DNA from: Streptomyces dysideae
GTDB taxonomy: Bacteria > Actinomycetota > Actinomycetes > Streptomycetales > Streptomycetaceae
Assembly (NCBI RefSeq): GCF_001514305.1
Contig: NZ_KQ949075.1
Coordinates: forward strand, 47,091 to 111,090
Length of the DNA: 64,000 nt
Direction: 5' to 3'
Positions within the stretch are counted from its first letter, which is position 1. Each line of letters opens with the position of its first letter. Below, in pieces: positions 1 to 64,000 of the stretch. The notes below the pieces were generated by a model, which was not told the DNA's origin, ran no database searches, and saw only the letters and a program-made list of their open reading frames with translations. The position numbers and the translations under genes were made by a program.

Positions 1-1
1 G

Positions 2-814
2 TCCGTCGCGGGCACCGTCGGCAGCGCCGGCCAGGCCAACTACGCGGCCGCCAACGCCTGTCTGGACGCCCTCGCCGAGCACCGTCGCTCGTTGGGGCTG
101 CCCGCCACCTCGCTCGCCTGGGGTGTGTGGGAGCAGGACGGCGGCATGCAGGACTCCCTCGCGCACAGCGACCGCGAGCGGATGAGCCGCAGCGGCATGC
201 GGGCCCTGAGGGGCGATGAGGGACTGGCCCTCTTCGACGCCTCGCTGCACGCCCCCGACGCGGTGCTGGTCGCGGCCCACTTCGACTTCGCGGCCCTGCG
301 CAGCGGTACCGGACAGGACGCGGTGCCCGTCCTGCTGCGTGCCTTGGTCCGCCCGGCCCGGCGGTCCGCGCGGGCGGCCGCGGCGCCCGCCGCCGAGTCC
401 CTCGCCGAGCGGCTGGCCGCCCTGCCGGAGGAGGAGCGGCACCAGGCGCTCCTCGACCTGGTCGCCGAGCAGGCGGCCGGGGTCCTGGGCCTCGCCGGGC
501 CGGACCAGGTCGAGGACGACCAGGCCTTCAAGGACCTGGGCTTCGACTCGCTGACCGCGGTCGAACTGCGCAATCAGCTTGCCGCCCGCACGGGGGTGCG
601 GCTGCCCGCCACCCTCGTCTTCGACCACCCGACGCCCACCGCGCTCGCCCGACGCCTGCGCGAGGCGCTGGTCCCGCGGGCAGCACAGGAGACGGCTCCG
701 GCCCGGAGGACGACGGAGTCCTCCGCGCCGGCCGGGGAAGCGGAGGCCGACCTGATCGCCGGCCTGGACGTGGAGAGCCTCGTGGCGCGCGCCCTGAGCG
801 CCTCGGCCAACTGA
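2..814 (+). CDS. Modular type I polyketide synthase, C-terminal fragment (end of KR, ACP, docking tail)
   Basis: This is the 3' end of a PKS gene that begins outside the window; the reading frame is open from base 2. The first residues carry the ketoreductase signature [12 protein letters not shown], in which the Tyr is the catalytic residue, followed by the typical KR end (LAWGVWE). An acyl carrier protein follows, with its phosphopantetheine Ser in GFDSL (codon 548-550). About 45 residues after the ACP are acidic and probably form a docking domain that hands the chain to the next protein. No thioesterase is present. The stop lies 27 bp before the next PKS start, so the two genes are probably one transcript. 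The module reduces its beta-keto group at least to a hydroxyl; whether DH or ER domains precede it cannot be seen. Confidence 0.95.
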
Positions 815-841
815 TTCGGTCTCGGACCGGGAGAGAAGATC

Positions 842-3800
842 ATGACTGTTTCCGACGAACGGCTCGTCGAGGCGCTGCGCGCGTCCCTCACCGAGAACGA
901 GCGGCTGCGGCGGGAGAACGAGCGGATCACCGCCGCCGCCCAGGAACCGGTGGCCATCGTGGGCATGGCCTGCCGGCTGCCGGGCGGGGTCACCTCGCCC
1001 GAGGAGCTGTGGACCCTGGTGGCCAGCGGCCACGACGCCGTCACCGGCCTCCCCGCCGACCGCGGCTGGGACCTGGACGGCCTCTACCATCCGGAGCCCG
1101 GCCACCCCGGCACCACCTACGTCAAGGAGGCCGGAGTCCTGTACGGCGCGGGACAGTTCGACGCCGGCTTCTTCGGTCTCTCCGACCGGGAGGCTCTCGG
1201 CACCGACCCGCAGCAGCGCATCCTGCTGGAGTTGGTCTGGGAGGCCCTGGAACGGGCCGGTATCGACCCGCACAGCGTCCGTGGCACCGACACCGGCGTC
1301 TACGCGGGCCTGATGTACCACGACTACGCGAACGGGGTACGCAAACTCCCCGAGGGCGTCGACAGCTTCCTCGGCCTCGGCAAGTCGGGCAGCGTACTGT
1401 CGGGCCGGGTCTCCTACCTGTACGACCTGACCGGCCCGTCCGTCACCGTCGACACGGCCTGCTCCTCCTCACTGGTCACCCTGGACATGGCCGTGCGGGC
1501 GCTGCGCGGCGGCGAGTGCGCGATGGCGCTCGCGGGCGGTGTCGCCGTGATGGCCACGCCGGATGCGTACGTCGGCTTCGCGGCGCAGCGGGCCCTCGCT
1601 CCCGACGGGCGCATCAAGGCGTTCTCGGCCTCGGCCGACGGCACCAACTGGGCCGAGGGCGCGGGCGTACTGCTCCTGGAGCGGCTGTCGGACGCGCGGC
1701 GCAACGGGCACCCGGTGCTCGCGGTGGTGCGCGGTACGGCCGTCAACCAGGACGGCGCCTCCAACGGCCTCACCGCCCCCAACGGCCCCTCGCAGGAGCG
1801 GGTCATCCGGGCCGCCCTCGCGGGCGCCGGCCTCACCCCCGCCGACGTGGACACGGTCGAGGCGCACGGCACCGGCACCGTGCTGGGCGACCCGATCGAG
1901 GCGCAGGCGCTGATCGCCGCCTACGGCCAGGACCGACCGGCGGACCGCCCGCTGTGGCTGGGCTCACTCAAGTCGAACATCGGGCACGCGCAGGCCGCGG
2001 CCGGCGTCGCCGGGATCATCAAGATGGTGATGGCCCTGCGCCACGAGGAACTGCCCAGGACCCTGCACGTGGACGCGCCGACACCGAAGGTGGACTGGTC
2101 GGAAGGGGCCGTACGGCTCCTCACCGAGGCCCGTCCCTGGCCCCGGGAGGAGGGCCGCCCGCGCCGGGCCGGTGTCTCGTCGTTCGGCATCAGCGGCACC
2201 AACGCGCATGTCCTGCTGGAGGAGGCCGCACCCGAGCCCGCCGCCGGGACAGGCGCCGCCCGCGCGGGCGGCCCCGTCGCCTGGGCGCTGTCGGCGAAGA
2301 CCGCAGCCGCGCTGCGCGACCAGGCCGCCCGCCTCGACACCTTCCTCGACGCGGCGGACGCCGACGCCGACCCGTACGACGTCGGGCACGCCCTCGCGCT
2401 GGCCCGCGCCGCCTTCGACGAGCGGGCCGTGGTCGTCGCCGACGACACCGGCACCCTGCGCGCCAAGGTCCGCGCCCTCGCCGAGGACACCGCCGGTTCA
2501 CTCCCGGGCGTGGCCCGCGGCAGCCGGACGAAGGGTCGCCTCGCGGTGCTGTTCACCGGGCAGGGCTCCCAACGGCTCGGCATGGGCCGGGAGTTGTACG
2601 AGACGTACCCCGCCTACGCGGCAGCCTTCGACGCGGTGGTGGCCGAGCTGGACCGGCATCTGCCCCGGCCGCTGAAGGAGGTCGTCCTCGACGACGCGGC
2701 CGCGCTGGACCGCACCGAGTTCACCCAGCCCGCGCTGTTCGCCGTCGAGGTCGCCCTGTACCGCCTCTACGAGTCCTGGGGAGTGCGTCCGCACGCCCTG
2801 GCCGGGCACTCCATCGGCGAGCTGGCCGCCGCGCATGTGGCGGGGGTGTGGTCGCTGGCTGATGCGGCCCGGCTGGTCGCGGCCCGGGGCCGGCTGATGC
2901 AGGCGCTGCCGTCGGGCGGCGCGATGATCGCCGTACAGGCGACGGAAGCCGAAGTCCTGCCCCTGCTCACCGACGGTGTCGGCATCGCCGCCGTCAACGG
3001 GCCGCGGTCCGTGGTGGTCTCGGGCGTCGAGTCCGAAGCGGCGGCAGTCCAGGCGCACTTCGCCGAACTGGGCCGCAGGACCAAGAGGCTGACGGTCAGT
3101 CACGCGTTCCACTCTCCCCTCATGGACTCGATGCTGGCGGAGTTCCGGCAGACCGCCGCCGAGCTCACCTACCAGGAGCCGCGCATCCCGGTGATCTCCG
3201 ACGTCACCGGCGCACCGGCGACCGCCGAGGAGCTCACCTCCCCCGAGTACTGGGTACGGCACGTCCGGGCCGCCGTCCGCTTCGCCGACAGCATCCGCGC
3301 CCTGCGGGCCCAGGGCGTCGCCACCTTCCTGGAGCTCGGCCCCGGCGCGGTGCTCTCCGCCCTGGGCCCCGCCTGCCTGGACGCCACCGACGACGGCGTC
3401 GCCTTCCTCCCCGCCCTGCGCGTCGACGCCCCCGACGCACAGACCGCGCTCACCGCGGCCGGCGGGCTGTTCACCCGGGGCGTTCCCATCGACTGGACGG
3501 CGCTCTTCCCCGGCGCACGGCGGGTGGACCTCCCGACGTACGCCTTCCAGCGCCGCGACTACTGGCTGGAGGCCGGCACCATGACCACCGAGACGATCAG
3601 CACCCCCGAGACGGACACCGCCACCGACCCCGGCGCCGACGCCCTGGACGCGACCCGGCGCGCACTCCAGGAGCGGCTGGCGGGGCTGGACCCGGCGGAG
3701 CAGGTCGCCCTCCTCGTCGACCTGGTCGCGGCGGAGGCCGAGACCGCCCGGACCGAACAGAACCCCGACGAGACCTTCGACGACGAACTGGACGGCGAGA

Positions 3801-3979
3801 GCCCGTTCTTCGAGGTCGGCTTCAACTCGCTGAGCGCCGTCGAACTGCGCAACCGGCTCGTCGAGGTGACCGGCCTCACCCTCAGCCCGATGCTGCTCTT
3901 CGACTACCCGACCCCGGCCTACATCGCCGAGTTCCTGCAGGAGCAGCTGGCCACCGAGACCGCGAACGGAGGTGAGTGA
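842..3979 (+). CDS. Type I PKS, single non-reducing extension module KS-AT-ACP
   Basis: A 1045-residue protein. Residues 1-33 form a charged coiled coil typical of an N-terminal docking domain. The KS runs from about residue 35 to 460 with Cys207 (DTACSSS), His342 (EAHGTGT) and His382 (NIGHA). The AT has Ser657 in GHSIGE and the HAFH motif at 754-757, which predicts malonyl-CoA. The ACP has Ser996 in GFNSL. There is no KR, DH or ER between AT and ACP and no thioesterase, so this module adds two carbons and leaves a beta-keto group. Because the release enzyme is encoded separately (amide synthase at 15450-16220) and no PKS gene follows, this is a good candidate for the last elongation module, though gene order need not equal module order. 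The start follows GGGAGAGAAGATC. Confidence 0.95.
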
Positions 3980-3980
3980 G

Positions 3981-5597
3981 ATGACCGCACCGACCGCACA
4001 CGCCGACATCCTCGTCGTCGGCTACGGCCCGGTCGGCCAGCTGCTCGCACTGCTCCTGGCCGACCGGGGCCGCACCGTCACCGTCGTCGAGCGCTGGCCG
4101 CAGGCGTACCCCATGCCGCGGGCCGTGGCCTTCGACGGCGAGGGCGCACGGACGCTGTCCGCGGCCGGGATCGGCGGCCTCGTCGGCAGGATCGGCGAGT
4201 CGTCCGGCGAGTACCTGTGGCAGAACGCCGACGGCCAGGTCCTGCTGCACATCGACGGATCCGAGCGGAAACTCGCCGGGTGGCCCGAGTCCACGTCGAT
4301 GTACCAGCCAGCGCTGGAGGCCGAGATGGAGGCACGCGGAGCCCGGCACGCCAACATCACCGTGCACCGCGGCCACCAGGTCGTCCGCATCGTCGAGGAT
4401 GCCGCGCCGGACGGGACCGTCGAGGTCACGGCCGTCGGCCCGGACGGCGACGAACGGACGCTGACCGCCTCCTGGGTGGTCGGCTGCGACGGGGCGAACA
4501 GCTTCGTCCGCCAGGCCATCGGCACCGAACTGTCCGACCTCGGCTTCTCCCACGACTGGCTGGTCTGCGACATCGTCCACCACGACGAGCGCACCTTCCG
4601 GCCGAACAACCTGCAGATCTGCGACCCGGCCCGCCCGCGCACCTCGGTGTCCGCGGGCCCCGGGCACCGCCGCTACGAGTTCATGCGGGTCGCGGGGGAG
4701 ACCGTCGAGGAGCTCAACACCCCGGAGAGCTGCTGGCGGCTGCTGGAACACTTCGACGTGTCCCCCGAGAACTCCACCCTGCGACGCCACCACGTCTACA
4801 GCTTCCGGGCCGGCTCGGCCGAACGCTGGCACCTCGGCCGGCTGGTCATCGCGGGCGACGCCGCCCATGTGATGCCGCCGTTCGCGGGCCAGGGCATGTC
4901 CTCCGGCTTCCGGGACGCGGGCGCGCTCGCCTGGCGGCTGGACGCCCTGCTCGCCGGTCGCGCCGGCCCCGAGGTCCTCGACCACTACGAGGAGGAACGC
5001 CGCACCCACGTCAGGCACGCCATCACCATGTCGGTCAACCTGGGCCGCATCATCTGCCAGACCGACCCCAAGGCCGGCGCCGACCGGGACCTGGTGATGA
5101 AGGCGGCGGCGGAACGGGCCACGGCCGCGGGCACCGCACCCCCACAGCGCTCCCCCCTCCAGCCGCTGACCAAGGGCTTCCTGCACCGCACCGCGAACGG
5201 CAGGCCCGCGAAGCCCGCCGGCGCGCTGTCCCCGCAGGCCCGAGTGGCACAGGGCAGCCGGACCGGCCTCTTCGACGAGATCGTCGGCCTGGGCTTCGTC
5301 CTCCTCACCACGGAGGACCCCGAGACCCTGCTCACGGAACCGGACCGGTCCTTTCTCGCCACCCTGGGCACGAGGATCGTCCGCATCCTCCCGTCCGGTA
5401 CGGACCCGGCGCGGACGGTTCCCGGGGAGGTCGTGGACCTCGACGACGTCTACGTCCCGTTCCTGACCACGGCGGCCGCGACCACCGCCCTCGTCAGGCC
5501 GGACTTCTACGTCTACGGAGCAGCCGCCGGCCCCGAGGCCACCCGCGCCCTCCTCGACGAGGCCCGCACGCAGCTGAGGGCGGCGATGCCTGTCTGA
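3981..5597 (+). CDS. Class A FAD-dependent aromatic monooxygenase, Rif-Orf19-like
   Basis: A 538-residue flavoprotein hydroxylase of the MhpA/PheA family. It has the N-terminal dinucleotide-binding motif GYGPVG, the DG motif GCDGANSFVRQ, and the GD motif GDAAHVMPPFAGQG. ATG 3981 is preferred to GTG 3972 because GGAGG (3968-3972) sits 8 nt upstream and the ATG begins one base after the PKS stop, so translation is probably coupled. In rifamycin-type clusters a homologous enzyme (Rif-Orf19) oxidises the aromatic AHBA-derived part during chain assembly and is needed for the naphthalenic ring. The placement directly behind a PKS gene suggests the same role here; that is inference. A later tailoring hydroxylation is the main alternative. 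Confidence 0.85.
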   Translation: MTAPTAHADILVVGYGPVGQLLALLLADRGRTVTVVERWPQAYPMPRAVAFDGEGARTLSAAGIGGLVGRIGESSGEYLWQNADGQVLLHIDGSERKLAGWPESTSMYQPALEAEMEARGARHANITVHRGHQVVRIVEDAAPDGTVEVTAVGPDGDERTLTASWVVGCDGANSFVRQAIGTELSDLGFSHDWLVCDIVHHDERTFRPNNLQICDPARPRTSVSAGPGHRRYEFMRVAGETVEELNTPESCWRLLEHFDVSPENSTLRRHHVYSFRAGSAERWHLGRLVIAGDAAHVMPPFAGQGMSSGFRDAGALAWRLDALLAGRAGPEVLDHYEEERRTHVRHAITMSVNLGRIICQTDPKAGADRDLVMKAAAERATAAGTAPPQRSPLQPLTKGFLHRTANGRPAKPAGALSPQARVAQGSRTGLFDEIVGLGFVLLTTEDPETLLTEPDRSFLATLGTRIVRILPSGTDPARTVPGEVVDLDDVYVPFLTTAAATTALVRPDFYVYGAAAGPEATRALLDEARTQLRAAMPV

Positions 5598-5626
5598 CGC
5601 CTGCGCTTCCGCACTCCTGTACGGCG

Positions 5627-5660
5627 AGAGGCCGCCCCCCGTGATCCGGGGGCGGCCTCT
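5627..5660 (+). terminator. Hairpin terminator after the PKS/monooxygenase operon
   Basis: A perfect 13-bp inverted repeat (arms 5627-5639 and 5648-5660, loop of 8 nt), 29 bp after the monooxygenase stop. It has no long T run, as is common in Streptomyces. A second hairpin for the convergent operon lies 135 bp further on, so the two transcripts end back to back. Confidence 0.8.
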
Positions 5661-5794
5661 TGGACGTGGGATGGCCCGGCGATGGTGGCCGGATGGGCGA
5701 GGGAGGGAGCGGTGGTGCCCGGACGGTGGCGTGCGGATGTGCGGTGCCTGCGACGCTGTGTACGGGGTGAAGTTGAAGTATGTGGGCCGGGTAT

Positions 5795-5850
5795 GGCAGA
5801 GGGCCGTCCCGTCCGCGCCGACGTTGCCGCGGAAGGAACGGCCCTCTGCC
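5795..5850 (-). terminator. Hairpin terminator after the aminoDHQ synthase gene
   Basis: Perfect 13-bp arms at 5795-5807 and 5838-5850 enclose a 30-nt loop. It lies 26 bp beyond the stop of the minus-strand aminoDHQ synthase gene. Between it and the gene is a short direct repeat (GTAAAGCC twice). The bases between the two terminators hold no credible gene. Confidence 0.7.
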
Positions 5851-5876
5851 GTAAAGCCGTAAAGCCGTAGGGAGGT

Positions 5877-6959
5877 TCAGTGCTCGCGGGGCATCTCCGC
5901 GAGGACGCGCAGGACCACCTCCTCAGGGACCGAGGAGACCAGTTCGGGGCCCTGCGGGCCGCTCAGTACGAAGGAGAGGCCCGTCATCGCCTTCTTGTCC
6001 AGACGCATCAGGGCGACGAGTTCGGCGTCCCGCAGGCCGGCCGGCAGCCGGTGGGGGAGGCCGTGGTCCCGGACCACCTCCTCGTGCTCGGCGACGTGCG
6101 CCTCGTCGATGCGGCCCAGCGCCCCGGCCAGCCGGCCCGCGAACACCGTGCCGATCGCGACCGCCTCACCGTGCCGCAGGGCGAAGTCGGTGGCCCGCTC
6201 CAGGGCGTGCCCCAGCGTGTGGCCGTAGTTGAGGATGTGCCGCAGGGCGGCGTCCCGTTCGTCGGCGGCGACGATCCGCGCCTTGCACGCCACGCTCGCC
6301 GCGATCTGCTCGACGAGCGGCCGGCCCCGCAGATCCCCGGCCCCGATGAAGTGCGCCCGGGCGATCTCCCCGTACCCGTTGCGCCACTCGCGTTCCGGGA
6401 GCGTGCCGAGGAAGTCGGTGTCGCACAGCACCGCGGACGGCTGCCAGTACTGGCCGACCAGGTTCTTGCCCTGCGGCAGGTTCACCGCGGTCTTCCCACC
6501 GACGCTGGCGTCCACCTGGGCGAGCAGCGTCGTCGGCAGATGGATCACCGGCAGCCCGCGGTGGTACAGCGCCGCGGCCAGTCCCACGGAGTCGGTGGTG
6601 GTGCCGCCGCCGACGGAGACGACGGCGTCCGCGCGGCTCAGCCCGAACTTGGCGAAGGCCCGGCACATCCGTTCCACGGTGGCGAGCGATTTGTCCTCCT
6701 CACCGTCCCGCGCCGACAGATGCAGCGTGGGCAGTCCGGTCGCGGGCAGCAGGGAACGCGGCCGGGCCGAGACCACGACGACCTTCCGGGCGCCGACGTC
6801 GGCGAGGATGCCGGTGAGGAGATGGCGTACGCCCGGACCTATGTGGACGGGGTACGAGCGCTCGCCGAGGTCCACGTCGATCCGGCGGGCGGCGACACTT
6901 GCAGCGGGTGCGACGGTCGCAGCCTTCACCGCAGTCGTAGCAGCAGTCACAGCAGTCAA
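5877..6959 (-). CDS. 3-amino-dehydroquinate synthase (RifG-like)
   Basis: A 360-residue DHQ-synthase family protein expected to cyclise aminoDAHP to aminoDHQ in the AHBA starter pathway. It shows the NAD-binding SVGGGTTTDSVG segment, DASVGGKTAVN and GKNLVG, and the metal ligands Glu in GYGEIAR and His in NYGHTLGH and LRHGEAV. In ordinary DHQ synthases the Glu motif reads AEVIK; here the Lys is Arg. A longer reading frame exists upstream but its translation is nonsense. TTG 6959 is chosen because AAGGA (6966-6970) lies 6 nt upstream. It is transcribed after the SpaB_C-like gene with a 49-bp gap. The isolated position away from the other AHBA genes is normal for ansamycin clusters. Confidence 0.88.
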   Translation of the reverse strand: MTAVTAATTAVKAATVAPAASVAARRIDVDLGERSYPVHIGPGVRHLLTGILADVGARKVVVVSARPRSLLPATGLPTLHLSARDGEEDKSLATVERMCRAFAKFGLSRADAVVSVGGGTTTDSVGLAAALYHRGLPVIHLPTTLLAQVDASVGGKTAVNLPQGKNLVGQYWQPSAVLCDTDFLGTLPEREWRNGYGEIARAHFIGAGDLRGRPLVEQIAASVACKARIVAADERDAALRHILNYGHTLGHALERATDFALRHGEAVAIGTVFAGRLAGALGRIDEAHVAEHEEVVRDHGLPHRLPAGLRDAELVALMRLDKKAMTGLSFVLSGPQGPELVSSVPEEVVLRVLAEMPREH

Positions 6960-7008
6960 GGAGAGTCCTTTCGGTCGAGGGGAGTCCGGGAGTCCGCCGG
7001 CCGTTCGC

Positions 7009-7830
7009 TCAGGCCGACTGCAGGGCCGTGCCCCCGGTGAACGCGGTCGGCAGCGGCCTGCCCGCGGCGAGCGCCGAACGGACCGTGCGGGCCGCCCGCG
7101 CCTCGGTTCGGGCCGGTACGCCCAGCCGTTCGTGGGTGAGCAGGACGTGGTCGTACAGCAGGAAGTTGACCGGCATCCCGTCGTCCCGGCCCGTGGCGAC
7201 GGCCGCGCGGACCGAGGACAGGTAGCCGTCCCACAGCTCCGCGTCGCCGGGGACGCACGCGTCAACCGGTGCCGCGGCTCGGGCGTCCGCTTCGGCGGCC
7301 AGCTCCAGCCGGTCCGCCGGGGCCAGGCCGGCCGTGCCGAACTGCCAGAAGTGGAAGAGGAACGCGGCCCGTTCGCGCTCCGGGACGAGGGTGCTCACGC
7401 GGCTCAGGTGCGCGACGGCCAGCCACTGCCGGTCCGTCGGGCCGAGACCGCCGTCGCGGAGGAGTTCCAGCGCGAAGGAGCTGGACTCCGTGGCCAGCCG
7501 GTGTGCCATCCGCAGCGTCCCCGGTGTGCGGTACTTGGCCGTCTCCGGGAGGTAAGTGCTGGTGATCATCGGCCAGTTGTACGCGGAGGTACGGGCCAGC
7601 AGCCGGCGCTCCAGGTCCTTCAGCACCGGCTCGGCGGAGTGGAACCACAGTCCGAGGTCCGGTTCGCCGCCGGCGCCCGGCCCGCGGAACTGCCACAGCG
7701 CCTCCGGGTCCTGCGTGCGCAGCCGGCCGACGAGCTCGGTGACCAGCGTGGAGACGACCCGGGCGGCGTGGTTCTCCGGCCGGCTCCGCATCGGGTTGGG
7801 CAGTCGGACGAAGAGCCATTGACGGTTCAT
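7009..7830 (-). CDS. SpaB_C-like (lantibiotic dehydratase C-terminal / thiopeptide-type) protein, stand-alone
   Basis: A 273-residue protein that begins MNRQWLFVRLPNP. It has the features of the PF14028 family: an N-terminal strand WLFVRL, a segment WQFRGP followed by LGLWFHS where family members read RY...HLRLR, and TYLPETAKYRTPG followed by ESSSFALELL where they read TYEPEterYGG and dS. It lacks the RYGG dipeptide and has no N-terminal glutamylation domain. Known members eliminate tRNA-bound glutamate in RiPPs, act in PEARL-type ligases, or form the pyridine ring in thiopeptides (TclM, TbtD). There is no RiPP precursor or YcaO gene here. GAGGAGA 9 nt before ATG 7830 fixes the start. It leads the operon with aminoDHQ synthase, so it probably belongs to the ansamycin pathway. 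Function unknown; family assignment by eye. Confidence 0.55.
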   Translation of the reverse strand: MNRQWLFVRLPNPMRSRPENHAARVVSTLVTELVGRLRTQDPEALWQFRGPGAGGEPDLGLWFHSAEPVLKDLERRLLARTSAYNWPMITSTYLPETAKYRTPGTLRMAHRLATESSSFALELLRDGGLGPTDRQWLAVAHLSRVSTLVPERERAAFLFHFWQFGTAGLAPADRLELAAEADARAAAPVDACVPGDAELWDGYLSSVRAAVATGRDDGMPVNFLLYDHVLLTHERLGVPARTEARAARTVRSALAAGRPLPTAFTGGTALQSA

Positions 7831-8070
7831 CGCGGAAATCTCCTCGTGGGATGACGGGGGAGTGTGCGGATGCCGTGAGGCTAAGGTCCGCTCCGCCCCG
7901 GAATTTCCGGCCGCGCCAAGCCCGTCGGGGCGCGGCCGAAGATAGGGCGGAGATAGGGGGGCCGGGGTGGGGGTGTTCCCGGGCTGGTGCGGCCGGTGCG
8001 GCCGGTGCGGGTGGGACGGGGTGGGCGCGCGGTTACCGGGCGGTGGGCCGGGCTGCCGACACTCGCGGGA
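7831..8070. promoter_or_regulatory. Divergent promoter region between SpaB_C-like operon and kinase operon
   Basis: A 240-bp region without a gene that must drive both directions. It contains two copies of GATAGGG at 7941-7947 and 7952-7958, 11 bp apart, so on the same helix face. The reverse complement CCCTATC resembles sequence found before other cluster genes (9100, 12968, 19061, 22387), making this a candidate site for the cluster's regulator. No clear -35/-10 pair could be chosen. Confidence 0.4.
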
Positions 8071-9015
8071 ATGAGTGGTATCACGGGATTTCTCGGTATC
8101 GACATCGGCGGCACCAAGGTCGCCGTCCGGGTGGAGGGCGCGGGCACCGACCCGCTCCTGACCACCTTCCGCTGGACCTCCGGTGCGGACGTCCGCGAGG
8201 ACCTGGCCGCGCTGGCCGACTGCCTGGTGGCGGTACGGCGGCGATGGCCCGGCCCGCTGCGCGCGGCGGGCGTCGCCCTGCCCGCCACGCTGGACTCCGG
8301 GGGCCGGGTGACGGCCTGGCCCAACCGCCCCGCCTGGGCGGGCCTGAGCCTCGCGGCGGAACTGCACGGCATGCTGCCGGGCACCGCCGTGGCCTGCGCG
8401 GACGACGGTGACCTCGCGGCCCTCGCCGAGGCCGGGGTGGCAGGCCTGGACGACATCCTCTACGTCGGTGTCGGCACGGGCGTCGGCGGCGGCGCCGTCC
8501 TCGGGGGCGAGCTCTGCCCGGGCCCCGCCCGTGGCTCCTTCGAACTCGGGCACCTCGTCATCGACCGCGCCGGCACCCGCTGCGACTGCGGCCGGCGCGG
8601 CTGCGTCCAGGCCCACGCCTCCGGGCCGGCGATCCTCCGCCGAGCCACCGAACTGAGGGACGCGCCCGTCACATACGCCGACCTGTGCGACGCCTGGCAG
8701 CGACAGCTGTCCTGGGCCGTGGTGGCCGTAGACGAAGGCTGCGCGGCCCTCGCCACGGCCATCATCTCGGCCGCGGAACTACTCCGCCCGGACGCGGTCG
8801 TCGTAGGCGGCGGCTTCGCCGAAGGCCTCCCGGGCTTCACGCCCCGGGTAGCCCGCCACACCCACCACCTCACCCGCCCCGGCCACCCCGCCCCCACCCA
8901 CCACGAGGCCCAACTCGGTGGCCTCTCCTCCCTCCACGGAGCGGTCCAACTGGCCCGCACAACCTCCGCGACCATCCCGACCCCGGTCCTCACGGGTTCG
9001 CCCGCCCCTGGCTGA
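8071..9015 (+). CDS. ROK-family sugar kinase, probable kanosamine kinase (RifN-like)
   Basis: A 314-residue ROK kinase with the ATP-binding motif GIDIGGTK at the N-terminus, the segment YVGVGTGVGGGAV, and the zinc motif CDCGRRGC. In most ROK proteins the residue after this motif is Glu (CxCGxxGCxE); here it is Gln followed by Ala-His-Ala. In AHBA pathways the enzyme phosphorylates kanosamine at C-6 before transketolase and aminoDAHP synthase act. ATG 8071 is chosen because the conserved family N-terminus starts there; an upstream extension to 7987 would add arginine-rich sequence unlike the family. No strong ribosome binding site is visible. It heads a plus-strand operon with the exported oxidase and a flavin monooxygenase. 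Confidence 0.82.
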   Translation: MSGITGFLGIDIGGTKVAVRVEGAGTDPLLTTFRWTSGADVREDLAALADCLVAVRRRWPGPLRAAGVALPATLDSGGRVTAWPNRPAWAGLSLAAELHGMLPGTAVACADDGDLAALAEAGVAGLDDILYVGVGTGVGGGAVLGGELCPGPARGSFELGHLVIDRAGTRCDCGRRGCVQAHASGPAILRRATELRDAPVTYADLCDAWQRQLSWAVVAVDEGCAALATAIISAAELLRPDAVVVGGGFAEGLPGFTPRVARHTHHLTRPGHPAPTHHEAQLGGLSSLHGAVQLARTTSATIPTPVLTGSPAPG

Positions 9016-9099
9016 CGCCGCCCCGGCCGTCAACCCCAGGTCACGGCAGATGCCCAGGGCTCAGTGGGCGGTGGGTTCCCGGGGAGTGGTTCGGGGGGC

Positions 9100-9114
9100 C
9101 CGATAGTGGGGTCC
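9100..9114 (-). promoter_or_regulatory. Candidate regulator site shared with the LAL gene promoter
   Basis: The minus strand reads GGACCCCACTATCGG, 76 bp before the BBE-oxidase start. The sequence GGACCCACTATCGG, identical except for one missing C, lies at 19061-19074 just before the LAL regulator start. Such AT-containing cores are unusual in this GC-rich DNA. Binding is inferred only. Confidence 0.4.
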
Positions 9115-9189
9115 GCGCAGGTCACGGAACCCCGCCCCCGGCCCGGCCGCGCCACCCCTTCCATCCAGCTACTTCCTTCAAGGAGCGCC

Positions 9190-10722
9190 GTGTACACACG
9201 ACGAAACGTTCTCCGGGCCGGAGCAGGAGCCGGGCTGGCGCTCGCCGCGTCAGCCGCGGGGGTCGGCGCCGTCGCCGCGGGGACTTCCGCCACCGCCGAC
9301 GACTGGACGGGGCTCGGATCCCGTCTCCAGGGCGACCTCGTGCTGCCTACGGACGCCGGCTACGCGTCCGCCAAGCAGAACCAGTTCGCCGAGTTCGACG
9401 CCGTGCACCCGACGGCCGTCGCCTACTGCGAGACACCGGCGGACGTCCAGGCCTGCGTCGCGTTCGCCCGCGACGAGGGCATATCCGTCAGAACACGCAG
9501 CGGCGGCCACAACTACCGCGGCTGGTCCACCGGCGAGGGCCTGGTCGTCGACGTCTCCCGCATCCGGCACGCCACCGTCGGCACCTCGACCGTCCGTGTC
9601 GGCCCGGGCCTGCAGTCCATCGACGCCCTGCACGCACTGGCCCCGCACGGCAAGCAGCTCATCGCCGGAACCTGTCCCACCGTCTGCCTGGGAGGCTTCC
9701 TCTCCGGCGGCGGAATCGGCTACCAGACCCGCAAGTTCGGCATGGGCGCCGACCGCGTGCGCTCCGTTCAGCTCGTCCTCGCCGACGGCCGTCTCGTGCG
9801 CGCCTCGGCGTCCCAGTACTCCGACCTGTTCTGGGGCCTGCGCGGCGGAGGCGGCGGCAACTTCGGCATCGTCACAGAGTTCGAGGTCGCGCCGATCGAC
9901 GCACCGCGCATGGTCTTCTTCAACACCACCTGGTCCTGGGACAAGGCCGAAGAGGTGTTCGCCGCCTGGCAGACCTGGCAGCTCACCAGCTCGCTGAGCC
10001 TCGGCTCCGCCCTGATCTTCATGCTGCCCGACGCCGCCCCCGGCGAGGTCCCGCAGATCATCGTCACCGGCGGCTACCACGGCTCCGAGGCCGAGGCGAC
10101 CGCCGCCCTGGACCAGCTGACCTCCCTGGTGGGCGCCCAGCCCACCAGCCGCTTCGCCACCGACCTGCCGTACGACGAGGCGATGAAGACCGCCTACGGC
10201 TGCGGCGACCTCACCCAGGACCAGTGCCACCGCGAGGGCACCGACCCGGAGGCGCTGCTGCACCGCGTGGGCTGGCTGCGCGAGGCCTACCGGTTCTTCG
10301 ACCGGCCGTTCTCGCCGACCGAGCTCAACAACCTCATCACGGCGTGGGAGGGTGACCGCCGACCGGGTCAGCGCCGCTTCCTGCACTGCATGTCCGTCGG
10401 CGGCGCCGCGAACAGCGTCGCCCCGTCCGCGACCGCCTTCCCGCACCGCGACGCCAACTTCATCGTCGGCTTCACCACCCAGCTCGACCAGCCGGCGAGC
10501 CCCGACGACCAGCAGGCGGCGAGCGCGTTCGTCGACGCCGGCGCCGCGCTGCTGAACCCGCTGGGATCCGGCGCGTACGTCAACTTCCCCGGCTCCAGCC
10601 TGCCCGACTGGGCGACCCAGTACTACGGCGACAACTACCGGCGGCTGCTGACCGTCAAGCGCCGCTACGACCCCGGCAACTTCTTCCGTCACCCCCGCTC
10701 CATCGGCAGCACCACCCAGTGA
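9190..10722 (+). CDS. Tat-exported FAD-linked oxidase, berberine-bridge-enzyme family
   Basis: A 510-residue protein. Residues 1-38 are a Tat signal with the twin arginine TRRNVLR, a hydrophobic stretch and an Ala-rich cleavage region, so it should be folded in the cytoplasm and exported. The PCMH-type FAD domain has His107 in RSGGHNYRGWS and Cys162 in GTCPTVCLGG, the two positions that carry bicovalent FAD in this family. The C-terminal BBE domain ends NYRRLLTVKRRYDPGNFFRHP. Relatives such as AknOx and TamL carry out late oxidations of secreted antibiotics, so a final extracellular oxidation of the ansamycin is a reasonable inference. GTG 9190 follows AAGGAG (9180-9185). The gene precedes the next flavoenzyme by 57 bp. 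Confidence 0.85.
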   Translation: MYTRRNVLRAGAGAGLALAASAAGVGAVAAGTSATADDWTGLGSRLQGDLVLPTDAGYASAKQNQFAEFDAVHPTAVAYCETPADVQACVAFARDEGISVRTRSGGHNYRGWSTGEGLVVDVSRIRHATVGTSTVRVGPGLQSIDALHALAPHGKQLIAGTCPTVCLGGFLSGGGIGYQTRKFGMGADRVRSVQLVLADGRLVRASASQYSDLFWGLRGGGGGNFGIVTEFEVAPIDAPRMVFFNTTWSWDKAEEVFAAWQTWQLTSSLSLGSALIFMLPDAAPGEVPQIIVTGGYHGSEAEATAALDQLTSLVGAQPTSRFATDLPYDEAMKTAYGCGDLTQDQCHREGTDPEALLHRVGWLREAYRFFDRPFSPTELNNLITAWEGDRRPGQRRFLHCMSVGGAANSVAPSATAFPHRDANFIVGFTTQLDQPASPDDQQAASAFVDAGAALLNPLGSGAYVNFPGSSLPDWATQYYGDNYRRLLTVKRRYDPGNFFRHPRSIGSTTQ

Positions 10723-10779
10723 CGCCACGCACACAGACGCAGACGGACGCAGACGGATTCAGACCGAGGAGAACTGATC

Positions 10780-12378
10780 ATGAGTAATTCGACCAGGCGC
10801 GGCACCGCGGTGGTCATCGGTGCCGGCATCGCGGGCCTGACCGCGGCCAAGTCGCTGTCCGACGCGTTCGACACCGTCGTGGTCGTCGACCGCGACGAAC
10901 TGCCGGACGGCGGCCGGCCGCGCCGCGGCGTCCCGCAGGGACAGCACTCGCACGTCCTGCTCGTGGCCGGCCAGCGCGCGCTGGAGGAGCTCTTCCCGGG
11001 CCTCGGCGACGAACTCGTCGAGGCCGGCGCCCAGGTCTTCGACTCGGGCGGCGACCTCCACCTCTACCGGCTCGGCGCCGCCTGGAACCCGGTGCACAGC
11101 GGGCAGCCGTTCGTCTCCATGAGCCGCCCGCTGCTGGAGTACTCGATCCGCCGCCGGGTGCAGGCCCTGCCGAACGTCACGATCCGCTCCGGCACCGCGG
11201 TGTCCGGGCTCGGCGGTGCCGACGGCAAGGTCACCGAGGTGCTCCTGGCGGGCACCGAGCGGCTCGCCGCCGACCTGGTCGTGGACACCACCGGACGTGG
11301 CAGCCGCTCCGACCGCTGGCTGTCGGCGCTCGGCTTCCCCGCCCCCGACGTGGAGGAGGTCAAGGTCAACGTCGGCTACGTCAGCCGTCTCTACCGTCAT
11401 GTGCCCGGCGACCTCGACGTCAAGGCCGCGTTCGTGCAGCCCACCCCGCCCGCCGAGAAGCGCATCGGCGCCGCGCTGCTGATCGAGGACGACCAGTGGC
11501 TGGTCTCGGTCGGCGGCTGGCACCGCGACTACCCGGCCGCCACCGACGCCGGCTTCCTGGAGCACGCGGAGAGCCTGCCTGACCCGATCATCGCCAAGCT
11601 CGTCCGGCAGGCCGAGCCGCTCACCGAGCCGGTGGCCTTCCAGTACCCCGCCAACCGGCGGCGGCACTTCGAGGCACTGGACGACGTACCGAGCGGCTAC
11701 CTGGCCCTGGGCGACGCCATCTGCAGCTTCAACCCGCTGTACGGGCAGGGCATGACCTGCGCCGCGCAGGAGGCGCTCGCCCTGGGCCGGCTCCTAGCCG
11801 AGCACGAGGGCGTCACCGCGGACCTGTCCCGCGCCTTCTACCAGGAGGCCGCCGGGGTGCTCTTCGTGCCGTGGCAGGCCGCCATCGGCGGTGACTTCGA
11901 CTACGCCGAGACAGTGGGCCAACGTCCGTTCGCCGCCGAGCTGTTCGGCCGCTACTCCACCCAGGCGCAGCTGGCCGCGCAGGTCTCCGGCGAGGTCCGC
12001 AAGGTGATCCTCTCGGTGCAGCACCTGCTGGTGCCGCCGATGGCCCTGTGGGAGCCCTCGCTCACGGCCGAGATCGTCCGCGCCGCCCGGCACGCGCCCG
12101 AGGGCACGGAACCGGAGTTCGGCCACGGCGCGCACGGGCGTCCGCTGTGGACGGCCGAGGACCGGGACGCCGAGCGGGTCCGGGCCGTGCTGCGTGAGGC
12201 GGGGCTGCCGGAGTTCTCCGACCGGCAGCCGGGCTTCGCGGTCGAGGGCGGCGACCCGATGCTGGTCGCCCGCCTGGACGGCGGCGACCGGAACGACTGC
12301 GCCGAGGTCATCACCGCGGCCGGGTTCACCGTGACGGCCGACCCCGACGACCCGACAACGCTGCGCCTACGGGCGTAG
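10780..12378 (+). CDS. FAD-dependent monooxygenase, epoxidase-like
   Basis: A 532-residue flavoprotein with the N-terminal motif VVIGAGIAGLTAAKSL, the family marker GVPQGQHSHVLL, and the second FAD motif GDAICSFNPLYGQGMT. It resembles the polyether epoxidase / squalene-monooxygenase-like group (LasC type) rather than the aromatic hydroxylase encoded at 3981. A tailoring oxygenation or epoxidation of the ansa chain is likely but not shown by sequence. GAGGAG (10766-10771) lies 8 nt before ATG 10780. Just upstream is a short CAGACG-rich repeat. Its 3' end faces the HxlR gene with a 49-bp gap. Confidence 0.8.
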   Translation: MSNSTRRGTAVVIGAGIAGLTAAKSLSDAFDTVVVVDRDELPDGGRPRRGVPQGQHSHVLLVAGQRALEELFPGLGDELVEAGAQVFDSGGDLHLYRLGAAWNPVHSGQPFVSMSRPLLEYSIRRRVQALPNVTIRSGTAVSGLGGADGKVTEVLLAGTERLAADLVVDTTGRGSRSDRWLSALGFPAPDVEEVKVNVGYVSRLYRHVPGDLDVKAAFVQPTPPAEKRIGAALLIEDDQWLVSVGGWHRDYPAATDAGFLEHAESLPDPIIAKLVRQAEPLTEPVAFQYPANRRRHFEALDDVPSGYLALGDAICSFNPLYGQGMTCAAQEALALGRLLAEHEGVTADLSRAFYQEAAGVLFVPWQAAIGGDFDYAETVGQRPFAAELFGRYSTQAQLAAQVSGEVRKVILSVQHLLVPPMALWEPSLTAEIVRAARHAPEGTEPEFGHGAHGRPLWTAEDRDAERVRAVLREAGLPEFSDRQPGFAVEGGDPMLVARLDGGDRNDCAEVITAAGFTVTADPDDPTTLRLRA

Positions 12379-12427
12379 GGCGGCACGGGAGATGACGGCC
12401 GAGAGCCGCTCGTGGACGGCCCGCACC

Positions 12428-12856
12428 TCACCGCGGGCTGCCCACGGGCTCCTCCTCCTGCGCGGCGGCGGCCAGGGCATCGCTGTCGTAGGCCGCGCGC
12501 GCCGCGGTGATGGCGCCGCGGTTGCGTTCCGCCCAGTCCATCAGCGTGACGAAGGCGTCGTGCAGTTCGCGCGCGCTGTCCGTGACGCTGTAGACGACCT
12601 TCGCCGGGACCGTGGGGTAGACGGTGCGCACCAGCAGACCGTCCCGCTCCAGGCTGCGCAGGGTCAGGGTGAGCATGCGCCGGCTGATGCCCGGGATGGA
12701 GCGCTCCAGCTCGGTGAAGCGGATCGGTTTCTCGGCTGCAGCCAGGATGATCTGGATGCTCCACTTGCCGCTGATCCGGTCCAGCACCTCGCGCACCGGA
12801 CAGGCGTCCGCCTCGCTCCCGGCCTCCGTGGTTACACCGGTGTTCCGTTGGGACAT
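12428..12856 (-). CDS. HxlR-family winged-helix regulator
   Basis: A 142-residue protein with a conserved Cys (ACPVREVLDRISGKWS) and the HxlR helix-turn-helix PIRFTELERSIPGISRRMLT. HxlR proteins bind as dimers and often sense quinones or aldehydes through the conserved Cys. It is divergent from the exporter gene at 13004 with 147 bp between the starts, so control of the exporter, and of itself, is the natural inference. AAGGAGG (12864-12870) lies 7 nt before ATG 12856. Confidence 0.88.
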   Translation of the reverse strand: MSQRNTGVTTEAGSEADACPVREVLDRISGKWSIQIILAAAEKPIRFTELERSIPGISRRMLTLTLRSLERDGLLVRTVYPTVPAKVVYSVTDSARELHDAFVTLMDWAERNRGAITAARAAYDSDALAAAAQEEEPVGSPR

Positions 12857-12885
12857 AAAAGTGCCTCCTTCCCTGTCAGGCCATC

Positions 12886-12909
12886 GTTACAGATGATGGT
12901 GTCAGTAAC
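12886..12909. promoter_or_regulatory. Candidate HxlR operator in the HxlR/exporter promoter
   Basis: GTTAC (12886-12890) and GTAAC (12905-12909) form an inverted repeat with 14 nt between, and a third GTAAC follows at 12915-12919. HxlR operators commonly contain GTA/TAC half sites spaced about one helix turn. The position between the divergent starts fits autoregulation and control of the exporter. Confidence 0.45.
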
Positions 12910-13003
12910 AAGACGTAACGTCGGCGCACCAACTGATACCTGACGGAACACCCTCACTGAACACCCCCATAGGGATCAGATCCCCCAGAAAGGAAATAGG
13001 CAT

Positions 13004-14488
13004 ATGTCTGCCTCATCGCCTGTCCGGTCCGCCGGGCGGCCGGGTACGAAGATGGCACTGCTGGCGTTCTGCATGCTCATCTTCTCCATCGACTACAACA
13101 TCGTGTACGTGGCGCTGCCGGAGATCGGCCGTGAGGTCGGCTTCTCGGCGCAGTCGCTGCAGTGGGTCGTCAGCGCCTACTCCGTCGGCCTCGGCGGCGC
13201 CCTGCTCATCGGCGGCCGCGCGGTGGACCGCCTCGGCGCCCGCCGGATGCTCGTCCTCGCCCTCGCCCTGTACGGCATCGCGTCCGTCGCCGGCGGTCTG
13301 GCCACCACGCCGGGTCTGCTGGTCGCCGCCCGCGTGGTCCAGGGTCTCGGCGGCGCGCTGCTCTTCCCGGCCACCCTGTCGCTGATCAACACCAGCTTCT
13401 CGGAGGACGCCGAGCGCAACAAGGCGTACGCCTGGTGGGGTACCGCCGGTGCCTCCGGCGCCATCATCGGCTCGATGGTCGGCGGTCTGCTCACCAACTA
13501 CCTGGGCTGGGCCTGGGTGTTCTACGTCAACGTCCCGCTGTGCCTCATCGCCATCGCCGGTCTGCTCTCGAACTTCGCCGCCGACGCGGTGGCGCAGGCC
13601 GAGGCCCGCAGGTTCGACATCCCCGGCGCGCTGCTCGCCACCGGCGGCTCCACCCTGCTGGTCTTCGGCCTGATCAGCGGTCCCGAGGCCGGCTGGGCCT
13701 CCACCCAGACGATCGTCACGCTGGCCGTCGGCCTGGCGCTGGGCATCGGCTTCTTCGCCGTCGAGGCCAGGACGGCCGATCCGCTCGCCCCGTCGCGCCT
13801 GTTCGGCTACCGCGGCCTGCTGACCGCGATCCTGATCATCTTCGTCTTCCAGGGCGCCATCAACACCCTGCACTACCTGTTCTTCATCCAGCTCCAGGAC
13901 GTCATGGGCTACAGCCCGCTCGAGGCCGGCCTCGCCTTCCTGCCGATGAGCGCGGTCGCCATGCTGGGCTCCAACAAACTGCTGCCCAACGTGATCAAGC
14001 GCTGGGGTGTCCGTACGGCCCTGTTCGCCGGCATGCTCGGTGTCGGTGCCGCGATGATCGTGCTCGCCGCGACCATGTCCACCAGCCAGAGCTTCTGGCC
14101 GCTGCTGCCGGCGGTCCTGCTGTGGGGTCTGTTCGCCGGCATGATCTACCCGGCGATGTTCATGGCCGCCGGTTCGGACGCCGCCCCCGACGAGCAGGGC
14201 GTCGCCTCCGCGCTCACCCAGACCTCCGCCCAGATCGGCGGCGCGATGGGCATGGCCGCGCTGATCGCTGTCGCGAACTCCGGCCTCGACCTGAGCGAGG
14301 GCGCCAACAACCCGCTCGCCGACGTGGTGAACGGCCTCCAGCTGTCCGCCCTCGTCGGCGGCATCGCGGCCATCGCCGGCGCGTTCCTGGCCTTCCGCGT
14401 GAAGTCCCAGAAGGCGACGGCACAGGACGAGACCCCGGCCCCGGCGGAAACCCCCGCCGAGACTCCCCAGCCCCAAACCGTCAACTGA
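13004..14488 (+). CDS. MFS drug exporter, DHA2 (14-TM) type
   Basis: A 494-residue membrane protein with motif A variant GGRAVDRLGARRMLV, motif C region GASGAIIGSMVGGLLTNYLGW, and about 14 hydrophobic segments. The C-terminus is a Pro/Ala/Glu-rich cytoplasmic tail. Located in the middle of the cluster and divergent from a HxlR regulator, it probably exports the ansamycin and gives self-resistance. AAAGGA lies about 9 nt before ATG 13004. A CCCTATG-like sequence (reverse strand, 12968-12974) is 30 bp upstream. A strong terminator follows at 14521. Confidence 0.9.
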   Translation: MSASSPVRSAGRPGTKMALLAFCMLIFSIDYNIVYVALPEIGREVGFSAQSLQWVVSAYSVGLGGALLIGGRAVDRLGARRMLVLALALYGIASVAGGLATTPGLLVAARVVQGLGGALLFPATLSLINTSFSEDAERNKAYAWWGTAGASGAIIGSMVGGLLTNYLGWAWVFYVNVPLCLIAIAGLLSNFAADAVAQAEARRFDIPGALLATGGSTLLVFGLISGPEAGWASTQTIVTLAVGLALGIGFFAVEARTADPLAPSRLFGYRGLLTAILIIFVFQGAINTLHYLFFIQLQDVMGYSPLEAGLAFLPMSAVAMLGSNKLLPNVIKRWGVRTALFAGMLGVGAAMIVLAATMSTSQSFWPLLPAVLLWGLFAGMIYPAMFMAAGSDAAPDEQGVASALTQTSAQIGGAMGMAALIAVANSGLDLSEGANNPLADVVNGLQLSALVGGIAAIAGAFLAFRVKSQKATAQDETPAPAETPAETPQPQTVN

Positions 14489-14520
14489 ACCCAGCCCCCG
14501 CTCCCCACAGTCCCCTCCGA

Positions 14521-14554
14521 CTCGCCCGCCAGTGCCCTGACACTGGCGGGCGAG
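14521..14554 (+). terminator. Strong hairpin terminator after the exporter
   Basis: Perfect 14-bp arms (14521-14534 and 14541-14554) around a 6-nt loop, followed by CTGTTT. It lies 32 bp after the exporter stop. Confidence 0.9.
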
Positions 14555-15378
14555 CTGTTTCTACGGACGGAGCAAGGGCTGGCGCACGGCGGCACCTGCG
14601 GGTGAGGGGGGAAGCGCTTGCGGCGCTGGGGGAGTGGGCCCCTGCGGGCAGGGGAAGAAGCGCGGCGTACGGGTGCCGGGCTCGCCGGGGTGGCATCGCG
14701 CGGCGCGGAGCCATGTGGACCGCTCGGCGCCGCTCGGCGCCGCTCGGCGCACCGACGGAGGATGACCGCCGGTCCCACCGCACAGCTGCCCGCGCCGCCG
14801 ACGGGCGTCTACGCCGCAATCCTGCGCGGCGATGAACTCGCAGCCGTGTTGACGTGCGGGTCCTGAACTTTGCGCCGCCACACCACTTGGCCGGAGGCCC
14901 CCGCGGGGATGCGAAGCCGCCACCGTGCTGGCCCCTGAGGGCGGGCGGAGGTGGGCCGGGGTGGGGAAGTGGCGCGGCGTACGGATGCCGGGGCTCGCGG
15001 GCCGGTGGAGCGCCCATGCGTCGGGGCTACGACCTCTGTGGGTGGGCGGAGCCCGTGCCGCCGCGTGGCGCAGCGGTGCGGGTTCATGACTGCGCAGGTC
15101 AGTGTGGCGGTGCGGTCGGCTGCCGGCCGGCGGTGCTGACGTCCGCGGGCGGCGTGGTCGGCCGGAAGGTGAACCGGCCGGATCCTCCGGCGCGGCGGCG
15201 AACGGGGCCGCGGTCCGTGTGGCTGCGCCACGGGGTGGGGTGCCATCGTGTGGCGTATGGGACGCAGGGCTCCGGGCCGCGCGGCATCCCGGCCGGGCAA
15301 GGGCACCTGCTACGGCTGCCCCGAGGCGCCGTCCTGTGACGCCGCTCCGGCGTCGGCCCTCGCTCCCCCGCCCGGTCA
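14555..15378. other. 824-bp stretch without a credible gene; degenerate repeats
   Basis: Open frames here give Arg/Pro-rich translations with no domain and no usable start. A segment around 14660-14686 recurs imperfectly at 14972-14998 (shared core GCGCGGCGTACGG.TGCCGGG), and both are followed by similar GC-rich sequence. Short tandem repeats lie at 14721-14750. I see no RNA gene. It separates two convergent transcription units of the cluster, so a decayed insertion is possible. Confidence 0.6.
14721..14750. repeat. Three exact tandem copies of a 10-bp unit
   Basis: CGCTCGGCGC is present three times head to tail. It lies in the gene-free stretch and has no evident role; slippage is the simplest origin. 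Confidence 0.9.
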
Positions 15379-15423
15379 CGACGAAGGTGCCCTCCCCCGA
15401 GCCGGGGAAAGGCACCTTCGTCG
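15379..15423 (-). terminator. Hairpin terminator after the amide synthase gene
   Basis: Perfect 13-bp arms at 15379-15391 and 15411-15423. The loop holds a second small stem (CCCCG 15395-15399 with CGGGG 15403-15407). It is 27 bp beyond the minus-strand amide synthase stop and could stop readthrough from either side. Confidence 0.85.
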
Positions 15424-15449
15424 TCTCATGGCGTCCTGCTGTGGCCCGG

Positions 15450-16220
15450 TCAGGACTCCGGCAGGAGGATCGTGTCCACGGCGTTCTCGAAGTCCGCCGG
15501 CCGTACCAGTACCCGGATCTCCTGGCGGCCGTTGGCCACCGTGATCAGCCGCTTGCCTATCAGGGTCAGCTGGCCGGTCTCGAAGGCCCGCCCGCGAATG
15601 AGGGTCACCGCGGAGTTCAGCTCGCGCGCGTACTCCCGCAGGCTGGGCTCGCCCCGCCACTCGGACAGGTCCCGTACGACGTCGGGGAACCGGTAGACGA
15701 CCTCCCAGGCGCCCTCACGCGGACGGCGGTTGAGGGTCCAGTACCCGTCCTCCGGGTCCAGCCGGTACGTGCAGCCGTACTGCTCCTGCTCGCCCTCGGC
15801 CAGCCGCAGTGGCTCCAGGAAGGAAGGACCGGCGAACCCCACGTCCACCATCCACCGCTCCTCGCCGAACCGGACGACATGGAACATGTGCTCCAACTCG
15901 GGCCCGAACTCCCCGTTCGCCATCCGGACCCCGGCCGCCATGACGGACACGTCGAAGCCCAGCCGGGTCAGCAGCGTGCGGAACAGACCGCTGAGCTCGT
16001 GGCAGACGCCCCCACGGCCACCGGTGACGACCGCGTCGAACGTCTCGTCGACGTCGATGTCCACGTACTCCCAGATGTCCACCCCCCGCCCGGCGTTGAG
16101 CGAGTTGTCGAACGGCACCTTCATCAGATGCAGCTTGTGGAGAATCCGCAGCAGCTCCGGAGCGGGTTCGAGAGAACCCGAGTACCCCAGTTTCTTCACA
16201 TAGGCGTCTGTGTCGAACAT
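15450..16220 (-). CDS. Ansamycin amide synthase (arylamine N-acetyltransferase family, RifF-like)
   Basis: A 256-residue NAT-family enzyme with the full catalytic triad: Cys73 in GRGGVCHEL, His111 in HMFHVV, Asp126 in MVDVGFAG. In ansamycin pathways this enzyme takes the finished polyketide from the last ACP and closes the macrolactam with the aromatic amine of AHBA, replacing a PKS thioesterase. This agrees with the missing TE at the end of the PKS (3979). AAGGAGGG (16228-16235) fixes ATG 16220; a longer frame to 16316 overlaps the LAL stop and is not needed. The gene follows the LAL regulator by 68 bp, a gap filled by three 14-15 bp repeats. Confidence 0.93.
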   Translation of the reverse strand: MFDTDAYVKKLGYSGSLEPAPELLRILHKLHLMKVPFDNSLNAGRGVDIWEYVDIDVDETFDAVVTGGRGGVCHELSGLFRTLLTRLGFDVSVMAAGVRMANGEFGPELEHMFHVVRFGEERWMVDVGFAGPSFLEPLRLAEGEQEQYGCTYRLDPEDGYWTLNRRPREGAWEVVYRFPDVVRDLSEWRGEPSLREYARELNSAVTLIRGRAFETGQLTLIGKRLITVANGRQEIRVLVRPADFENAVDTILLPES

Positions 16221-16242
16221 ATGGAAACCCTCCTTGCAGGGA

Positions 16243-16286
16243 ATCGAAACGAATGGATCGAAACGAAATGAATCAGAACGGAATGG
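16243..16286. repeat. Three imperfect 14-15 bp tandem repeats before the amide synthase
   Basis: Copies at 16243-16256, 16257-16271 and 16272-16286 share ATCGAAACGAATGG or close variants. They are AT-rich for this genome, fill the LAL/amide-synthase gap and end 3 bp from the LAL stop. They could be an operator array or a leader element for the release enzyme. Confidence 0.85.
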
Positions 16287-16288
16287 CC

Positions 16289-19024
16289 TCATCCCGCCTT
16301 TGACGCGTTCGGCCACAGGAACGACGGCAGGTCCTGGCGGCGCTGTATTTTCAGCTTTCGGTAGACCCTGGTCAGGTGCTGTTCCACCGTGCTCGGCGTC
16401 ACGAAGAGCTTCGCCGCGATTTCCCGGTTCGTGTATCCCATGACCGCGAGCGAGGCCACCCGCATTTCGGAACCGGTCAGTTCCCGCACCGAGCCGTGCT
16501 GCTCAGGCACCGGCACCGGCGCCTGCTGGGCCGCCCCACTGTCCGCGGACCCCGCGAGCAGCTCCTGCGCCAACGGCTGCGCCCCACACGCCTTCGCCAC
16601 GTGCAGGCTCTGCCGGAACAGCATCCGCGCCCGCCGCTGTTCACCCACCGCGTTGTACAGCCGGCTCATGTCGCCCAGCACCCGCGCCTGTTCGAAGCGG
16701 TCCCCGGCCGACTCCAGCAGCTCCAGCGCCTCGGTCAGCAACTGCAGCCCGCGCCCCGGCGCACACGTTGCCGCGTACAGCCGCAGCGCGATACCGCGGG
16801 CCCGCCCGCCGCTCGCCCCAGGCCGGGACAACTGCTCGTGCACCAGCTGCTTGGCCCGGTCCGTGTTGCCCAGCCGGATGCACGCCTCGGCCGCACCGGC
16901 CCGCCACGGCACCGGCCCGAGGGCCTGCACGCCCCACTTGCGCTGCAGCTCCCCGCAGGACAGGAAGTCCCCCAGGGCGGCGCGGTGGTGATGGGTCGCC
17001 AGGTGGTGGATGCCGCGGGCCTGGAGGAACAGCAGCCCGTACCAGCTCTCGTACATCGCCTGCGGCACCGCCTGCGACAGATGCCGCAGCGCGTCGTCGT
17101 ACCGGCCCATCCGGGTCGTGGCGACGACCAGACTGGACAGCGGCAGCCCGATGGCCACCCCCCACGACTTGGCCGGCAGCAGCTCCAGCGCGGAGTGCCC
17201 CCGCTCCACGGCCGCGGCCAGGTCGCCCTGGCGTACGGCGATCTCGGCGCGGACCGCCTGGAACACGGCCTGCCAGGTGGGCGTGGCCCGTTCGGCGGCG
17301 TCCATCACGAGGCGCTCGCACCACTCGGCCGCGCTGTCCGCCCGGTCGCCGTGGACCAGGGTGAGCAGCGCCAGCAGGGCGGCCTCCTCGGACCAGTAGG
17401 CGGAGCGGCTCAGCCGCAGGTCCCACAGCACCTGCTCGGCCCGCTCCACCGCGACCTGCCGGTCCCGGGCCAGCTCGCCGGCGAGGGCGGCGGCCCGCTC
17501 CAGCCAGGGTTCGCTGCGCAGCGCCACCACGGTGTCCCCGCCCGGTCGGCGCGGCCCCGGAACCGGGATCCGGGCCGGCCGGGCGAGCGCCGGATGCGCC
17601 CAGGACAGCCACTGCTCCAGGTCGGTCTCCTCCCCGGAGGCATCGCCCCGCGCCGTGGCCGCCGCGCGCAGCCGGCCGAGTGCCTCCGCGGCCTCCTCGG
17701 ACCGCCCGTGCCACAGCAACTGGCGTACCAGCAGTGCCGATTCGGGGAACCGCAGCCGGCCCGCCCGGTCCGCGGTGACGAGCTGCTGGAGACTGCGGGC
17801 CGCGGTGCCGGGGTCGGACTGGAACTCGGTGTGGGCGAGGCGGGCGAGGATCTCGGCCCGCTCGGTCAGATCGCCGCTGGAGCGCTGGGCGAGCTCCAGG
17901 CAGACGGCGGCCGCGGCGGGCCGGTCGGAGAGCAGGTCGTGATCGGCGGCCTCCAGCAGGATCCGTACCGCCCAGGGTTCGTCGGCGCGGCCCGCGTCGA
18001 GCAGATGCCGGGCCACCCGGCCGGCCGGCGCCGCGGAGTCGTACAGCAGCCGGGCGGCCCGCCGGTGCAGGACGGACAGCTCACGCGAGGACAGGTCGTC
18101 CAGGACGGCCTGCCGGACCGAGGGGTGGCGGAACCTGCCGTCGGGCCGCAGCAGTCCGGCGGCGGTCATCGCGCGTACGGTCGGTTCGACCGGTGCCTCC
18201 GCCAGGGCGGCGACGGTGTCGTCGTCGGCGTCCGGGCCGAGCACGGCCAGGGCGCGGGCCAGCGCGAGCGCGGCCTCGTCCCCCCGGTGCAGACAGCTCA
18301 GCAGCGCGAGGCAGTAGGACGGGCCGACGGCCTCGTCGCCGTCGGAGTCCTCCCAGTCGTCGACGAGGGCCGCGAGCAGCAGCGGGTTGCCGCCGGTGGT
18401 GGTGTGGAAGTACGGGGTGAGCCGGCGCGCGGTCTCCGGGCCGAGGCGCGGCGAGAGGAACGCCGTGACGCCGGCCTCGCCGAGCGGGCTCACCTTCAGC
18501 CGGGTGAGCCCGGCCTGCCGCAGTAGTTCCGCGCGCAGCTGGAGGTTGACCGGGGGCACATCGGTGTTGTCGGTGAACACCATGGCCATCCGGGCCGAGC
18601 GCAGCCGGTGGGAGAGGTGCAGCAGCATCCGCAGGGAGGGCTCGTCGGCGTGCTGGACATCGTCGACGGCGATGAGGACCGGCCCCTCGGCGGAACGTTC
18701 CAGCAGCGCTGCCCACAGGTCGTCGGCGGAGCGCACCGTGGGCGGCGGGATCCGGTGCGCCCCCGCCGCGCCGGGGCCCGGCGGGCCGGCGTAGCGCAGC
18801 AGCTGGTTCACCACCGCGTGGGCACGGGTGCGCTCGGGCCGGGAGCAGATGGCGTGCAGCAGCCGGAAGCCGGCCGCCTCCGCGCGGTCGGCGAAGGCGT
18901 GCAGCAGTTCCGTCTTCCCGGTCGCGGACGGGCCTTCGACCAGCGCCGTCCGGCCCCTCCCGGCGAGCGCGGCCTCCTGGACGCGGTGCAGCCGTCCCAG
19001 ATGTTCCTCGCGTTCGACAAGCAT
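16289..19024 (-). CDS. LAL-family (large ATP-binding LuxR) pathway regulator
   Basis: A 911-residue protein. Walker A is GPSATGKT at residues 31-38, Walker B VLIAVDDVQHADEPS, then a long helical region, and a C-terminal LuxR helix-turn-helix (LTGSEMRVASLAVMGYTNREIAAKLFVTPSTVEQHLTRVY, given here as successive family motifs). LAL proteins are usual activators of macrolide and ansamycin clusters. ATG 19024 is chosen because the conserved N-terminus VEREEHL starts there and GGGGGA lies upstream; a much longer frame to 19372 gives only Arg-rich sequence. A site shared with the BBE-oxidase promoter is at 19061. It is probably the activator of this cluster (inference). Confidence 0.92.
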   Translation of the reverse strand: MLVEREEHLGRLHRVQEAALAGRGRTALVEGPSATGKTELLHAFADRAEAAGFRLLHAICSRPERTRAHAVVNQLLRYAGPPGPGAAGAHRIPPPTVRSADDLWAALLERSAEGPVLIAVDDVQHADEPSLRMLLHLSHRLRSARMAMVFTDNTDVPPVNLQLRAELLRQAGLTRLKVSPLGEAGVTAFLSPRLGPETARRLTPYFHTTTGGNPLLLAALVDDWEDSDGDEAVGPSYCLALLSCLHRGDEAALALARALAVLGPDADDDTVAALAEAPVEPTVRAMTAAGLLRPDGRFRHPSVRQAVLDDLSSRELSVLHRRAARLLYDSAAPAGRVARHLLDAGRADEPWAVRILLEAADHDLLSDRPAAAAVCLELAQRSSGDLTERAEILARLAHTEFQSDPGTAARSLQQLVTADRAGRLRFPESALLVRQLLWHGRSEEAAEALGRLRAAATARGDASGEETDLEQWLSWAHPALARPARIPVPGPRRPGGDTVVALRSEPWLERAAALAGELARDRQVAVERAEQVLWDLRLSRSAYWSEEAALLALLTLVHGDRADSAAEWCERLVMDAAERATPTWQAVFQAVRAEIAVRQGDLAAAVERGHSALELLPAKSWGVAIGLPLSSLVVATTRMGRYDDALRHLSQAVPQAMYESWYGLLFLQARGIHHLATHHHRAALGDFLSCGELQRKWGVQALGPVPWRAGAAEACIRLGNTDRAKQLVHEQLSRPGASGGRARGIALRLYAATCAPGRGLQLLTEALELLESAGDRFEQARVLGDMSRLYNAVGEQRRARMLFRQSLHVAKACGAQPLAQELLAGSADSGAAQQAPVPVPEQHGSVRELTGSEMRVASLAVMGYTNREIAAKLFVTPSTVEQHLTRVYRKLKIQRRQDLPSFLWPNASKAG

Positions 19025-19060
19025 GGCTGATCCCCCAGACGTGGTGGCCGTTCGCGGCCC

Positions 19061-19074
19061 GGACCCACTATCGG
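19061..19074 (+). promoter_or_regulatory. Candidate regulator site before the LAL gene
   Basis: GGACCCACTATCGG, 36 bp upstream of the LAL start, matches the site at 9100-9114 in all but one inserted C. It may mark autoregulation by the LAL protein or a second regulator common to both promoters. Confidence 0.4.
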
Positions 19075-19122
19075 CACGAGGGGACCATCGGCCGGGAATC
19101 GGCCATCCACTCGAACAGCGCG

Positions 19123-19157
19123 CGGCCCGGCCGGTGGAGGGGACACCGGCCGGGCCG
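19123..19157 (-). terminator. Hairpin terminator after the AHBA operon
   Basis: Perfect 14-bp arms (19123-19136, 19144-19157) with a 7-nt loop, 106 bp beyond the phosphatase stop. Further GC-rich dyads lie between. It separates the AHBA operon from the LAL gene, which therefore needs its own promoter. Confidence 0.75.
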
Positions 19158-19263
19158 AGGCGGCGGTCGGGGGGAACCGCCGGACGCGCGGCGGCCGGGG
19201 GACGCCGCCGGTGAGAAGGGCTTCGGGTGTGGACAGGGGGAGGGGGACCGAGGCGGCCGTCGG

Positions 19264-19989
19264 TCAGACGGCCCCCGCCACCGCCGGGCACAGTGCCAGC
19301 AGTTCGGCCGGCCGGTGCAGGGCCGCGTCGGGGTCGGCGGTGAGCAGCTCGGCCGCGTCGCACTCGCCCCACAGCGCGGCCACCGCGTCCACCCCGGCGC
19401 CGCGTGCCGCCGCGATGTCGGTGACGGCGTCGCCGACCATCAGGGCCTCCTCGGGGCGGGCACCGAGCAGCTCCAGCGCGCGCAGCACGATGTCCGGCGC
19501 CGGCTTGGCACGGGCCACCTCGTCGGAGCCGAGCACATGGTCGAAGCAGTGGAGGACCCCGAGCGTGTCCAGCAGATGCCGGGCCCGGTCGCCCGCCTTG
19601 CCGGTGGCTATCGCGGTGCGGAACCCGCGCTCGCGCAGCTCCTGGAGGAGCGGGGTGACGCCGGGGAACAGCGGGACCCGGCCGGCGAGCCGGTAGCTCT
19701 CCCGGACGAAGGGACCCTCCATCTCCAGCGGCAGCCCCATGATCCTCATGATGTCCGGGAAATATCGCCCGAGATGGCGCTCGTACTCGTCGAACGGGGC
19801 CTCTCCGTCCCCGACGACCTCGGCATAGGCGATCGTGAACGCCTCCCGCATGACCGGAAAGCTGTCCACGATCACTCCGTCGAGATCGAAGATGACCACG
19901 CTCTTGGGATGGGCGAAGGGACCGGCGGTCGTGACCGCTGTACCGATCGTGCCGGTTGTTCCGGGGGCGAAGGTGATACCAGAGTGCAT
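19264..19989 (-). CDS. HAD-family phosphatase (RifM-like)
   Basis: A 241-residue haloacid-dehalogenase hydrolase with motif I DLDGVIVDS, motif II ATGKAG, the Lys in RAKPAPD and motif IV VGDAVTD. The homologue RifM works with the oxidoreductase RifL in making the aminosugar precursor (kanosamine branch) for AHBA. The first 27 residues before the HAD domain are Gly/Thr-rich. GGGAG 6 nt before ATG 19989 supports the start. It is the last gene of the AHBA synthase-oxidoreductase-phosphatase operon, 49 bp behind the oxidoreductase. Confidence 0.9.
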   Translation of the reverse strand: MHSGITFAPGTTGTIGTAVTTAGPFAHPKSVVIFDLDGVIVDSFPVMREAFTIAYAEVVGDGEAPFDEYERHLGRYFPDIMRIMGLPLEMEGPFVRESYRLAGRVPLFPGVTPLLQELRERGFRTAIATGKAGDRARHLLDTLGVLHCFDHVLGSDEVARAKPAPDIVLRALELLGARPEEALMVGDAVTDIAAARGAGVDAVAALWGECDAAELLTADPDAALHRPAELLALCPAVAGAV

Positions 19990-20038
19990 GGGGATCTCCC
20001 TGACGTCGGTATGGGTGTGTAAGGGGTGCCGGTCCTGC

Positions 20039-21142
20039 TCACACCACGGCGACCGGCGCCGGCGTCGGCGCGGACCGGATCCGGCGGGCCGAGCCGTAGA
20101 GGCGCTCGATGACGGTGATGGTGCGCCGGGCCTCGGCGACGGCCCTGCCCTGGTAGCCGGGGTCGGCGAGGAGTTGTGGCAGGGCGTCGAGCTGACGGTC
20201 GTACTCCGCGCCGACGGGCTCGCCGTCGAAAGGGACCGGCAGGGACTCGCCCGCGTGGCTGAGGACCAGGTGTGAGCCGCCCGCGCGGTTGGGGCTGAAG
20301 CCGAAGGTGCAGCGCAGCGAGACCGCCGCCGCGCTGCCCTCGACGCGGATGGTGGTGGTGTCGAGCGCCTCGTGCGAGGCCCAACTGGCGCGCAGGGCCA
20401 CCGAGATGCCGCTCGAGGTGACCAGGAAACCCCGCGCGGTGTCCTCGACGTCCCCGCCGCCGGCCGGGGCCGGACCGCCGCCGTGACGCCAGGAGGTGCC
20501 GTGCGCTGCGGCGTTGATGAAGTCGCCGGAGACCGTGCCGAGGACGTGCTCGTAGTCGACCGGGCCGAGCAGCGGGGTGACCGTGTCCAGCAGGTGCCAG
20601 CCCAGGTCGACCAGGGCGCCGCCGCCGGACAGGTCGCTGCGGGTGAACCAGCCGCCCGCGTCCGGCACCCCCTTCGCCCGCACCCAGGACACCTCCACGT
20701 GCCGGACCTCGCCGGCCTCGCGGGCCACGGCCGCGGCCAGGGCGGCGACGTCCGCGCGGTAGCGGGCGGCGCTGCCCGCGAGCAGCACCGCACCCGCCTC
20801 GCGCTCCGCCGCGGCCAGCTGGTCCGCCTCGGCGGAGGTGAGGCAGACCGGCTTCTCCAGGAAGACCGGCACTCCCCGGTGCAGCAGCCCGCAGGCGACC
20901 GGGCTGTGCAGATGGTTGGGTACGGCGACCACGGCGAGGTCCGCCAGATCCGGGGTCACCTCCGCGACGTCGGCCAGCACCCGGACGTCCGGCCACGCCG
21001 CCGCGGCGGCCTCACGGGCGGCGGGGGACGGGTCCGCCACCGCGACCACCTGGTACGCCGGGTGCGCTGCCAGCCGGGACAGCCAGATCTCCCGTCCCGC
21101 CCAGCCGAGCCCCACGACGGCCACGCGTACCGGCGGGGTCAC
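20039..21142 (-). CDS. Gfo/Idh/MocA-family oxidoreductase (RifL-like)
   Basis: A 367-residue NAD(P)-dependent oxidoreductase. The Rossmann motif VVGLGWAG is at residues 9-16 and the dinucleotide-fold Lys motif EKPVCLT at about residue 95. RifL homologues oxidise UDP-glucose (or a derived sugar) in the aminosugar branch leading to kanosamine. GTG 21142 overlaps the AHBA synthase stop by 4 bp (GTGA), so the two are translationally coupled. This tight K-L-M order matches known AHBA operons. Confidence 0.9.
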   Translation of the reverse strand: MTPPVRVAVVGLGWAGREIWLSRLAAHPAYQVVAVADPSPAAREAAAAAWPDVRVLADVAEVTPDLADLAVVAVPNHLHSPVACGLLHRGVPVFLEKPVCLTSAEADQLAAAEREAGAVLLAGSAARYRADVAALAAAVAREAGEVRHVEVSWVRAKGVPDAGGWFTRSDLSGGGALVDLGWHLLDTVTPLLGPVDYEHVLGTVSGDFINAAAHGTSWRHGGGPAPAGGGDVEDTARGFLVTSSGISVALRASWASHEALDTTTIRVEGSAAAVSLRCTFGFSPNRAGGSHLVLSHAGESLPVPFDGEPVGAEYDRQLDALPQLLADPGYQGRAVAEARRTITVIERLYGSARRIRSAPTPAPVAVV

Positions 21143-22305
21143 AGTGTCGCCAGGGTCTCGGAGAGGATGTCGGCGATCTCGTGCATCTGCTGCTCGGTGC
21201 CGAGCAGGGTGCGGTGGTGCAGCCAGATCGCGTCCGCGTACACGGCCTCGGTGTGCGGGCAGCGGGCGGCGATCGCCTCGACGGACTCCTCGGGTGCGCC
21301 GGTCTCCCAGAAGCCGTCGGAGCGGTAGATCGCGCGGAACGCGGCGAACGCCGGCAGGCCGCGCTCGATGAGCGCGTCGACGAGCCGGTTACGGCGCTCG
21401 GCGCTCATGCCGGGGATCCGGAACATGGCCATGTAGTGCGGGTTGCGGGTGACCCGCTCGTCGATGAGCTGCGGCTGCACGCCGTCGATCTGGGCCAGCA
21501 GCCCGGACAGCACCGGCCAGTTGCGCTCCCGGGTGTCGATCTGGCCGCCGAGGCGGGCCAGTTGGGCGCGCAGCACACTCGCGGAGAACTCGTTCATCCG
21601 GAAGTTGGAGCCCGACGTCTTGTGGAAGTAGTACCGGTCGCTGCTCGGGCGGCCGCAGCTGTGGCGCAGGAACGCCTCCTCGCGCTGCCCGGCGTCCACG
21701 AAGGTGACGAGGCCGCCCTCGCCGGCCGTCATCAGCTTGCCGTTCTGGAAGCTGAACGCGGCGACCGCGCCCAGCTCGCCGACCTTCCGGCCCGCCCACT
21801 CCGCGCCGTGCGCGTGCGCGGCGTCCTGGATCAGCGGTACGCCGCTGTCCGCGGACAGCTTGGCCAGCGCGTCCATGTCGCACATCTGCCCGGCCATGTG
21901 CACCGGCATGATCGCCGCGGTGCGCGGGGTGACGGCGTTCGCGGCGGCCACCGGGTCGATGTTGAAGGTGCCCGGGTCGATGTCCACCGGCACGGCGACG
22001 GCACCCAGCCGCTGGGCGGCCTGTGACGAGGAGATGAAGGTGAACGCCGGCACGATGACCTCGGTGCCGGGGCCCACGCCCAGGACCTGCAGGGCGAGTT
22101 CCAGGGCGTGCGTGCCGTTGGTGACCGCCAGGGCGTGCGGGGTGCCGTGGTACGCGCCGAACTCCTCCTCGAAGGTGTCGACCTCGCTGCCGCCCATGCG
22201 CCACCACTGGCCCTGGTCGAGAGCGCGGACGAGACCGGTGCGCTCTTCTTCTCCGAACTGCGGCCACACCGGGAATTCGGGCTTCGGCCGAGAATTCTGA
22301 GTCAT
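21139..22305 (-). CDS. AHBA synthase, PLP-dependent (RifK-like)
   Basis: A 388-residue DegT/DnrJ/EryC1-type PLP protein, the same length as known AHBA synthases. The PLP Lys is about residue 190 in SFQNGKLMTAGEGG; other cofactor residues are in NGTHALELAL and QDAAHAHGAEW. It dehydrates and aromatises aminodehydroshikimate to 3-amino-5-hydroxybenzoate, and may also act as the transaminase with RifL in the sugar branch. This gene is the diagnostic marker that the cluster makes an ansamycin or another AHBA-derived compound. It starts the operon and diverges from the dehydratase gene. Confidence 0.95.
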   Translation of the reverse strand: MTQNSRPKPEFPVWPQFGEEERTGLVRALDQGQWWRMGGSEVDTFEEEFGAYHGTPHALAVTNGTHALELALQVLGVGPGTEVIVPAFTFISSSQAAQRLGAVAVPVDIDPGTFNIDPVAAANAVTPRTAAIMPVHMAGQMCDMDALAKLSADSGVPLIQDAAHAHGAEWAGRKVGELGAVAAFSFQNGKLMTAGEGGLVTFVDAGQREEAFLRHSCGRPSSDRYYFHKTSGSNFRMNEFSASVLRAQLARLGGQIDTRERNWPVLSGLLAQIDGVQPQLIDERVTRNPHYMAMFRIPGMSAERRNRLVDALIERGLPAFAAFRAIYRSDGFWETGAPEESVEAIAARCPHTEAVYADAIWLHHRTLLGTEQQMHEIADILSETLATL

Positions 22306-22486
22306 TTCTCTTTCGCTCCTTCGCGGTCAAAAGCTGTGCCGCGAATCTACCGGCGCCGAAGCGGCCCGGTCATCCCCCTACAGGACCCCTATGTCCCCCT
22401 TGTCAAGGGGTCCGTAAAGGAGTGCCAATTCCACCGCGCGGGGTAGTGCTTTAGCTTTTTGAGCAGTGCAGTCATCTGGAGGCGAT
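22306..22486. promoter_or_regulatory. Divergent AHBA synthase / dehydratase promoter region with an 8-bp dyad
   Basis: The 181-bp region contains a perfect inverted repeat: GGACCCCT (22383-22390) and AGGGGTCC (22406-22413) with 15 nt between. CCCTATG occurs within it at 22387-22393. Placed between the two AHBA operons it is a likely control point. I could not fix -35/-10 boxes. Confidence 0.5.
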
Positions 22487-22930
22487 ATGAGCGAACTGCT
22501 GCTGTTGAACGGACCGAACCTCGGCATCCTCGGGCGCCGCGAGCCAGAGATCTACGGCACCGAGACCCTGGGCGACATCGCCGACGCCGTGGCGGACGAG
22601 ATCGCCGACCGCGGCTGGAAGGTGAAGAGCGTTCAGCATGAATCGGAGGCGGAACTGATCCGTGCCATTCAGGACAGTTATGACACGGTCGGGGCCATTG
22701 TGAATCCCGGGGCGCTGATGATCGCGGGATGGAGCCTGCGGGACGCACTCGCCAGTTACCCGCGGCCCTGGATAGAGGTGCACATTTCCAATATCTGGGC
22801 ACGGGAGTCCTTCCGGCACGCGTCGGTGATCGCCCCCATCGCGGACGGTCTCATCGCCGGCCTCGGGGCCACGGGCTACCGGCTCGCGGCCCGGGCACTG
22901 CTCGCCCTGACACCCGCCGAGGCCCGGTGA
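22487..22930 (+). CDS. Type II 3-(amino)dehydroquinate dehydratase (RifJ-like)
   Basis: A 147-residue protein with all type II features: NGPNLGILGRREPEIYG with the catalytic Tyr, QHESEAELI, NPGALMIAG, and the catalytic His in EVHISN. In this setting it should convert aminoDHQ to aminodehydroshikimate, the AHBA synthase substrate. It could equally accept DHQ. GGAGG (22478-22482) lies 4 nt before ATG 22487. Its stop overlaps the thioesterase start by 4 bp (GTGA). Confidence 0.92.
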   Translation: MSELLLLNGPNLGILGRREPEIYGTETLGDIADAVADEIADRGWKVKSVQHESEAELIRAIQDSYDTVGAIVNPGALMIAGWSLRDALASYPRPWIEVHISNIWARESFRHASVIAPIADGLIAGLGATGYRLAARALLALTPAEAR

Positions 22931-23754
22931 GCACGGCCACGGCGGAGCACGGCCGCCCCTCACCGGGCGGCCGTGCGGCCCGCGAACCCACCACTCCGGC
23001 CGACCCCTGGATCCGGCGCTTCCAGCCGACCCCCGAGGCCCCCGTACGGCTGGTCTGCCTGCCGCACGCGGGCGGTTCGGCCGCCTCCTACGCCCCCCTC
23101 GCCCGCGCGCTCGCCCCCGTGGCGGACGTGCTGGCGATCCAGTACCCCGGCCGGCAGGACCGCCGCGCCGAGCCAGGCATCACCCGTCTCACAGACCTCG
23201 CCGACCTCGTCGCGGACGCGCTCGCCCCCTGGGCCGACCGCCCGTTCGTCGTCTTCGGCCACAGCATGGGCGCCCTCCTCGGCTACGAGGTGACCGTCCG
23301 GCTCGAGGCGGCGGGCATCGCTCCCCGGGCGCTGGTCGCCTCCGGCCGCCGGGCACCCTCACGGCACCGTGCCGAATCGGTCCACCTGCGGAACGAGGAA
23401 GGAGTCGTGGCCGAACTGCGGCGGCTCGGCGGCGTGGACCCCGCCTTCCTGGACGATCCCGAACTGCGCGCGATGATCCTCCCCGCGGTCCGCGGCGACT
23501 ACGAGGCCATCGAGACCTACCGCCACACCCCGCGACCGCCCCTGCGGACGCCCGTCACCGTCCTCACCGGGGACAACGACCCCCAGGTCACCGCGGAGGA
23601 GGCGGCCGCCTGGGCCGAACACACCACCCACGCCTTCGCGCTGCGCACCTTCAAGGGCGGCCACTTCTACCTCAACGAACACCTGCCCGAGGTACAGGCC
23701 GTCCTGCGCGGGCTCCTGTCGGAAGGTGAGGTCAGCCGACGGCCCGGCCCCTGA
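22927..23754 (+). CDS. Type II (editing) thioesterase, RifR-like
   Basis: A 275-residue alpha/beta hydrolase with Ser113 in GHSMG, the Asp in GDNDP and the His in GGHFYL. Type II thioesterases clear stalled or wrong acyl groups from PKS carrier proteins. The first 25 residues are a non-conserved extension. It starts on a GTG inside the dehydratase stop. It is the last recognisable cluster gene on this side; a T-tailed terminator follows. Confidence 0.92.
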   Translation: MSTATAEHGRPSPGGRAAREPTTPADPWIRRFQPTPEAPVRLVCLPHAGGSAASYAPLARALAPVADVLAIQYPGRQDRRAEPGITRLTDLADLVADALAPWADRPFVVFGHSMGALLGYEVTVRLEAAGIAPRALVASGRRAPSRHRAESVHLRNEEGVVAELRRLGGVDPAFLDDPELRAMILPAVRGDYEAIETYRHTPRPPLRTPVTVLTGDNDPQVTAEEAAAWAEHTTHAFALRTFKGGHFYLNEHLPEVQAVLRGLLSEGEVSRRPGP

Positions 23755-23770
23755 GCGGTCGGGTGTGCCG

Positions 23771-23805
23771 GGGCCGGAGAGACACTCAGCTGGTCCCTCC
23801 GGCCC
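23771..23805 (+). terminator. T-tailed terminator at the right end of the ansamycin cluster
   Basis: Perfect 9-bp arms GGGCCGGAG (23771-23779) and CTCCGGCCC (23797-23805) followed by TTTTCTCC. It is 16 bp after the thioesterase stop and marks the end of the cluster on this side. Confidence 0.85.
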
Positions 23806-24259
23806 TTTTCTCCTGGTTTCCCCTCGCGGGTCCGGTGTGTCAGTCCTCGCCCCTGACGATGTTCCACTCGGCGTCCGTCAGGGGCTGCCGGGCGCCCGCG
23901 TCGACGGTCGCCGGAACACAGGTACGTACTCCGCTCCCGCGCCGACGGCGCTCCTTCTCCCAGCCCGTATCGGGCCGACGGATGGCGCTGCTCTTCCTGA
24001 CGTCCGCGGTCACGGTGCTTCATCTTCCTTCTGCATCCGGTCCTGCCGGGAACCGGTCCGATCCTCTGCTACCTCTCGTTGCGCGAGAACGAGTTCCCCA
24101 CCTCACGGCCGGAAAACCCGGCCCTGCCCTGGGCCGGCACCCAACAGGCGGCCGCCGCCGTCCTGCCGCGCGGCCTGGCGGCCCGTTGCCGAGAAGGCCG
24201 AGAAAGCCGGCACGGCCGATCCCCTGCCGCGCGTCCGCCACCCCGCCCGCGCGGCTCCC
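23806..24259. other. 454-bp stretch without a clear gene at the cluster boundary
   Basis: No frame shows a recognisable protein. On the minus strand a frame ending at 23840 reads LTDAEWNIVRGED; the first part resembles the start of IS5-type transposases (LTDAEW), but only six residues match, so a remnant is merely possible. The stretch separates the cluster from an unrelated lipid kinase. Confidence 0.5.
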
Positions 24260-25621
24260 TCACCCGCCCCACGTCCGCCACCCCGCCCGCCGCGGCGCCG
24301 CCGTCCGCCCCACCGATGCCGCCAGTTTGCGCAACCGTCGCCAGTTCAGGCGCGGTGGGGCCTCCGGTACCCCGGGCCGGTGCCGGGGGACGCGGACGCG
24401 GAGGGCGCCCGGGGTGATGCGGCAGTGGACGGGGGTGGGGAGGGTCAGGGCCTCGCCGTCCAGGCCGACCTCGATTTCGGGGCGGTCGGCATCCACGACC
24501 ACTTCACGCGCCGTCATGATGGTGAGGCCGGCCGGCTGGGGGTCCAGGAGCAGGGCCGCCGCCTCCGCCGCGTTGTCCACCCTGACGCCCAGCACGCCGA
24601 GGACCCCGGAGTCGAGCCGTCGGCGCCGGCCGAGGCCGAGGGGGTCGTCCGTGCGGTAGGGGTTGTTGCTGACCAGCACCGCGTGCGGGTCGGTGAGGAC
24701 CGTGCGCCGTACGCGGGCCGTGAGCCGTGCGCCCTGCTTACGGGTGAGCAGGTCGGGGAGGAGGTCCAGCGCGGTGCCCACCTTGTCGGCGCGGTAGGCG
24801 GGGCTCTGGATGACGGCGGCGTAGGTGCCGAACGACGCGTTGTTGACGAAGGGATGGTCGCCCGCGTAGCCGAGGTCGACGCGGAGTTCGACGCCGTCGG
24901 TCAGCGCGTCGAGGGACGCGGCGGGGTCGTCGCGGTCGAGGCCGAGGTCCATGGCGAAGTGGTTGCGGGTGCCGGCGGTGACGACCATGAACGGCACGCC
25001 GTGCTCGGCGGCGACCGCGGCGACGAGCGCCTGGGTGCCGTCGCCGCCCGCGACACCCAGCAGGTCCGCGCCCCGCGCCACCGCGTCCCGGGCCAGGACG
25101 GTGACGTCCTGGTGCTTCTCGGGATCGAGCAGCGCGACCTGCGCGCCGAGGCTCTCGGCCTTCTCCGTCAGGCCGAAGCGTCCGACCTTCCCGCCGCCGG
25201 AACGCGGGTTCATGATCAGGAAGGGGCGCTGCGGTGCCGGCGTCCGGTACTCCTTCTGGCGCGGCGCACGGAACCCAGTGCTGCGCAGGGCGTACCGCCC
25301 GGCCCAGACGGCCAGCGTCCACAGCGCCGCCGACACCAGCGGGGCCCACCACAGGGTGGCCGCGAACAGGGTGACGAGCCCGACCGGCACCGCGACGGCG
25401 ACCAGGGCCGCCAGCACCCGCACCGGGCCCCGGTTGGCCAGCGCCCACCACACGGCGGCCGCCGTCAGGCCCGCCCCGACGAGCCCGGCGGCCACCAGCA
25501 GCAGCCCCGTCACGCCCCCGAAGCCGACCGGCAGCAGCACCGCCAGCGCCGCCGACGCCAGCGACGCCCGGGCCGCCCAGCGCTGCCCGGCGGGCTCCCA
25601 GCCCATCATGTCCGCACCCAT
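24260..25621 (-). CDS. Diacylglycerol kinase-type lipid kinase with N-terminal membrane segments
   Basis: A 453-residue protein. The first 130 residues contain about four hydrophobic segments. The catalytic domain (PF00781) then begins with NPRSGGGK and contains the nucleotide loop GGDGTQ, followed by the YegS-like beta domain (VNNASFGTYA). It probably phosphorylates a membrane lipid such as diacylglycerol. ATG 25621 lies 3 nt from GGAGGA, which is short; GTG 25636 or a downstream ATG are possible. Not part of the ansamycin cluster. Confidence 0.85.
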   Translation of the reverse strand: MGADMMGWEPAGQRWAARASLASAALAVLLPVGFGGVTGLLLVAAGLVGAGLTAAAVWWALANRGPVRVLAALVAVAVPVGLVTLFAATLWWAPLVSAALWTLAVWAGRYALRSTGFRAPRQKEYRTPAPQRPFLIMNPRSGGGKVGRFGLTEKAESLGAQVALLDPEKHQDVTVLARDAVARGADLLGVAGGDGTQALVAAVAAEHGVPFMVVTAGTRNHFAMDLGLDRDDPAASLDALTDGVELRVDLGYAGDHPFVNNASFGTYAAVIQSPAYRADKVGTALDLLPDLLTRKQGARLTARVRRTVLTDPHAVLVSNNPYRTDDPLGLGRRRRLDSGVLGVLGVRVDNAAEAAALLLDPQPAGLTIMTAREVVVDADRPEIEVGLDGEALTLPTPVHCRITPGALRVRVPRHRPGVPEAPPRLNWRRLRKLAASVGRTAAPRRAGWRTWGG

Positions 25622-25723
25622 GCTTCCTCCACTCACCGGCGGACATCGTAGGAGGCGTCTGTGCCGTGGTCATGAAGGACAGGCGCGGGGCTCCTGGATG
25701 TCGCACCCCGGCAAAGTGGCCGT

Positions 25724-25936
25724 ATGCCCAAGTCGTCGTCCGCTCACCGCGATGCACCCGACGTCCTTCTCACCTTCGATCTGGTGATCCTCGATGTGAC
25801 GCTGCCCGGCCTGGAGGAACTCAAGCAGAACCGCCGGCTCCTCGCGCCCGACCGCCCCGCCGTCCTCCTCCTCCTCGCCGGGGCGGCTCAGGCTGACGCC
25901 GTCCCCAGCGAGCGCTCCGTCACCCGGGCCAGATGA
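25724..25936 (+). pseudogene. Fragment of a response-regulator receiver domain
   Basis: A 70-residue frame whose middle, FDLVILDVTLPGLEEL, matches the phospho-acceptor strand of receiver domains (DLVLLDVxLPGxDGLE). It is followed by PAVLLLLAG in place of the usual PVLMLTA. The acidic pair before it and the output domain are missing, and its 3' part overlaps the MazG-like gene on the other strand. It is most likely a leftover of a deleted regulator; a very small intact protein is less likely. Confidence 0.45.
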
Positions 25937-26265
25937 CGCGTGAAGACCTCGCGGGTGTCGGGGGTCAGCGTGCGCAGGGCGACCAGGGCCGTGATCACGA
26001 CGTCGCAGAGTTCCGACTCGACGTCCTCCCAGGTGTGGCTGGTGCCCTTGCGCGGGTTCTGGCCGGTCGCGCCGATCACGGCCTCGGCGACCTCGCCGAC
26101 CTCCTCCGACAGCTTCAGCATCCGCAGCAGCATGCCCTCCCGGCCGCCGACCGGCCGGTTCGCCTCCAGCCAGGCCCACAGGTCGTCTACGGCGGCCCAC
26201 AGGTCGGCGGAGGGCGCGGGGGAGGCTTCGACGGAGGACGCTGCGGGGGTGGCCTGATCAGTCAT
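25888..26265 (-). CDS. MazG-like nucleotide pyrophosphohydrolase
   Basis: A 125-residue protein with the MazG metal motif EEVGEVAEAVIG (ExxE) and ESELCDVVITAL (ExxD). Such enzymes hydrolyse (d)NTPs to monophosphates; the substrate cannot be told. The start at ATG 26265 gives a 22-residue Ala/Pro-rich leader before the domain. Single gene. Confidence 0.85.
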   Translation of the reverse strand: MTDQATPAASSVEASPAPSADLWAAVDDLWAWLEANRPVGGREGMLLRMLKLSEEVGEVAEAVIGATGQNPRKGTSHTWEDVESELCDVVITALVALRTLTPDTREVFTRHLARVTERSLGTASA

Positions 26266-26330
26266 GCGGGCAGCTTGGCACGGGGAGCGGGGCGCCGGAC
26301 AGCGCGCCCCGGTACGTGCGGAACCGGGCT

Positions 26331-26897
26331 CTACTCCTCGAACAGCGCCTCCTGCTCCTCGAACTGTTCGGCCCCCTCCTCCTTCTCGTCCTTCTCCAGC
26401 CGACAGCTCCGCGCCCCCACGACCAGCGCCGTCACCGCCGCCGTCGCCGCGAGGGCCGCGGGCACCATCCAGCCGCGGTCGAAGACATGGCCGAGGGCGT
26501 GGTCGAGGGAGAGCCGGCCGGGGCCGGTGACCGCGAGGCCGGTCGCGGCCAGGCCGAGGGTGGCGGCGTACTCGTAGCCGCCGCTCTGGTTGAAGAAGCC
26601 GTTCGGGGTGTGCACCGCGGCCGCCCCGCCCATCGCGCCGGCCGCCGCGGCGCCCGCCGCCGGGGTCGCAAGACCCAGCGCCAGCAGCGCACCGCCGCCC
26701 GTCTCGGCGAGGCCCGACGCGGTGGCGCTGACCCGGCCCGGCCGGTAGCCGACGGACTCCATGAACTGGCCGGTGCCCTCGATACCGTGGCCGCCGAACC
26801 AACCGAACAGCTTCTGCGTGCCGTGCGCGGCCAGCACTCCGCCGGCACCCAGCCGGAGCAGCAGCAGGCCCAGATCACGTCGGTCGTAAACACTCAC
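26331..26897 (-). CDS. DoxX-family membrane protein
   Basis: A 188-residue protein with four hydrophobic segments and the DoxX pattern LLLLRLGAGGVLAAHGTQKLFGWFGG near the N-terminus (quoted as adjoining motifs RLGAG, HGTQKLFG). The C-terminal 25 residues are strongly acidic (EKDEKEEG.EQFEEQE). DoxX proteins sit in the membrane and have been linked to oxidative stress. GTG 26897 follows GGGAG at 5 nt. Confidence 0.8.
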   Translation of the reverse strand: MSVYDRRDLGLLLLRLGAGGVLAAHGTQKLFGWFGGHGIEGTGQFMESVGYRPGRVSATASGLAETGGGALLALGLATPAAGAAAAGAMGGAAAVHTPNGFFNQSGGYEYAATLGLAATGLAVTGPGRLSLDHALGHVFDRGWMVPAALAATAAVTALVVGARSCRLEKDEKEEGAEQFEEQEALFEE

Positions 26898-27029
26898 GGT
26901 GACTCCCGGAACAGACAGCAGAAACGGTCCCCTCCCGCGTATCCACCGTCGCATCCCCGACACCCGGCCGGCCCGTCCGGGGCGCCGTTCGGGTGGCAGG
27001 CCGCGGTGCGGGATGTGAGTCTGACTGGC

Positions 27030-27356
27030 ATGACGATTCAGACGTCCCGACTCAGCGACCCGGCCGTCCGCGCCTTCGTCAGCGCCGTCAACGCCCATGA
27101 CCGCGAGCGGTTCATGGACCTCCTCGCGCCCGACGCGACCATGGCGGACGACGGCACCGACCGCGACCTCACCGACTGGATCGACCGGGAGATCTTCTCC
27201 TCCCACGGTCATCTGGAGGTCGACAAGGAGACGAACCACGGCCGCGACCTCGTCGCCCACTACAGCAACGACACCTGGGGCGAGATGCGCACCCGGTGGC
27301 ACTTCGAGGTCGGGGAGGACGGCAGGATCTCCCGCTTCGAGACCGGACAGGCGTAA
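27030..27356 (+). CDS. SnoaL-like / NTF2-fold small protein
   Basis: A 108-residue protein with the NTF2-like pattern AVRAFVSAVNAHDRERFMDLLAPDATM and a C-terminal TRWHFEVGEDGRISRFETGQ (conserved motifs AVNAHD, MADDG, WHFEV). Such proteins can be isomerases, binding proteins or small hydrolases; nothing here identifies a substrate. No strong ribosome binding site precedes ATG 27030. Confidence 0.65.
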   Translation: MTIQTSRLSDPAVRAFVSAVNAHDRERFMDLLAPDATMADDGTDRDLTDWIDREIFSSHGHLEVDKETNHGRDLVAHYSNDTWGEMRTRWHFEVGEDGRISRFETGQA

Positions 27357-27383
27357 CCCGGCGTAAGAGTTTCGTCCAAGGGC

Positions 27384-27414
27384 TTGCCTTGGTGTGCGCT
27401 CCAACTCCTAGCGT
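27384..27414 (+). promoter_or_regulatory. MerR-type promoter with 19-bp spacer, leaderless transcript
   Basis: TTGCCT (27384-27389) and TAGCGT (27409-27414) are separated by 19 bp, the long spacer typical of MerR-controlled promoters. The spacer contains the dyad TTGG-8 nt-CCAA (27389-27404). The -10 box ends 8 nt before ATG 27423, so transcription should start at or next to the start codon. Confidence 0.7.
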
Positions 27415-27422
27415 GCTCCGGC

Positions 27423-28403
27423 ATGGAGACCACACGGACACTGGGCCGCAGCGGTATCGAGGTCAGCGCGCTCGGCTTCGGCTGTTGGGCGATCGGCGGC
27501 GAATGGCAGGACACCGACGGGCAGCCGCTGGGCTGGGGCAAGGTCGACGACGAGGAGTCCGTACGGGCGGTCCACCGCGCCCTCGACCTCGGTGTCACCT
27601 TCTTCGACACCGCGGACACCTACGGCGCCGGCCACAGCGAACGCGTCCTCGGCCGCGCCCTCGGCAAACGCCGCGCCGATGTCGTCGTCGCGACCAAGTG
27701 GGGCAACGTCTTCGACGAGGAGACCCGCACCCGCACCGGCGGCGACGACTCCCCGGCGTACGCGCGCCGCGCGCTCACCGCGTCCCTGAAGCGCCTGGGC
27801 ACCGACCACATCGACCTCTACCAGCTGCACCTCTCCGACGCCGACCCCGCTCGCGCCGCCGAACTCCGCGACGTCTGCGAGGAGTTCGTGCGCGAGGGAC
27901 TGATCAGGGCCTACGCCTGGAGCACCGACGACCCGGACCGCGCCGCCGTGTTCGCGGCGGGGGAGCACTGTACGGCCGTACAGCACGCGATCAACGTGCT
28001 GCAGGACGCGCCCGGCATGATCGCCCTGTGCGAGGAGACGGACCTCGCGAGCATCAACCGCAGTCCGCTCGCCATGGGCCTGCTCGCCGGGAAGCGTCAG
28101 GGGGCGCTGCCGGCCGGGGACATCCGCAGCCGGCCGCCGGCCTGGCTGCAGGGGTTCGAGGACGGAACCGGCGCCGACCCCGAGTGGCTCGCCCGCATCG
28201 ACGCGCTGAAGGACGTCCTCACCAGCGACGGCCGCACCCTCGCCCAGGGCGCCCTCGCCTGGCTGTGGGCGCGCAGCCCGCGCACGATCCCGATCCCCGG
28301 GTTCCGCTCGGTCGCCCAGGCCGAACAGAACGCGGGCGCGCTGGCGAAGGGACCGCTCACCGCGGAGCAGCTGGCCGACGTGGACCGCATCCTCGGACGC
28401 TGA
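27423..28403 (+). CDS. Aldo/keto reductase
   Basis: A 326-residue AKR with the catalytic set Asp in FFDTAD, Tyr in TYGAGHSE, Lys in VVVATKWG and His in LYQLHLSD. It should reduce aldehydes or ketones with NADPH in the cytoplasm. It starts on ATG 27423 without a ribosome binding site, consistent with the leaderless MerR-type promoter directly upstream. That promoter implies induction by a stress signal, probably electrophiles or metals; the MerR gene is not in the window. Confidence 0.9.
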   Translation: METTRTLGRSGIEVSALGFGCWAIGGEWQDTDGQPLGWGKVDDEESVRAVHRALDLGVTFFDTADTYGAGHSERVLGRALGKRRADVVVATKWGNVFDEETRTRTGGDDSPAYARRALTASLKRLGTDHIDLYQLHLSDADPARAAELRDVCEEFVREGLIRAYAWSTDDPDRAAVFAAGEHCTAVQHAINVLQDAPGMIALCEETDLASINRSPLAMGLLAGKRQGALPAGDIRSRPPAWLQGFEDGTGADPEWLARIDALKDVLTSDGRTLAQGALAWLWARSPRTIPIPGFRSVAQAEQNAGALAKGPLTAEQLADVDRILGR

Positions 28404-28420
28404 GCGTCAGCCTGACTGAC

Positions 28421-28504
28421 GCGGCAGCCGTGCCACGTACCGGTGCGTACCCCGCGGTCCCACGCGAGGTCCACCCCCACCCGGTGCCGTGGCACGGCTG
28501 CCGC
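28421..28504. repeat. Large perfect inverted repeat after the aldo/keto reductase
   Basis: Arms of 16 bp (28421-28436 and 28489-28504) match perfectly around a 52-nt loop. It starts 17 bp after the reductase stop and could terminate transcription. The 253-bp gap to the next gene also has a frame ending at 28570 with a CPKC motif after WHGC, which I cannot support as a gene. Confidence 0.75.
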
Positions 28505-28656
28505 CTCCCCCCCTCGGGTTGGTCGGAAGGCCAGTGTCCCAAGTGTGAAGCTCTGGTGCAGGAGATGTAGAGCATAAGTCCGCCACCGGCCGTAATTCGG
28601 CAGACGGCCGCATTCCGTTTGTGCAAGTTGCCGGGGTGACCAAACGAGGTGCGGGC

Positions 28657-29082
28657 TCAGCCCCGCCCCACGTACGGCATCGCCGTCGCCAGCACCGTCG
28701 CGAACTGCACGTTCGCCTCCAGCGGCAGCTCCGCCATGTGCCGCACCGTGCGCGCCACGTCGGCGACATCCATCACGGGCTCCGGCGCGACCTCACCACT
28801 GGCCTGCAGCGCGCCCGTCTGCATCCGCGCGGTCATGTCGGTCGCCGCGTTCCCGATGTCGATCTGCCCGACCGCGATGCGGTACGGCCGCCCGTCCAGC
28901 GACAGCGATTTGGTGAGGCCGGTCAGCGCGTGCTTGGTCGCCGTGTAGGCGACGGAGAGCGGCCGGGGCGTATGGGCGGAGATCGACCCGTTGTTGATGA
29001 TCCGGCCGCCCTGCGGGTCCTGCTCCAACGCGGTCACGACGGCCGCGCCCTTCGTGACGGAGGCGGGGGAGCCGGGGCTCAA
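28657..29082 (-). pseudogene. Short-chain dehydrogenase lacking its N-terminal half
   Basis: The 141-residue frame has the C-terminal SDR features: [15 protein letters not shown], the active-site pair Tyr-x3-Lys in [17 protein letters not shown], and [14 protein letters not shown]. The Rossmann part with TGxxxGIG (about 100-115 residues) is absent, and the DNA where it should lie codes for the end of the Gfo/Idh gene. The only available start is a TTG overlapping that gene's stop. A deletion has removed the 5' half, so the product should not bind NAD(P). Confidence 0.8.
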
Positions 29083-30101
29083 GCCGGCACGAGCTCCGGC
29101 TCGTTGGCCTCTCCCGGGTAGCGGACGCCGATGCGGTCCCGGATCGCGTCGAGCGTCCGCATCACGGCGAGCGAGCCGTCCAGCGGGACCAGCGGCGACT
29201 CGGTCTCGCCGGCCCGCAGGGCGCGCATCACCTCGGCGGCCTCGTGCTTGAGGCTGTTGCGGGGACCGTCGGCGGGGTCGACCCGGAACTCCTCGGGGTC
29301 GCGTCCGTCGCGGTGCAGCACGAAGTGGTCCGGGAAGAAGAAGCCGTGCGGTACGTCGATACGGCCCAGCGAGCCGGTGACCGACGCGGAGGTCGCCGTA
29401 CCGCCGACGATGGAGCAGTGCACCGAGGCGAGCGCCCCGCTGTCCCAGGAGAGCAGCGCCCCCGTCTGCAGATCGACGCGCTCCTCGGAGAGCATGGCCC
29501 GCGCCGCCACGTCCGACGGCTCACCGAGCAGCAGATGCGCGAACGACACCGGATACACACCGAGATCCAGCAGCGCGCCCCCGCCCTGCTCCGGATCACG
29601 CAGCCGGTGTGACGCCGGGAAGGGGCCCGCGAGCCCGAAGTCGGCCTGCACATGGCGCACTTCACCGATCACACCGTCATCGACGAGCGCCTTCAGCCGC
29701 CGCACCAGCGGATTGCAGTACATCCACATGGCCTCCATCAGGAAGCTCCCGCGCCCGCGCGCCAGCGCGACCAGCTTCTCGGCCTCGCGGGCGTTCAGCG
29801 TGAACGACTTCTCGCACAGCACGTTCCGCCCGGCCTCCAGACACAGACCGGCCGCCGCGCGATGCGCCGAGTGCGGAGTGGCGACGTACACGACATCGAT
29901 GTCCGGGTCACCGGCCAGCGCCGCCCAGTCGCCGTACGCCCGCGGTATCCCGAACCGCTCCGCGAACGCGTCCGCCGAGGCCTGTGACCGGGAGGCCACC
30001 GCCACCACCTCGGCGTCCACCAGATCGACCAGATCCGCGGTGAACGCCGCCGCGATCCCACCGGTCGCCAGGATGCCCCAGCGCACCTTCCGTTCCGTCA
30101 T
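29079..30101 (-). CDS. Gfo/Idh/MocA-family oxidoreductase
   Basis: A 340-residue NAD(P)-dependent oxidoreductase with Rossmann motif [12 protein letters not shown], and [15 protein letters not shown] containing the conserved EKP-like Lys. Family substrates are usually sugars or trans-dihydrodiols; [10 protein letters not shown] and [12 protein letters not shown] are typical of the dihydrodiol dehydrogenase-like branch. ATG 30101 is preferred, GTG 30113 is possible. It sits upstream of the SDR remnant. Confidence 0.85.
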
Positions 30102-30189
30102 CCCGGACCCCACCCTCGCTCATGCGATCTACGGCACCATGTACGACCTGAGAGCATAGGTGGCGGATTACTCGGAGAGGGAGGGGCAC

Positions 30190-31485
30190 ATGCCCGAGCG
30201 CGGGGCACCGGCAACGAACGTGTCGCAGACAGCCGTACCGACAACGGAACCCCCCACCGGCTCCCTCCGCCGCACCGGCCTGCTGGTCACCCTCGTCCTC
30301 GGCGGCCTGACCGCGACACCCCCGCTGGCGATGGACATGTACCTCCCGTCCCTCCCGGAGGTCACCGAGTCCCTGCACGCCCCCGCCGCGACCGTCCAGC
30401 TCACCCTCACCGCCTGCCTGGCCGGCATGGCGGCCGGGCAACTGGTCGTCGGCCCGATGAGCGACCGGTGGGGCCGCCGGCGCCCGCTGCTCGCGGGCCT
30501 GGCGCTCTACGTCGTCGCGACCGTACTGTGCGCGCTCGCCCCGACCATCGAGCTCCTGGTCGCCTTCCGGCTGGCGCAGGGCCTCGCGGGCGCGGCCGCG
30601 ATCGTCATCGCGCGGGCCGTCGTACGCGACCTGTACGACGGCGTGGCCATGGCCCGCTTCTTCTCCACCCTCATGCTGATCGGCGGGGTCGCCCCGATCA
30701 TCGCGCCGCTCATCGGCGGGCAGATCCTGCGGGTGACGGACTGGCGGGGCGTGTTCGTGGTCCTGACCGTCGTGGGGGTCCTGCTCGGCGGGCTGGTGTG
30801 GGCGAAGCTCCCGGAGACCCTCCCGCCCGCCGAACGCCACGGCGGCGGCGTCGGCGAGGCCCTGCGCGCGATGCGCGACCTGCTCGCCGACCGGGCCTTC
30901 TCCGGCTACATGCTCGCGGGCGGGTTCGCCTTCGCCACGCTGTTCGCGTACATAGCCGCGTCCCCGTTCGTGATCCAGGAGATCTACGGAGCCTCCCCGC
31001 AGACCTTCAGCCTCCTGTTCGGGCTCAACTCGGTCGGGCTGGTGGTCGTGGGCCAGATCAACGGAAAACTGCTGGTGGGCCGGGTCAGCCTGGACCGGGT
31101 GCTGGCCGTGGGCCTGGCCGTCGTCATCGCGGCGGCGACCGCACTCCTGCTGATGTCCCTGGACGTCTTCGGCGAGGCCGGACTGGTGCCGGTCGCCGCC
31201 GCCCTGTTCGTCCTGATGTCGGCGATGGGCGTCGCCCTGCCCAACGCCCAGTCCCTCGCCCTGATGCGCACCAAGCACGGTGCCGGGTCCGCGTCCGCGC
31301 TGCTCGGCACCTCGTCCTTCCTGATCGGCGCGGTCGCCTCGCCGCTGGTCGGGATCGCCGGGGAGGACACCGCCGTCCCGATGGCCGTCGTCCAACTGGC
31401 GGCCGCACTGGTGGCACTGGGCTGCTTCGTGGGAATGTGCCGTCCCTGGAACAAGCGTGCGAGCGCGGAGGGAGTAGAGAGCTGA
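30190..31485 (+). CDS. Bcr/CflA-type MFS exporter (12 TM)
   Basis: A 431-residue membrane protein with the Bcr/CflA start PPLAMDMYLPSLPEV, motif A GPMSDRWGRRRPLL and about 12 hydrophobic segments. This family exports drugs such as bicyclomycin or chloramphenicol. ATG 30190 follows GGGAGGGG; an upstream GTG at 30160 lacks a site. Its stop overlaps the proposed CTG start of the next gene, suggesting a two-gene operon. Confidence 0.88.
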   Translation: MPERGAPATNVSQTAVPTTEPPTGSLRRTGLLVTLVLGGLTATPPLAMDMYLPSLPEVTESLHAPAATVQLTLTACLAGMAAGQLVVGPMSDRWGRRRPLLAGLALYVVATVLCALAPTIELLVAFRLAQGLAGAAAIVIARAVVRDLYDGVAMARFFSTLMLIGGVAPIIAPLIGGQILRVTDWRGVFVVLTVVGVLLGGLVWAKLPETLPPAERHGGGVGEALRAMRDLLADRAFSGYMLAGGFAFATLFAYIAASPFVIQEIYGASPQTFSLLFGLNSVGLVVVGQINGKLLVGRVSLDRVLAVGLAVVIAAATALLLMSLDVFGEAGLVPVAAALFVLMSAMGVALPNAQSLALMRTKHGAGSASALLGTSSFLIGAVASPLVGIAGEDTAVPMAVVQLAAALVALGCFVGMCRPWNKRASAEGVES

Positions 31486-32612
31486 GCGCGCCGAGACTGC
31501 GCAGGGACACACCGGAACGGGCCGGACTCGACCCCGAGGAGATCCGTCACCTCGTCCACGAGGTCCGGGACCTCACCGACGGCGACCGCCCCTGGGCGGC
31601 GGGCACCGTCCTGGTCGTCGGACGGGGGCCGTATCTCGCCGTGGAGGAGGCGGCGGGCTGGGCGGTGCGGTATGCGGCCTACGCCCCGGAGACGGACACG
31701 GGCGTGGAGCTACCGCCCGCCGACCGGGTGCCGATGACCACGGACACCCCCTTCGACCTGGCCTCCCTCACCAAGCTGTTCACCTCGGTCGCCGCGGTGC
31801 AGCAGATCGAACGCGGCACGCTGGGCGTGGACGCGAGGGTGGGCGCGTACCTGCCGGACTTCGGTGCGGCCGCCCGGCACGACGTGACGGTACGGCAACT
31901 CCTCACCCACACCTCGGGCCTACGCCCCGAACTCCCCCTGTACGACTGCACCGACGCCGCGGAACGCCTGGAGCGGCTGCGCGCGGAGGCCCCGGTCGGC
32001 GTCCCCGGCACGTACTGCTACTCCGACCTGAACCTCCTCCTGATCCAGCACGTCCTGGAACGCCTCACCGGCCGCACCCTCGACGCCCTGATCCACGACG
32101 GCATCACCCGCCCCCTCGGCATGACGTCCACCCGCTTCGGCCCGTGCCCCGACGCGGCGGCCACGGAGGACCAGCGACGTCCGTGGGGCAAGGCGGACCG
32201 GGGGATGCTGCGGGGTGTGGTCCACGACGAGAACGCGTGGGCGCTGGGCGGGGTGGCCGGTCACGCGGGCCTGTTCTCGACGGCCGGTGACCTGGCGGTC
32301 TTCTGCCGGGCACTGCTGTCCGGCGGCGCGTACGGTCCGGCGCGCATCCTGGGCCCCGACGTCGCGGAACTGCTGCTGACCCCGCCGGGTCTGGGCTTCG
32401 CGATCGACGCGCCGTGGTTCATGGGGGAGCTGGCGGGGCGGGGAGCGGCGGGCCACACGGGCTTCACCGGCACCTCGCTGGTCCTGGACCCGGCGACGGA
32501 CACGTTCGTGATCCTGCTGGCGAACACGGTGCACCCGAGACGACGGACGCCGGACAGCGGGCCGAGGGCGGCGGTGGGGACGAGGGTGGCGAGGGCGGTA
32601 CGGGGACGCTAG
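31482..32612 (+). CDS. Serine hydrolase, class C beta-lactamase-like, with a CTG start
   Basis: A 376-residue protein with the SxxK motif SLTK, the Tyr motif YSDL, and GHTGFTG in place of KTG. Such proteins may be esterases, DD-peptidases or beta-lactamase relatives; no signal peptide is visible, so it is probably cytoplasmic. No ATG or GTG occurs in frame near the conserved N-terminus. CTG 31482 lies 7 nt after a full GGAGGGAG (31467-31474) and overlaps the exporter stop (CTGA), which argues that it is the real start. Confidence 0.82.
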   Translation: MSAPRLRRDTPERAGLDPEEIRHLVHEVRDLTDGDRPWAAGTVLVVGRGPYLAVEEAAGWAVRYAAYAPETDTGVELPPADRVPMTTDTPFDLASLTKLFTSVAAVQQIERGTLGVDARVGAYLPDFGAAARHDVTVRQLLTHTSGLRPELPLYDCTDAAERLERLRAEAPVGVPGTYCYSDLNLLLIQHVLERLTGRTLDALIHDGITRPLGMTSTRFGPCPDAAATEDQRRPWGKADRGMLRGVVHDENAWALGGVAGHAGLFSTAGDLAVFCRALLSGGAYGPARILGPDVAELLLTPPGLGFAIDAPWFMGELAGRGAAGHTGFTGTSLVLDPATDTFVILLANTVHPRRRTPDSGPRAAVGTRVARAVRGR

Positions 32613-32623
32613 CGGCGTGGGCC

Positions 32624-32648
32624 GTCCAGGGGGCTCCGCCCCCTGGAC
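32624..32648 (+). terminator. Hairpin terminator after the exporter/hydrolase operon
   Basis: Perfect 11-bp arms 32624-32634 and 32638-32648 with a 3-nt loop (TCC), 11 bp after the hydrolase stop. Confidence 0.85.
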
Positions 32649-32763
32649 CCCCGGCCTATGCCCACCCACCGACTCGCTTGGGACAGAGGTGACGACGGCA
32701 ACCTCTGAGGGCGGAGCCCCCGGCGGCGCCCGCGCCAGCACCCGCGAAACATAGAATCGCCGG

Positions 32764-33750
32764 GTGAATGACCCCGTACCCCCGGCGGACGCCCTGCGCA
32801 GTAGTCTCGCCGCCCTCCTCACCAACCTGCCACCCCGACAGGCAGCACAGGCAGTCGACCGGCTGATCGCCAACTACCGCGGTGCGACCCCCACCCACGC
32901 CCCCATCCTCCGCGACCGAGCCGACGTAGCCGCCTACGCCGCCTACCGCATGCCGGCCACGTTCCAGGCAACGGCCTCCGCGCTGGAGGCCCTCGCCGAG
33001 GCCACCCCCGACTGGGTACCCGCCGGCCACACCGACATCGGCGGCGGCACCGGCGCCGCGACGTGGGCCGTCACCGCCACCTGGCCCGGCACCCGCCCCG
33101 TCACCGTGCTCGACTGGGCCGAACCCGCACTCGCCCTCGGCAAGGAGATCGCCGCCGCCAACCCGGCCCTGCACGACGCCCACTGGCAGCGCTCCCGCAT
33201 CGGGCCGGCCCTCACCCTCGCCCCCACCGACCTCGCCACCATCTCCTACGTCCTCAACGAACTCACCGCCCCCGACCGCACCGCGCTCCTCACGACCGTC
33301 GCCGCCGCGGCCCAGACCGTCGTGATCGTCGAACCCGGTACCCCGGACGGCTACACCCGCGTCATCGAGGCCCGCGACCACCTCATCGCGGCGGGCTTCC
33401 GTATCGCCGCCCCCTGCCCGCACAGCGCCGCCTGCCCGATCGCCCCCGGCACGGACTGGTGCCACTTCTCGGCGCGCGTCAGCCGTTCCTCCCTGCACCG
33501 CCAGGTCAAGGGCGGCTCCCTCGCCTACGAGGACGAGAAGTTCAGCTACGTCGCCGCCACCCGCCGCCCGGCCACCCCGGCCGCCGCCCGCGTCGTCCGC
33601 CGCCCCCAGATCCGCAAGGGCCAGGTCCTCCTCGACCTGTGCGAGACCGACGAACAGCTGCGCCGCACGACGGTCACCAAACGCCACGGCGACCTGTACA
33701 AGGCGGCCCGCGACGCGGACTGGGGCGACCCCTGGCCGCCGCTCCTCTAG
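32764..33750 (+). CDS. Rsm22-like (small ribosomal subunit) methyltransferase-fold protein
   Basis: A 328-residue protein with the SAM-binding motif DIGGGTGAATWA and the Cys set CPHSAACPI...WCHFS known as an iron-sulfur motif in Rsm22/METTL17 proteins. These associate with the small ribosomal subunit. GTG 32764 has no ribosome binding site, but a -10-like TAGAAT at 32752-32757 ends 6 nt before it, which suggests a leaderless mRNA. The stop TAG lies inside the terminal CTAG of a small mobile repeat. Confidence 0.8.
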   Translation: MNDPVPPADALRSSLAALLTNLPPRQAAQAVDRLIANYRGATPTHAPILRDRADVAAYAAYRMPATFQATASALEALAEATPDWVPAGHTDIGGGTGAATWAVTATWPGTRPVTVLDWAEPALALGKEIAAANPALHDAHWQRSRIGPALTLAPTDLATISYVLNELTAPDRTALLTTVAAAAQTVVIVEPGTPDGYTRVIEARDHLIAAGFRIAAPCPHSAACPIAPGTDWCHFSARVSRSSLHRQVKGGSLAYEDEKFSYVAATRRPATPAAARVVRRPQIRKGQVLLDLCETDEQLRRTTVTKRHGDLYKAARDADWGDPWPPLL

Positions 33751-33945
33751 TGCCCCAACAGGCGACATTCGCCCCGTCGCGACGCCCGGCACGCTCCCCC
33801 ACTGCCTTAAGGGCGTGGGAGGTGCCCCACTCGCCGCACCGGCCAAAAGCCCAAGTACGTCCAGTACGAGGGCTTTCGTCCGGCGCGCCGAGAGCACGCA
33901 CCGGACACCGCGGGCACCGCACAGGACTTTCGAAACACCCCCTAG
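33747..33945. mobile_element. Miniature transposon-like element, family A copy 1
   Basis: 199 bp bounded by CTAG at both ends, almost identical to 41143-41342. It has no gene. Inside are a dyad around GCCTTAAGGGC and a terminator-like hairpin (AAAGCCC and GGGCTTT around GTACGTCCAGTAC). The left CTAG contains the TAG stop of the Rsm22-like gene. Likely mobilised by a transposase encoded elsewhere, with CTAG as 4-bp target. Confidence 0.8.
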
Positions 33946-33971
33946 CACCCGCGCCCGCCCACCCGTCCGGC

Positions 33972-33986
33972 GAGACGCGCCGTCTC
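33972..33986. promoter_or_regulatory. Candidate TetR operator
   Basis: Perfect dyad GAGACG-CGC-CGTCTC, 22 bp before the TetR gene at 34009. TACCGT at 33998-34003 may be the -10 box, again leaving almost no leader. Autoregulation is inferred. Confidence 0.5.
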
Positions 33987-34008
33987 ACCGTCCTGCTACC
34001 GTCGACCC

Positions 34009-34638
34009 ATGCCCAAGCAGTCCGCCCCCGACAAGCGGCCCCCCGACACCGCCCGCCGCAGCGAGAAGTCCCGCCGCGCCATCTACGACGCCGCCCTCGC
34101 CCTCGTCGCGGAGGTCGGCTACCCCAGGACCACCATCGAGGGCATCGCCGCCCGCGCCGGCGTCGGCAAGCAGACCATCTACCGGTGGTGGTCGTCGAAG
34201 GCGGACGTCCTCATGGAGGCCTTCTTCGACCTCAGCGCTCAGGCGGCCCAGGATGCCGGCCAGCAGCCGTACACCATCCCCGACACCGGCGACCTCGCCG
34301 CCGACCTCAAGGCCGTACTCCGCGCCACCGTCGACGAGCTCAAGGACCCCCGCTTCGAGGCACCGTCCCGCGCCCTCGCCGCCGAGGGCCTGGTCGACGA
34401 GGAACTCGGCCGCAGATTCGTCACCAAGCTCCTCGAACCCTCGCTCCAGCTCTACGTCGACCGGCTGCGCGCCGCCCAGGACGCCGGCCAGGTCCGCCCC
34501 GAGATCGACCCGCGCATCGCCCTCGAACTCTTCGTCTCACCGCTGGCCCAGCGCTGGCTCCAGCACACGGGCCCGATCTCGTACGAGTACACCGACACCC
34601 TCGTCGACTACGCCCTCCACGGCCTCGCACCCCGCTGA
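34009..34638 (+). CDS. TetR-family regulator
   Basis: A 209-residue repressor. The N-terminal helix-turn-helix is TTIEGIAARAGVGKQTIYRWW, with SKADVLMEAF following. The ligand domain is of the TetR_C type common in actinomycetes. It probably controls itself through the dyad at 33972; the other target is unknown. Its last 31 bp overlap the end of the convergent GDPD gene. Confidence 0.88.
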   Translation: MPKQSAPDKRPPDTARRSEKSRRAIYDAALALVAEVGYPRTTIEGIAARAGVGKQTIYRWWSSKADVLMEAFFDLSAQAAQDAGQQPYTIPDTGDLAADLKAVLRATVDELKDPRFEAPSRALAAEGLVDEELGRRFVTKLLEPSLQLYVDRLRAAQDAGQVRPEIDPRIALELFVSPLAQRWLQHTGPISYEYTDTLVDYALHGLAPR

Positions 34639-35456
34639 GCCGCCCGGGCGAGCCTGCCCGGCGCGTCCGTGATGATCCCGTCGCAGCCCAGCGCCAGCGC
34701 CCGGTCCCGCTGGGCGGAGGTCAGCACCGTGTGCGCCCACACCCGGGGGATCCCGGAGCGGACGGCCCGCAGCAGATCCTGGTCGCGCGCCCTGTGGTCG
34801 ACGTCCAGGAGGTCCACGTACGACCGCCACCGCTCGGGCCGGTCCGTGCGCAGCTGCCGGGCCGAGCGCCACAGCTGGCTCAGCAGGCCCAGGCCGTGCA
34901 CCCGGCGCGCGACCTCGGGGTCGTTGGAGTTCACGAAGACCGACCGGGCGAGCCCTCGCGCCCGGATCAGCCGCGCCAGCGGCCCCACACTCCGCGGGTC
35001 CTTCGCCTCCAGCGTCAGCACGATCCGCCCGCCGAACCGGTCCAGCACCTCGGCCACCGTCGGTGGCCGCTCCGACCGCCAGCTCCCGGGCAGCGCCGCC
35101 CTCGGCCGCAGCCGCACGCCCTGCCACTCCCGCCGGTCGAGCCCGCGCACCGCACCGCCCAGGTACGTCGTCCGGTTCAGCGTCTCGTCGTGCATCACGA
35201 CCACCGTGCCGTCGCGCAGCAGCCGGGTGTCGAAGTCCAGTACCTGCGCCGTACCGCGCGCGTAGGTGGCCATCAGGCCCGACATGCTGTTCTCGGGAAC
35301 CTCGCGCGCCCCGCCGCGATGGGCGACATAGGTGACGCGGGGGAGCGCGTCCACCGTCAGCGGGCCCGCGCCCCACTCCAGCGGAACCGGGGGGACCACC
35401 GAAGCCGCCCATGCCATGGAAGCAGCCAGGCCCGTCACCGCGATCCATGTGACCAT
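34608..35456 (-). CDS. Glycerophosphodiester phosphodiesterase family protein, exported or membrane-anchored
   Basis: A 282-residue protein with a hydrophobic N-terminus (residues 4-22) that acts as signal or anchor. The catalytic motif is AHRGGAREVPENS, then DFDTRLLRDGTVVVMHD and LEAKDP, and the family end CDGIITDAPG. It should release glycerol-3-phosphate from glycerophosphodiesters outside the cell. ATG 35456 is chosen; GTG 35465 is possible. It overlaps the TetR gene tail to tail. Confidence 0.88.
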   Translation of the reverse strand: MVTWIAVTGLAASMAWAASVVPPVPLEWGAGPLTVDALPRVTYVAHRGGAREVPENSMSGLMATYARGTAQVLDFDTRLLRDGTVVVMHDETLNRTTYLGGAVRGLDRREWQGVRLRPRAALPGSWRSERPPTVAEVLDRFGGRIVLTLEAKDPRSVGPLARLIRARGLARSVFVNSNDPEVARRVHGLGLLSQLWRSARQLRTDRPERWRSYVDLLDVDHRARDQDLLRAVRSGIPRVWAHTVLTSAQRDRALALGCDGIITDAPGRLARAAQRGARPWRA

Positions 35457-35626
35457 GGCGACCACGGTAGGGGTGTAAATCACTACAAAGTGCGCAATGA
35501 CACTCGATCCCGGTGCCGCGTACGCCTCGTCCCAGCTACCCCGGTTGTCGGCTCTGGCCCCCCGGAGCGCAGGATGGTGGGACCATAGGGCATGCTGTTC
35601 CGCACGACAGCGAGGCGAGGGGATAG

Positions 35627-36361
35627 ATGAGCGCGGAGTTCGGCGACCGGACCGGCCTGCAGGGCAGAATCTCCCAGTGGCTGCGCGGCCGCCGCCCCAA
35701 GGACACCGCCGCTGACAGCGACGGCCGTGAGGCCCTGCTGCTCGCCGCCGCCGCCGTCGGCCTGCCGCTCGCACCCGCCGCGTACCCGGCCGGCTACCGC
35801 TGCTCCTGTGACCGGGTGGGATGTCCCACCCCGGCCCGGCACCCCGTGTCGTTCGCCTGGCAGACGCAGTCCACCACCGACCGCGGCCAGATCGAGCGCT
35901 GGGCCCGCCACCAGCCGCAGGCCAACTTCATCACCGCGACCGGCATGATCCACGACGTCCTCGACGTCCCCCTCGAAGCGGGCCGCGAGGCCCTGGAGCG
36001 GCTGCTCGCCGTCGGCATCGAGGTCGGCCCGGTCGCCGAGAGCGACGACGGCCGGCTCCTCTTCTTCACCCTCACCCGCGGCACCCCCGAGGACGAGGAC
36101 GAGTGGTGGCCCTGCGAACTGGACTGCCACCCCGAGACCATGGACGAGCACCCGGGACTGCGCTGGCACTGCCGCGGGTCCTACGTCCTGGTCCCGCCCG
36201 CACAGCTCCCCGGCGACGGCCAGAGCGTGCACTGGGTACGCGGCCTCGAACACCCGCTGCCCGACCCGCTGACCCTCCTCGAGGTCCTCACCGACGCCTG
36301 CGCCCGGCACGCGGGCCAGGAGCCCGACCACACCTCCGCGGCCTGGCCCCTGCGCCGCTGA
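35627..36361 (+). CDS. Prim-pol domain protein (bifunctional DNA primase/polymerase-like)
   Basis: A 244-residue protein of the stand-alone prim-pol type frequent in Streptomyces. It has AAAVGLPLAPAAYPAGYRC near the N-terminus, a Cys set CSCDRVGC, and the NFITATG and DVPLEAG segments; the second acidic motif expected in active polymerases is not obvious. AGGGGATAG precedes ATG 35627. Cellular role unknown; an active primase is not claimed. Confidence 0.7.
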   Translation: MSAEFGDRTGLQGRISQWLRGRRPKDTAADSDGREALLLAAAAVGLPLAPAAYPAGYRCSCDRVGCPTPARHPVSFAWQTQSTTDRGQIERWARHQPQANFITATGMIHDVLDVPLEAGREALERLLAVGIEVGPVAESDDGRLLFFTLTRGTPEDEDEWWPCELDCHPETMDEHPGLRWHCRGSYVLVPPAQLPGDGQSVHWVRGLEHPLPDPLTLLEVLTDACARHAGQEPDHTSAAWPLRR

Positions 36362-36384
36362 ACCCCGCGCCGGCCGGCCCGACC

Positions 36385-36572
36385 CCAGGGCTTGTCCGGC
36401 GGATCATGCCGCAGACGCGGGGTCTGGCACGCACATCTGCCGCGTTGTCGTCGGTCGCCGACTCCCCCACTCTCGAGTTCGCTCGAGCGGGGGGACCTCC
36501 ATCGCCCCCGCTCACCTGCGCTGATCAGACACCGCCGATTCCCTGCGACCTGATTTGCCGGACAGGCCCTAG
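36385..36572. mobile_element. Miniature transposon-like element, family B
   Basis: About 188 bp with imperfect terminal inverted repeats: left GGGCTTGTCCGGCGGATCA, right (reverse) GGGCCTGTCCGGCAAATCA, three differences in 19. The right end is CTAG (36569-36572), the left is CCAG, probably a mutated copy. No gene inside. The right CTAG contains the TAG stop of the minus-strand lipoprotein gene. A remnant of the same family is at 63171. Confidence 0.8.
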
Positions 36573-37561
36573 TCGCCCTTCGCCGACGTGAGGCCCTGGA
36601 TGCGTCCGATGACCGACACCTTCCCCGAACCTTTCGGGGGGTCCAGGGCCACCTCGTTCGACACGAACTCCATCGTCAGTGACTGCTTGATCTCGCCGGA
36701 CGTCAGCGCCTGCACGGCCGCGGTCGTCGGGATCGTCGTACCGGGCGCCGCCGTCTGCTTCTCGTAGTGGTGCGTGGTGAAGAACACCAGCGCGCCGCCG
36801 TCCGTGGTGCGCAACGCCAGCGGGAGGTAGTCGCCGCTGGTGAGCGGGTCGTCGAGGTACTGCGTGGCCAGGCCCGGCTTCTTGGACTCCTTCTGCCGCT
36901 CCGCGCGCCAGGCGCTGGTGTGGGTGCCGTCCGCGAAGGCGGTCCCGCCGTCCTTCAGGTAGCCCGCGTAGTCCTCGCTCAAGTCGCCCGGTGCTATGGC
37001 CAGTTCGGTCGAGTTCGTGGGCACGGCCTCGGCCCAGCCGTCCTTGTCCGTCTTGAACCGCGGCACCTTGTCCGGGGCCAGCAGCGTCAGATACGCCGCC
37101 TCCCACGGCTCGGCCAGGCTGTTCCGCGTGAACACGAACACCCAGCGTGCCGTGCTGCCCTTGTTGGCGGCGGTGTCGGCGACGAACCAGCGTGGCCAGC
37201 CCGCCTTCTTGGGAATCGTGTACTTGGCGTCCGACAGCTTCAGCGGCGTGTGCGCCGGGTTGCCGTCGGGGTTGTTGGCCCGGCCCGCCTTCAGCCGCGC
37301 CTCGTCGATGTCGCCGAACGCGCCCGTGATGAAGTCGGCGTCCAGGGAACTGTCGTAGGCCTTGTCCGCCGCGTTGTACGCGGTGGTGAACTGCTGGAGT
37401 GCTTTGGCCGCCTCGGACTTGGTGGCCGAGGGCAGCACTTCCCGCTCCCCGTGGACCACCACGCATCCGCTCGCCGTCAACGACAAAGCGGTCAACGAGG
37501 CTGCTATCAGTACGCTCCGGTCAAGCCTGCGGAGCCTTCGAGGGCCGCGATCCCTGCTCAT
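36569..37561 (-). CDS. Predicted lipoprotein of unknown function
   Basis: A 330-residue protein. The N-terminus has Arg-rich residues, a hydrophobic core and the lipobox LTASGC, so it should be lipidated and sit outside the membrane. The rest is a soluble domain without a motif I recognise. ATG 37561 lies 41 bp inside the 3' end of efeU, so it is co-translated with the iron permease gene and may belong to the iron locus. Its stop codon lies in the CTAG of a mobile repeat. Confidence 0.75.
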   Translation of the reverse strand: MSRDRGPRRLRRLDRSVLIAASLTALSLTASGCVVVHGEREVLPSATKSEAAKALQQFTTAYNAADKAYDSSLDADFITGAFGDIDEARLKAGRANNPDGNPAHTPLKLSDAKYTIPKKAGWPRWFVADTAANKGSTARWVFVFTRNSLAEPWEAAYLTLLAPDKVPRFKTDKDGWAEAVPTNSTELAIAPGDLSEDYAGYLKDGGTAFADGTHTSAWRAERQKESKKPGLATQYLDDPLTSGDYLPLALRTTDGGALVFFTTHHYEKQTAAPGTTIPTTAAVQALTSGEIKQSLTMEFVSNEVALDPPKGSGKVSVIGRIQGLTSAKGD

Positions 37562-38393
37562 CAGGTCCCTTCACCTTCCCCTTCCCGGAGGCGAACCCTA
37601 CCGGCAGGAGGAACACGGTGAGCGTCGGGATCAGGTACAGCAGCCACACCGTGACCTGGAGGACCGTCGGATCCGGCTGGAAGTTGAAGATGCCCTTCAG
37701 CAAGGTGCCGTACCAGCTGTCCGGCGGGACGGTGCCGCTGATGTCGAACGCCCGGTCCGTCAGGCCCGGCAGCCAGTCGGCCTCCTGGAGATCGTGGAAG
37801 CCGTACGCCAGCACACCCGCCGCCACGACGACCAGCATGCCGCCGGTCCAGGTGAAGAACCTGGCCAGGTTGATCCGCAGGGCACCCCGGTAGAACAGCC
37901 AGCCCAGGAACACCGCCGTGGCCAGGCCAAGTCCGGCGCCGATGACGGGGGTTGTACTGCCGTCACCGGCCGCGCGCACCGACGTCCACACGAACAGGGC
38001 CGTCTCCAGGCCCTCCCGGCCGACCGCGAGGAACGCGGTGGCGACCAGGGCGCCCGTGCCGATCTGCAGGGCGGCGTCCAGCCTGCCGTGCAGCTCGGCC
38101 TTCAGGTGCCGGGCGGTGCGCCGCATCCAGAACACCATCCACGTCACCAGGCCGACCGCCAGGATGGACAGCGTGCCGCCGAGCGCCTCCTGTGCCTCGA
38201 ACGTCAGCTCCTGCGAGCCGAATTCGAGCGCGCAGCCGAACCCGAGCGCGAGCGCGGCCGCCACCCCGATGCCGGTCCAGACCGGCTTCAGCGCGTCCCT
38301 GCGCTCCGTCTTCACCAGGTAGGCGACGAGGATGCAGACGACGAGGCCGGCCTCCAGCCCCTCGCGCAGCCCGATCAGATAGTTCGCGAACAT
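37521..38393 (-). CDS. efeU: FTR1/EfeU-type iron permease
   Basis: A 290-residue membrane protein with seven hydrophobic segments and the two iron-binding REGLE motifs: LREGLEAGL at the start and GREGLETALF in the middle. EfeU takes up iron together with EfeO and EfeB. Here those partner genes are damaged (see 38398-39403), so the permease may be an orphan. It starts 4 bp after the efeB remnant and overlaps the lipoprotein gene by 41 bp. Confidence 0.9.
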   Translation of the reverse strand: MFANYLIGLREGLEAGLVVCILVAYLVKTERRDALKPVWTGIGVAAALALGFGCALEFGSQELTFEAQEALGGTLSILAVGLVTWMVFWMRRTARHLKAELHGRLDAALQIGTGALVATAFLAVGREGLETALFVWTSVRAAGDGSTTPVIGAGLGLATAVFLGWLFYRGALRINLARFFTWTGGMLVVVAAGVLAYGFHDLQEADWLPGLTDRAFDISGTVPPDSWYGTLLKGIFNFQPDPTVLQVTVWLLYLIPTLTVFLLPVGFASGKGKVKGPDEQGSRPSKAPQA

Positions 38394-38397
38394 GCGC

Positions 38398-39217
38398 CTA
38401 CGCCTCCTCGGAGAACAGCGCCCGGCCCCACCAGTCGTCCTGGTCGCGGACGCCGGGCGGGACCGCGAATATCGCCGAACCCACGTGCTGGATGTACTCG
38501 TTGAGCGTGTCGAGGGCGAGGTTCCGCTGGATCGGGATGAAGCCCTTGCGGACGTCCTTCTGGTACGCCAGGAAGAACAGGCCCGCGTCCAGCCGGCCCA
38601 GGCCGTCGGTGCCGTCGGTGAAGGAGTAGCCGCGGCGCAGGATTGTCGCCCCGTCGTTGGAGTCGGGGTGCGCGAGCCGGACGTGCGCGTCGGGCTTCAT
38701 CGCCTTCAGGAACGGTTCGTCGCGCTCCTTGGCCTTGCCGACCGGGGCTCCCTCGCCCTTGTCGCGGCCGAAGATGTCCTCCTGCTCCTGCAGCGAGGTG
38801 CGGTCCCAGGTCTCGATGTGCATGCGGATACGCCGGGCGACGAGGTAGGAGCCGCCGGCCATCCAGGCCGGCCCCTCCTTCTCGTCCACCCACACGAACT
38901 TCTTCAGCCGGTCCGTCTCGGTGCCCGCGATGTTGCGGGTGCCGTCCTTGAAGCCCATCAGGTTGCGCGGGGTCTGCTCCTCCGGCGTCGTCGAGGACGT
39001 CTTGCCGAAGCCGAGCTGCGACCAGCGGATGACGACCTTGCCGAACCCGATGCGGGCCAGCTGGCGGATCGCGTGCACGGCGACCTGCGGGTCGTCAGCG
39101 CAGGCCTGGACGCACAGGTCGCCGCCGCTGCGGTTCTTGTCGAGGTTGTCGCCGGAGAACTTCGGCAGCTCTACGAGCGCTTCGGGCCGCCGGTCGGCCA
39201 GCCCGAACTTCCCGAAT
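38398..39217 (-). pseudogene. efeB: efeB remnant: DyP-type peroxidase without its N-terminal part
   Basis: From about 39217 the frame reads FGKFGLADRRPEALVELP, then DKNRSGGDLCVQ and the intact C-terminal heme domain. That domain includes the GxxDG motif in MGFKDGTRN and the His in RLAHPDSNDG. The Tat signal and roughly the first 130 residues are missing, and no start codon lies at the junction; GTG 39078 would give only 226 residues. Upstream DNA belongs to efeO in another frame. An internal deletion has destroyed the gene's 5' end, so export and normal folding are unlikely. Confidence 0.82.
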
Positions 39218-39403
39218 GGCGAGTTCGATGTGCCCGGCCGGGAATTCCTTCTTCGACACCTCGCACTTGTCGTCCGTGGCGGTCACGCTGATCGTCCCGT
39301 CACCGCCCGCCGTGCCGCCGCCCTTCTCGGTGCAGCCGGTGACTGCGGTCAGAGCCGCCACGGCGGCGGTGGCGGTGAGGGCGGAGAGTCTGGCGGCTCG
39401 CAT
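39218..39403 (-). pseudogene. efeO: efeO remnant: lipoprotein signal and start of the cupredoxin domain
   Basis: The first 62 codons are a normal EfeO start: signal, lipobox AVTGC, then ISVTATDDKCEVSKKEFPAG. After HIEL (about 39221) homology ends and the frame runs through efeB sequence out of frame to a stop at 39095. About 320 residues of EfeO are gone. The iron box at 39449 still precedes it, so the damaged operon may still be transcribed. Confidence 0.82.
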
Positions 39404-39448
39404 GCGGGCTCCAAGGATGGCCGAAAAGTACGCGTGACGGTCCTCGCG

Positions 39449-39467
39449 TAAGGTGAGGCTCGCCTAA
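39449..39467. promoter_or_regulatory. DmdR/DtxR-type iron box before the efe locus
   Basis: TAAGGTGAGGCTCGCCTAA matches the 19-bp consensus TTAGGTTAGGCTAACCTAA at 15 positions. It lies 46 bp before the efeO start. The iron-loaded repressor should keep the operon off when iron is plentiful. Confidence 0.85.
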
Positions 39468-39589
39468 CTTACCCAAGGATTTCCTGAGCGATACCCGGCG
39501 ATATAGTGATCCACCTCTCATGGACGCTGTATGAGCACGAGCCGGTTACGGTGGCCAAAAATGGATGCCATCGGGAAGTCAAAGGCGGG

Positions 39590-40435
39590 TCAAAGGTCGC
39601 GTCTTGGGGTCACCAGGGCCGCTCCCGTCCGCGGATGCGGCAGCACCTCCACGGGCTGGTCGTAGACCTCCGAGAGCAGTCCCTCGGAGAAAACCTCAGC
39701 CGGCGGCCCGTCGGCGGCGACCCGGCCGGCACTCAGGATCGCGACCCGGTGCGCGTACGCCGCCGCGAGCCCCAGATCGTGCAGGACGACAACCACCGCG
39801 TCCCCGGCCCGCGCCCGCTCCCGGCACAACCGCAGCACCAGCTCCTGGTGCTTGAGGTCCAGGGCGGCGGTCGGCTCGTCGAGCAGCAGCAGGGGGGTGC
39901 GCTGGGCGAGCACCCGGGCGAGCGCGACGCGGGCCCGCTCGCCGCCGCTGAGCGCGGCGAACTGCCGTACGGCGAAGGCGGTCACCTCGGTCGCGGCCAT
40001 CGCCTCGGCGACGGCCACGTCGTCCTCCGCGGGCGAGGTGGCGTGCGGCGCCCTGCCCATCCGTACGACCTCCTCCACCGGGAAGGGGAAGGACAGCGTC
40101 GCCGCCTGCGGCAGCACCGCGCGGCGCAGGGCGAGTTCGGGTGCGGACCACTCCGTGGCGGGGCGGCCGTGGACGCGGACGACCCCGCCGACGGGCGGGA
40201 GGTCGGCGGCGAGGGCGTTGAGAAGGGTGGACTTGCCCGCGCCGTTGGGCCCGACGAGGGCAAGCACCTCGCCGGCACGGACGGTGACGGACACTCCGCG
40301 GAGGACGGTACGGGGGCCGAGGCGGACGTGGAGGTCTTCGGCTTCGGCGAGTACGTCACCGGGGGTGGCGGGGGCGGGAGGGGTTGGACGGGGTGCCGGG
40401 TGGCTCAGACGAGGTGGTGGCAGCGAACCGACCAT
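39590..40435 (-). CDS. hmuV: Heme ABC transporter ATP-binding protein (HmuV-like)
   Basis: A 281-residue ATPase with Walker A GPNGAGKST, signature LSGGERARVALAR, Walker B LLLLDEPTAALD and His-loop VLHDLG. The Q-loop region LPQAATLSFPFPVEEVVRMGR is characteristic of heme/siderophore importers. The matching permease and heme-binding protein normally precede it in one operon; instead a divergent PhzF-like gene lies 66 bp upstream. It is thus orphaned in this window, and the first 25 residues are Pro-rich and unlike the family. Confidence 0.85.
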   Translation of the reverse strand: MVGSLPPPRLSHPAPRPTPPAPATPGDVLAEAEDLHVRLGPRTVLRGVSVTVRAGEVLALVGPNGAGKSTLLNALAADLPPVGGVVRVHGRPATEWSAPELALRRAVLPQAATLSFPFPVEEVVRMGRAPHATSPAEDDVAVAEAMAATEVTAFAVRQFAALSGGERARVALARVLAQRTPLLLLDEPTAALDLKHQELVLRLCRERARAGDAVVVVLHDLGLAAAYAHRVAILSAGRVAADGPPAEVFSEGLLSEVYDQPVEVLPHPRTGAALVTPRRDL

Positions 40436-40501
40436 CGCGTGTCCCCGGCGGACCCGCCACCTGGGACGACCTCACCGACCGCGCGATGCTTGAATGCCCC
40501 C

Positions 40502-41146
40502 GTGACTGACTACGACGTGCTGCGCGTCTTCTGCGGCCCGACCGGCGGATACGGCAACGAACTCGGCGTCGTCCGCGAGGGCTCCGTCCTGCCCGACCCG
40601 GCGGACCGCCAGACCCTGGCCGCCAAACTCGGCTTCAGCGAGACCGTGTTCGTGGACGACCCCGAGCGCGGCGTCATCGACATCTACACCCCGACCCTGC
40701 GCCTCCCGTTCGCCGGCCACCCCTGCGTCGGCACGGCCTGGCTGCTCGACGTACCCGAACTGGTCACACCCGCCGGGATCGTGGGCGCCCGCCTGGACGG
40801 CGAGTTCAGCTGGATCGAGGCACGCCCGGAGTGGGCACCGCCGCGCACGCTCCGCCAGTACGCGAAGGCCGCCGAGGTCGATGATCTGGACGTGCCGCCG
40901 CCGGGGGAGTGGATCTACGCCTGGGCGTGGGAGGACGAGCCCGCCGGCCGGATCCGCGCCCGCGCCTTCCCCGGCCGCGACGACGGCATGGAGGAGGACG
41001 AGGCGACGGGCGCGGCGGCGCTGCTGCTCACGGACCGGCTGGGGCGGGCTCTCAACATCACGCAGGGAGCGGGCTCGCAGATCCTCACGGCGCCGCAGCC
41101 GGGGGGTTGGGTGGAGGTCGGCGGGCGCGTGTTCCTGGAGCGCTAG
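40502..41146 (+). CDS. PhzF-family isomerase/epimerase-like protein
   Basis: A 214-residue protein, shorter than typical PhzF proteins (about 270-300). It has the N-terminal VFCGPTGGYGNELGVV with the catalytic Glu, the marker LPFAGHPCVGTAWLL and the second-domain motif DEATGAAALLL. Function unknown. GTG 40502 has no clear ribosome binding site. Its TAG stop lies in the CTAG end of mobile element A2. Confidence 0.8.
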   Translation: MTDYDVLRVFCGPTGGYGNELGVVREGSVLPDPADRQTLAAKLGFSETVFVDDPERGVIDIYTPTLRLPFAGHPCVGTAWLLDVPELVTPAGIVGARLDGEFSWIEARPEWAPPRTLRQYAKAAEVDDLDVPPPGEWIYAWAWEDEPAGRIRARAFPGRDDGMEEDEATGAAALLLTDRLGRALNITQGAGSQILTAPQPGGWVEVGGRVFLER

Positions 41147-41342
41147 TGCCCCAACAGGCGACATTCGCCCCGTCGCGACGCCCGGCACGCTCCGCCACTG
41201 CCTTAAGGGCGTGGGAGGTGCCCCCACTCGCCGCACCGGCCAAAAGCCCAAGTACGTCCAGTACGAGGGCTTTCGTCCGGCGCGCCGAGAGCACGCACCG
41301 GACACCGCGGGCACCGCACAGGACTTTCGAAACACCCCCTAG
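41143..41342. mobile_element. Miniature transposon-like element, family A copy 2
   Basis: 200 bp bounded by CTAG on both sides and nearly identical to 33747-33945; the differences I see are one C/G substitution and one extra C. No gene inside. The left CTAG contains the stop codon of the PhzF-like gene. The right end is 11 bp from the heme oxygenase stop, so the internal hairpins could serve as a terminator for both genes. Confidence 0.82.
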
Positions 41343-41352
41343 CCGTCGTCGG

Positions 41353-42000
41353 TCAGGCGCTCAGCGGGAACTCCTCGCCCAGTGCCCGCAGGACCGCGGT
41401 GTTCAGGGCGAACGCCTTCTTGCACTCGGCGACGATCCGCTGCTTCTCCAGGTCGTCCGCGCGCACCGCGTCCAGCAGTTCCCGGTAACCCCGCTTGAAC
41501 GCGGCCGGGTTGGTGATCTCCTCGAAGACGTAGAAGCGGACGCCGTCGCCCTTCTTCGCGAAGCCCCATGTCTTCTCCGCCTTGTCGCGGATGATCTGGC
41601 CGCCGGAGAGGTCGCCGAGGTAGCGGGTGTAGTGGTGGGCGATGTATCCGGCCGGCCACCGCGCGGCACACTCGCGCACCCGGTCCGCGTACGCGCGCGT
41701 GGCGGGCAGCGCGGTGAGGGTGGACCGCCACTCCGGACCCCGCAGATGCGCCAGGTCCCGCTCCAGCGGCGCGAGCCGGAACAGCTCCGGCTGGATGAAG
41801 GGCCCGGCCACCGGATCCGACGCCAGCCGCTCGGCCCCGGCCTCCAGCGCCTCGTACACGAACCACAGCTGCTCGGTGTACCGCGCGTACGCCGCCACGC
41901 CCAGCTTGCCGCCGAGCAGGTCGCTCATGAACGTCGAGGTCTCCGCCTCCACGTGCTGCTCGTGGGACGCGGTGCGGATGAGTGTCGAGAACGAGTCCAT
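41353..42000 (-). CDS. hmuO: Heme oxygenase
   Basis: A 215-residue HmuO-type enzyme with the proximal His in the segment SHEQHVEAE and the distal helix GDLSGGQII. It opens heme to biliverdin, CO and iron. A good iron box 14 bp before the start puts it under the iron repressor, and the nearby hmuV fits heme-iron use. The start ATG 42000 matches the family N-terminus. Confidence 0.93.
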   Translation of the reverse strand: MDSFSTLIRTASHEQHVEAETSTFMSDLLGGKLGVAAYARYTEQLWFVYEALEAGAERLASDPVAGPFIQPELFRLAPLERDLAHLRGPEWRSTLTALPATRAYADRVRECAARWPAGYIAHHYTRYLGDLSGGQIIRDKAEKTWGFAKKGDGVRFYVFEEITNPAAFKRGYRELLDAVRADDLEKQRIVAECKKAFALNTAVLRALGEEFPLSA

Positions 42001-42013
42001 GAACCAGATTTTC

Positions 42014-42032
42014 TATGGTTAGGCTTACCTAA
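42014..42032. promoter_or_regulatory. DmdR/DtxR-type iron box before the heme oxygenase gene
   Basis: TATGGTTAGGCTTACCTAA matches 16 of 19 positions of TTAGGTTAGGCTAACCTAA. Its position just before the start would block transcription when iron is sufficient. Confidence 0.9.
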
Positions 42033-42102
42033 GTCAACGCCTTTGCCGACCCTCTGTCGGTAAAACGGTACTCGGAATCCGCGATGCTGCCACATGCGAA
42101 AA

Positions 42103-42126
42103 GCCCGCCCTCCGAAGAGAGCGGGC
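42103..42126 (-). terminator. Hairpin terminator after the Met aminopeptidase gene
   Basis: GCCCGC (42103-42108) pairs with GCGGGC (42121-42126), continued by CTC/GAG after one mismatch, with a CGAA loop. On the minus strand it is followed by TTTTCGC, a short T run. Confidence 0.8.
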
Positions 42127-42153
42127 CATGGGTGGGGTGTGGTCGGGGCGGGG

Positions 42154-43011
42154 TTACGGCAGCGTGAGGATCTCCGCGCCCGTCTCCGTCACCACCAGCG
42201 TGTGCTCGAACTGTGCCGTCCGCTTCCGGTCCTTCGTGACGACCGTCCAGCCGTCGTCCCACATGTCGTACTCGTGCGTCCCGAGCGTCAGCATCGGCTC
42301 GATGGTGAAGGTCATGCCGGGCTGGATGACCGTCGTCGCGTGCGGGCTGTCGTAGTGCGGGATGATCAGGCCCGAGTGGAAGGACGAGTTGATGCCGTGC
42401 CCGGTGAAGTCGCGGACCACGCCGTAGCCGAACCGCTTCGCGTACGACTCGATGACCCGGCCGATGATGTTGATCTGCCGGCCCGGCCTGACCGCCTTGA
42501 TCGCGCGGTTGAGGGACTCCCGGGTCCGCTCCACCAGCAGACGGCTCTCCTCGTCGACGTCCCCGACGAGGTACGTCGCGTTGTTGTCGCCGTGCACCCC
42601 GCCGACGTACGCCGTCACGTCGAGGTTGATGATGTCGCCGTCCCGCAGGACCGTGGAGTCCGGAATCCCGTGGCAGATCACCTCGTTGACACTGGTGCAC
42701 AGGGACTTCGGGAAGCCCCGGTAGCCGAGCGTCGACGGGTAGGCGCCGTGGTCGCACATGTAGTCGTGCGCCACCTTGTCCAGCTCGTCGGTGGTGACAC
42801 CCGGCGCGATCAGCTTCGCGGCCTCCGCCATCGCCTGCGCGGCGATCCGGCCGGCGTGGCGCATCGCCTCGATCGTCTCGGGAGTCTGCACCTCCGGTCC
42901 GGTGTACGGCGTGGGTGCGGGCTTGCCGACGTACTCGGGACGACGGATGTTTCCGGGTACGGAACGGGTGGGAGACAGCTCCCCTGGTACGAGCAGCGAC
43001 TGGCCAGACAT
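42154..43011 (-). CDS. map: Type I methionine aminopeptidase with N-terminal extension
   Basis: A 285-residue enzyme that removes the initiator Met from new proteins. The metal ligands are visible: Asp in NLDVTAY, Asp in HGDNNATY, His in FTGHGI, Glu in TIEPM and Glu in QFEHT. A 40-residue N-terminal extension with a Pro-rich stretch ([11 protein letters not shown]) is typical of the actinobacterial second isozyme. ATG 43011 is divergent from the small gene at 43074. Confidence 0.93.
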
Positions 43012-43073
43012 GCCAGCGAGTCTAACCAGCGGGCGTGGGGGACCATGTCCGTGGCGAGCGAAAGGAGCCTGTC

Positions 43074-43307
43074 ATGGCCCTGTTCAAGAAGCGGACGGTC
43101 GGGAAGCCCGGCGAGTGGTACTACTGCCTGGTCCACAAGAAGGTCGAGGAGGGCCCCGAGTGCCCGGCCAAGGACCGGTTCGGCCCGTACGCCACCCGCA
43201 AGGAGGCCGAGCACGCCATGTCGCTCGCCCGCGAACGCAACCTGGAGTGGGAGAACGACCCGCGCTGGCACGACGCGCCGACGAGCGGCGCGTCGGACGA
43301 GGACTGA
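43074..43307 (+). CDS. Small conserved actinobacterial protein (77 aa)
   Basis: Sequence MALFKKRTVGKPGEWYYCLVH starts a compact, charged protein with VEEGPECPAKDRFGPYATRKEAEHAM (features: two Cys, FGPYATREEA-like motif). It looks like a conserved SPOR-like fragment common in Streptomyces. Function unknown. AAAGGAG lies 6 nt before ATG 43074, supporting expression. Confidence 0.75.
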   Translation: MALFKKRTVGKPGEWYYCLVHKKVEEGPECPAKDRFGPYATRKEAEHAMSLARERNLEWENDPRWHDAPTSGASDED

Positions 43308-43560
43308 TCAGGCCGGGGTGGGTGCGGCTGCCGCCGCCCGCTGTTCCCGCTGCCGCAGCGCGTGTTCGTTCGTCCGCACGTCGTACGTCATCGGCTTCGG
43401 CAGGCACAGCGCCAGCAGCCCCACCGCGCCCACGCACAACAGCCCGCCCGACCACACGGACGTCCGTACGCCCTTCCAGGCGGCGACGCCGCCCACCCTG
43501 GTCTGTCCGAGCTGCGGGCCGACCGAGTACGACAGCAGCTTTTCTGGCCGCAGGCGGCCT
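43308..43560 (-). pseudogene. C-terminal remnant of a MFS transporter
   Basis: Only the end of a transporter is left: LSYSVGPQLGQTRVGGVAAW, then a last membrane segment SGGLLCVGAVGLLALCLP and the cytoplasmic tail YDVRTNEHALRQREQ. The rest (about 350 residues) is missing; upstream sequence is Arg/Gly-rich noise reading through the SIS gene. The stop immediately adjoins the stop of the small gene on the other strand. Confidence 0.7.
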
Positions 43561-43642
43561 CCCGCGAGGCGCAGCCGGCTGTTGGCCCCTCTGCCGAAGG
43601 CAGGATCCCGAGCGAGTCGGGTGGGCGGTTGGGCAAAGGTAG

Positions 43643-44245
43643 TCACCAAGGCGCCGGTGGCGGTGCTGTCAAGGTGTCCGCCAGGCTTGCGAGCCTGTCC
43701 CGGACACGGCGTCGACCCCTTGGTGCCGGCAAGGAGTTCTCCCCCGTCGCCGCGCTCACCAAGTGCTGCACCGTGTCCAGGTCCAGGTCCGTCCCCTCCG
43801 GTACCGCCAGAGACTCGTGCGCCATCGAGGCCAGGTCCCCGTTCCCGGCCCCGAGCGCCAGCACCGTCGCCCCGGCCCGCCGGGCATCGTGCACCCGTTC
43901 CAGGAGGGGAGTCCCCGGGCCGTCCGGTGAAACCACCAGCAGCGTCTCGCCCCGCCGTGCCGCCGCCAGCCTCCCCAGACCGACGGCCAGATGAGCGGGG
44001 TCCGAGGGACGCGCGTCGTGCCGTACCAGAGTCGGCGCCAACTCCGGCGTACCGGACCACGCGGCCTCGTCCACCAGATGCGCCGCCAGATGCCACGGCT
44101 CGTACGACGGCGTGCCGACCAGCAGCAGACCGCCCCCGTGCGACACCACCGACCCCCGCAGCGCCCCGGCGAACCTCCGCGTGGCCCCCAGCCACTCGGT
44201 CCCGGCGAGCACTTCACGCAGCAAGGCGACACGTACGGCATCCAT
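43643..44245 (-). CDS. SIS-domain-like protein
   Basis: A 200-residue protein. The pattern ETLLVVSPDGPGTPLLERVHDARRAGATVLALGAG, in parts (LLVVSPDG, GATVLALG), and DTVQHLVSAATG resembles phosphosugar-binding SIS domains. The final 30 residues are basic and Pro-rich. Function unknown; it is divergent from the sialidase, so a sugar-related role is possible. Confidence 0.6.
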   Translation of the reverse strand: MDAVRVALLREVLAGTEWLGATRRFAGALRGSVVSHGGGLLLVGTPSYEPWHLAAHLVDEAAWSGTPELAPTLVRHDARPSDPAHLAVGLGRLAAARRGETLLVVSPDGPGTPLLERVHDARRAGATVLALGAGNGDLASMAHESLAVPEGTDLDLDTVQHLVSAATGENSLPAPRGRRRVRDRLASLADTLTAPPPAPW

Positions 44246-44325
44246 GTGACCGCATCCTGCCGCAACCGACCACTCGTGACCCGGAGTTCACCCCGAATTC
44301 GCCCAACTTGGGCAAGGGGACCGCC

Positions 44326-45420
44326 ATGGCAGACAGCAGCGTCCCCTTCCACGCCGGCCGTGAGGGCTACGCGAGCTTCCGGATCCCGGCCGTGGTCACC
44401 AGCCAACAGGGCACCGTGCTCGCCTTTTGCGAAGGTCGCGTCGAATCGGCCCGCGACCACGGCCACATCGACATCGTGCTGAAGCGGTCCACGGACGGCG
44501 GCCGTACCTGGGGCCCCATGGCCGTCGCCGCAGACAACGGCAGGCACCTCGCCGGCAACCCCGCCCCCGTCGTCCTCGACACCGGCCGCATCCTGCTCGT
44601 CTACATCCGCTCCACCGCCACCGCCACCGAGGACGCCATCCTCCGCGGCGAGGTGAGCGATGCCGACGGCCGCCGGATCTGGGTGCGTCACAGCGACGAC
44701 GACGGCCTCACCTGGTCGAGTTCGAGGGAGATCACCGCGCAGGTGAAACGGGCGGGATGGCGGTGGTACGCCACCACCCCCGGCCATGCGATCCAGTTGC
44801 GCACCGGCCGCGTCGTCGTCCCCGCCAACCACACGATCCCGCCCACCGGCACCGACGACGGCACCGAGGCCGGCTACAACAGCGGCCACTGCCTGCTCAG
44901 CGACGACCGCGGCGCCACCTGGTCGATCGGCTACGTCGACGAGAACACCGACGGCTACGTCAACGTCAACGAGACCACCGCCGCCGAACTCCCCGACGGC
45001 CGCGTCTACTTCAACACGCGTAACGACACTGGTAGTTCCCGCCCGCCCTCCCTGTCACCCGGCAACCGCGCCGACGCCCACTCGAAGGACGGTGGGAAGA
45101 CACTGGTGAAACCCTTCCGTCCGCAGGCCTCACTGCCCGCCCCCGTCTGCCAGGCCAGTGTCCTCCAGCTCCGCGACCCCGACCTGCTCCTCTACTCCGG
45201 CCCCGCCGACCCCACCGCCCGCGCCCTGATGACGATCCGCGCCTCCACCGACGGCGGCAGCACCTGGCGCCCGTCGTTCACGGTCGACGGTCTGCCCGCC
45301 GCGTACTCCGACCTGGTACGGATCGACGCCGGCACCGTCGGACTCCTCTACGAGACCGGTGACTTCGGCCCCTACGAGACGATCACCTTCCTGCGGGTGC
45401 CCGTGACGCGGCTCACCTGA
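44326..45420 (+). CDS. Sialidase (neuraminidase), GH33-like
   Basis: A 364-residue six-bladed propeller enzyme. The RIP motif is FRIPAVV, and four Asp boxes are present: STDGGRTW, SDDDGLTW, SDDRGATW and STDGGSTW. The conserved Glu lies in NVNETTAAEL and the Tyr in LLYETGD. No signal peptide is present, so it is probably intracellular, unlike most bacterial sialidases. ATG 44326 follows AAGGGGA. Confidence 0.88.
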   Translation: MADSSVPFHAGREGYASFRIPAVVTSQQGTVLAFCEGRVESARDHGHIDIVLKRSTDGGRTWGPMAVAADNGRHLAGNPAPVVLDTGRILLVYIRSTATATEDAILRGEVSDADGRRIWVRHSDDDGLTWSSSREITAQVKRAGWRWYATTPGHAIQLRTGRVVVPANHTIPPTGTDDGTEAGYNSGHCLLSDDRGATWSIGYVDENTDGYVNVNETTAAELPDGRVYFNTRNDTGSSRPPSLSPGNRADAHSKDGGKTLVKPFRPQASLPAPVCQASVLQLRDPDLLLYSGPADPTARALMTIRASTDGGSTWRPSFTVDGLPAAYSDLVRIDAGTVGLLYETGDFGPYETITFLRVPVTRLT

Positions 45421-45457
45421 CCGTCAGGGCCGGCCGGGGCGGACGTAAAGTCGGCCC

Positions 45458-46174
45458 ATGACCACTACCGACAGTGCTGCACAGACCCCCGCGAAGGCCC
45501 CCGCCAAGGACCCGTGGGACCTCCCCGACGTCTCCGGGCTCGTCGTCGGCGTACTCGGCGGGACCGGGCCGCAGGGCAAGGGCCTCGCCTACCGGCTCGC
45601 CAGGGCAGGCCAGAAGGTGATCATCGGCTCGCGGGCCGCGGAGCGCGCGCAGGCCGCCGGCGAGGAACTCGGGTACGGCGTCGAGGGCGCCGACAACGCC
45701 GAGACCGCGCGGCGCAGCGACATCGTGATCGTCGCCGTGCCGTGGGACGGACACGGCAAGACGCTGGAGTCCCTGCGCGAGGAACTGGCCGGCAAGCTGG
45801 TCGTCGACTGCGTCAACCCGCTCGGCTTCGACAAGAAGGGCGCCTACGCCCTGAAGCCCGAGGAGGGCAGCGCCGCCGAGCAGGCCGCCGCCCTGCTGCC
45901 GGACTCCCGGGTCACCGCGGCCTTCCACCATCTGTCCGCCGTGCTGCTCCAGGACCCGGAGATCGACGAGATCGATACCGACGTGATGGTCCTCGGCGAG
46001 GTCCGGGCTGACGTCGAGATCGTCCAGGCCCTCGCCGGCCGTATCCCGGGGATGCGTGGTGTCTTCGCGGGCCGGCTGCGCAACGCCCACCAGGTCGAGT
46101 CGCTGGTCGCCAACCTGATCTCGGTGAACCGCCGGTACAAGGCGCACGCGGGACTCCGCGTCACGGACGTATGA
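45458..46174 (+). CDS. npdG: F420-dependent NADP reductase (NpdG/Fno)
   Basis: A 238-residue enzyme that transfers hydride between coenzyme F420 and NADP. The NADP motif is VLGGTGPQGKGLAYRLA, followed by IGSRAAERA and IVAVPWDGHGKTL. The end NLISVNRRYKAHAGLRVT is conserved. About 25 residues precede the domain. Supports F420-using actinomycete metabolism. Confidence 0.92.
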   Translation: MTTTDSAAQTPAKAPAKDPWDLPDVSGLVVGVLGGTGPQGKGLAYRLARAGQKVIIGSRAAERAQAAGEELGYGVEGADNAETARRSDIVIVAVPWDGHGKTLESLREELAGKLVVDCVNPLGFDKKGAYALKPEEGSAAEQAAALLPDSRVTAAFHHLSAVLLQDPEIDEIDTDVMVLGEVRADVEIVQALAGRIPGMRGVFAGRLRNAHQVESLVANLISVNRRYKAHAGLRVTDV

Positions 46175-46230
46175 GTGGATGGGGGACACTGGTCGGCACA
46201 AGCAGTGTCCCCCGACAGGAGCCCATCGAC

Positions 46231-46413
46231 ATGCCCCGCCTCGCCCTCTACGCCCTTGTCGTCTGCGTCCTCGCCGTGGCCGCGGCGGTCGTCTCCTTCG
46301 TGCAGGGCAGCTTCCTGGGGATCGTGTGGGTGCTGCTCGCGGGCCTGTCCTCCAACATGTGCTGGTACTACCTGAAGCGGGACCGGGCGGCTCGGAAGTC
46401 CGTCACGAGCTGA
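46231..46413 (+). CDS. Small two-helix membrane protein (60 aa)
   Basis: A 60-residue protein with two hydrophobic segments (LYALVVCVLAVAAAVVSF and FLGIVWVLLAGLSSNM) and a basic tail. AGGAG lies 10 nt before ATG 46231. Function unknown. It overlaps the convergent protease gene by 11 bp. Confidence 0.65.
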   Translation: MPRLALYALVVCVLAVAAAVVSFVQGSFLGIVWVLLAGLSSNMCWYYLKRDRAARKSVTS

Positions 46414-47203
46414 CCGCGCAGAACTCGTTCGAGCCCTGCCAGAAGCGGTACAGGTCCTGACCGCAGTACGTCTCGAAGTCACTGATCCCGAGACCGCGCA
46501 GGATCGTGTCGACCACGTCGAAGAACGCGCCGTTGATGGACGGCACCCACAGCAGCGCGAACACGAACAGCAGCCCGAAGGGCGCGAACGGCTCCACCTG
46601 GCGCTTGATGTTGTACGACAGCCAGGGCTCGAGCACGCCGTAGCCGTCCAGGCCGGGCACCGGCAGGAAGTTCAGGATCGCGGCGGTCACCTGGAGCAGC
46701 GCGAGGAAGGCCAGCGCGAACCGGAAGTCCCGCGGCACGCCGTCCAGCGCGTCCAGCCAGAACGGGGCCGTGCAGATGATCGCGAACAGGACGTTCGTCA
46801 GCGGACCCGCCGCCGAGATCAGACTGTGCCGCCACCGCCCCCGGATCCGCCCGCGCTCGATGAAGACGGCACCGCCCGGTAGACCGATGCCGCCCATGAT
46901 CACGAAGATTACGGGGAGCACGATGCTGAGCAGGGCGTGCGTGTAGGCGAGAGGATTGAGGCTCAGGTACCCCTTCGCGCCCACAGTGATGTCGCCGCTG
47001 TGCAGGGCCGTGCGGGCGTGCGCGTACTCGTGCAGACAGAGTGAGACGATCCACGCGGCGGTTACGAACAGGAACACGGCCACACCGGGCTGCTCGGCGA
47101 ACCCGGTCCAGGTGGCCCAGCCTGTCACCGCCGTGACAGCGAGGATCCCGACGAAGACGGGACTGACCCGCCGGTCGCTGCGGCGGATGGCGGTGCTGGT
47201 CAT
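46403..47203 (-). CDS. Site-2 protease-family membrane metalloprotease
   Basis: A 266-residue integral membrane protein. The zinc motif is HEYAH (HExxH) in the second helix and the third ligand is Asp in NFLPVPGLDGYG. Six hydrophobic segments are seen, no PDZ or CBS domain. It is of the short actinobacterial M50 type; substrate unknown. Confidence 0.88.
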   Translation of the reverse strand: MTSTAIRRSDRRVSPVFVGILAVTAVTGWATWTGFAEQPGVAVFLFVTAAWIVSLCLHEYAHARTALHSGDITVGAKGYLSLNPLAYTHALLSIVLPVIFVIMGGIGLPGGAVFIERGRIRGRWRHSLISAAGPLTNVLFAIICTAPFWLDALDGVPRDFRFALAFLALLQVTAAILNFLPVPGLDGYGVLEPWLSYNIKRQVEPFAPFGLLFVFALLWVPSINGAFFDVVDTILRGLGISDFETYCGQDLYRFWQGSNEFCAVSS

Positions 47204-47318
47204 GGGGCTCCCTGGACTCTCGTGCGCAAGTGGGGACTGGCTGGGACTGCCCGACCGTACCGGGCGTACGGGGAAAACGTCTCGCGGCCGGTCACTGGTT
47301 CCGGAGAAGGTGGGGGAC

Positions 47319-48017
47319 ATGGGGCTCTGGCATGTGTTCTACGAGGACTGGCAGATGGAGTGCTGCGGTACGCCGTTCTCGGTGGGGGACGAGGTGAGCT
47401 GGCCGATGATGATCGTGGACGCCGACGCGGTGCTGGGCGGCGGCTGGCACGACCAGCTCACCAAGGTCGTCGGGGTGGTGGAGGACTGGGACGGTGTGCG
47501 GATCGTGCGGGACAAGACCGGCCTCATGGTGGCCCTGGGCGGGCGTGACGAGGACGACGACGAGGGCGAGGCGGACGGTCCGCGGTTGGGGGACCCGATA
47601 CGCCGGGTCGGGCTGCTCTCGGTCGAGACGCACGGTGCCGAGTGGCCTGAGGTCGCGGGGCGGGTGCGGGCCGTGCAGGTGCTGACCCAGGGCTACGCCG
47701 AGGGGACGTCGGCGGCTTGGGAGCCGGTGCCCGGGGAGCGGTGGCTGCGCGCGGTGGACGAGTGCCCGAAGTGGTTCGCCGACAAGGCCGCGGGCAAGGG
47801 CGGCGACGGGCGGCCGCGGCGGCGCAGGGACGCGGGCGTGGTGGTCGCACTGGAGGTGCCGGGCACGGACTCCTGGCTGTCGTACGCCGTCCGCGAGGCG
47901 AGCGGCATCCCCCACGAAGGGGCCGCGCCGGGTGCGGAGACGGAGGGCCTGCCGGAGGACGCACTGGCGGCGTTGCTGGAGACCCTGAGCACGGTCCGAG
48001 GGCCGGGGGACGGGTGA
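47319..48017 (+). CDS. DUF6578-like conserved protein
   Basis: A 232-residue soluble protein starting with WHVFYEDWQMECCGTPFSVGDEV; the pattern YEDWQMECCG...GDEVxW is recurrent in Streptomyces proteins of this unknown family. The middle has an acidic run (DEDDDEGEAD). No catalytic motif is recognised. The start follows GGAGAAGGTGGGGG. Confidence 0.65.
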   Translation: MGLWHVFYEDWQMECCGTPFSVGDEVSWPMMIVDADAVLGGGWHDQLTKVVGVVEDWDGVRIVRDKTGLMVALGGRDEDDDEGEADGPRLGDPIRRVGLLSVETHGAEWPEVAGRVRAVQVLTQGYAEGTSAAWEPVPGERWLRAVDECPKWFADKAAGKGGDGRPRRRRDAGVVVALEVPGTDSWLSYAVREASGIPHEGAAPGAETEGLPEDALAALLETLSTVRGPGDG

Positions 48018-48089
48018 GGCGGGGGCCGTCGCCACTCTGTCGCGCCGCGCCGCCCAACCCCGTGACCGGCCCCGAATCCACCGGAGACA

Positions 48090-51000
48090 ATGAACCCCGT
48101 GCGCTATCGCATCCTCGGCACCACCCAGGCACTGCGCCCCGACGGCAACCCCGTCCAGGTCGGCGGGGCGCGGCTGCGTGCGCTGCTGACCGTGCTCGCG
48201 CTGCGGGCCGGGCGCGCCGTGCCCGCGGGGCTGCTGGTCGACGAGGTGTGGGACGGTGACCCGCCCGCCGACGCGCCGGGCGCGCTGCAGGCGCTGGTCG
48301 GCCGGTTACGCCGGGCGCTCGGCGCGGACGCGGTCGTCTCGGCGGAGGGCGGATACCGGCTCGCCGCCCCTCCCGACGACATCGACCTGCACCGCTTCGA
48401 GCGGCTGGCCGGCGAGGGCACCCGCGCGCTGGCCGACGGCGACCCCGCCAAGGCGGCCGGCGTCCTCGACGACGCCCTCGCCCTGTGGCGCGGCCCCGCG
48501 CTGGCCGACCTGCCCGACCGTGCGGCGGAGGCGGCCCGCTGGGAGGCGCGGCGCCTGGACGCCCTCCGCGCCCGCCACACCGCCGCCCTCGCCCTGGGCC
48601 ACGCCGAACAGTCCCTCCCCGAACTGACCGCCCTGTGCGACACCCACCCCCTCGACGAACCCCTCCAGGCCCTCCGCCTCCGCGGCCTCCGCGCCGCGGG
48701 CCGCACGGCGGAGGCACTGGCCGCGTACGAGGACGTACGACGGCTGCTCGCGGACCGGCTGGGTTCGGATCCAGGGCCGGAACTACGGGCGCTGCACGGG
48801 GAGTTGCTCCGGCCGGGGGAGTGGGACGGGGGTGGCGGCGCGAGCACCACAGCCGTGCCCGGCGATACGCAGACCCCCGCAGCGTCCGCCAGGGCTCGTG
48901 CCGCTGCGGCTGACGCCCCGGCGTTACCCGGCACCGCACAGCCCCTCGCGCCCGGCACCACGAACCCCCCCACCTCACCCCCACCCCCAGCCCCCGGCAT
49001 CCTCCGAGCCCGCCTCACCTCCTTCGTCGGTCGTGAAGCCGATATCCAGGCCATCCGGGGCGACCTCGCGACCACCCGGCTGGTCACGCTGCTCGGTCCC
49101 GGCGGGGCCGGGAAGACGCGGCTGTCGCAGGAGGCCGCCGAGACCGTGCGGGACGCAGTCCGGGACGGTGTGTGGCTGGCCGAGCTCGCGCCCGTCGACG
49201 ACCCCGAAGCCGTACCGGAGGCCGTGCTCACCGCCGTCGGCGCCCGCGAGACCGTGCTGTACGGCGCGGGGGCTGAGGCCATGCGCGCCGGGTCCGACCG
49301 GCACGACGATCCCATCGAGCGGCTCGCCGAGCACTGCGGCAAGCGGCGCATGCTGCTGATCCTCGACAACTGCGAGCATGTCGTCGACGCCGCCGCCCGG
49401 CTCGTCGAGGAGCTCCTGGAGCGCTGCCCGGAGCTGACGGTGCTGGCCACCAGCCGTGAACCCCTCGGCGTACCGGGGGAGTTGCTGCGGCCCGTGGAGC
49501 CGCTGCCCGAGCCGGTCGCGCTGCGGCTGCTCGCCGACCGCGGGGCCGCCGCCCGGCCCGGCTTCCGTGTCGACGGCGACGAGGAGACCGCGGCCGCGTG
49601 CGCCGAGATCTGCCGACGTCTTGACGGACTGCCCCTCGCCATCGAGCTGGCGGCCGCCCGGCTACGGATGCTGACGCCACGTCAGATCGCCGACCGGCTC
49701 GACGACCGCTTCCGTCTCCTCACCTCAGGCAGCCGTACCGTCCTGCCCCGCCAGCAGACCCTCCGGGCCGTCGTCGACTGGTCCTGGGAGCTGCTGGACG
49801 AGGACGAACGGGACGTGCTGCTGCGGCTGTCCGTGTTCGCGGGCGGCTGTGATCTCGCCGCCGCCGAGGCCGTCTGCGGGCCCGCCGCCCTCGAGGCGCT
49901 CGGCTCGCTCGTCGACAAGTCCCTGGTCGTGGCGGCGCCCACGCCGGACGGCGGTGCCGGGAGCGCTATGCGCTACCGGCTCCTGGAGACCGTCGCGGAG
50001 TACGCGCGCGAACGGCTCGACGCGTCCGGGCAGCGGGCGGACGCCGAGCGCGTGCATCTGACGTACTACCGCGAACTGGCCCGCACCAGTGACCCGTTGC
50101 TGCGCGGCCACAGCCAGGTCGCCGCCATCGCACGGCTCGAGCGCGAGAGCGAGAACATCCGCGCCGCCCTGCACCACGCCGTCGCCGCACGCGACGAGCA
50201 GGAGGCGCTGTGTCTCGTCCTGTCGATGGCCTGGTACTGGCAGATGCGTGGCCTGCGGATCGTCGCCCGCAACTGGTCCCGCGAGGTCCAGGGTCTCGGT
50301 CCCGACCCCTTCGCGGAGCCCGTCCGCCCGGCCGCCCCGCTGTGGGAGCGCTGCACGGACACGCCGCCGCCGTGGACCGGCGAGGTACTCGCCGAGGCCC
50401 GGCGCGGCGTTCATCTGGTCCATCTCGCCTGTATGGACACCGAGTTGGATGCCTGGCAGACGCCCCAGGCGCAGGCGAAGCTGCGGAGCATCGCCGCGAC
50501 GTACGAGCCCGGACTGCCGCAGGCGTGCCGTTCCCCCGGTTCCCTGTGGTTCTTCGCCGTCCTGCTCACCGGGGACATGGAGCGGGTGCGGACGATCGTC
50601 GACGCCGCCGTCGACACCTGCCGCGGTGTGCCCGGCTACGAGTGGGACCTTGCCGCCAATCTGCACATGCGGGCCAACCTGCGCGCCAACCGCACCGAAT
50701 GGGCCGGCGACGCCACCCGCGACGCCGACGAGTCGCTGGCGATCTACCGCCGCCTCGGCGACCTGTGGGGCACCGCCGAAACGTTCGCCGCGCGCGCCCA
50801 GGCGTATGAGCGCAGGGGCGAGTACGGTGCCGCCGCCGCTGACTACGGGACGGCGATCGAGCACGCCGGACGCCTCGGTGCCCGCGCCCAGACGGATGTG
50901 CTCAGCGCCCGGCTCGGCAGTGTGCTGATCGAGGCCGGCGCGGGAGAGCGCGGCGAACGCCTGCTGCGCGAGGTGATCGACCGTGAGAACGGCCCGGCCG

Positions 51001-51515
51001 AGCAGGCGATGCCCTTCGCCCGGCTCATCCTCGCCGGCCGGCTCGGCATGACCGACCGGATCCCCGAGGCACGGGAGCAGCTCCGGCTGCTGCGCGAGCA
51101 GTTCAAGCTCGCCCACTTCGTCATCTTCGACGCGTACATCCTCGGCGCCGAAGCCTGGGTGGACGCGGTCGACGGCCGCTACCCGGAGTCCCTGGCCACG
51201 ATCAGGCGCGCCCTGGCACACGCCGAGGACCCGCTGTCCGAGGCCATCGCCCCGCAGATGCGCTCCGGGTACCTGACCATCGCCGCGTTCGCCCTCGCCC
51301 GCGTCGACGGCGGCCGCCGCGCCCGCGACGCGGCCCGCTTCCTCGGCGCCGCCGACGCGCTGCTGCCGCCCCGGCACGTCGCGTCGACCCAGGAGCGCGA
51401 GGTGTACGACCGGGCGGTGCGGCACACCCGGGCCGTTCTCGGCGACGCGGCGTACGAGGCGGCGTACGCGGAGGGCGGCGGCTTCTCCTCGCGGGAGGCC
51501 GCCGCCCTGCTCTGA
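48090..51515 (+). CDS. AfsR/SARP-like regulator with BTAD, NB-ARC and TPR regions; contains a TTA codon
   Basis: A 1141-residue regulator. Residues 1-95 are the winged-helix DNA-binding domain, 96-245 the BTAD domain, then a Pro/Ala-rich linker. The NB-ARC ATPase starts near residue 310 with GPGGAGKTRL and LLILDNCEHV, and the C-terminal half is TPR-like helices. Codon 73 (48306-48308) is TTA in GRLRRALG, so translation should need the bldA tRNA and be tied to development. It faces an ABC exporter with a 26-bp gap between stops. Its target genes are unknown; it is 24 kb from the ansamycin genes. Confidence 0.9.
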   Translation: MNPVRYRILGTTQALRPDGNPVQVGGARLRALLTVLALRAGRAVPAGLLVDEVWDGDPPADAPGALQALVGRLRRALGADAVVSAEGGYRLAAPPDDIDLHRFERLAGEGTRALADGDPAKAAGVLDDALALWRGPALADLPDRAAEAARWEARRLDALRARHTAALALGHAEQSLPELTALCDTHPLDEPLQALRLRGLRAAGRTAEALAAYEDVRRLLADRLGSDPGPELRALHGELLRPGEWDGGGGASTTAVPGDTQTPAASARARAAAADAPALPGTAQPLAPGTTNPPTSPPPPAPGILRARLTSFVGREADIQAIRGDLATTRLVTLLGPGGAGKTRLSQEAAETVRDAVRDGVWLAELAPVDDPEAVPEAVLTAVGARETVLYGAGAEAMRAGSDRHDDPIERLAEHCGKRRMLLILDNCEHVVDAAARLVEELLERCPELTVLATSREPLGVPGELLRPVEPLPEPVALRLLADRGAAARPGFRVDGDEETAAACAEICRRLDGLPLAIELAAARLRMLTPRQIADRLDDRFRLLTSGSRTVLPRQQTLRAVVDWSWELLDEDERDVLLRLSVFAGGCDLAAAEAVCGPAALEALGSLVDKSLVVAAPTPDGGAGSAMRYRLLETVAEYARERLDASGQRADAERVHLTYYRELARTSDPLLRGHSQVAAIARLERESENIRAALHHAVAARDEQEALCLVLSMAWYWQMRGLRIVARNWSREVQGLGPDPFAEPVRPAAPLWERCTDTPPPWTGEVLAEARRGVHLVHLACMDTELDAWQTPQAQAKLRSIAATYEPGLPQACRSPGSLWFFAVLLTGDMERVRTIVDAAVDTCRGVPGYEWDLAANLHMRANLRANRTEWAGDATRDADESLAIYRRLGDLWGTAETFAARAQAYERRGEYGAAAADYGTAIEHAGRLGARAQTDVLSARLGSVLIEAGAGERGERLLREVIDRENGPAEQAMPFARLILAGRLGMTDRIPEAREQLRLLREQFKLAHFVIFDAYILGAEAWVDAVDGRYPESLATIRRALAHAEDPLSEAIAPQMRSGYLTIAAFALARVDGGRRARDAARFLGAADALLPPRHVASTQEREVYDRAVRHTRAVLGDAAYEAAYAEGGGFSSREAAALL

Positions 51516-51541
51516 CGCGTACCGGCGCGGGCCCGGGTGCG

Positions 51542-52351
51542 TCAGCTCTTGGTACGGAACTTGTGGATGGCGACCGGTGCCATGACCGCCGTGATGGCCA
51601 CCGACCACCCCAGCGTCACCCACAGGTCGTGCGCGACCGGGCCGCCCACCATCAGGCCGCGGGCCGCGTCCGCCAGCGTGGACAGCGGGTTGTAGTCGGT
51701 GAACGCCTGCAGCCAGCCCGGCATCGAGTCCGTCGGGGCGAAGATCGACGAGCCGAACTGCAGCGGGAACAGCACCAGGAAGCCCATCGCCTGCACCGAC
51801 TGCGCGTTCTTCAGGACCACGCCCAGGGTGAGGAACACCCACATGATCGACGAGGCGAACACCGCGGACAGACCCACGGCCGCGAACAGACCGGGCCAGC
51901 TGGCGATGTCGAACCCGACCGCGACGGAGACGATCATCAGCACGGTCGTCGCGAACAGCATCCGCACCAGCTCGACCGAGACCTTCGCGAACAGCACCGA
52001 GCCGCGCCCGATCGGCAGGGACCGGAAGCGGTCCATGACACCGGAGTTGAAGTCCTGGCTGAAGCCGGTGCCGACGCCCTGGGACAGCGTCATGCTCATC
52101 ATCGCGATCATGCCGGGGATCACGTACTGCACGTACCCGTCCTGCCCGCCGCCCAGGGCCTGCCCGATCGAGCCGCCGAAGACGTACACGAACAGCAGCG
52201 TGAAGACGACCGGCATCAGCAGCGCGTCGAACATGGACTCCGGGTCCTGCCGGATCCACAGCAGATTGCGGCGGATGAGGGCACCGGTGTGGCGCAGGTG
52301 GCCGCGCAGCGGAATGCGGGCGTCGGTGGGGGTGACGGTGGCGGCGCTCAT
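51542..52351 (-). CDS. ABC-2 type exporter permease (DrrB-like)
   Basis: A 269-residue protein with six hydrophobic segments, an N-terminal amphipathic elbow, and DRFRSLPIGRGSVLFAK, FGSSIFAPTDSMPGWLQ features of the daunorubicin-type permeases. Its ATG overlaps the stop of the ATPase gene (ATGA). With the ATPase it should form a drug exporter. Confidence 0.9.
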   Translation of the reverse strand: MSAATVTPTDARIPLRGHLRHTGALIRRNLLWIRQDPESMFDALLMPVVFTLLFVYVFGGSIGQALGGGQDGYVQYVIPGMIAMMSMTLSQGVGTGFSQDFNSGVMDRFRSLPIGRGSVLFAKVSVELVRMLFATTVLMIVSVAVGFDIASWPGLFAAVGLSAVFASSIMWVFLTLGVVLKNAQSVQAMGFLVLFPLQFGSSIFAPTDSMPGWLQAFTDYNPLSTLADAARGLMVGGPVAHDLWVTLGWSVAITAVMAPVAIHKFRTKS

Positions 52352-53373
52352 ACGGTGACCTCCTCGCGGGCGTCCGCGGGCACGGTGTCCTGCGGGGCAC
52401 TGGCGCGGTGGCCGGTGAGGGACAGGAACACCTCGTCCAGGCTGGGCAGTTCGGTGGAGACTGAGGAGAGCGTGATGCCACGCGCGGTGATGGCGCCGAC
52501 GATCGCGGTGAGCTGCTCGTCGCTGAGGACGGGGACGAGCAGGGTGCCGGTCTCGGTGTCCACGGTGGTGGAGGCGAGGCCGGTGATGCCGAGTTCGTCG
52601 AGGTAGCCGGCGAGGGGCCGCAGTTGCAGGGCGTCGGCCGGCCGTACCCGTAGCGTCCGCCCGCCGACCTTCGCCTTGAGCTCCTCGATCTCGCCGCCCG
52701 CGATGACCTTGCCCCGGTCGACGACGGTCAGCTCGGAGGCGAGCTGTTCGGCCTCCTCCATGTACTGGGTGGTGAGCAGCACGGTCACACCGTCTCCGAC
52801 CATCCGCTTGACCTCGTCCCACACCTCGTTGCGGGTCCGCGGGTCCAGCCCGGTGGTCGGCTCGTCGAGAAAGAGAACGGCGGGCCGCCCGATCATGGAG
52901 GCGGCGAGATCGAGCCGCCGCCGCATGCCGCCGGAGTAGGTCGAGGCGGGCCGCTTGGCGGCGTCGGTCAGCGAGAACCGCTCGAGCAGCTCATCGGCAC
53001 GCGCGCGTGCCTCTTTCCGTGGCAGATCGAGCAACCGCCCGATCATGTACAGGTTCTCCCACCCGGGCAGCTTCTCGTCCACGGAGGCGTACTGCCCGGT
53101 GAGGCCGATCACCCGGCGCAGCTGCCGGGGCTGCCGTACGGCGTCGTATCCGACGACGGTGGCCTGTCCCGCGTCGGGAGCGAGCAGCGTGGACAGAATC
53201 CGCACGAGGGTCGTCTTCCCGGCCCCGTTGGGCCCGAGCACCCCCATCACGGTCCCCTCCCGGACATCCAGGTCGACCCCGTCCAGCGCCTTGGTCTCCC
53301 CGTAGTGCTTCACCAGCCCCCGCACGGAGACGGCGACGTTCCCACCGTTGGCCTTCTTGTCGATGCGCGTCAT
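52348..53373 (-). CDS. ABC exporter ATP-binding protein (DrrA-like)
   Basis: A 341-residue ATPase with Walker A GPNGAGKTT, signature YSGGMRRRLDLA, Walker B VLFLDEPTTGLD, and the DrrA-type C-terminal extension with SLDEVFLSLTGH. It energises the permease behind it. GGGAG lies 10 nt before ATG 53373. Two exact 16-bp direct repeats 26 bp further upstream are probably its operator. Confidence 0.92.
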   Translation of the reverse strand: MTRIDKKANGGNVAVSVRGLVKHYGETKALDGVDLDVREGTVMGVLGPNGAGKTTLVRILSTLLAPDAGQATVVGYDAVRQPRQLRRVIGLTGQYASVDEKLPGWENLYMIGRLLDLPRKEARARADELLERFSLTDAAKRPASTYSGGMRRRLDLAASMIGRPAVLFLDEPTTGLDPRTRNEVWDEVKRMVGDGVTVLLTTQYMEEAEQLASELTVVDRGKVIAGGEIEELKAKVGGRTLRVRPADALQLRPLAGYLDELGITGLASTTVDTETGTLLVPVLSDEQLTAIVGAITARGITLSSVSTELPSLDEVFLSLTGHRASAPQDTVPADAREEVTV

Positions 53374-53398
53374 GAGCAAGAAGCTCCCACCCCCCACC

Positions 53399-53444
53399 GA
53401 CAAACGACCGACAGGTCGCCGACAGCGTGACAAACGACCGACAG
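53399..53444. promoter_or_regulatory. Two exact 16-bp direct repeats before the ABC exporter operon
   Basis: GACAAACGACCGACAG occurs at 53399-53414 and again at 53429-53444, 30 bp apart (about three helix turns). The position just upstream of the exporter start suggests a regulator-binding site. No linked regulator gene is adjacent; the AfsR-like protein at 48090 is a candidate because SARP proteins bind direct repeats. Confidence 0.55.
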
Positions 53445-53488
53445 CACCGAAGATTCCCCCGACGACGGCCGCAACCATCAATTGAGGA

Positions 53489-53664
53489 ACCACGACGGCG
53501 AGCAACCACCTCCGCGAGAGCGGCGCCGGTTTAGGCGCAAAAGGGGCGTACCACGACGGCGAGCAACCACCTCCGCGAGAGCGGCGCCGGTTCAGGCGCA
53601 AAAGGGGCGTACCACGACGGCGAGCAACCACCTCCGCGAGAGCGGCGCCGGTTCAGGCGCAAAA
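53489..53664. repeat. 61-bp tandem repeat, almost three copies
   Basis: Units at 53489-53549, 53550-53610 and 53611-53664 (last one 54 bp) are identical except for one T/C. Each contains CCGC-GAGA-GCGG, a small stem with a GNRA-type loop, and a poly-A/G stretch GCAAAAGGGGCG. The third unit ends exactly where the panB terminator begins. No frame through it is a credible gene. Confidence 0.95.
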
Positions 53665-53700
53665 ACAGCCCCGCCGACGGGGGAAGATCGGCGGGGCTGT
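53665..53700 (-). terminator. T-tailed terminator after panB
   Basis: Perfect 13-bp arms 53665-53677 and 53688-53700 with a 10-nt loop; on the minus strand the stem is followed by TTTTTG. It lies 17 bp after the panB stop. Confidence 0.92.
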
Positions 53701-53717
53701 CATGGTGCCGCAATGGC

Positions 53718-54593
53718 TCAGTGGACGGAGTGCTCCTCCAGCGGGAACGTTCCGCCGACGACGTCCTCCGCGAACGCCTTCGCCGCGTTGCCCATGACCT
53801 CACGGAGGTTGGCGTACTTCTTCACGAACTTCGGGACGCGACCGCCGGTCAGCCCGAGCATGTCCGTCCAGACCAGCACCTGCGCGTCGGTCTCCGGCCC
53901 GGCTCCGATCCCGACCGTCGGGATGTGCAGCACCCGCGTCACCTCCGCCGCCAGCTCCGCCGGAACCAGCTCCAGAACGACCGCGAACGCACCCGCGTCC
54001 TGCACCGCCTTGGCGTCCCGCAGCAACTGCTGAGCCGCCTCCTCACCCCGCCCCTGGACGCGGTACCCCATGGCGTTCACCGACTGCGGCGTCAGCCCGA
54101 TGTGCGCCATCACCGGGATCCCGGACTCGACCAGCAGCTCGATCTGCCGGTGGGAGCGCTCACCGCCCTCCAGCTTGACCGCCCCGACCCCGGCCTCCTT
54201 GACCAGTCGCGTCGCCGAGCGCAGCGCCTGCACCGGGCCTTCCTGGTACGACCCGAAGGGCAGGTCGCCGACGATCAGGGCACGCTGCGTGCCCCGTACG
54301 ACCGCCGCGGACAGCATCGTCATCTCGTCGAGGGTGACGGGCACGGTCGTCTCGTACCCGAGGTGGCAGTTGCCCGCCGAGTCGCCGACGAGCATGACCG
54401 GGATCCCGGCCTCGTCGAAGACGGACGCGGTCATCGCGTCGTAGGCGGTGAGCATGGGCCACTTCTCGCCCCGCTCCTTGGCGGCGGCGATGTCGCGCAC
54501 GGTGATACGGCGGGTGCCCTTCCCCCCGTACAGCGCCTTGCTGCCGTCGGAGGTTCCTGTGCTGGCACTCTGGGCAGCCGAGAGCTGCGTCAT
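53718..54593 (-). CDS. panB: 3-methyl-2-oxobutanoate hydroxymethyltransferase
   Basis: A 291-residue PanB of the pantothenate pathway, adding the hydroxymethyl group to ketoisovalerate from methylene-THF. Motifs are [28 protein letters not shown] (in parts TAYDA, VGDSAG), [15 protein letters not shown] and [18 protein letters not shown]. An N-terminal extension of about 30 residues is Ser/Gly-rich. AGGAG precedes ATG 54593. Confidence 0.95.
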
Positions 54594-54790
54594 GGCAACG
54601 GCTCCTAACACGTCATCTCGAGGCGCCCTGACGGCGTCCCCGGATCCCCTCCATGGTGGCACCTCGTGCCACGCGCGGCCAGACCGGGGCGGGGGACGTG
54701 AGCTACGCGACGCCGTAGCCGACGTACGTCCTGCGCCGATGTGCGTCTTGCGTCCTAGGTCCGTTGTTAAGACCTCCGTAAAGGAATTCC

Positions 54791-54811
54791 GATACGAGAC
54801 GGTGCCGTATC
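54791..54811. promoter_or_regulatory. Candidate TetR operator before the MFS exporter
   Basis: GATACG (54791-54796) and CGTATC (54806-54811) form a perfect dyad with 9 nt between, overlapping the expected -35 region. TAGGCT (54822-54827) may be the -10 box, which would make the mRNA nearly leaderless. The TetR gene at 56442 is the likely partner. Confidence 0.65.
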
Positions 54812-54834
54812 TTATTTCGCCTAGGCTCGCGGAC

Positions 54835-56394
54835 ATGACTACTCCTGCCGTCCACCGGCGCCGCTGGGTGATCCTCGGTGTCCTGATGCTCAGCCTGCTG
54901 ATCGTCGTCCTGGACAACTCGATCCTGAACGTCGCCGTCAAGACGATCTCGACACCCGCCCCGACCGGCCTCGGCGCCACCCAGGGCGAGCTGGAGTGGG
55001 CGATCAACTCCTACACCCTCGTCTTCGCCGGTCTGCTGTTCAGCGCCGGGCTGCTGGGCGACCGCCTCGGCCGCAAGAGGGTCCTCCTCGGTGGCCTCGT
55101 CGTCTTCGGCATCGGCTCCGCCCTCGCCGCCTCCTCCGGCTCCCCGGCCGAGCTGATCGCCTTCCGCGCGGTGATGGGCCTGGGCGCCGCGTTCGTCATG
55201 CCGGCCACGCTCGCCGTCCTCATGAACGTCTTCGAGCGCGAGGAGCAGCCCAAGGCCATCGGGATCTGGGCCGGCGGTGTCGGGCTCGCCATCGCCATCG
55301 GGCCGATCACCGGCGGTGTCCTCCTCGACCACTTCTGGTGGGGCTCGGTCTTCCTCATCAACGTGCCGATCGTCGTCCTCGCCGTCGGCCTGATGCTGTG
55401 GCTGGTCCCCGACTCCCGCGACCCGAACCCGGGCCGGATCGACCCCGTCGGCGTCGTCCTGTCCGTCGTCGGCCTGGTCCTGCTCGTCTACGGCATCATC
55501 AAGGGCGGCCAGCTCGCCGACTTCACGGACGCGACCGTGCTGGCCACCATCGGCGCCGGTCTCGCCGTCCTCGTCGCCTTCGTGGTGTTCGAGAAGCGCA
55601 GCAGCCATCCGTCCATCGACGTCACGTACTTCCGGAACAAGGTCTTCTCCGCCGCGATCGCCGCCATCGCGCTGGTCTTCTTCGCGCTGATGGGCGTGAC
55701 CTTCTTCTCCGTCTTCTACACCCAGAGCGTGCGCGGCTACTCACCCCTGCAGACCGGCCTGCTGATGCTGCCACTGGCCGTCGCCCAGATGGTCTTCGCG
55801 CCGCGCGCCCGGCTGGTCGTCGACCGCTTCGGCTACAAGGCCACGACCACCGCCGGCCTGCTGGTCATCGCCGCGACGCTGGCCGCGTTCGCCACGCTGG
55901 AGGCGGACACGCCGATCTGGATCCTCGAGGTGATCTTCTTCCTCATGGGCACCGGCATGGCGCACATCATGACCCCGGTCAGCGTCGTCATCATGCAGGC
56001 CCTGCCCCGCGAGAAGGCCGGCTCCGCCTCCGCCCTCAGCAACACCTTCCGCCAGGTCGGTGGCGCCCTCGGCATCGCCGTACTCGGCTCGGTCCTGTCG
56101 ACGGCGTACCGGGGCGGCATCGAGGACAGCCTCGCCGTACTGCCCGCCGGCCTGCGGCACACGGCCGGCGAGTCCATCGAGGCGACCCTCGGCGTCGCCG
56201 CGAAGTTCGGACCGCGCGGCGAGGCCCTGGTCGGCCCGGCGCACGACGCGTTCCTGCACGCGATGCACGTCACGGCGCTGTGGGGAGCGGGAGTCGCGAT
56301 CGCCGGCGCGGTGGTCGTGGCGCTGTTCCTGCCGGGGAGGCCGACGGTGCCTCAGAAGGAGCAGGGCGAGCAGGAGTTGGTGACGGCGGAGTAG
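54835..56394 (+). CDS. MFS drug exporter, DHA2 (14-TM) type
   Basis: A 519-residue transporter starting [19 protein letters not shown]. Motif A is [15 protein letters not shown], motif [22 protein letters not shown]. It has 14 hydrophobic segments and an acidic tail. It is followed after 47 bp by a TetR gene, a common exporter/repressor pair. No ribosome binding site is clear. Confidence 0.92.
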
Positions 56395-56441
56395 GAGCCA
56401 CGGGAGAGAATCACCCCAGTGCGACGAAGGGACGGAGTGAA

Positions 56442-57071
56442 GTGAGCCTCGCCGACAGCCAGTCAAGGCCGGACGGCCCCGCACGGGGCCGCCCCCGCAG
56501 CGAGGTCGTGGAACGCGCCATCGTCGAGGGCGTCATGCGGCTGCTGGAGGAGGGCGTACCGCTCGCGGAGCTGTCCATCGAGCGCATCGCGCGCACCGCC
56601 GGCGTCGGCAAGGCGACCATCTACCGCCGCTGGAGCGGCAAGGAGGAACTCTTCGTCGACGTCGTCCGCACCGCCGAACCCCCGGACCCCGAACTCCCGG
56701 GCACCTCGATGCGCGACGATCTCATCGCCCTCCTCGAACAGCTGCGCCAGCGCGGCCTGATGACCCGTTCGTCGGCGATCCTGCACAACGTCTACGCCCA
56801 GATGAAGAGCACCCCGAAGGTGTGGGCCGCCTACCACGCGAGCGTCGTCGAACCCCGCCGCCGGCTCCAGGTCGAGGTCCTGCGCCGGGGGCAGCGCGAC
56901 GGCGAGCTCCGCGCGGACGTCGACGTCGAGCTGCTGAACGACATCCTCGTCGGCCCGATGCTCCTGCGCACCGTCATGCGCCCGGACGCCGACCTCCCCG
57001 ACGGCCTCGCCGAACAGGTGGTCGACACTCTGCTCGAAGGACTACGGCCCGTCAGTTCGCCACCCGCGTAA
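56442..57071 (+). CDS. TetR-family repressor of the adjacent exporter
   Basis: A 209-residue regulator with helix-turn-helix LSIERIARTAGVGKATIYRRW preceded by an AT-hook-like RGRPRSEV. The C-terminal domain is the TetR_C type. GTG 56442 follows GGAG. As second gene of the exporter operon it likely binds the dyad at 54791 and is released by the exported drug. Confidence 0.9.
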   Translation: MSLADSQSRPDGPARGRPRSEVVERAIVEGVMRLLEEGVPLAELSIERIARTAGVGKATIYRRWSGKEELFVDVVRTAEPPDPELPGTSMRDDLIALLEQLRQRGLMTRSSAILHNVYAQMKSTPKVWAAYHASVVEPRRRLQVEVLRRGQRDGELRADVDVELLNDILVGPMLLRTVMRPDADLPDGLAEQVVDTLLEGLRPVSSPPA

Positions 57072-57257
57072 TGCCTCTGTGCGCGATTCGTCACAGAGCG
57101 CGCTTTCCACGCCGGCAACCGGAACTCTGGAAGGCGACTTGTACGTCCTCGTGCCCGTACGGCCGTCTTGGAGCGGCAGGATCGGAACCGATTCATCCCC
57201 TAGGGTCGTAGGGCGCGGGGGGACGATGGTGTGCACGGCAGGTAGTGAGGCAACGGT

Positions 57258-58310
57258 ATGGCGCAGCAGGCGTACATGACGGAGACGGACAACGGAGGCT
57301 CGGGACCCGAGCGCCGGGGACCCGGGCTTCGGCGCCTGATCAACCGCCTGGTCGCGGGCTGGCGCGGGGATCCGAGGATCTGGCGCCGCGGCATCGTCGT
57401 GGCCACTCTCGCGGTGCTGCTCGCCCTGGTCATGGTGCTGCACGCGCGGATCCCGAACACCATCGGCAACCTCGGCAGCCTCACCGAGACCTTCCTGCCC
57501 TGGCTGGGCGTCTTCATCCCGCTGCTGGTCCTGCTCGGCCTGGTGCGGAAGTCGGCGACCGCGCTGATCGCGGTGCTGGTGCCGTCGATCGTCTGGCTGA
57601 ATCTCTTCGGCAGCCTCCTCGTCGACAAGACCGGCGGCGGCGGCGACCTCACGGTGGCCACGCACAACGTCAACGCCGACAACGCCGACCCGTCCGGCAC
57701 CGCCCGCGCCGTCGCCGCGTCCGGCGCTGACGTGCTGGCGCTGGAGGAGCTCAAGGCGTCGGCGCTCCCGACGTACGAGAAGGAGCTGGCGTCGACGTAC
57801 CGGTACCACGCGGTGGTCGGCACCGTCGGGCTGTGGAGCAAGTACCCGATGAGCGACGTCAAGGACGTCGACATCAAGCTGGGCTGGAAGCGCGCCATGC
57901 GGGCCACGGTGGCGACGCCGGCCGGGCAGGTCGCGTTCTACGTCGCCCACCTGCCGTCGGTGCGGGTGAAGGTGGAGGCCGGGTTCACCGCGCGGCAGCG
58001 CGACAAGAGCGCCGACGCGCTGGGCGAGGCCATCTCCGACGAGAAGCTGCCGAGGAAGGCGCTGCTCGGCGACCTCAACGGCACGATGAACGACCGCGCC
58101 CTCAACGCCGTCACCGCCCAGATGCGCTCCACGCAGGGCGCGGCGGGCAACGGGTTCGGGTTCAGCTGGCCGGCGTCGTTCCCGATGGCGCGGATCGACC
58201 AGATCCTCGTGCAGGGCATCGAACCGGTGACGTCATGGACGCTGCCGGCGACCGGGAGCGACCATCTGCCGCTGGCCGCGCGTGTGAAAGTCGACACGTC
58301 CGCATCGTAA
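57258..58310 (+). CDS. Membrane-anchored endonuclease/exonuclease/phosphatase-fold protein
   Basis: A 350-residue protein. Residues 1-45 are basic; three hydrophobic segments (about 46-118) anchor it. The EEP domain follows: THNVNADN, ALEELK with the metal Glu, LGDLNGTMND, RIDQIL and the catalytic GSDHLPL. The active site should face outside; nucleic acid, sphingolipid or phosphodiester substrates are all possible. Confidence 0.88.
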   Translation: MAQQAYMTETDNGGSGPERRGPGLRRLINRLVAGWRGDPRIWRRGIVVATLAVLLALVMVLHARIPNTIGNLGSLTETFLPWLGVFIPLLVLLGLVRKSATALIAVLVPSIVWLNLFGSLLVDKTGGGGDLTVATHNVNADNADPSGTARAVAASGADVLALEELKASALPTYEKELASTYRYHAVVGTVGLWSKYPMSDVKDVDIKLGWKRAMRATVATPAGQVAFYVAHLPSVRVKVEAGFTARQRDKSADALGEAISDEKLPRKALLGDLNGTMNDRALNAVTAQMRSTQGAAGNGFGFSWPASFPMARIDQILVQGIEPVTSWTLPATGSDHLPLAARVKVDTSAS

Positions 58311-58425
58311 AAGCCCACGGCAACCCGCTCTTGACCTCGGGGAATACTGGGCCGGAGAGAGTTTGTTTCGTCGGTGAACATACGATGGAGTCCGACCCTC
58401 CCTCCTGAAAGGCACAGGCCCCTCC

Positions 58426-58500
58426 ATGCCTCTGGCCCTGCTCGCCCTGGCCGTCGGCGCCTTCGGCATAGGTACGGCCGAGGTGGTAATTGGCGTGTAG
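58426..58500 (+). pseudogene. First 24 codons of a MFS transporter, truncated
   Basis: The frame starts ATG 58426 and reads PLALLALAVGAFGIGTAEV, the typical beginning of AraJ/Cmx-type exporters, then stops after VIGV. Nothing downstream continues it. The break at about 58495 may be the left edge of the inserted XRE/DUF6879 segment. Confidence 0.7.
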
Positions 58501-58912
58501 GTATGCGAAGCGTAGCTGTTCCCGATCAAGGAATGCCCAGGTCGGAGCGCCTTCCTGCGTGGAAGAAATCCTGCGTGCCCCGCGCGTTGACCCACGTCGT
58601 TTCCACATGACGAAGCACGTCGTCGGCGTAGTCCAGGGTGATCCCCGGCTTCAATCTCATGCGGAGATCCTGGCAGAGAGGAAGCCAGGGTGCCGAGCGA
58701 AATACGCCGGGGCGCCCGGCCATATGCCGCGTGGCTCAGTGCGTCCCGGACCGTGTCAGAGCCCGACGCCCCGTTGTCAGTGGGATCCGTGGGGCTGACT
58801 GAGACGACACGGCGGGGGCACCTGGGGCCGGTGGTGTCGGTCAGACCTCTGACCAGGCGGCGGAAACGCCCTCCGGCCTGGGACTCTCCTGGTGATCATG
58901 CGGGCTGGTCAG
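58501..58912. other. 412-bp stretch with one doubtful small frame
   Basis: On the minus strand a 44-codon frame (58526-58660) reads MRLKPGITLDYADDVLRHV and ends SDLGIP. AGGA lies upstream, and the composition looks protein-like, but I do not recognise it and it may be a remnant. The remaining DNA shows nothing I can name. Confidence 0.35.
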
Positions 58913-59764
58913 TCAGGCCACGTTGAGGACCCGGCGCGCGGCGCTGATGATCCGGTGTGCGTCGGCCCCGTACACGGCGGACTCCCGCAGCGTGTTCCAG
59001 GTACGGAGGTACGTGCTCACGCTGGCGTCGTCCTCGATCCACAGTTCGGAGTGCCACGTCTCGACGATCACCCGGCTGTCGTCGTAGACCCAGAAGGCCG
59101 TGGCGGGCGGGATCTTGAGGGAGGCACTGAGCGGGATGATCCCCAGCTCGACGGTGTCCAGGCCGACGGTGCCGGACAGCCGGTCGAGCTGGGCGGCCAG
59201 GACGGACGGCGGGCAGATGAGCGCGCGGAGCGCGGCCTCCCAGAGGATGAGGTGGAAGCGCTTGGTGGGGTCGTACAGCGCCTCCTGCCGCTGGATACGG
59301 GAGCGTACGGCCGCCTCGGTGTCCCGGGGCGACTGCTGGAGTTCGGCGTATCGAGTGAAGATCGACCGCGCATAGTCCGGAGTCTGGAGAATCCCGAAGA
59401 TCATGGACGACTCCCAGCCCCGGAACTCGGAGGCGTCGGCGTGCGCGGCCAGGTGCGTGTCCTGGACCGCCTTGTGTCCCGAGGCCAGCTGCCGCCGCCA
59501 GGAGCGGATGTGAGACTCGAACCCCCGCAGCCGCGCCAGGAGTTCGTCATAGGCGTCCGGCTGGCCGGTCCCCTCGGCCCACGCGCGCAGGTCGTCAGGG
59601 GTGGCGGTCTGCTTGCCGTTCTCCAGCTTGCTGACCTTGGGCTGCGGCCAGCCGAGCCGCCGGGCGAGCGCGGAACCGGTGAGCCGGCCAGCGGGGGCGG
59701 TGAGCCTCAGCTCACGCAGCCGCACCCCGAGCGCTTCACGCGCCTGCTGGTAGTCGGTGGTCAC
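58913..59764 (-). CDS. XRE-family regulator with DUF5753-like C-terminus (Scr1 type)
   Basis: A 283-residue protein. The N-terminal helix-turn-helix is SALARRLGWPQPKVSKLENGK. The C-terminal domain begins FRGWESSMIFGILQTPDYAR and has the family core WEAALR and QLDRLSG. Such proteins form large paralogous sets in Streptomyces (WhiJ-like) with small partner genes and often influence development. GTG 59764 overlaps the end of the DUF6879-like pseudogene (GTGA), so it belonged to the same operon. Confidence 0.88.
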   Translation of the reverse strand: MTTDYQQAREALGVRLRELRLTAPAGRLTGSALARRLGWPQPKVSKLENGKQTATPDDLRAWAEGTGQPDAYDELLARLRGFESHIRSWRRQLASGHKAVQDTHLAAHADASEFRGWESSMIFGILQTPDYARSIFTRYAELQQSPRDTEAAVRSRIQRQEALYDPTKRFHLILWEAALRALICPPSVLAAQLDRLSGTVGLDTVELGIIPLSASLKIPPATAFWVYDDSRVIVETWHSELWIEDDASVSTYLRTWNTLRESAVYGADAHRIISAARRVLNVA

Positions 59765-60542
59765 CGGTTCCGCTCCCTGGTGTTGCTCTGCTTCGCGGGC
59801 AGGTTCGCTGCGAAGGTCTCGTACGGCACGGCGTAGTGGGTGGCGGCGTCGCGTGCCTGGCAGTAGCGGTTGACCTCCACCGGCTCCGTGATCAGCTCCA
59901 CGTCCACGAGGTTGTCGGCGTCATCGAAGTTGAGCCGGGCCACCAGCCGGGAGTCGAACAGTCAGAAGTCCTCTGCGGGGAGCTGGAGGCGGTCGGCGTC
60001 GGCACGCCAGAGCTGCCGGATGTCCTCGCCGACGGAGCTGTTCCGCCGGGCGTTGTCGAGCAGGTAGAGCTGCCCGAGAGTGGGCGGGTTGTCGACGATG
60101 CGCGCACGCGCTCGAACCGCTTGCCGAGCGCGGTCTGTTCGCGGCGCTCGGCGCACCACTCCGCGTCCTTGCCCTCCCAGTCGACGGGCTCGCTCCGGGT
60201 GAACTGCGCGTAGGTGTCGGTGGCCTCGTCGGACGCGTACCGGCGTCGCGTCTCCAGCCGCCAGGCGGTGTGTTCGAACTGGGTGAACAGCCGGTCGAAC
60301 TCGTCCAGTCCGATGATGTTCGGCACTCGGGTGACCTCCTTGGGGCCGAAGTCGACGAGCAGTTCGCGCGGGACGACGATGGGTACCTCGCCCTCCCCCA
60401 GGTGGCGGAGCCGGACGATGTCGTCGGGGTCGGTGAGCGCCGGTCCGTGGATGATCACCTCGCCGGTGTCGAGGTCTTCGTGCACGGCCGGGCAGCCGTT
60501 CACGCCGCTGCCCGTGCCGTTGAAGCGGATGTTGCGCGCCAT
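59761..60542 (-). pseudogene. DUF6879-like gene with a frameshift and an in-frame TGA
   Basis: The start (ATG 60542, AAAGGA upstream) and the reading frame are good through FEHTAWRLETRRRYASDEA to GKRFERVR. Near 60100-60105 a GC dinucleotide is extra, shifting the frame; the continuation is in another frame as VDNPPTLGQLYLLDNARR and GEDIRQLWRADADRL. It then meets TGA at 59962-59964 where homologues have Trp (AEDF-W-LFDSRL). The rest, LVARLNFDDADN to the end, is intact. Two lesions make this a pseudogene unless they are sequence errors. Confidence 0.85.
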
Positions 60543-60648
60543 GATCAGTTCCTTTCGCCGGGTACTGATCCATTCATGATCACCGTGCTCGGGACCGGGC
60601 GGTACGGGTCCGCCGCGCCCTCGTGGACATAAACGGCTATAGATGGCC

Positions 60649-60684
60649 TAGTCCTGCGAATAATCGAGTATAGGCTCTAGTCCT
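60649..60684. promoter_or_regulatory. Direct repeats in the divergent promoter of the XRE island
   Basis: TAGTCCT occurs at 60649-60655 and 60678-60684 in an AT-rich stretch between the pseudogene and the small genes at 60714. It may be the site of the XRE regulator, which in this family often controls its own neighbourhood. Confidence 0.4.
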
Positions 60685-60713
60685 CTCAACTGGCCCACCA
60701 CAACGCTGAGTTC

Positions 60714-60920
60714 ATGGTCACAGCGCAGCAAAAGCCGGGCACCTCGGATGTCACAGCGGCGGTCGAAACTCTGCGGGAAGCACTGACGGCGGCGGGGATC
60801 GTGCTGCCGTCTCTGGGGGTGGACGAGGCGTCGCCCTCACTGAACCTGATCACCCTGGGCCGCGTACGTGCCGATGTCGCGTTGCGGCTCGCCGACATCA
60901 TCCGGCGGGGATGCTCATGA
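60714..60920 (+). CDS. Small protein of the XRE-linked island (68 aa)
   Basis: A 68-residue protein with a single helical domain: VTAAVETLREALTAAGIVLP, SLNLITLGRVRADVALRLA. It is typical of small genes that accompany Scr1-type regulators. No function known. The next gene starts inside its stop (ATGA at 60917-60920). Confidence 0.65.
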   Translation: MVTAQQKPGTSDVTAAVETLREALTAAGIVLPSLGVDEASPSLNLITLGRVRADVALRLADIIRRGCS

Positions 60921-61138
60921 ACGGATACACGCCCCAGATCGGTGACCTCGTGTACGACGAGGCGACGCGCAAGGTCGGCCGTGCGATGGGGCATGTCGGC
61001 GGGTGCTGGCAGCTCCGGCCGCCCGGCGGCGGACTGGAGTGGGATGCGAACGGGCCTCTGCGGCCCGCTACGGCGGCGGAGAAGCTGTCGGCGGGCGTGG
61101 CGATGGCCAACGCCCGGAGCCGAGGAGAGACGCCGTGA
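60917..61138 (+). CDS. Small protein of the XRE-linked island (73 aa)
   Basis: A 73-residue protein beginning MNGYTPQIGDLVYDEATRKV and containing GCWQLRPPGGGLEW. ATG 60917 overlaps the previous stop by 4 bp; an in-frame ATG at 60911 is possible. The two genes are clearly one operon. Function unknown. Confidence 0.65.
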   Translation: MNGYTPQIGDLVYDEATRKVGRAMGHVGGCWQLRPPGGGLEWDANGPLRPATAAEKLSAGVAMANARSRGETP

Positions 61139-61203
61139 GCGCGCCCGTGACGGACCCGCCACCGCTGTCGGCCGAGTGCACTCTGGGCCAGCGGCCGGGC
61201 TAG
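61135..61203 (+). CDS. Very short coupled frame (22 aa), probably a truncated third gene
   Basis: GTG 61135 overlaps the previous stop (GTGA). The frame reads SAPVTDPPPLSAECTLGQ and stops at 61203. Related islands usually carry a longer Cys-containing third protein, so this is probably a truncated copy. A terminator follows. Confidence 0.35.
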   Translation: MSAPVTDPPPLSAECTLGQRPG

Positions 61204-61231
61204 CAGGCGAGGGCGTGGCAGTCCTGATCCA

Positions 61232-61270
61232 GGGCTCCGCCCCTGGGCCGGGAGTCCGGGGGCGGAGCCC
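61232..61270. terminator. Hairpin terminator between the XRE island and nadE
   Basis: Perfect 12-bp arms GGGCTCCGCCCC (61232-61243) and GGGGCGGAGCCC (61259-61270) with a 15-nt loop. It lies between two convergent units and can serve both. Confidence 0.85.
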
Positions 61271-61300
61271 TCAGGTCCGCGCACCCCCACGCACGGCTGC

Positions 61301-63079
61301 CTACACCGACTCACGCCACCCATTAGTGATCGGCAAACGCCGGTCCTTCCCGAACCCCTTCGCCGAGATCTTGGTCCCCGGCGGATACTGACGCCGCTTG
61401 TACTCCGCCGTATCCACCATCCGCAGCGTCTTCGTGACCAACCCCCGGTCATACCCCGCGGCGACGATCGCATCGGCCCCCTGATCCTGGTCCACATACA
61501 GGTCAAGAATCGCGTCCAGCACCGGATAGTCCGGCAACGAGTCCGTGTCGACCTGCCCAGGCCGCAACTCGGCACTCGGCGGCTTGGTGATCGAGCTCTC
61601 CGGAATCGGCGGGGTCTGCCCCCGCTCCGCCGCCGACCGGTTGCGCCACTCGGCCAGCCGGAAGATCGACGTCTTGTACACGTCCTTGATCGGCCCGTAC
61701 GCCCCCACCGAGTCGCCGTACAGCGTCGAGTACCCCACCGCCAGCTCCGACTTGTTGCCGGGCGCCAGCACGATGTGGCCCTCCTGGTTGGAGATCGCCA
61801 TCAGCAGCGTCCCCCGCAGTCGCGACTGGAGGTTCTCCTCCGCCAGCCCCGTCAGCCCCAGCGACGACATATACGCGTCGAACATCGGCTCGATCGGCAC
61901 CGTACGGAAGTTCAGCCCCGTACGACGGGCCAGTTCCGCCGCGTCCCCCTTGGAGTGCTCGGAGGAGTACTTCGACGGCATCGACACGCCGTACACGTTC
62001 TGCGCGCCCACCGCGTCGCAGGCGATCGCCGCGACCAGCGCCGAGTCGATGCCGCCCGACAGACCGATGAGGACCGACTTGAAGCCGTTCTTCGCGACAT
62101 ACGCCCGCAGGCCGACCACCAGCGCCGAGTACACCTCCTCGTCGTCGTCCAGCCGCTCCGCGTAACCGCCCGACAGCTCCGGCTCGTACGCCGGGAGCGG
62201 CTCCTCGGACAGGACGAGCCGGTCGATGCGCAGACCGTCGTCCACACGTTGTCCATCAGCGACTCCGTCGCGGGCGGTCGGCGCGTCCGCCGACGCCGCC
62301 GGCAGGTCGAGGTCGAGGACCACGCAGCCCTCCGCGAACTGCGGCGCCCGCGCGATCACCTCGCCGTCCCGGTCGACCACGATCGAGTCACCGTCGAAGA
62401 CCAGTTCGTCCTGCCCTCCGATCATGGCGAGATAGGCGGTGGTGCAGCCCGCCTCCTGGGCCCGCTTGCGGACCAGCTCCAGACGGGTGTCGTCCTTGTT
62501 GCGCTCGTACGGCGAGGCGTTGACCGAGATCAGCAGGCCCGCCTCGGCCGACCGCGCCGCCGGCACCCGGCCGCCGTCCTGCCAGAGGTCCTCGCAGATC
62601 GCGAGCGCCACGTCGACCCCGCGCACCCGGATCACCGGCATGGTGTCGCCGGGCACGAAGTAACGGAACTCGTCGAAGACGCCGTAGTTCGGCAGGTGGT
62701 GCTTGGCGAAGCTCAGCACCACCTCACCGCGGTGCAGCACCGCCGCCGCGTTCTGCGGGGCGCCGGCCGGCTGGCCGTACCTGGGCTGGGCGGACTCGGA
62801 ACGGTCGAGGTAGCCGACGATCACCGGCAGCTCCCCGAAACCCTCGTCGGCGAGCCGCTCGGCCAGACTGCGCAGGGCCGCGCGGGACGCCTCCACGAAG
62901 GACGGGCGCAGCGCCAGGTCCTCGACGGGATACCCGGTCAGCGACATCTCAGGGAACGCCACGAGATGCGCTCCCTGCTCGGCGGAGTGCCGGGTCCAGC
63001 GCAGGATCGTCTCGGTGTTCCCGGAGATGTCACCGACACACGAGTCGATCTGGTTCAGGGCGAGGCGTAGTTGAGGCAC
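61301..63079 (-). CDS. nadE: Glutamine-dependent NAD+ synthetase
   Basis: A 592-residue two-domain enzyme. The N-terminal glutaminase (nitrilase fold) has Glu in AFPEMSLTGYP, Lys in FAKHHLPNYG and Cys in LAICEDLWQ. The C-terminal synthetase has the ATP loop LIGLSGGIDSALVA and NKSELAVGYSTLYGD. It makes NAD from deamido-NAD. GTG 63079 has a -10-like TACACT (minus strand, 63086-63091) only 6 nt upstream, so the mRNA is probably leaderless. Confidence 0.95.
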   Translation of the reverse strand: MPQLRLALNQIDSCVGDISGNTETILRWTRHSAEQGAHLVAFPEMSLTGYPVEDLALRPSFVEASRAALRSLAERLADEGFGELPVIVGYLDRSESAQPRYGQPAGAPQNAAAVLHRGEVVLSFAKHHLPNYGVFDEFRYFVPGDTMPVIRVRGVDVALAICEDLWQDGGRVPAARSAEAGLLISVNASPYERNKDDTRLELVRKRAQEAGCTTAYLAMIGGQDELVFDGDSIVVDRDGEVIARAPQFAEGCVVLDLDLPAASADAPTARDGVADGQRVDDGLRIDRLVLSEEPLPAYEPELSGGYAERLDDDEEVYSALVVGLRAYVAKNGFKSVLIGLSGGIDSALVAAIACDAVGAQNVYGVSMPSKYSSEHSKGDAAELARRTGLNFRTVPIEPMFDAYMSSLGLTGLAEENLQSRLRGTLLMAISNQEGHIVLAPGNKSELAVGYSTLYGDSVGAYGPIKDVYKTSIFRLAEWRNRSAAERGQTPPIPESSITKPPSAELRPGQVDTDSLPDYPVLDAILDLYVDQDQGADAIVAAGYDRGLVTKTLRMVDTAEYKRRQYPPGTKISAKGFGKDRRLPITNGWRESV

Positions 63080-63170
63080 GCGCTCAGTGTAATCGTCAGA
63101 GCGACGCGATGGGGTGGCGCGGAGTGTGGGCCACCCCACGCCGTCCACTGCCCCGAGCCGTCCCCGGCCC

Positions 63171-63200
63171 TTGGGGCCTGCCCGGCGGATCAGGCCCTAG
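63171..63200. mobile_element. Remnant of mobile element family B
   Basis: TTGGGGCCTGCCCGGCGGATCA matches the family B terminal repeat, followed directly by GGCCCTAG, the last 8 bp of the opposite end. It looks like an internal-deletion relic. Its CTAG (63197-63200) contains the TAG stop of the multicopper oxidase. Confidence 0.65.
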
Positions 63201-64000
63201 CCTCGGTAGCCCAGCACCGTCATCATCCCCGCCTCCGAGTGATAGACGTTGTGGCAGTGGATCATCCACAGCCCCGGATTGTCGGCGTCGAAGTCCACCG
63301 TCAGCATGCCGTTCGGCAGCACGATCGCCGTGTCCTTGCGCGGGCCTCCCGTCACATTGGCCAGGCCGAAGGTGTGGCCGTGCAGATGGATCGGGTGCCA
63401 CATGGTCGTCGAGTTGGAGAACTCGAGCCGCACCCGCTCACCGGCCCGCACCGGATGGCGCTGCGCGGCGCTGTACGGCTTCTTGTCGAAGGCCCAGTCG
63501 TACTTCATCATCCCGCCGGTGAGCTTGAGCCGGATCGTCCGGTCCGGCTTGCGCCGCGGCAGGGCCACCGACTCGTCCGCCGTGAGCTTGTCGGCCGTCA
63601 GCAGTCTGCCGTCCAGCTCCTTCGGGCGTACGGTCGCCGCGGGCGCCGCACCGCCGCCCGTGCGCAGCACCGCCATCGTGGTGGCCTTCTTGCCCTCGGC
63701 GAGCGCCGTCAGCGGGAAGACGCCGTCCCCCGCCGTCACCAGCACGTCGTACCGCTCGCCCATGCCGAGCAGCAGCGCGTCCGTCGTCGTATGCCGGACC
63801 GGGAAGCCGTCCGTGTGCGTCACCGTCATCTCGTGTCCGCCGAGGGCGACCCGGAAGGCGGTGTCCCCGCCGGCGTTGACCAACCGGATCCGGATCCGGT
63901 CCCCGGGATTCGCCCGGAACGCCGAAGGCGCCTTCGCCGTACGCCCGTTGACCAGGTAGTGGGGATATGCCACATCGCCCGCGTCCCCGCCCAGCAGCTC
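63197..64000 (-). CDS. Multicopper oxidase, C-terminal part (runs off the window)
   Basis: The visible 267 codons cover the middle and last cupredoxin domains. Copper motifs are HPIHLHGHTFG and HCHNVYHSEAGMM, which supply the type 1, 2 and 3 ligands with Met as axial residue. Upstream of the window edge the first domain and any signal are missing, so the subclass (laccase, CotA-like or phenoxazinone synthase-like) cannot be decided. Its stop lies in a mobile element remnant. Confidence 0.92.
   Translation of the reverse strand, partial: ELLGGDAGDVAYPHYLVNGRTAKAPSAFRANPGDRIRIRLVNAGGDTAFRVALGGHEMTVTHTDGFPVRHTTTDALLLGMGERYDVLVTAGDGVFPLTALAEGKKATTMAVLRTGGGAAPAATVRPKELDGRLLTADKLTADESVALPRRKPDRTIRLKLTGGMMKYDWAFDKKPYSAAQRHPVRAGERVRLEFSNSTTMWHPIHLHGHTFGLANVTGGPRKDTAIVLPNGMLTVDFDADNPGLWMIHCHNVYHSEAGMMTVLGYRG

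Follow-up and report, generated by a model that had tools for sequence, protein, structure and literature searches.

Results

A PF14028 protein gene within an ansamycin cluster

The window, the whole stretch of 64,000 nucleotides of Streptomyces dysideae DNA that was analysed, contains the genes collected in Table 1. One of them, with an ATG start and coding-like codon use, encodes a stand-alone protein of 273 residues (hereafter SpaB_C), whose sole Pfam match is PF14028 (Lant_dehydr_C; 41.2 bits against a cut-off of 24.4, E 2.9e-10). The original prediction had read a PF14028 layout at 7009-7830 and had placed the gene in one operon with the aminoDHQ synthase gene. The coordinates proved right, as did the family, and the two genes lie on the same strand, 49 bases apart, with AHBA genes, an amide synthase and a polyketide synthase (PKS) around them.

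Table 1. Genes and features around the SpaB_C gene, in positions of the window.
Feature	Position	Strand	Basis
End of preceding PKS module, frame entering from left of window	2..814	+	
Last PKS module, KS-AT-ACP, no reductive domain, AT motif HAFH	842..3979	+	
FAD hydroxylase, MhpA type (RifOrf19/Nam7-like by context)	3981..5597	+	PF01494
AminoDHQ synthase, RifG-like, TTG start 49 bases past SpaB_C stop	5877..6959	-	PF01761/PF24621
SpaB_C-like PF14028 protein, 273 residues	7009..7830	-	PF14028, fold
ROK sugar kinase, RifN-like (kanosamine kinase by context)	8071..9015	+	PF00480
Berberine-bridge-type FAD oxidoreductase	9064..10722	+	PF01565 and PF08031
FAD oxidoreductase, short halogenase-like match	10780..12378	+	profile match
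HxlR-type regulator	12428..12856	-	profile match
MFS exporter	13004..14488	+	profile match
Arylamine N-acetyltransferase-type amide synthase, RifF-like	15450..16316	-	PF00797
Large LuxR-type regulator	16289..19024	-	NBC_00335 homologue annotated LuxR family
HAD phosphatase, RifM-like	19264..19899	-	NBC_00335 homologue annotated HAD-IA hydrolase
Gfo/Idh/MocA oxidoreductase, RifL-like	20039..21142	-	homologue in NBC_00335
AHBA synthase by context (RifK-like), PLP aminotransferase	21139..22305	-	homologues and cluster context
Type II dehydroquinate dehydratase, RifJ-like	22487..22930	+	annotated homologue in NBC_00335
Type II thioesterase, RifR-like	22729..23754	+	PF00975 E 5.5e-57, domain from near residue 107

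Gene names were compared with the annotated AHBA cluster of Streptomyces sp. NBC_00335, and the roles of the Rif genes are those listed in the available part of a review (PMC8788734). With an AHBA synthase, an aminoDHQ synthase, an AHBA-loading PKS and an amide synthase around it, the SpaB_C gene has an AHBA/ansamycin setting. The aminoDHQ synthase scores 269.5 with the aroB model TIGR01357, under its cut-off of 305, and the FAD hydroxylase reaches 599.3 bits with NF004829, above its cut-off of 390. The ROK kinase gene, divergent from the SpaB_C gene, is the same neighbour that SpaB_C has in NBC_00335.

The PKS, whose start at contig position 25946 lies outside the window to the left, has four KS domains (a pentaketide PKS). 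The AT motif of its last module, HAFH, is presumably malonyl-type. Six runs of N occur in the PKS genes left of the window (C1:30789-47090), and are probably assembly gaps between repeated modules.

Family membership and predicted fold

All nine members of our first clade alignment (A1) match PF14028 at a limit of E 1, and in a profile-profile comparison the clade (18 rows) aligned almost end to end with a set of 18 other PF14028 domains, with a probability of 98.9 and E 2.7e-17. The thiopeptide model TIGR03891 gave 27.9 bits with SpaB_C, under its cut-off of 48.45. PEARLs (small LanBs) have a PF04738 domain without PF14028; SpaB_C, with PF14028 alone and without PF04738, is therefore not a protein of this kind. 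Small LanBs that lack the elimination domain are described in the available part of PMC4979651.

The fold was examined using two AlphaFold models, with mean pLDDT values of 83.6 and 85.9 and pTM values of 0.84 and 0.86. When the predicted model was compared with solved structures, the top match was the [4+2] aza-cyclase 8ejz (Z 17.8 over 240 residues, rmsd 3.8). TbtD and PbtD (both Z 17.7) came close behind it, the [4+2] cyclases spanning 240-242 residues at rmsd 3.4-3.8, and NisB (17.4), MibB (17.0), MadB (16.9) and TsrL (16.5) followed. The top 12 structures are all [4+2] cyclases, TsrL or class I lantibiotic dehydratases (Z 16.5-17.8), with the next, unrelated fold at Z 10.7; Foldseek likewise ranks the thiopeptide cyclases and the class I dehydratases highest. 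A PF14028-type fold is well supported by the predicted models, the matches to TbtD and NisB, with which a comparison had been proposed from the outset, lying far above the unrelated value of 10.7. Structure was also tried as a means of telling kinship to the cyclases from kinship to the eliminases; the Z values tie (within 1) and give no separation.

Changed residues and selection on the gene

Known PF14028 enzymes work in RiPP biosynthesis, by glutamate elimination or by the aza-[4+2] cyclisation of thiopeptides. According to the available parts of two papers on NisB, the R786A, R826A and H961A variants kept glutamylation and lost elimination (PMC4979651), whereas H961A was inactive in vivo too and R784A was nearly normal (PMC4341554). 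In the numbering of the NisB chain, R784 and R786 fall within HIRLR and H961 within HVHNNRL.

Mapped by sequence alignment at about 20 percent identity rather than by superposition, and set against comparison domains taken from the top-scoring PF14028 matches, a choice biased towards canonical members and residues, the R786 column holds Arg in 18/18 other domains and in none of 17 clade members, 15 of which have Trp. On the same alignment the R784 column has Arg in 18/18 other domains against 1/17 in the clade, the E823 column Glu in 18/18 against 3/17, the R826 column Arg in 12/18 against 2/17, and the H961 column His in 16/18 against 7 of the 17-18 clade members. The comparison set (A3/A4) consists of 18 of the 29 loci L202-L230, near-duplicates and partial matches having been dropped by hand, and A3 holds 17 of the 18 clade members, with L029 left out as near-identical to L028. 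SpaB_C itself has W62, K99 and L230 at the columns of NisB R786, R826 and H961, and so lacks these elimination residues. A clade-wide loss of the H961 histidine was considered and dropped; since this residue persists in part of the clade and NisB R784A is nearly normal, not every changed column need mean a lost activity.

The clade has fixed residues as well. A120, F157, L158, F159, W162, R174, Y203, P220, R235, A247 and R251 are invariant in 18/18 members, and H141 (17/18), H233 (16/18) and H228 (15/18) are nearly so; these new invariants argue for a conserved function of the clade's own. The reading frame is open in 18/18 orthologues and the NG86 dN/dS of the SpaB_C gene is 0.35-0.65 (10 pairs from 5 close orthologues), indicating that the gene is kept by selection. 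The corresponding values for the aminoDHQ synthase gene are 0.16-0.28 (6 pairs); SpaB_C thus appears to be held less tightly than its neighbour. After a variable linker, a C-terminal LQ[STP][AV] ends 12/18 orthologues, and this tail sits in a low-confidence part of the AlphaFold model.

RiPP partners and RiPP-type relatives

Screening of the 152 contigs of the S. dysideae genome gave no match to PF04738, the lantibiotic dehydratase N-domain, with both control genomes (G044 and G477) positive, and the one YcaO of the genome is on contig C8, away from the cluster. Both findings agree with the first reading of this DNA, by which no dehydratase or YcaO gene is near. With the PF04738 match missing, the YcaO distant and the residues changed, a RiPP function was set aside. 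Glutamate elimination by SpaB_C is very unlikely, because the Arg of the R786 column is lost, the clade has invariants of its own and no lantibiotic dehydratase N-domain was found in the genome.

Elsewhere in the same genome (C15:111074-112219; L021:9275-10420), a frame of 381 residues combines a LanC-like stretch, a PF14028 fragment and a phage integrase, and is a chimera or a decayed locus.

The nearest relative outside AHBA clusters (G982:C167:27651-28826; L197) matches the A1 profile at E 1.4e-19 and is 33 percent identical over 177 residues. By eye it retains the RLR and HNRL motifs, a RiPP-like short peptide is encoded about 10 kb away, and its 67-kb contig has no AHBA genes. We read this protein as a RiPP relative, perhaps one near the origin of the clade.

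Distribution and the pairing with aminoDHQ synthase

The survey gave 18 distinct orthologues from 18 genomes, all with an AHBA synthase, which is on the same contig as SpaB_C in 16 and on another in two (G284 and G937). The co-occurrence with AHBA genes in other genomes that the original prediction called for was thus present (18/18); of the outcomes named as refuting that prediction, neither a lack of structural similarity to PF14028 nor a lack of such co-occurrence was seen. In 18/18 the SpaB_C gene is the immediate upstream neighbour of the aminoDHQ synthase gene, with which it shares the strand and whose conserved start follows 29-142 bases later, and the flanks of the pair vary (RifN, DAHP synthase or the PKS loading module). 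The class II DAHP synthase of these clusters is RifH-like, and the homologue in G284 matches PF01474.

Among 297 genomes of the family, 11 match SpaB_C; the 7 best matches are in AHBA clusters, and the 4 weakest have no AHBA gene within about 10 kb. One weakly matching genome (G180) has its AHBA synthase on another contig. Likewise, 14 of 392 genomes of the genus match, nine of them at E 1e-45 or better and all AHBA-linked; the other five, at 1.4e-19 to 7.2e-4, lack AHBA genes within about 10 kb. Several of the weak loci, with short peptides and LanB-like genes close by, resemble ordinary RiPP clusters by eye. A sequence scan of the species genomes returned three loci, all of them AHBA clusters, two of which are apparently the contigs of G284 and G374.

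AHBA synthase itself is found, at E 1e-100 or better, in 34/394 family and 25/394 class genomes, or 56 distinct genomes. Fifty-two of these were searched (G223, G351, G389 and G065, with best matches 46-51 percent identical, were left out): SpaB_C is present in 11 and gave no match in 41, and, as many of the genomes are drafts, a miss may be an assembly gap. SpaB_C is not required for ansamycins in general, since 41/52 AHBA genomes have no match and three clusters with four KS domains are among them.

The only annotated orthologue seen, WP_266914379.1 on plasmid NZ_CP108007.1 of Streptomyces sp. NBC_00335, is 57 percent identical and is named from its domain alone ('lantibiotic dehydratase C-terminal domain-containing protein'). 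It lies between the ROK kinase and aminoDHQ synthase genes, the three together at 132081-135210, about 31 kb from the PKS and amide synthase at 76423-100678. This ansamycin cluster is on a linear plasmid and is split by partition, copper-resistance and other genes.

PKS size, thioesterase and co-evolution

In the seven Streptomycetaceae carriers whose PKS is readable from loading module to end (the cluster of the window, G374, G284, G094, G173, G204 and NBC_00335), all PKSs have four KS domains. G574, a carrier from another family, shows two blocks with 7 KS altogether, and one of the blocks reaches the edge of the fetched stretch. For comparison, KS domains were counted in 11 clusters without SpaB_C, drawn from 10 of the 41 negative genomes and including the second AHBA cluster of G173: four KS stand beside the loading domain in three of them (G387, G018 and G161), one cluster has two KS and two clusters have none, and the remaining five are at an edge or have eight. 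A strict tie between SpaB_C and pentaketide clusters was rejected: SpaB_C is enriched in them, not as a rule, and it is not tied to one scaffold, given the three four-KS clusters without it and the 7 KS of G574. In two genomes (G607 and G477), the 100 kb fetched with the AHBA genes contain no KS domain.

A type II thioesterase gene occurs in 15/18 SpaB_C clusters against 2/11 without SpaB_C; of the three SpaB_C clusters in which it was not seen, two are covered by short stretches.

A motif scan of the PKS of the close relative G374, for which we assume the usual meanings of the AT, DH, ER and KR motifs, found a malonyl-type motif in all four AT domains. DH and KR motifs occur in modules 1 to 3, joined in module 1 by an ER motif, and module 4 has none of these. 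In G284, Pfam likewise finds DH, ER and KR domains in module 1. The predicted product of the G374 PKS would be aryl-CH2CH2-CH=CH-CH=CH-CO-CH2-CO-, a dienone with a 1,3-dicarbonyl (beta-keto amide).

A mirror-tree search for the partner of SpaB_C was uninformative, as its distances track most of the cluster: they correlate at 0.86-0.95 with 10/13 cluster genes and less with RifJ (0.67), SARP (0.56) and the amide synthase (0.36; 28 pairs). The distances of the amide synthase, seen in 8/18 clusters, barely follow the cluster (r 0.24-0.49), as if this gene had been exchanged between clusters. The idea that SpaB_C replaces a missing AHBA gene was also dropped, there being no consistent gap in the carrier clusters.

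Discussion

Because of its fold, its link to AHBA clusters, its fixed place beside aminoDHQ synthase and its altered eliminase residues, we are confident that a PF14028-fold protein has here left RiPP biosynthesis and is now a dedicated part of some ansamycin clusters. Of the original prediction, the recruitment stands in so far as it leads out of RiPP work, the eliminase residues being changed and the genome giving no PF04738 match; its proposal of a polyketide cycloaddition, a ring closure or an amino-acid addition gained nothing direct from these results, and AHBA supply fits them about equally well. SpaB_C is probably still an enzyme, and its substrate would be a small AHBA-derived molecule rather than a peptide.

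Our best overall explanation, to which we give a rough probability of 0.45, is that SpaB_C is a recruited enzyme of conjugate addition or ring closure on the ansamycin. Three points lead us to favour this chemistry: the fold is known to close rings across activated alkenes and to form such alkenes by elimination, Trp replaces the Arg needed by the eliminases, and pentaketide clusters are over-represented among the carriers. The step itself, by analogy a bond-forming conjugate addition or ring closure on a polyunsaturated ansamycin, is put forward tentatively, and with equal reserve we suggest that the clade, with Trp where the eliminases need Arg, might form C-N, C-O or C-C bonds on pentaketide ansamycins. 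Candidate reactions would be an aza- or oxa-Michael addition, for example of the AHBA amine onto the dienone, or a [4+2] closure, for which a dienone with a 1,3-dicarbonyl of the G374 type may be a suitable acceptor. Such chemistry would lie close to that of TclM/TbtD (ring closure across two dehydroalanines) and of NisB (beta-elimination).

Chemistry of this sort occurs in pentaketide ansamycins, as indicated by the tropansamycins, some of which carry an extra AHBA unit through a C-N bond or an ether bridge (available part of PMC13000494). The same source proposes that the ether arises by Michael addition and the epoxide through a P450, names in that part no enzyme for the attachment of AHBA, and reports production in the wild type only with fed AHBA. 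Against a step on the ansamycin counts the identity of the fixed partner, since aminoDHQ synthase is an AHBA-supply gene and not a tailoring gene.

That partner leads to the reading that SpaB_C acts in AHBA supply together with aminoDHQ synthase, which on its own is possible, if rather doubtful, and is nearly as likely as conjugate addition or ring closure on the ansamycin. SpaB_C would then be a member of a complex, an aminosugar-phosphate enzyme (for example for kanosamine-6-phosphate isomerisation) or a guard of a labile imine intermediate. We know of no sugar-phosphate chemistry in PF14028. The position directly upstream of aminoDHQ synthase in 18/18 despite differing surroundings, the intact trio of NBC_00335 so far from its amide synthase and PKS, and the occurrence of SpaB_C with different PKS make-ups are consistent with this role, and the reviewed pathway includes the action of a phosphokanosamine isomerase (available part of PMC8788734). 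However, 41/52 AHBA genomes show no SpaB_C match, no AHBA gene is consistently missing in the carriers, and the AHBA clusters of G607 and G477, without KS in the 100 kb fetched, lack SpaB_C.

It is unlikely that SpaB_C is a non-catalytic binder of the ansamycin or of AHBA, serving as a carrier, in self-protection or as a regulatory factor. The known catalytic residues of the family are not retained as a set, the protein evolves faster than the adjoining aminoDHQ synthase and the LQ[STP][AV] tail is conserved in 12/18, all of which would suit a binder; the clade-specific invariants W162, Y203, R235 and R251, in contrast, resemble a maintained site. Even less credible is a functionless passenger travelling with aminoDHQ synthase: many AHBA genomes do without SpaB_C, yet where it is present its frame is open in 18/18, dN/dS is below 1 and residues stay invariant at about 30 percent identity. 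Close to refuted is the reading as a RiPP enzyme (glutamate elimination or pyridine synthase) with its peptide encoded elsewhere in the genome, since PF14028 membership and the RiPP-precursor-like short peptide on the contig of the G982 relative stand against a genome without a PF04738 match (controls positive) and with YcaO only on C8, a changed R786 column where that relative retains RLR and HNRL, and strong matches that lie in AHBA clusters.

In the open-access literature, papers with both ansamycin and lantibiotic dehydratase do not connect the two in their available parts, and none pairs lantibiotic dehydratase with 3-amino-5-hydroxybenzoic acid; the absence of the link from print is weakly supported, because subscription journals were mostly outside the search. 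What is new here is a PF14028 clade tied to ansamycin clusters, fixed beside aminoDHQ synthase and with the eliminase Arg replaced. Together with the clade's own invariants, this suggests that the PF14028 fold has been recruited outside peptide biosynthesis. Should SpaB_C act on polyketides, by ring closure or C-N bond formation, polyketide biosynthesis would gain a kind of catalyst new to it; should it instead help to make AHBA, a pathway regarded as complete would turn out to have a further component.

Comparison with known systems

The thiopeptide pyridine synthases (TbtD, PbtD, TclM) have the same stand-alone PF14028 fold as the clade protein over nearly the full length, with only 12-18 percent identity in structural alignments. 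They differ from it in that TIGR03891 stays under its cut-off and that RiPP partner genes were not found; the PbtD and TbtD sequences are not matched by the profiles A1 and A3. The elimination domain of NisB, MibB and MadB also shares the fold (Z 16.7-17.4), whereas the R784, R786 and E823 columns are changed in the clade, the H961 column is variable, and neither protein nor genome gives a PF04738 match. SpaB_C is thus a member of the PF14028 superfamily outside the LanB elimination domains and, on present tests, outside the thiopeptide pyridine synthases, though it may work similarly to them. Among ansamycin systems, the tpm cluster of the tropansamycins, in the main text on which the word lantibiotic does not occur (PMC13000494), resembles the cluster of the window in its AHBA genes, LAL and SARP regulators, amide synthase, hydroxylase and four extensions.
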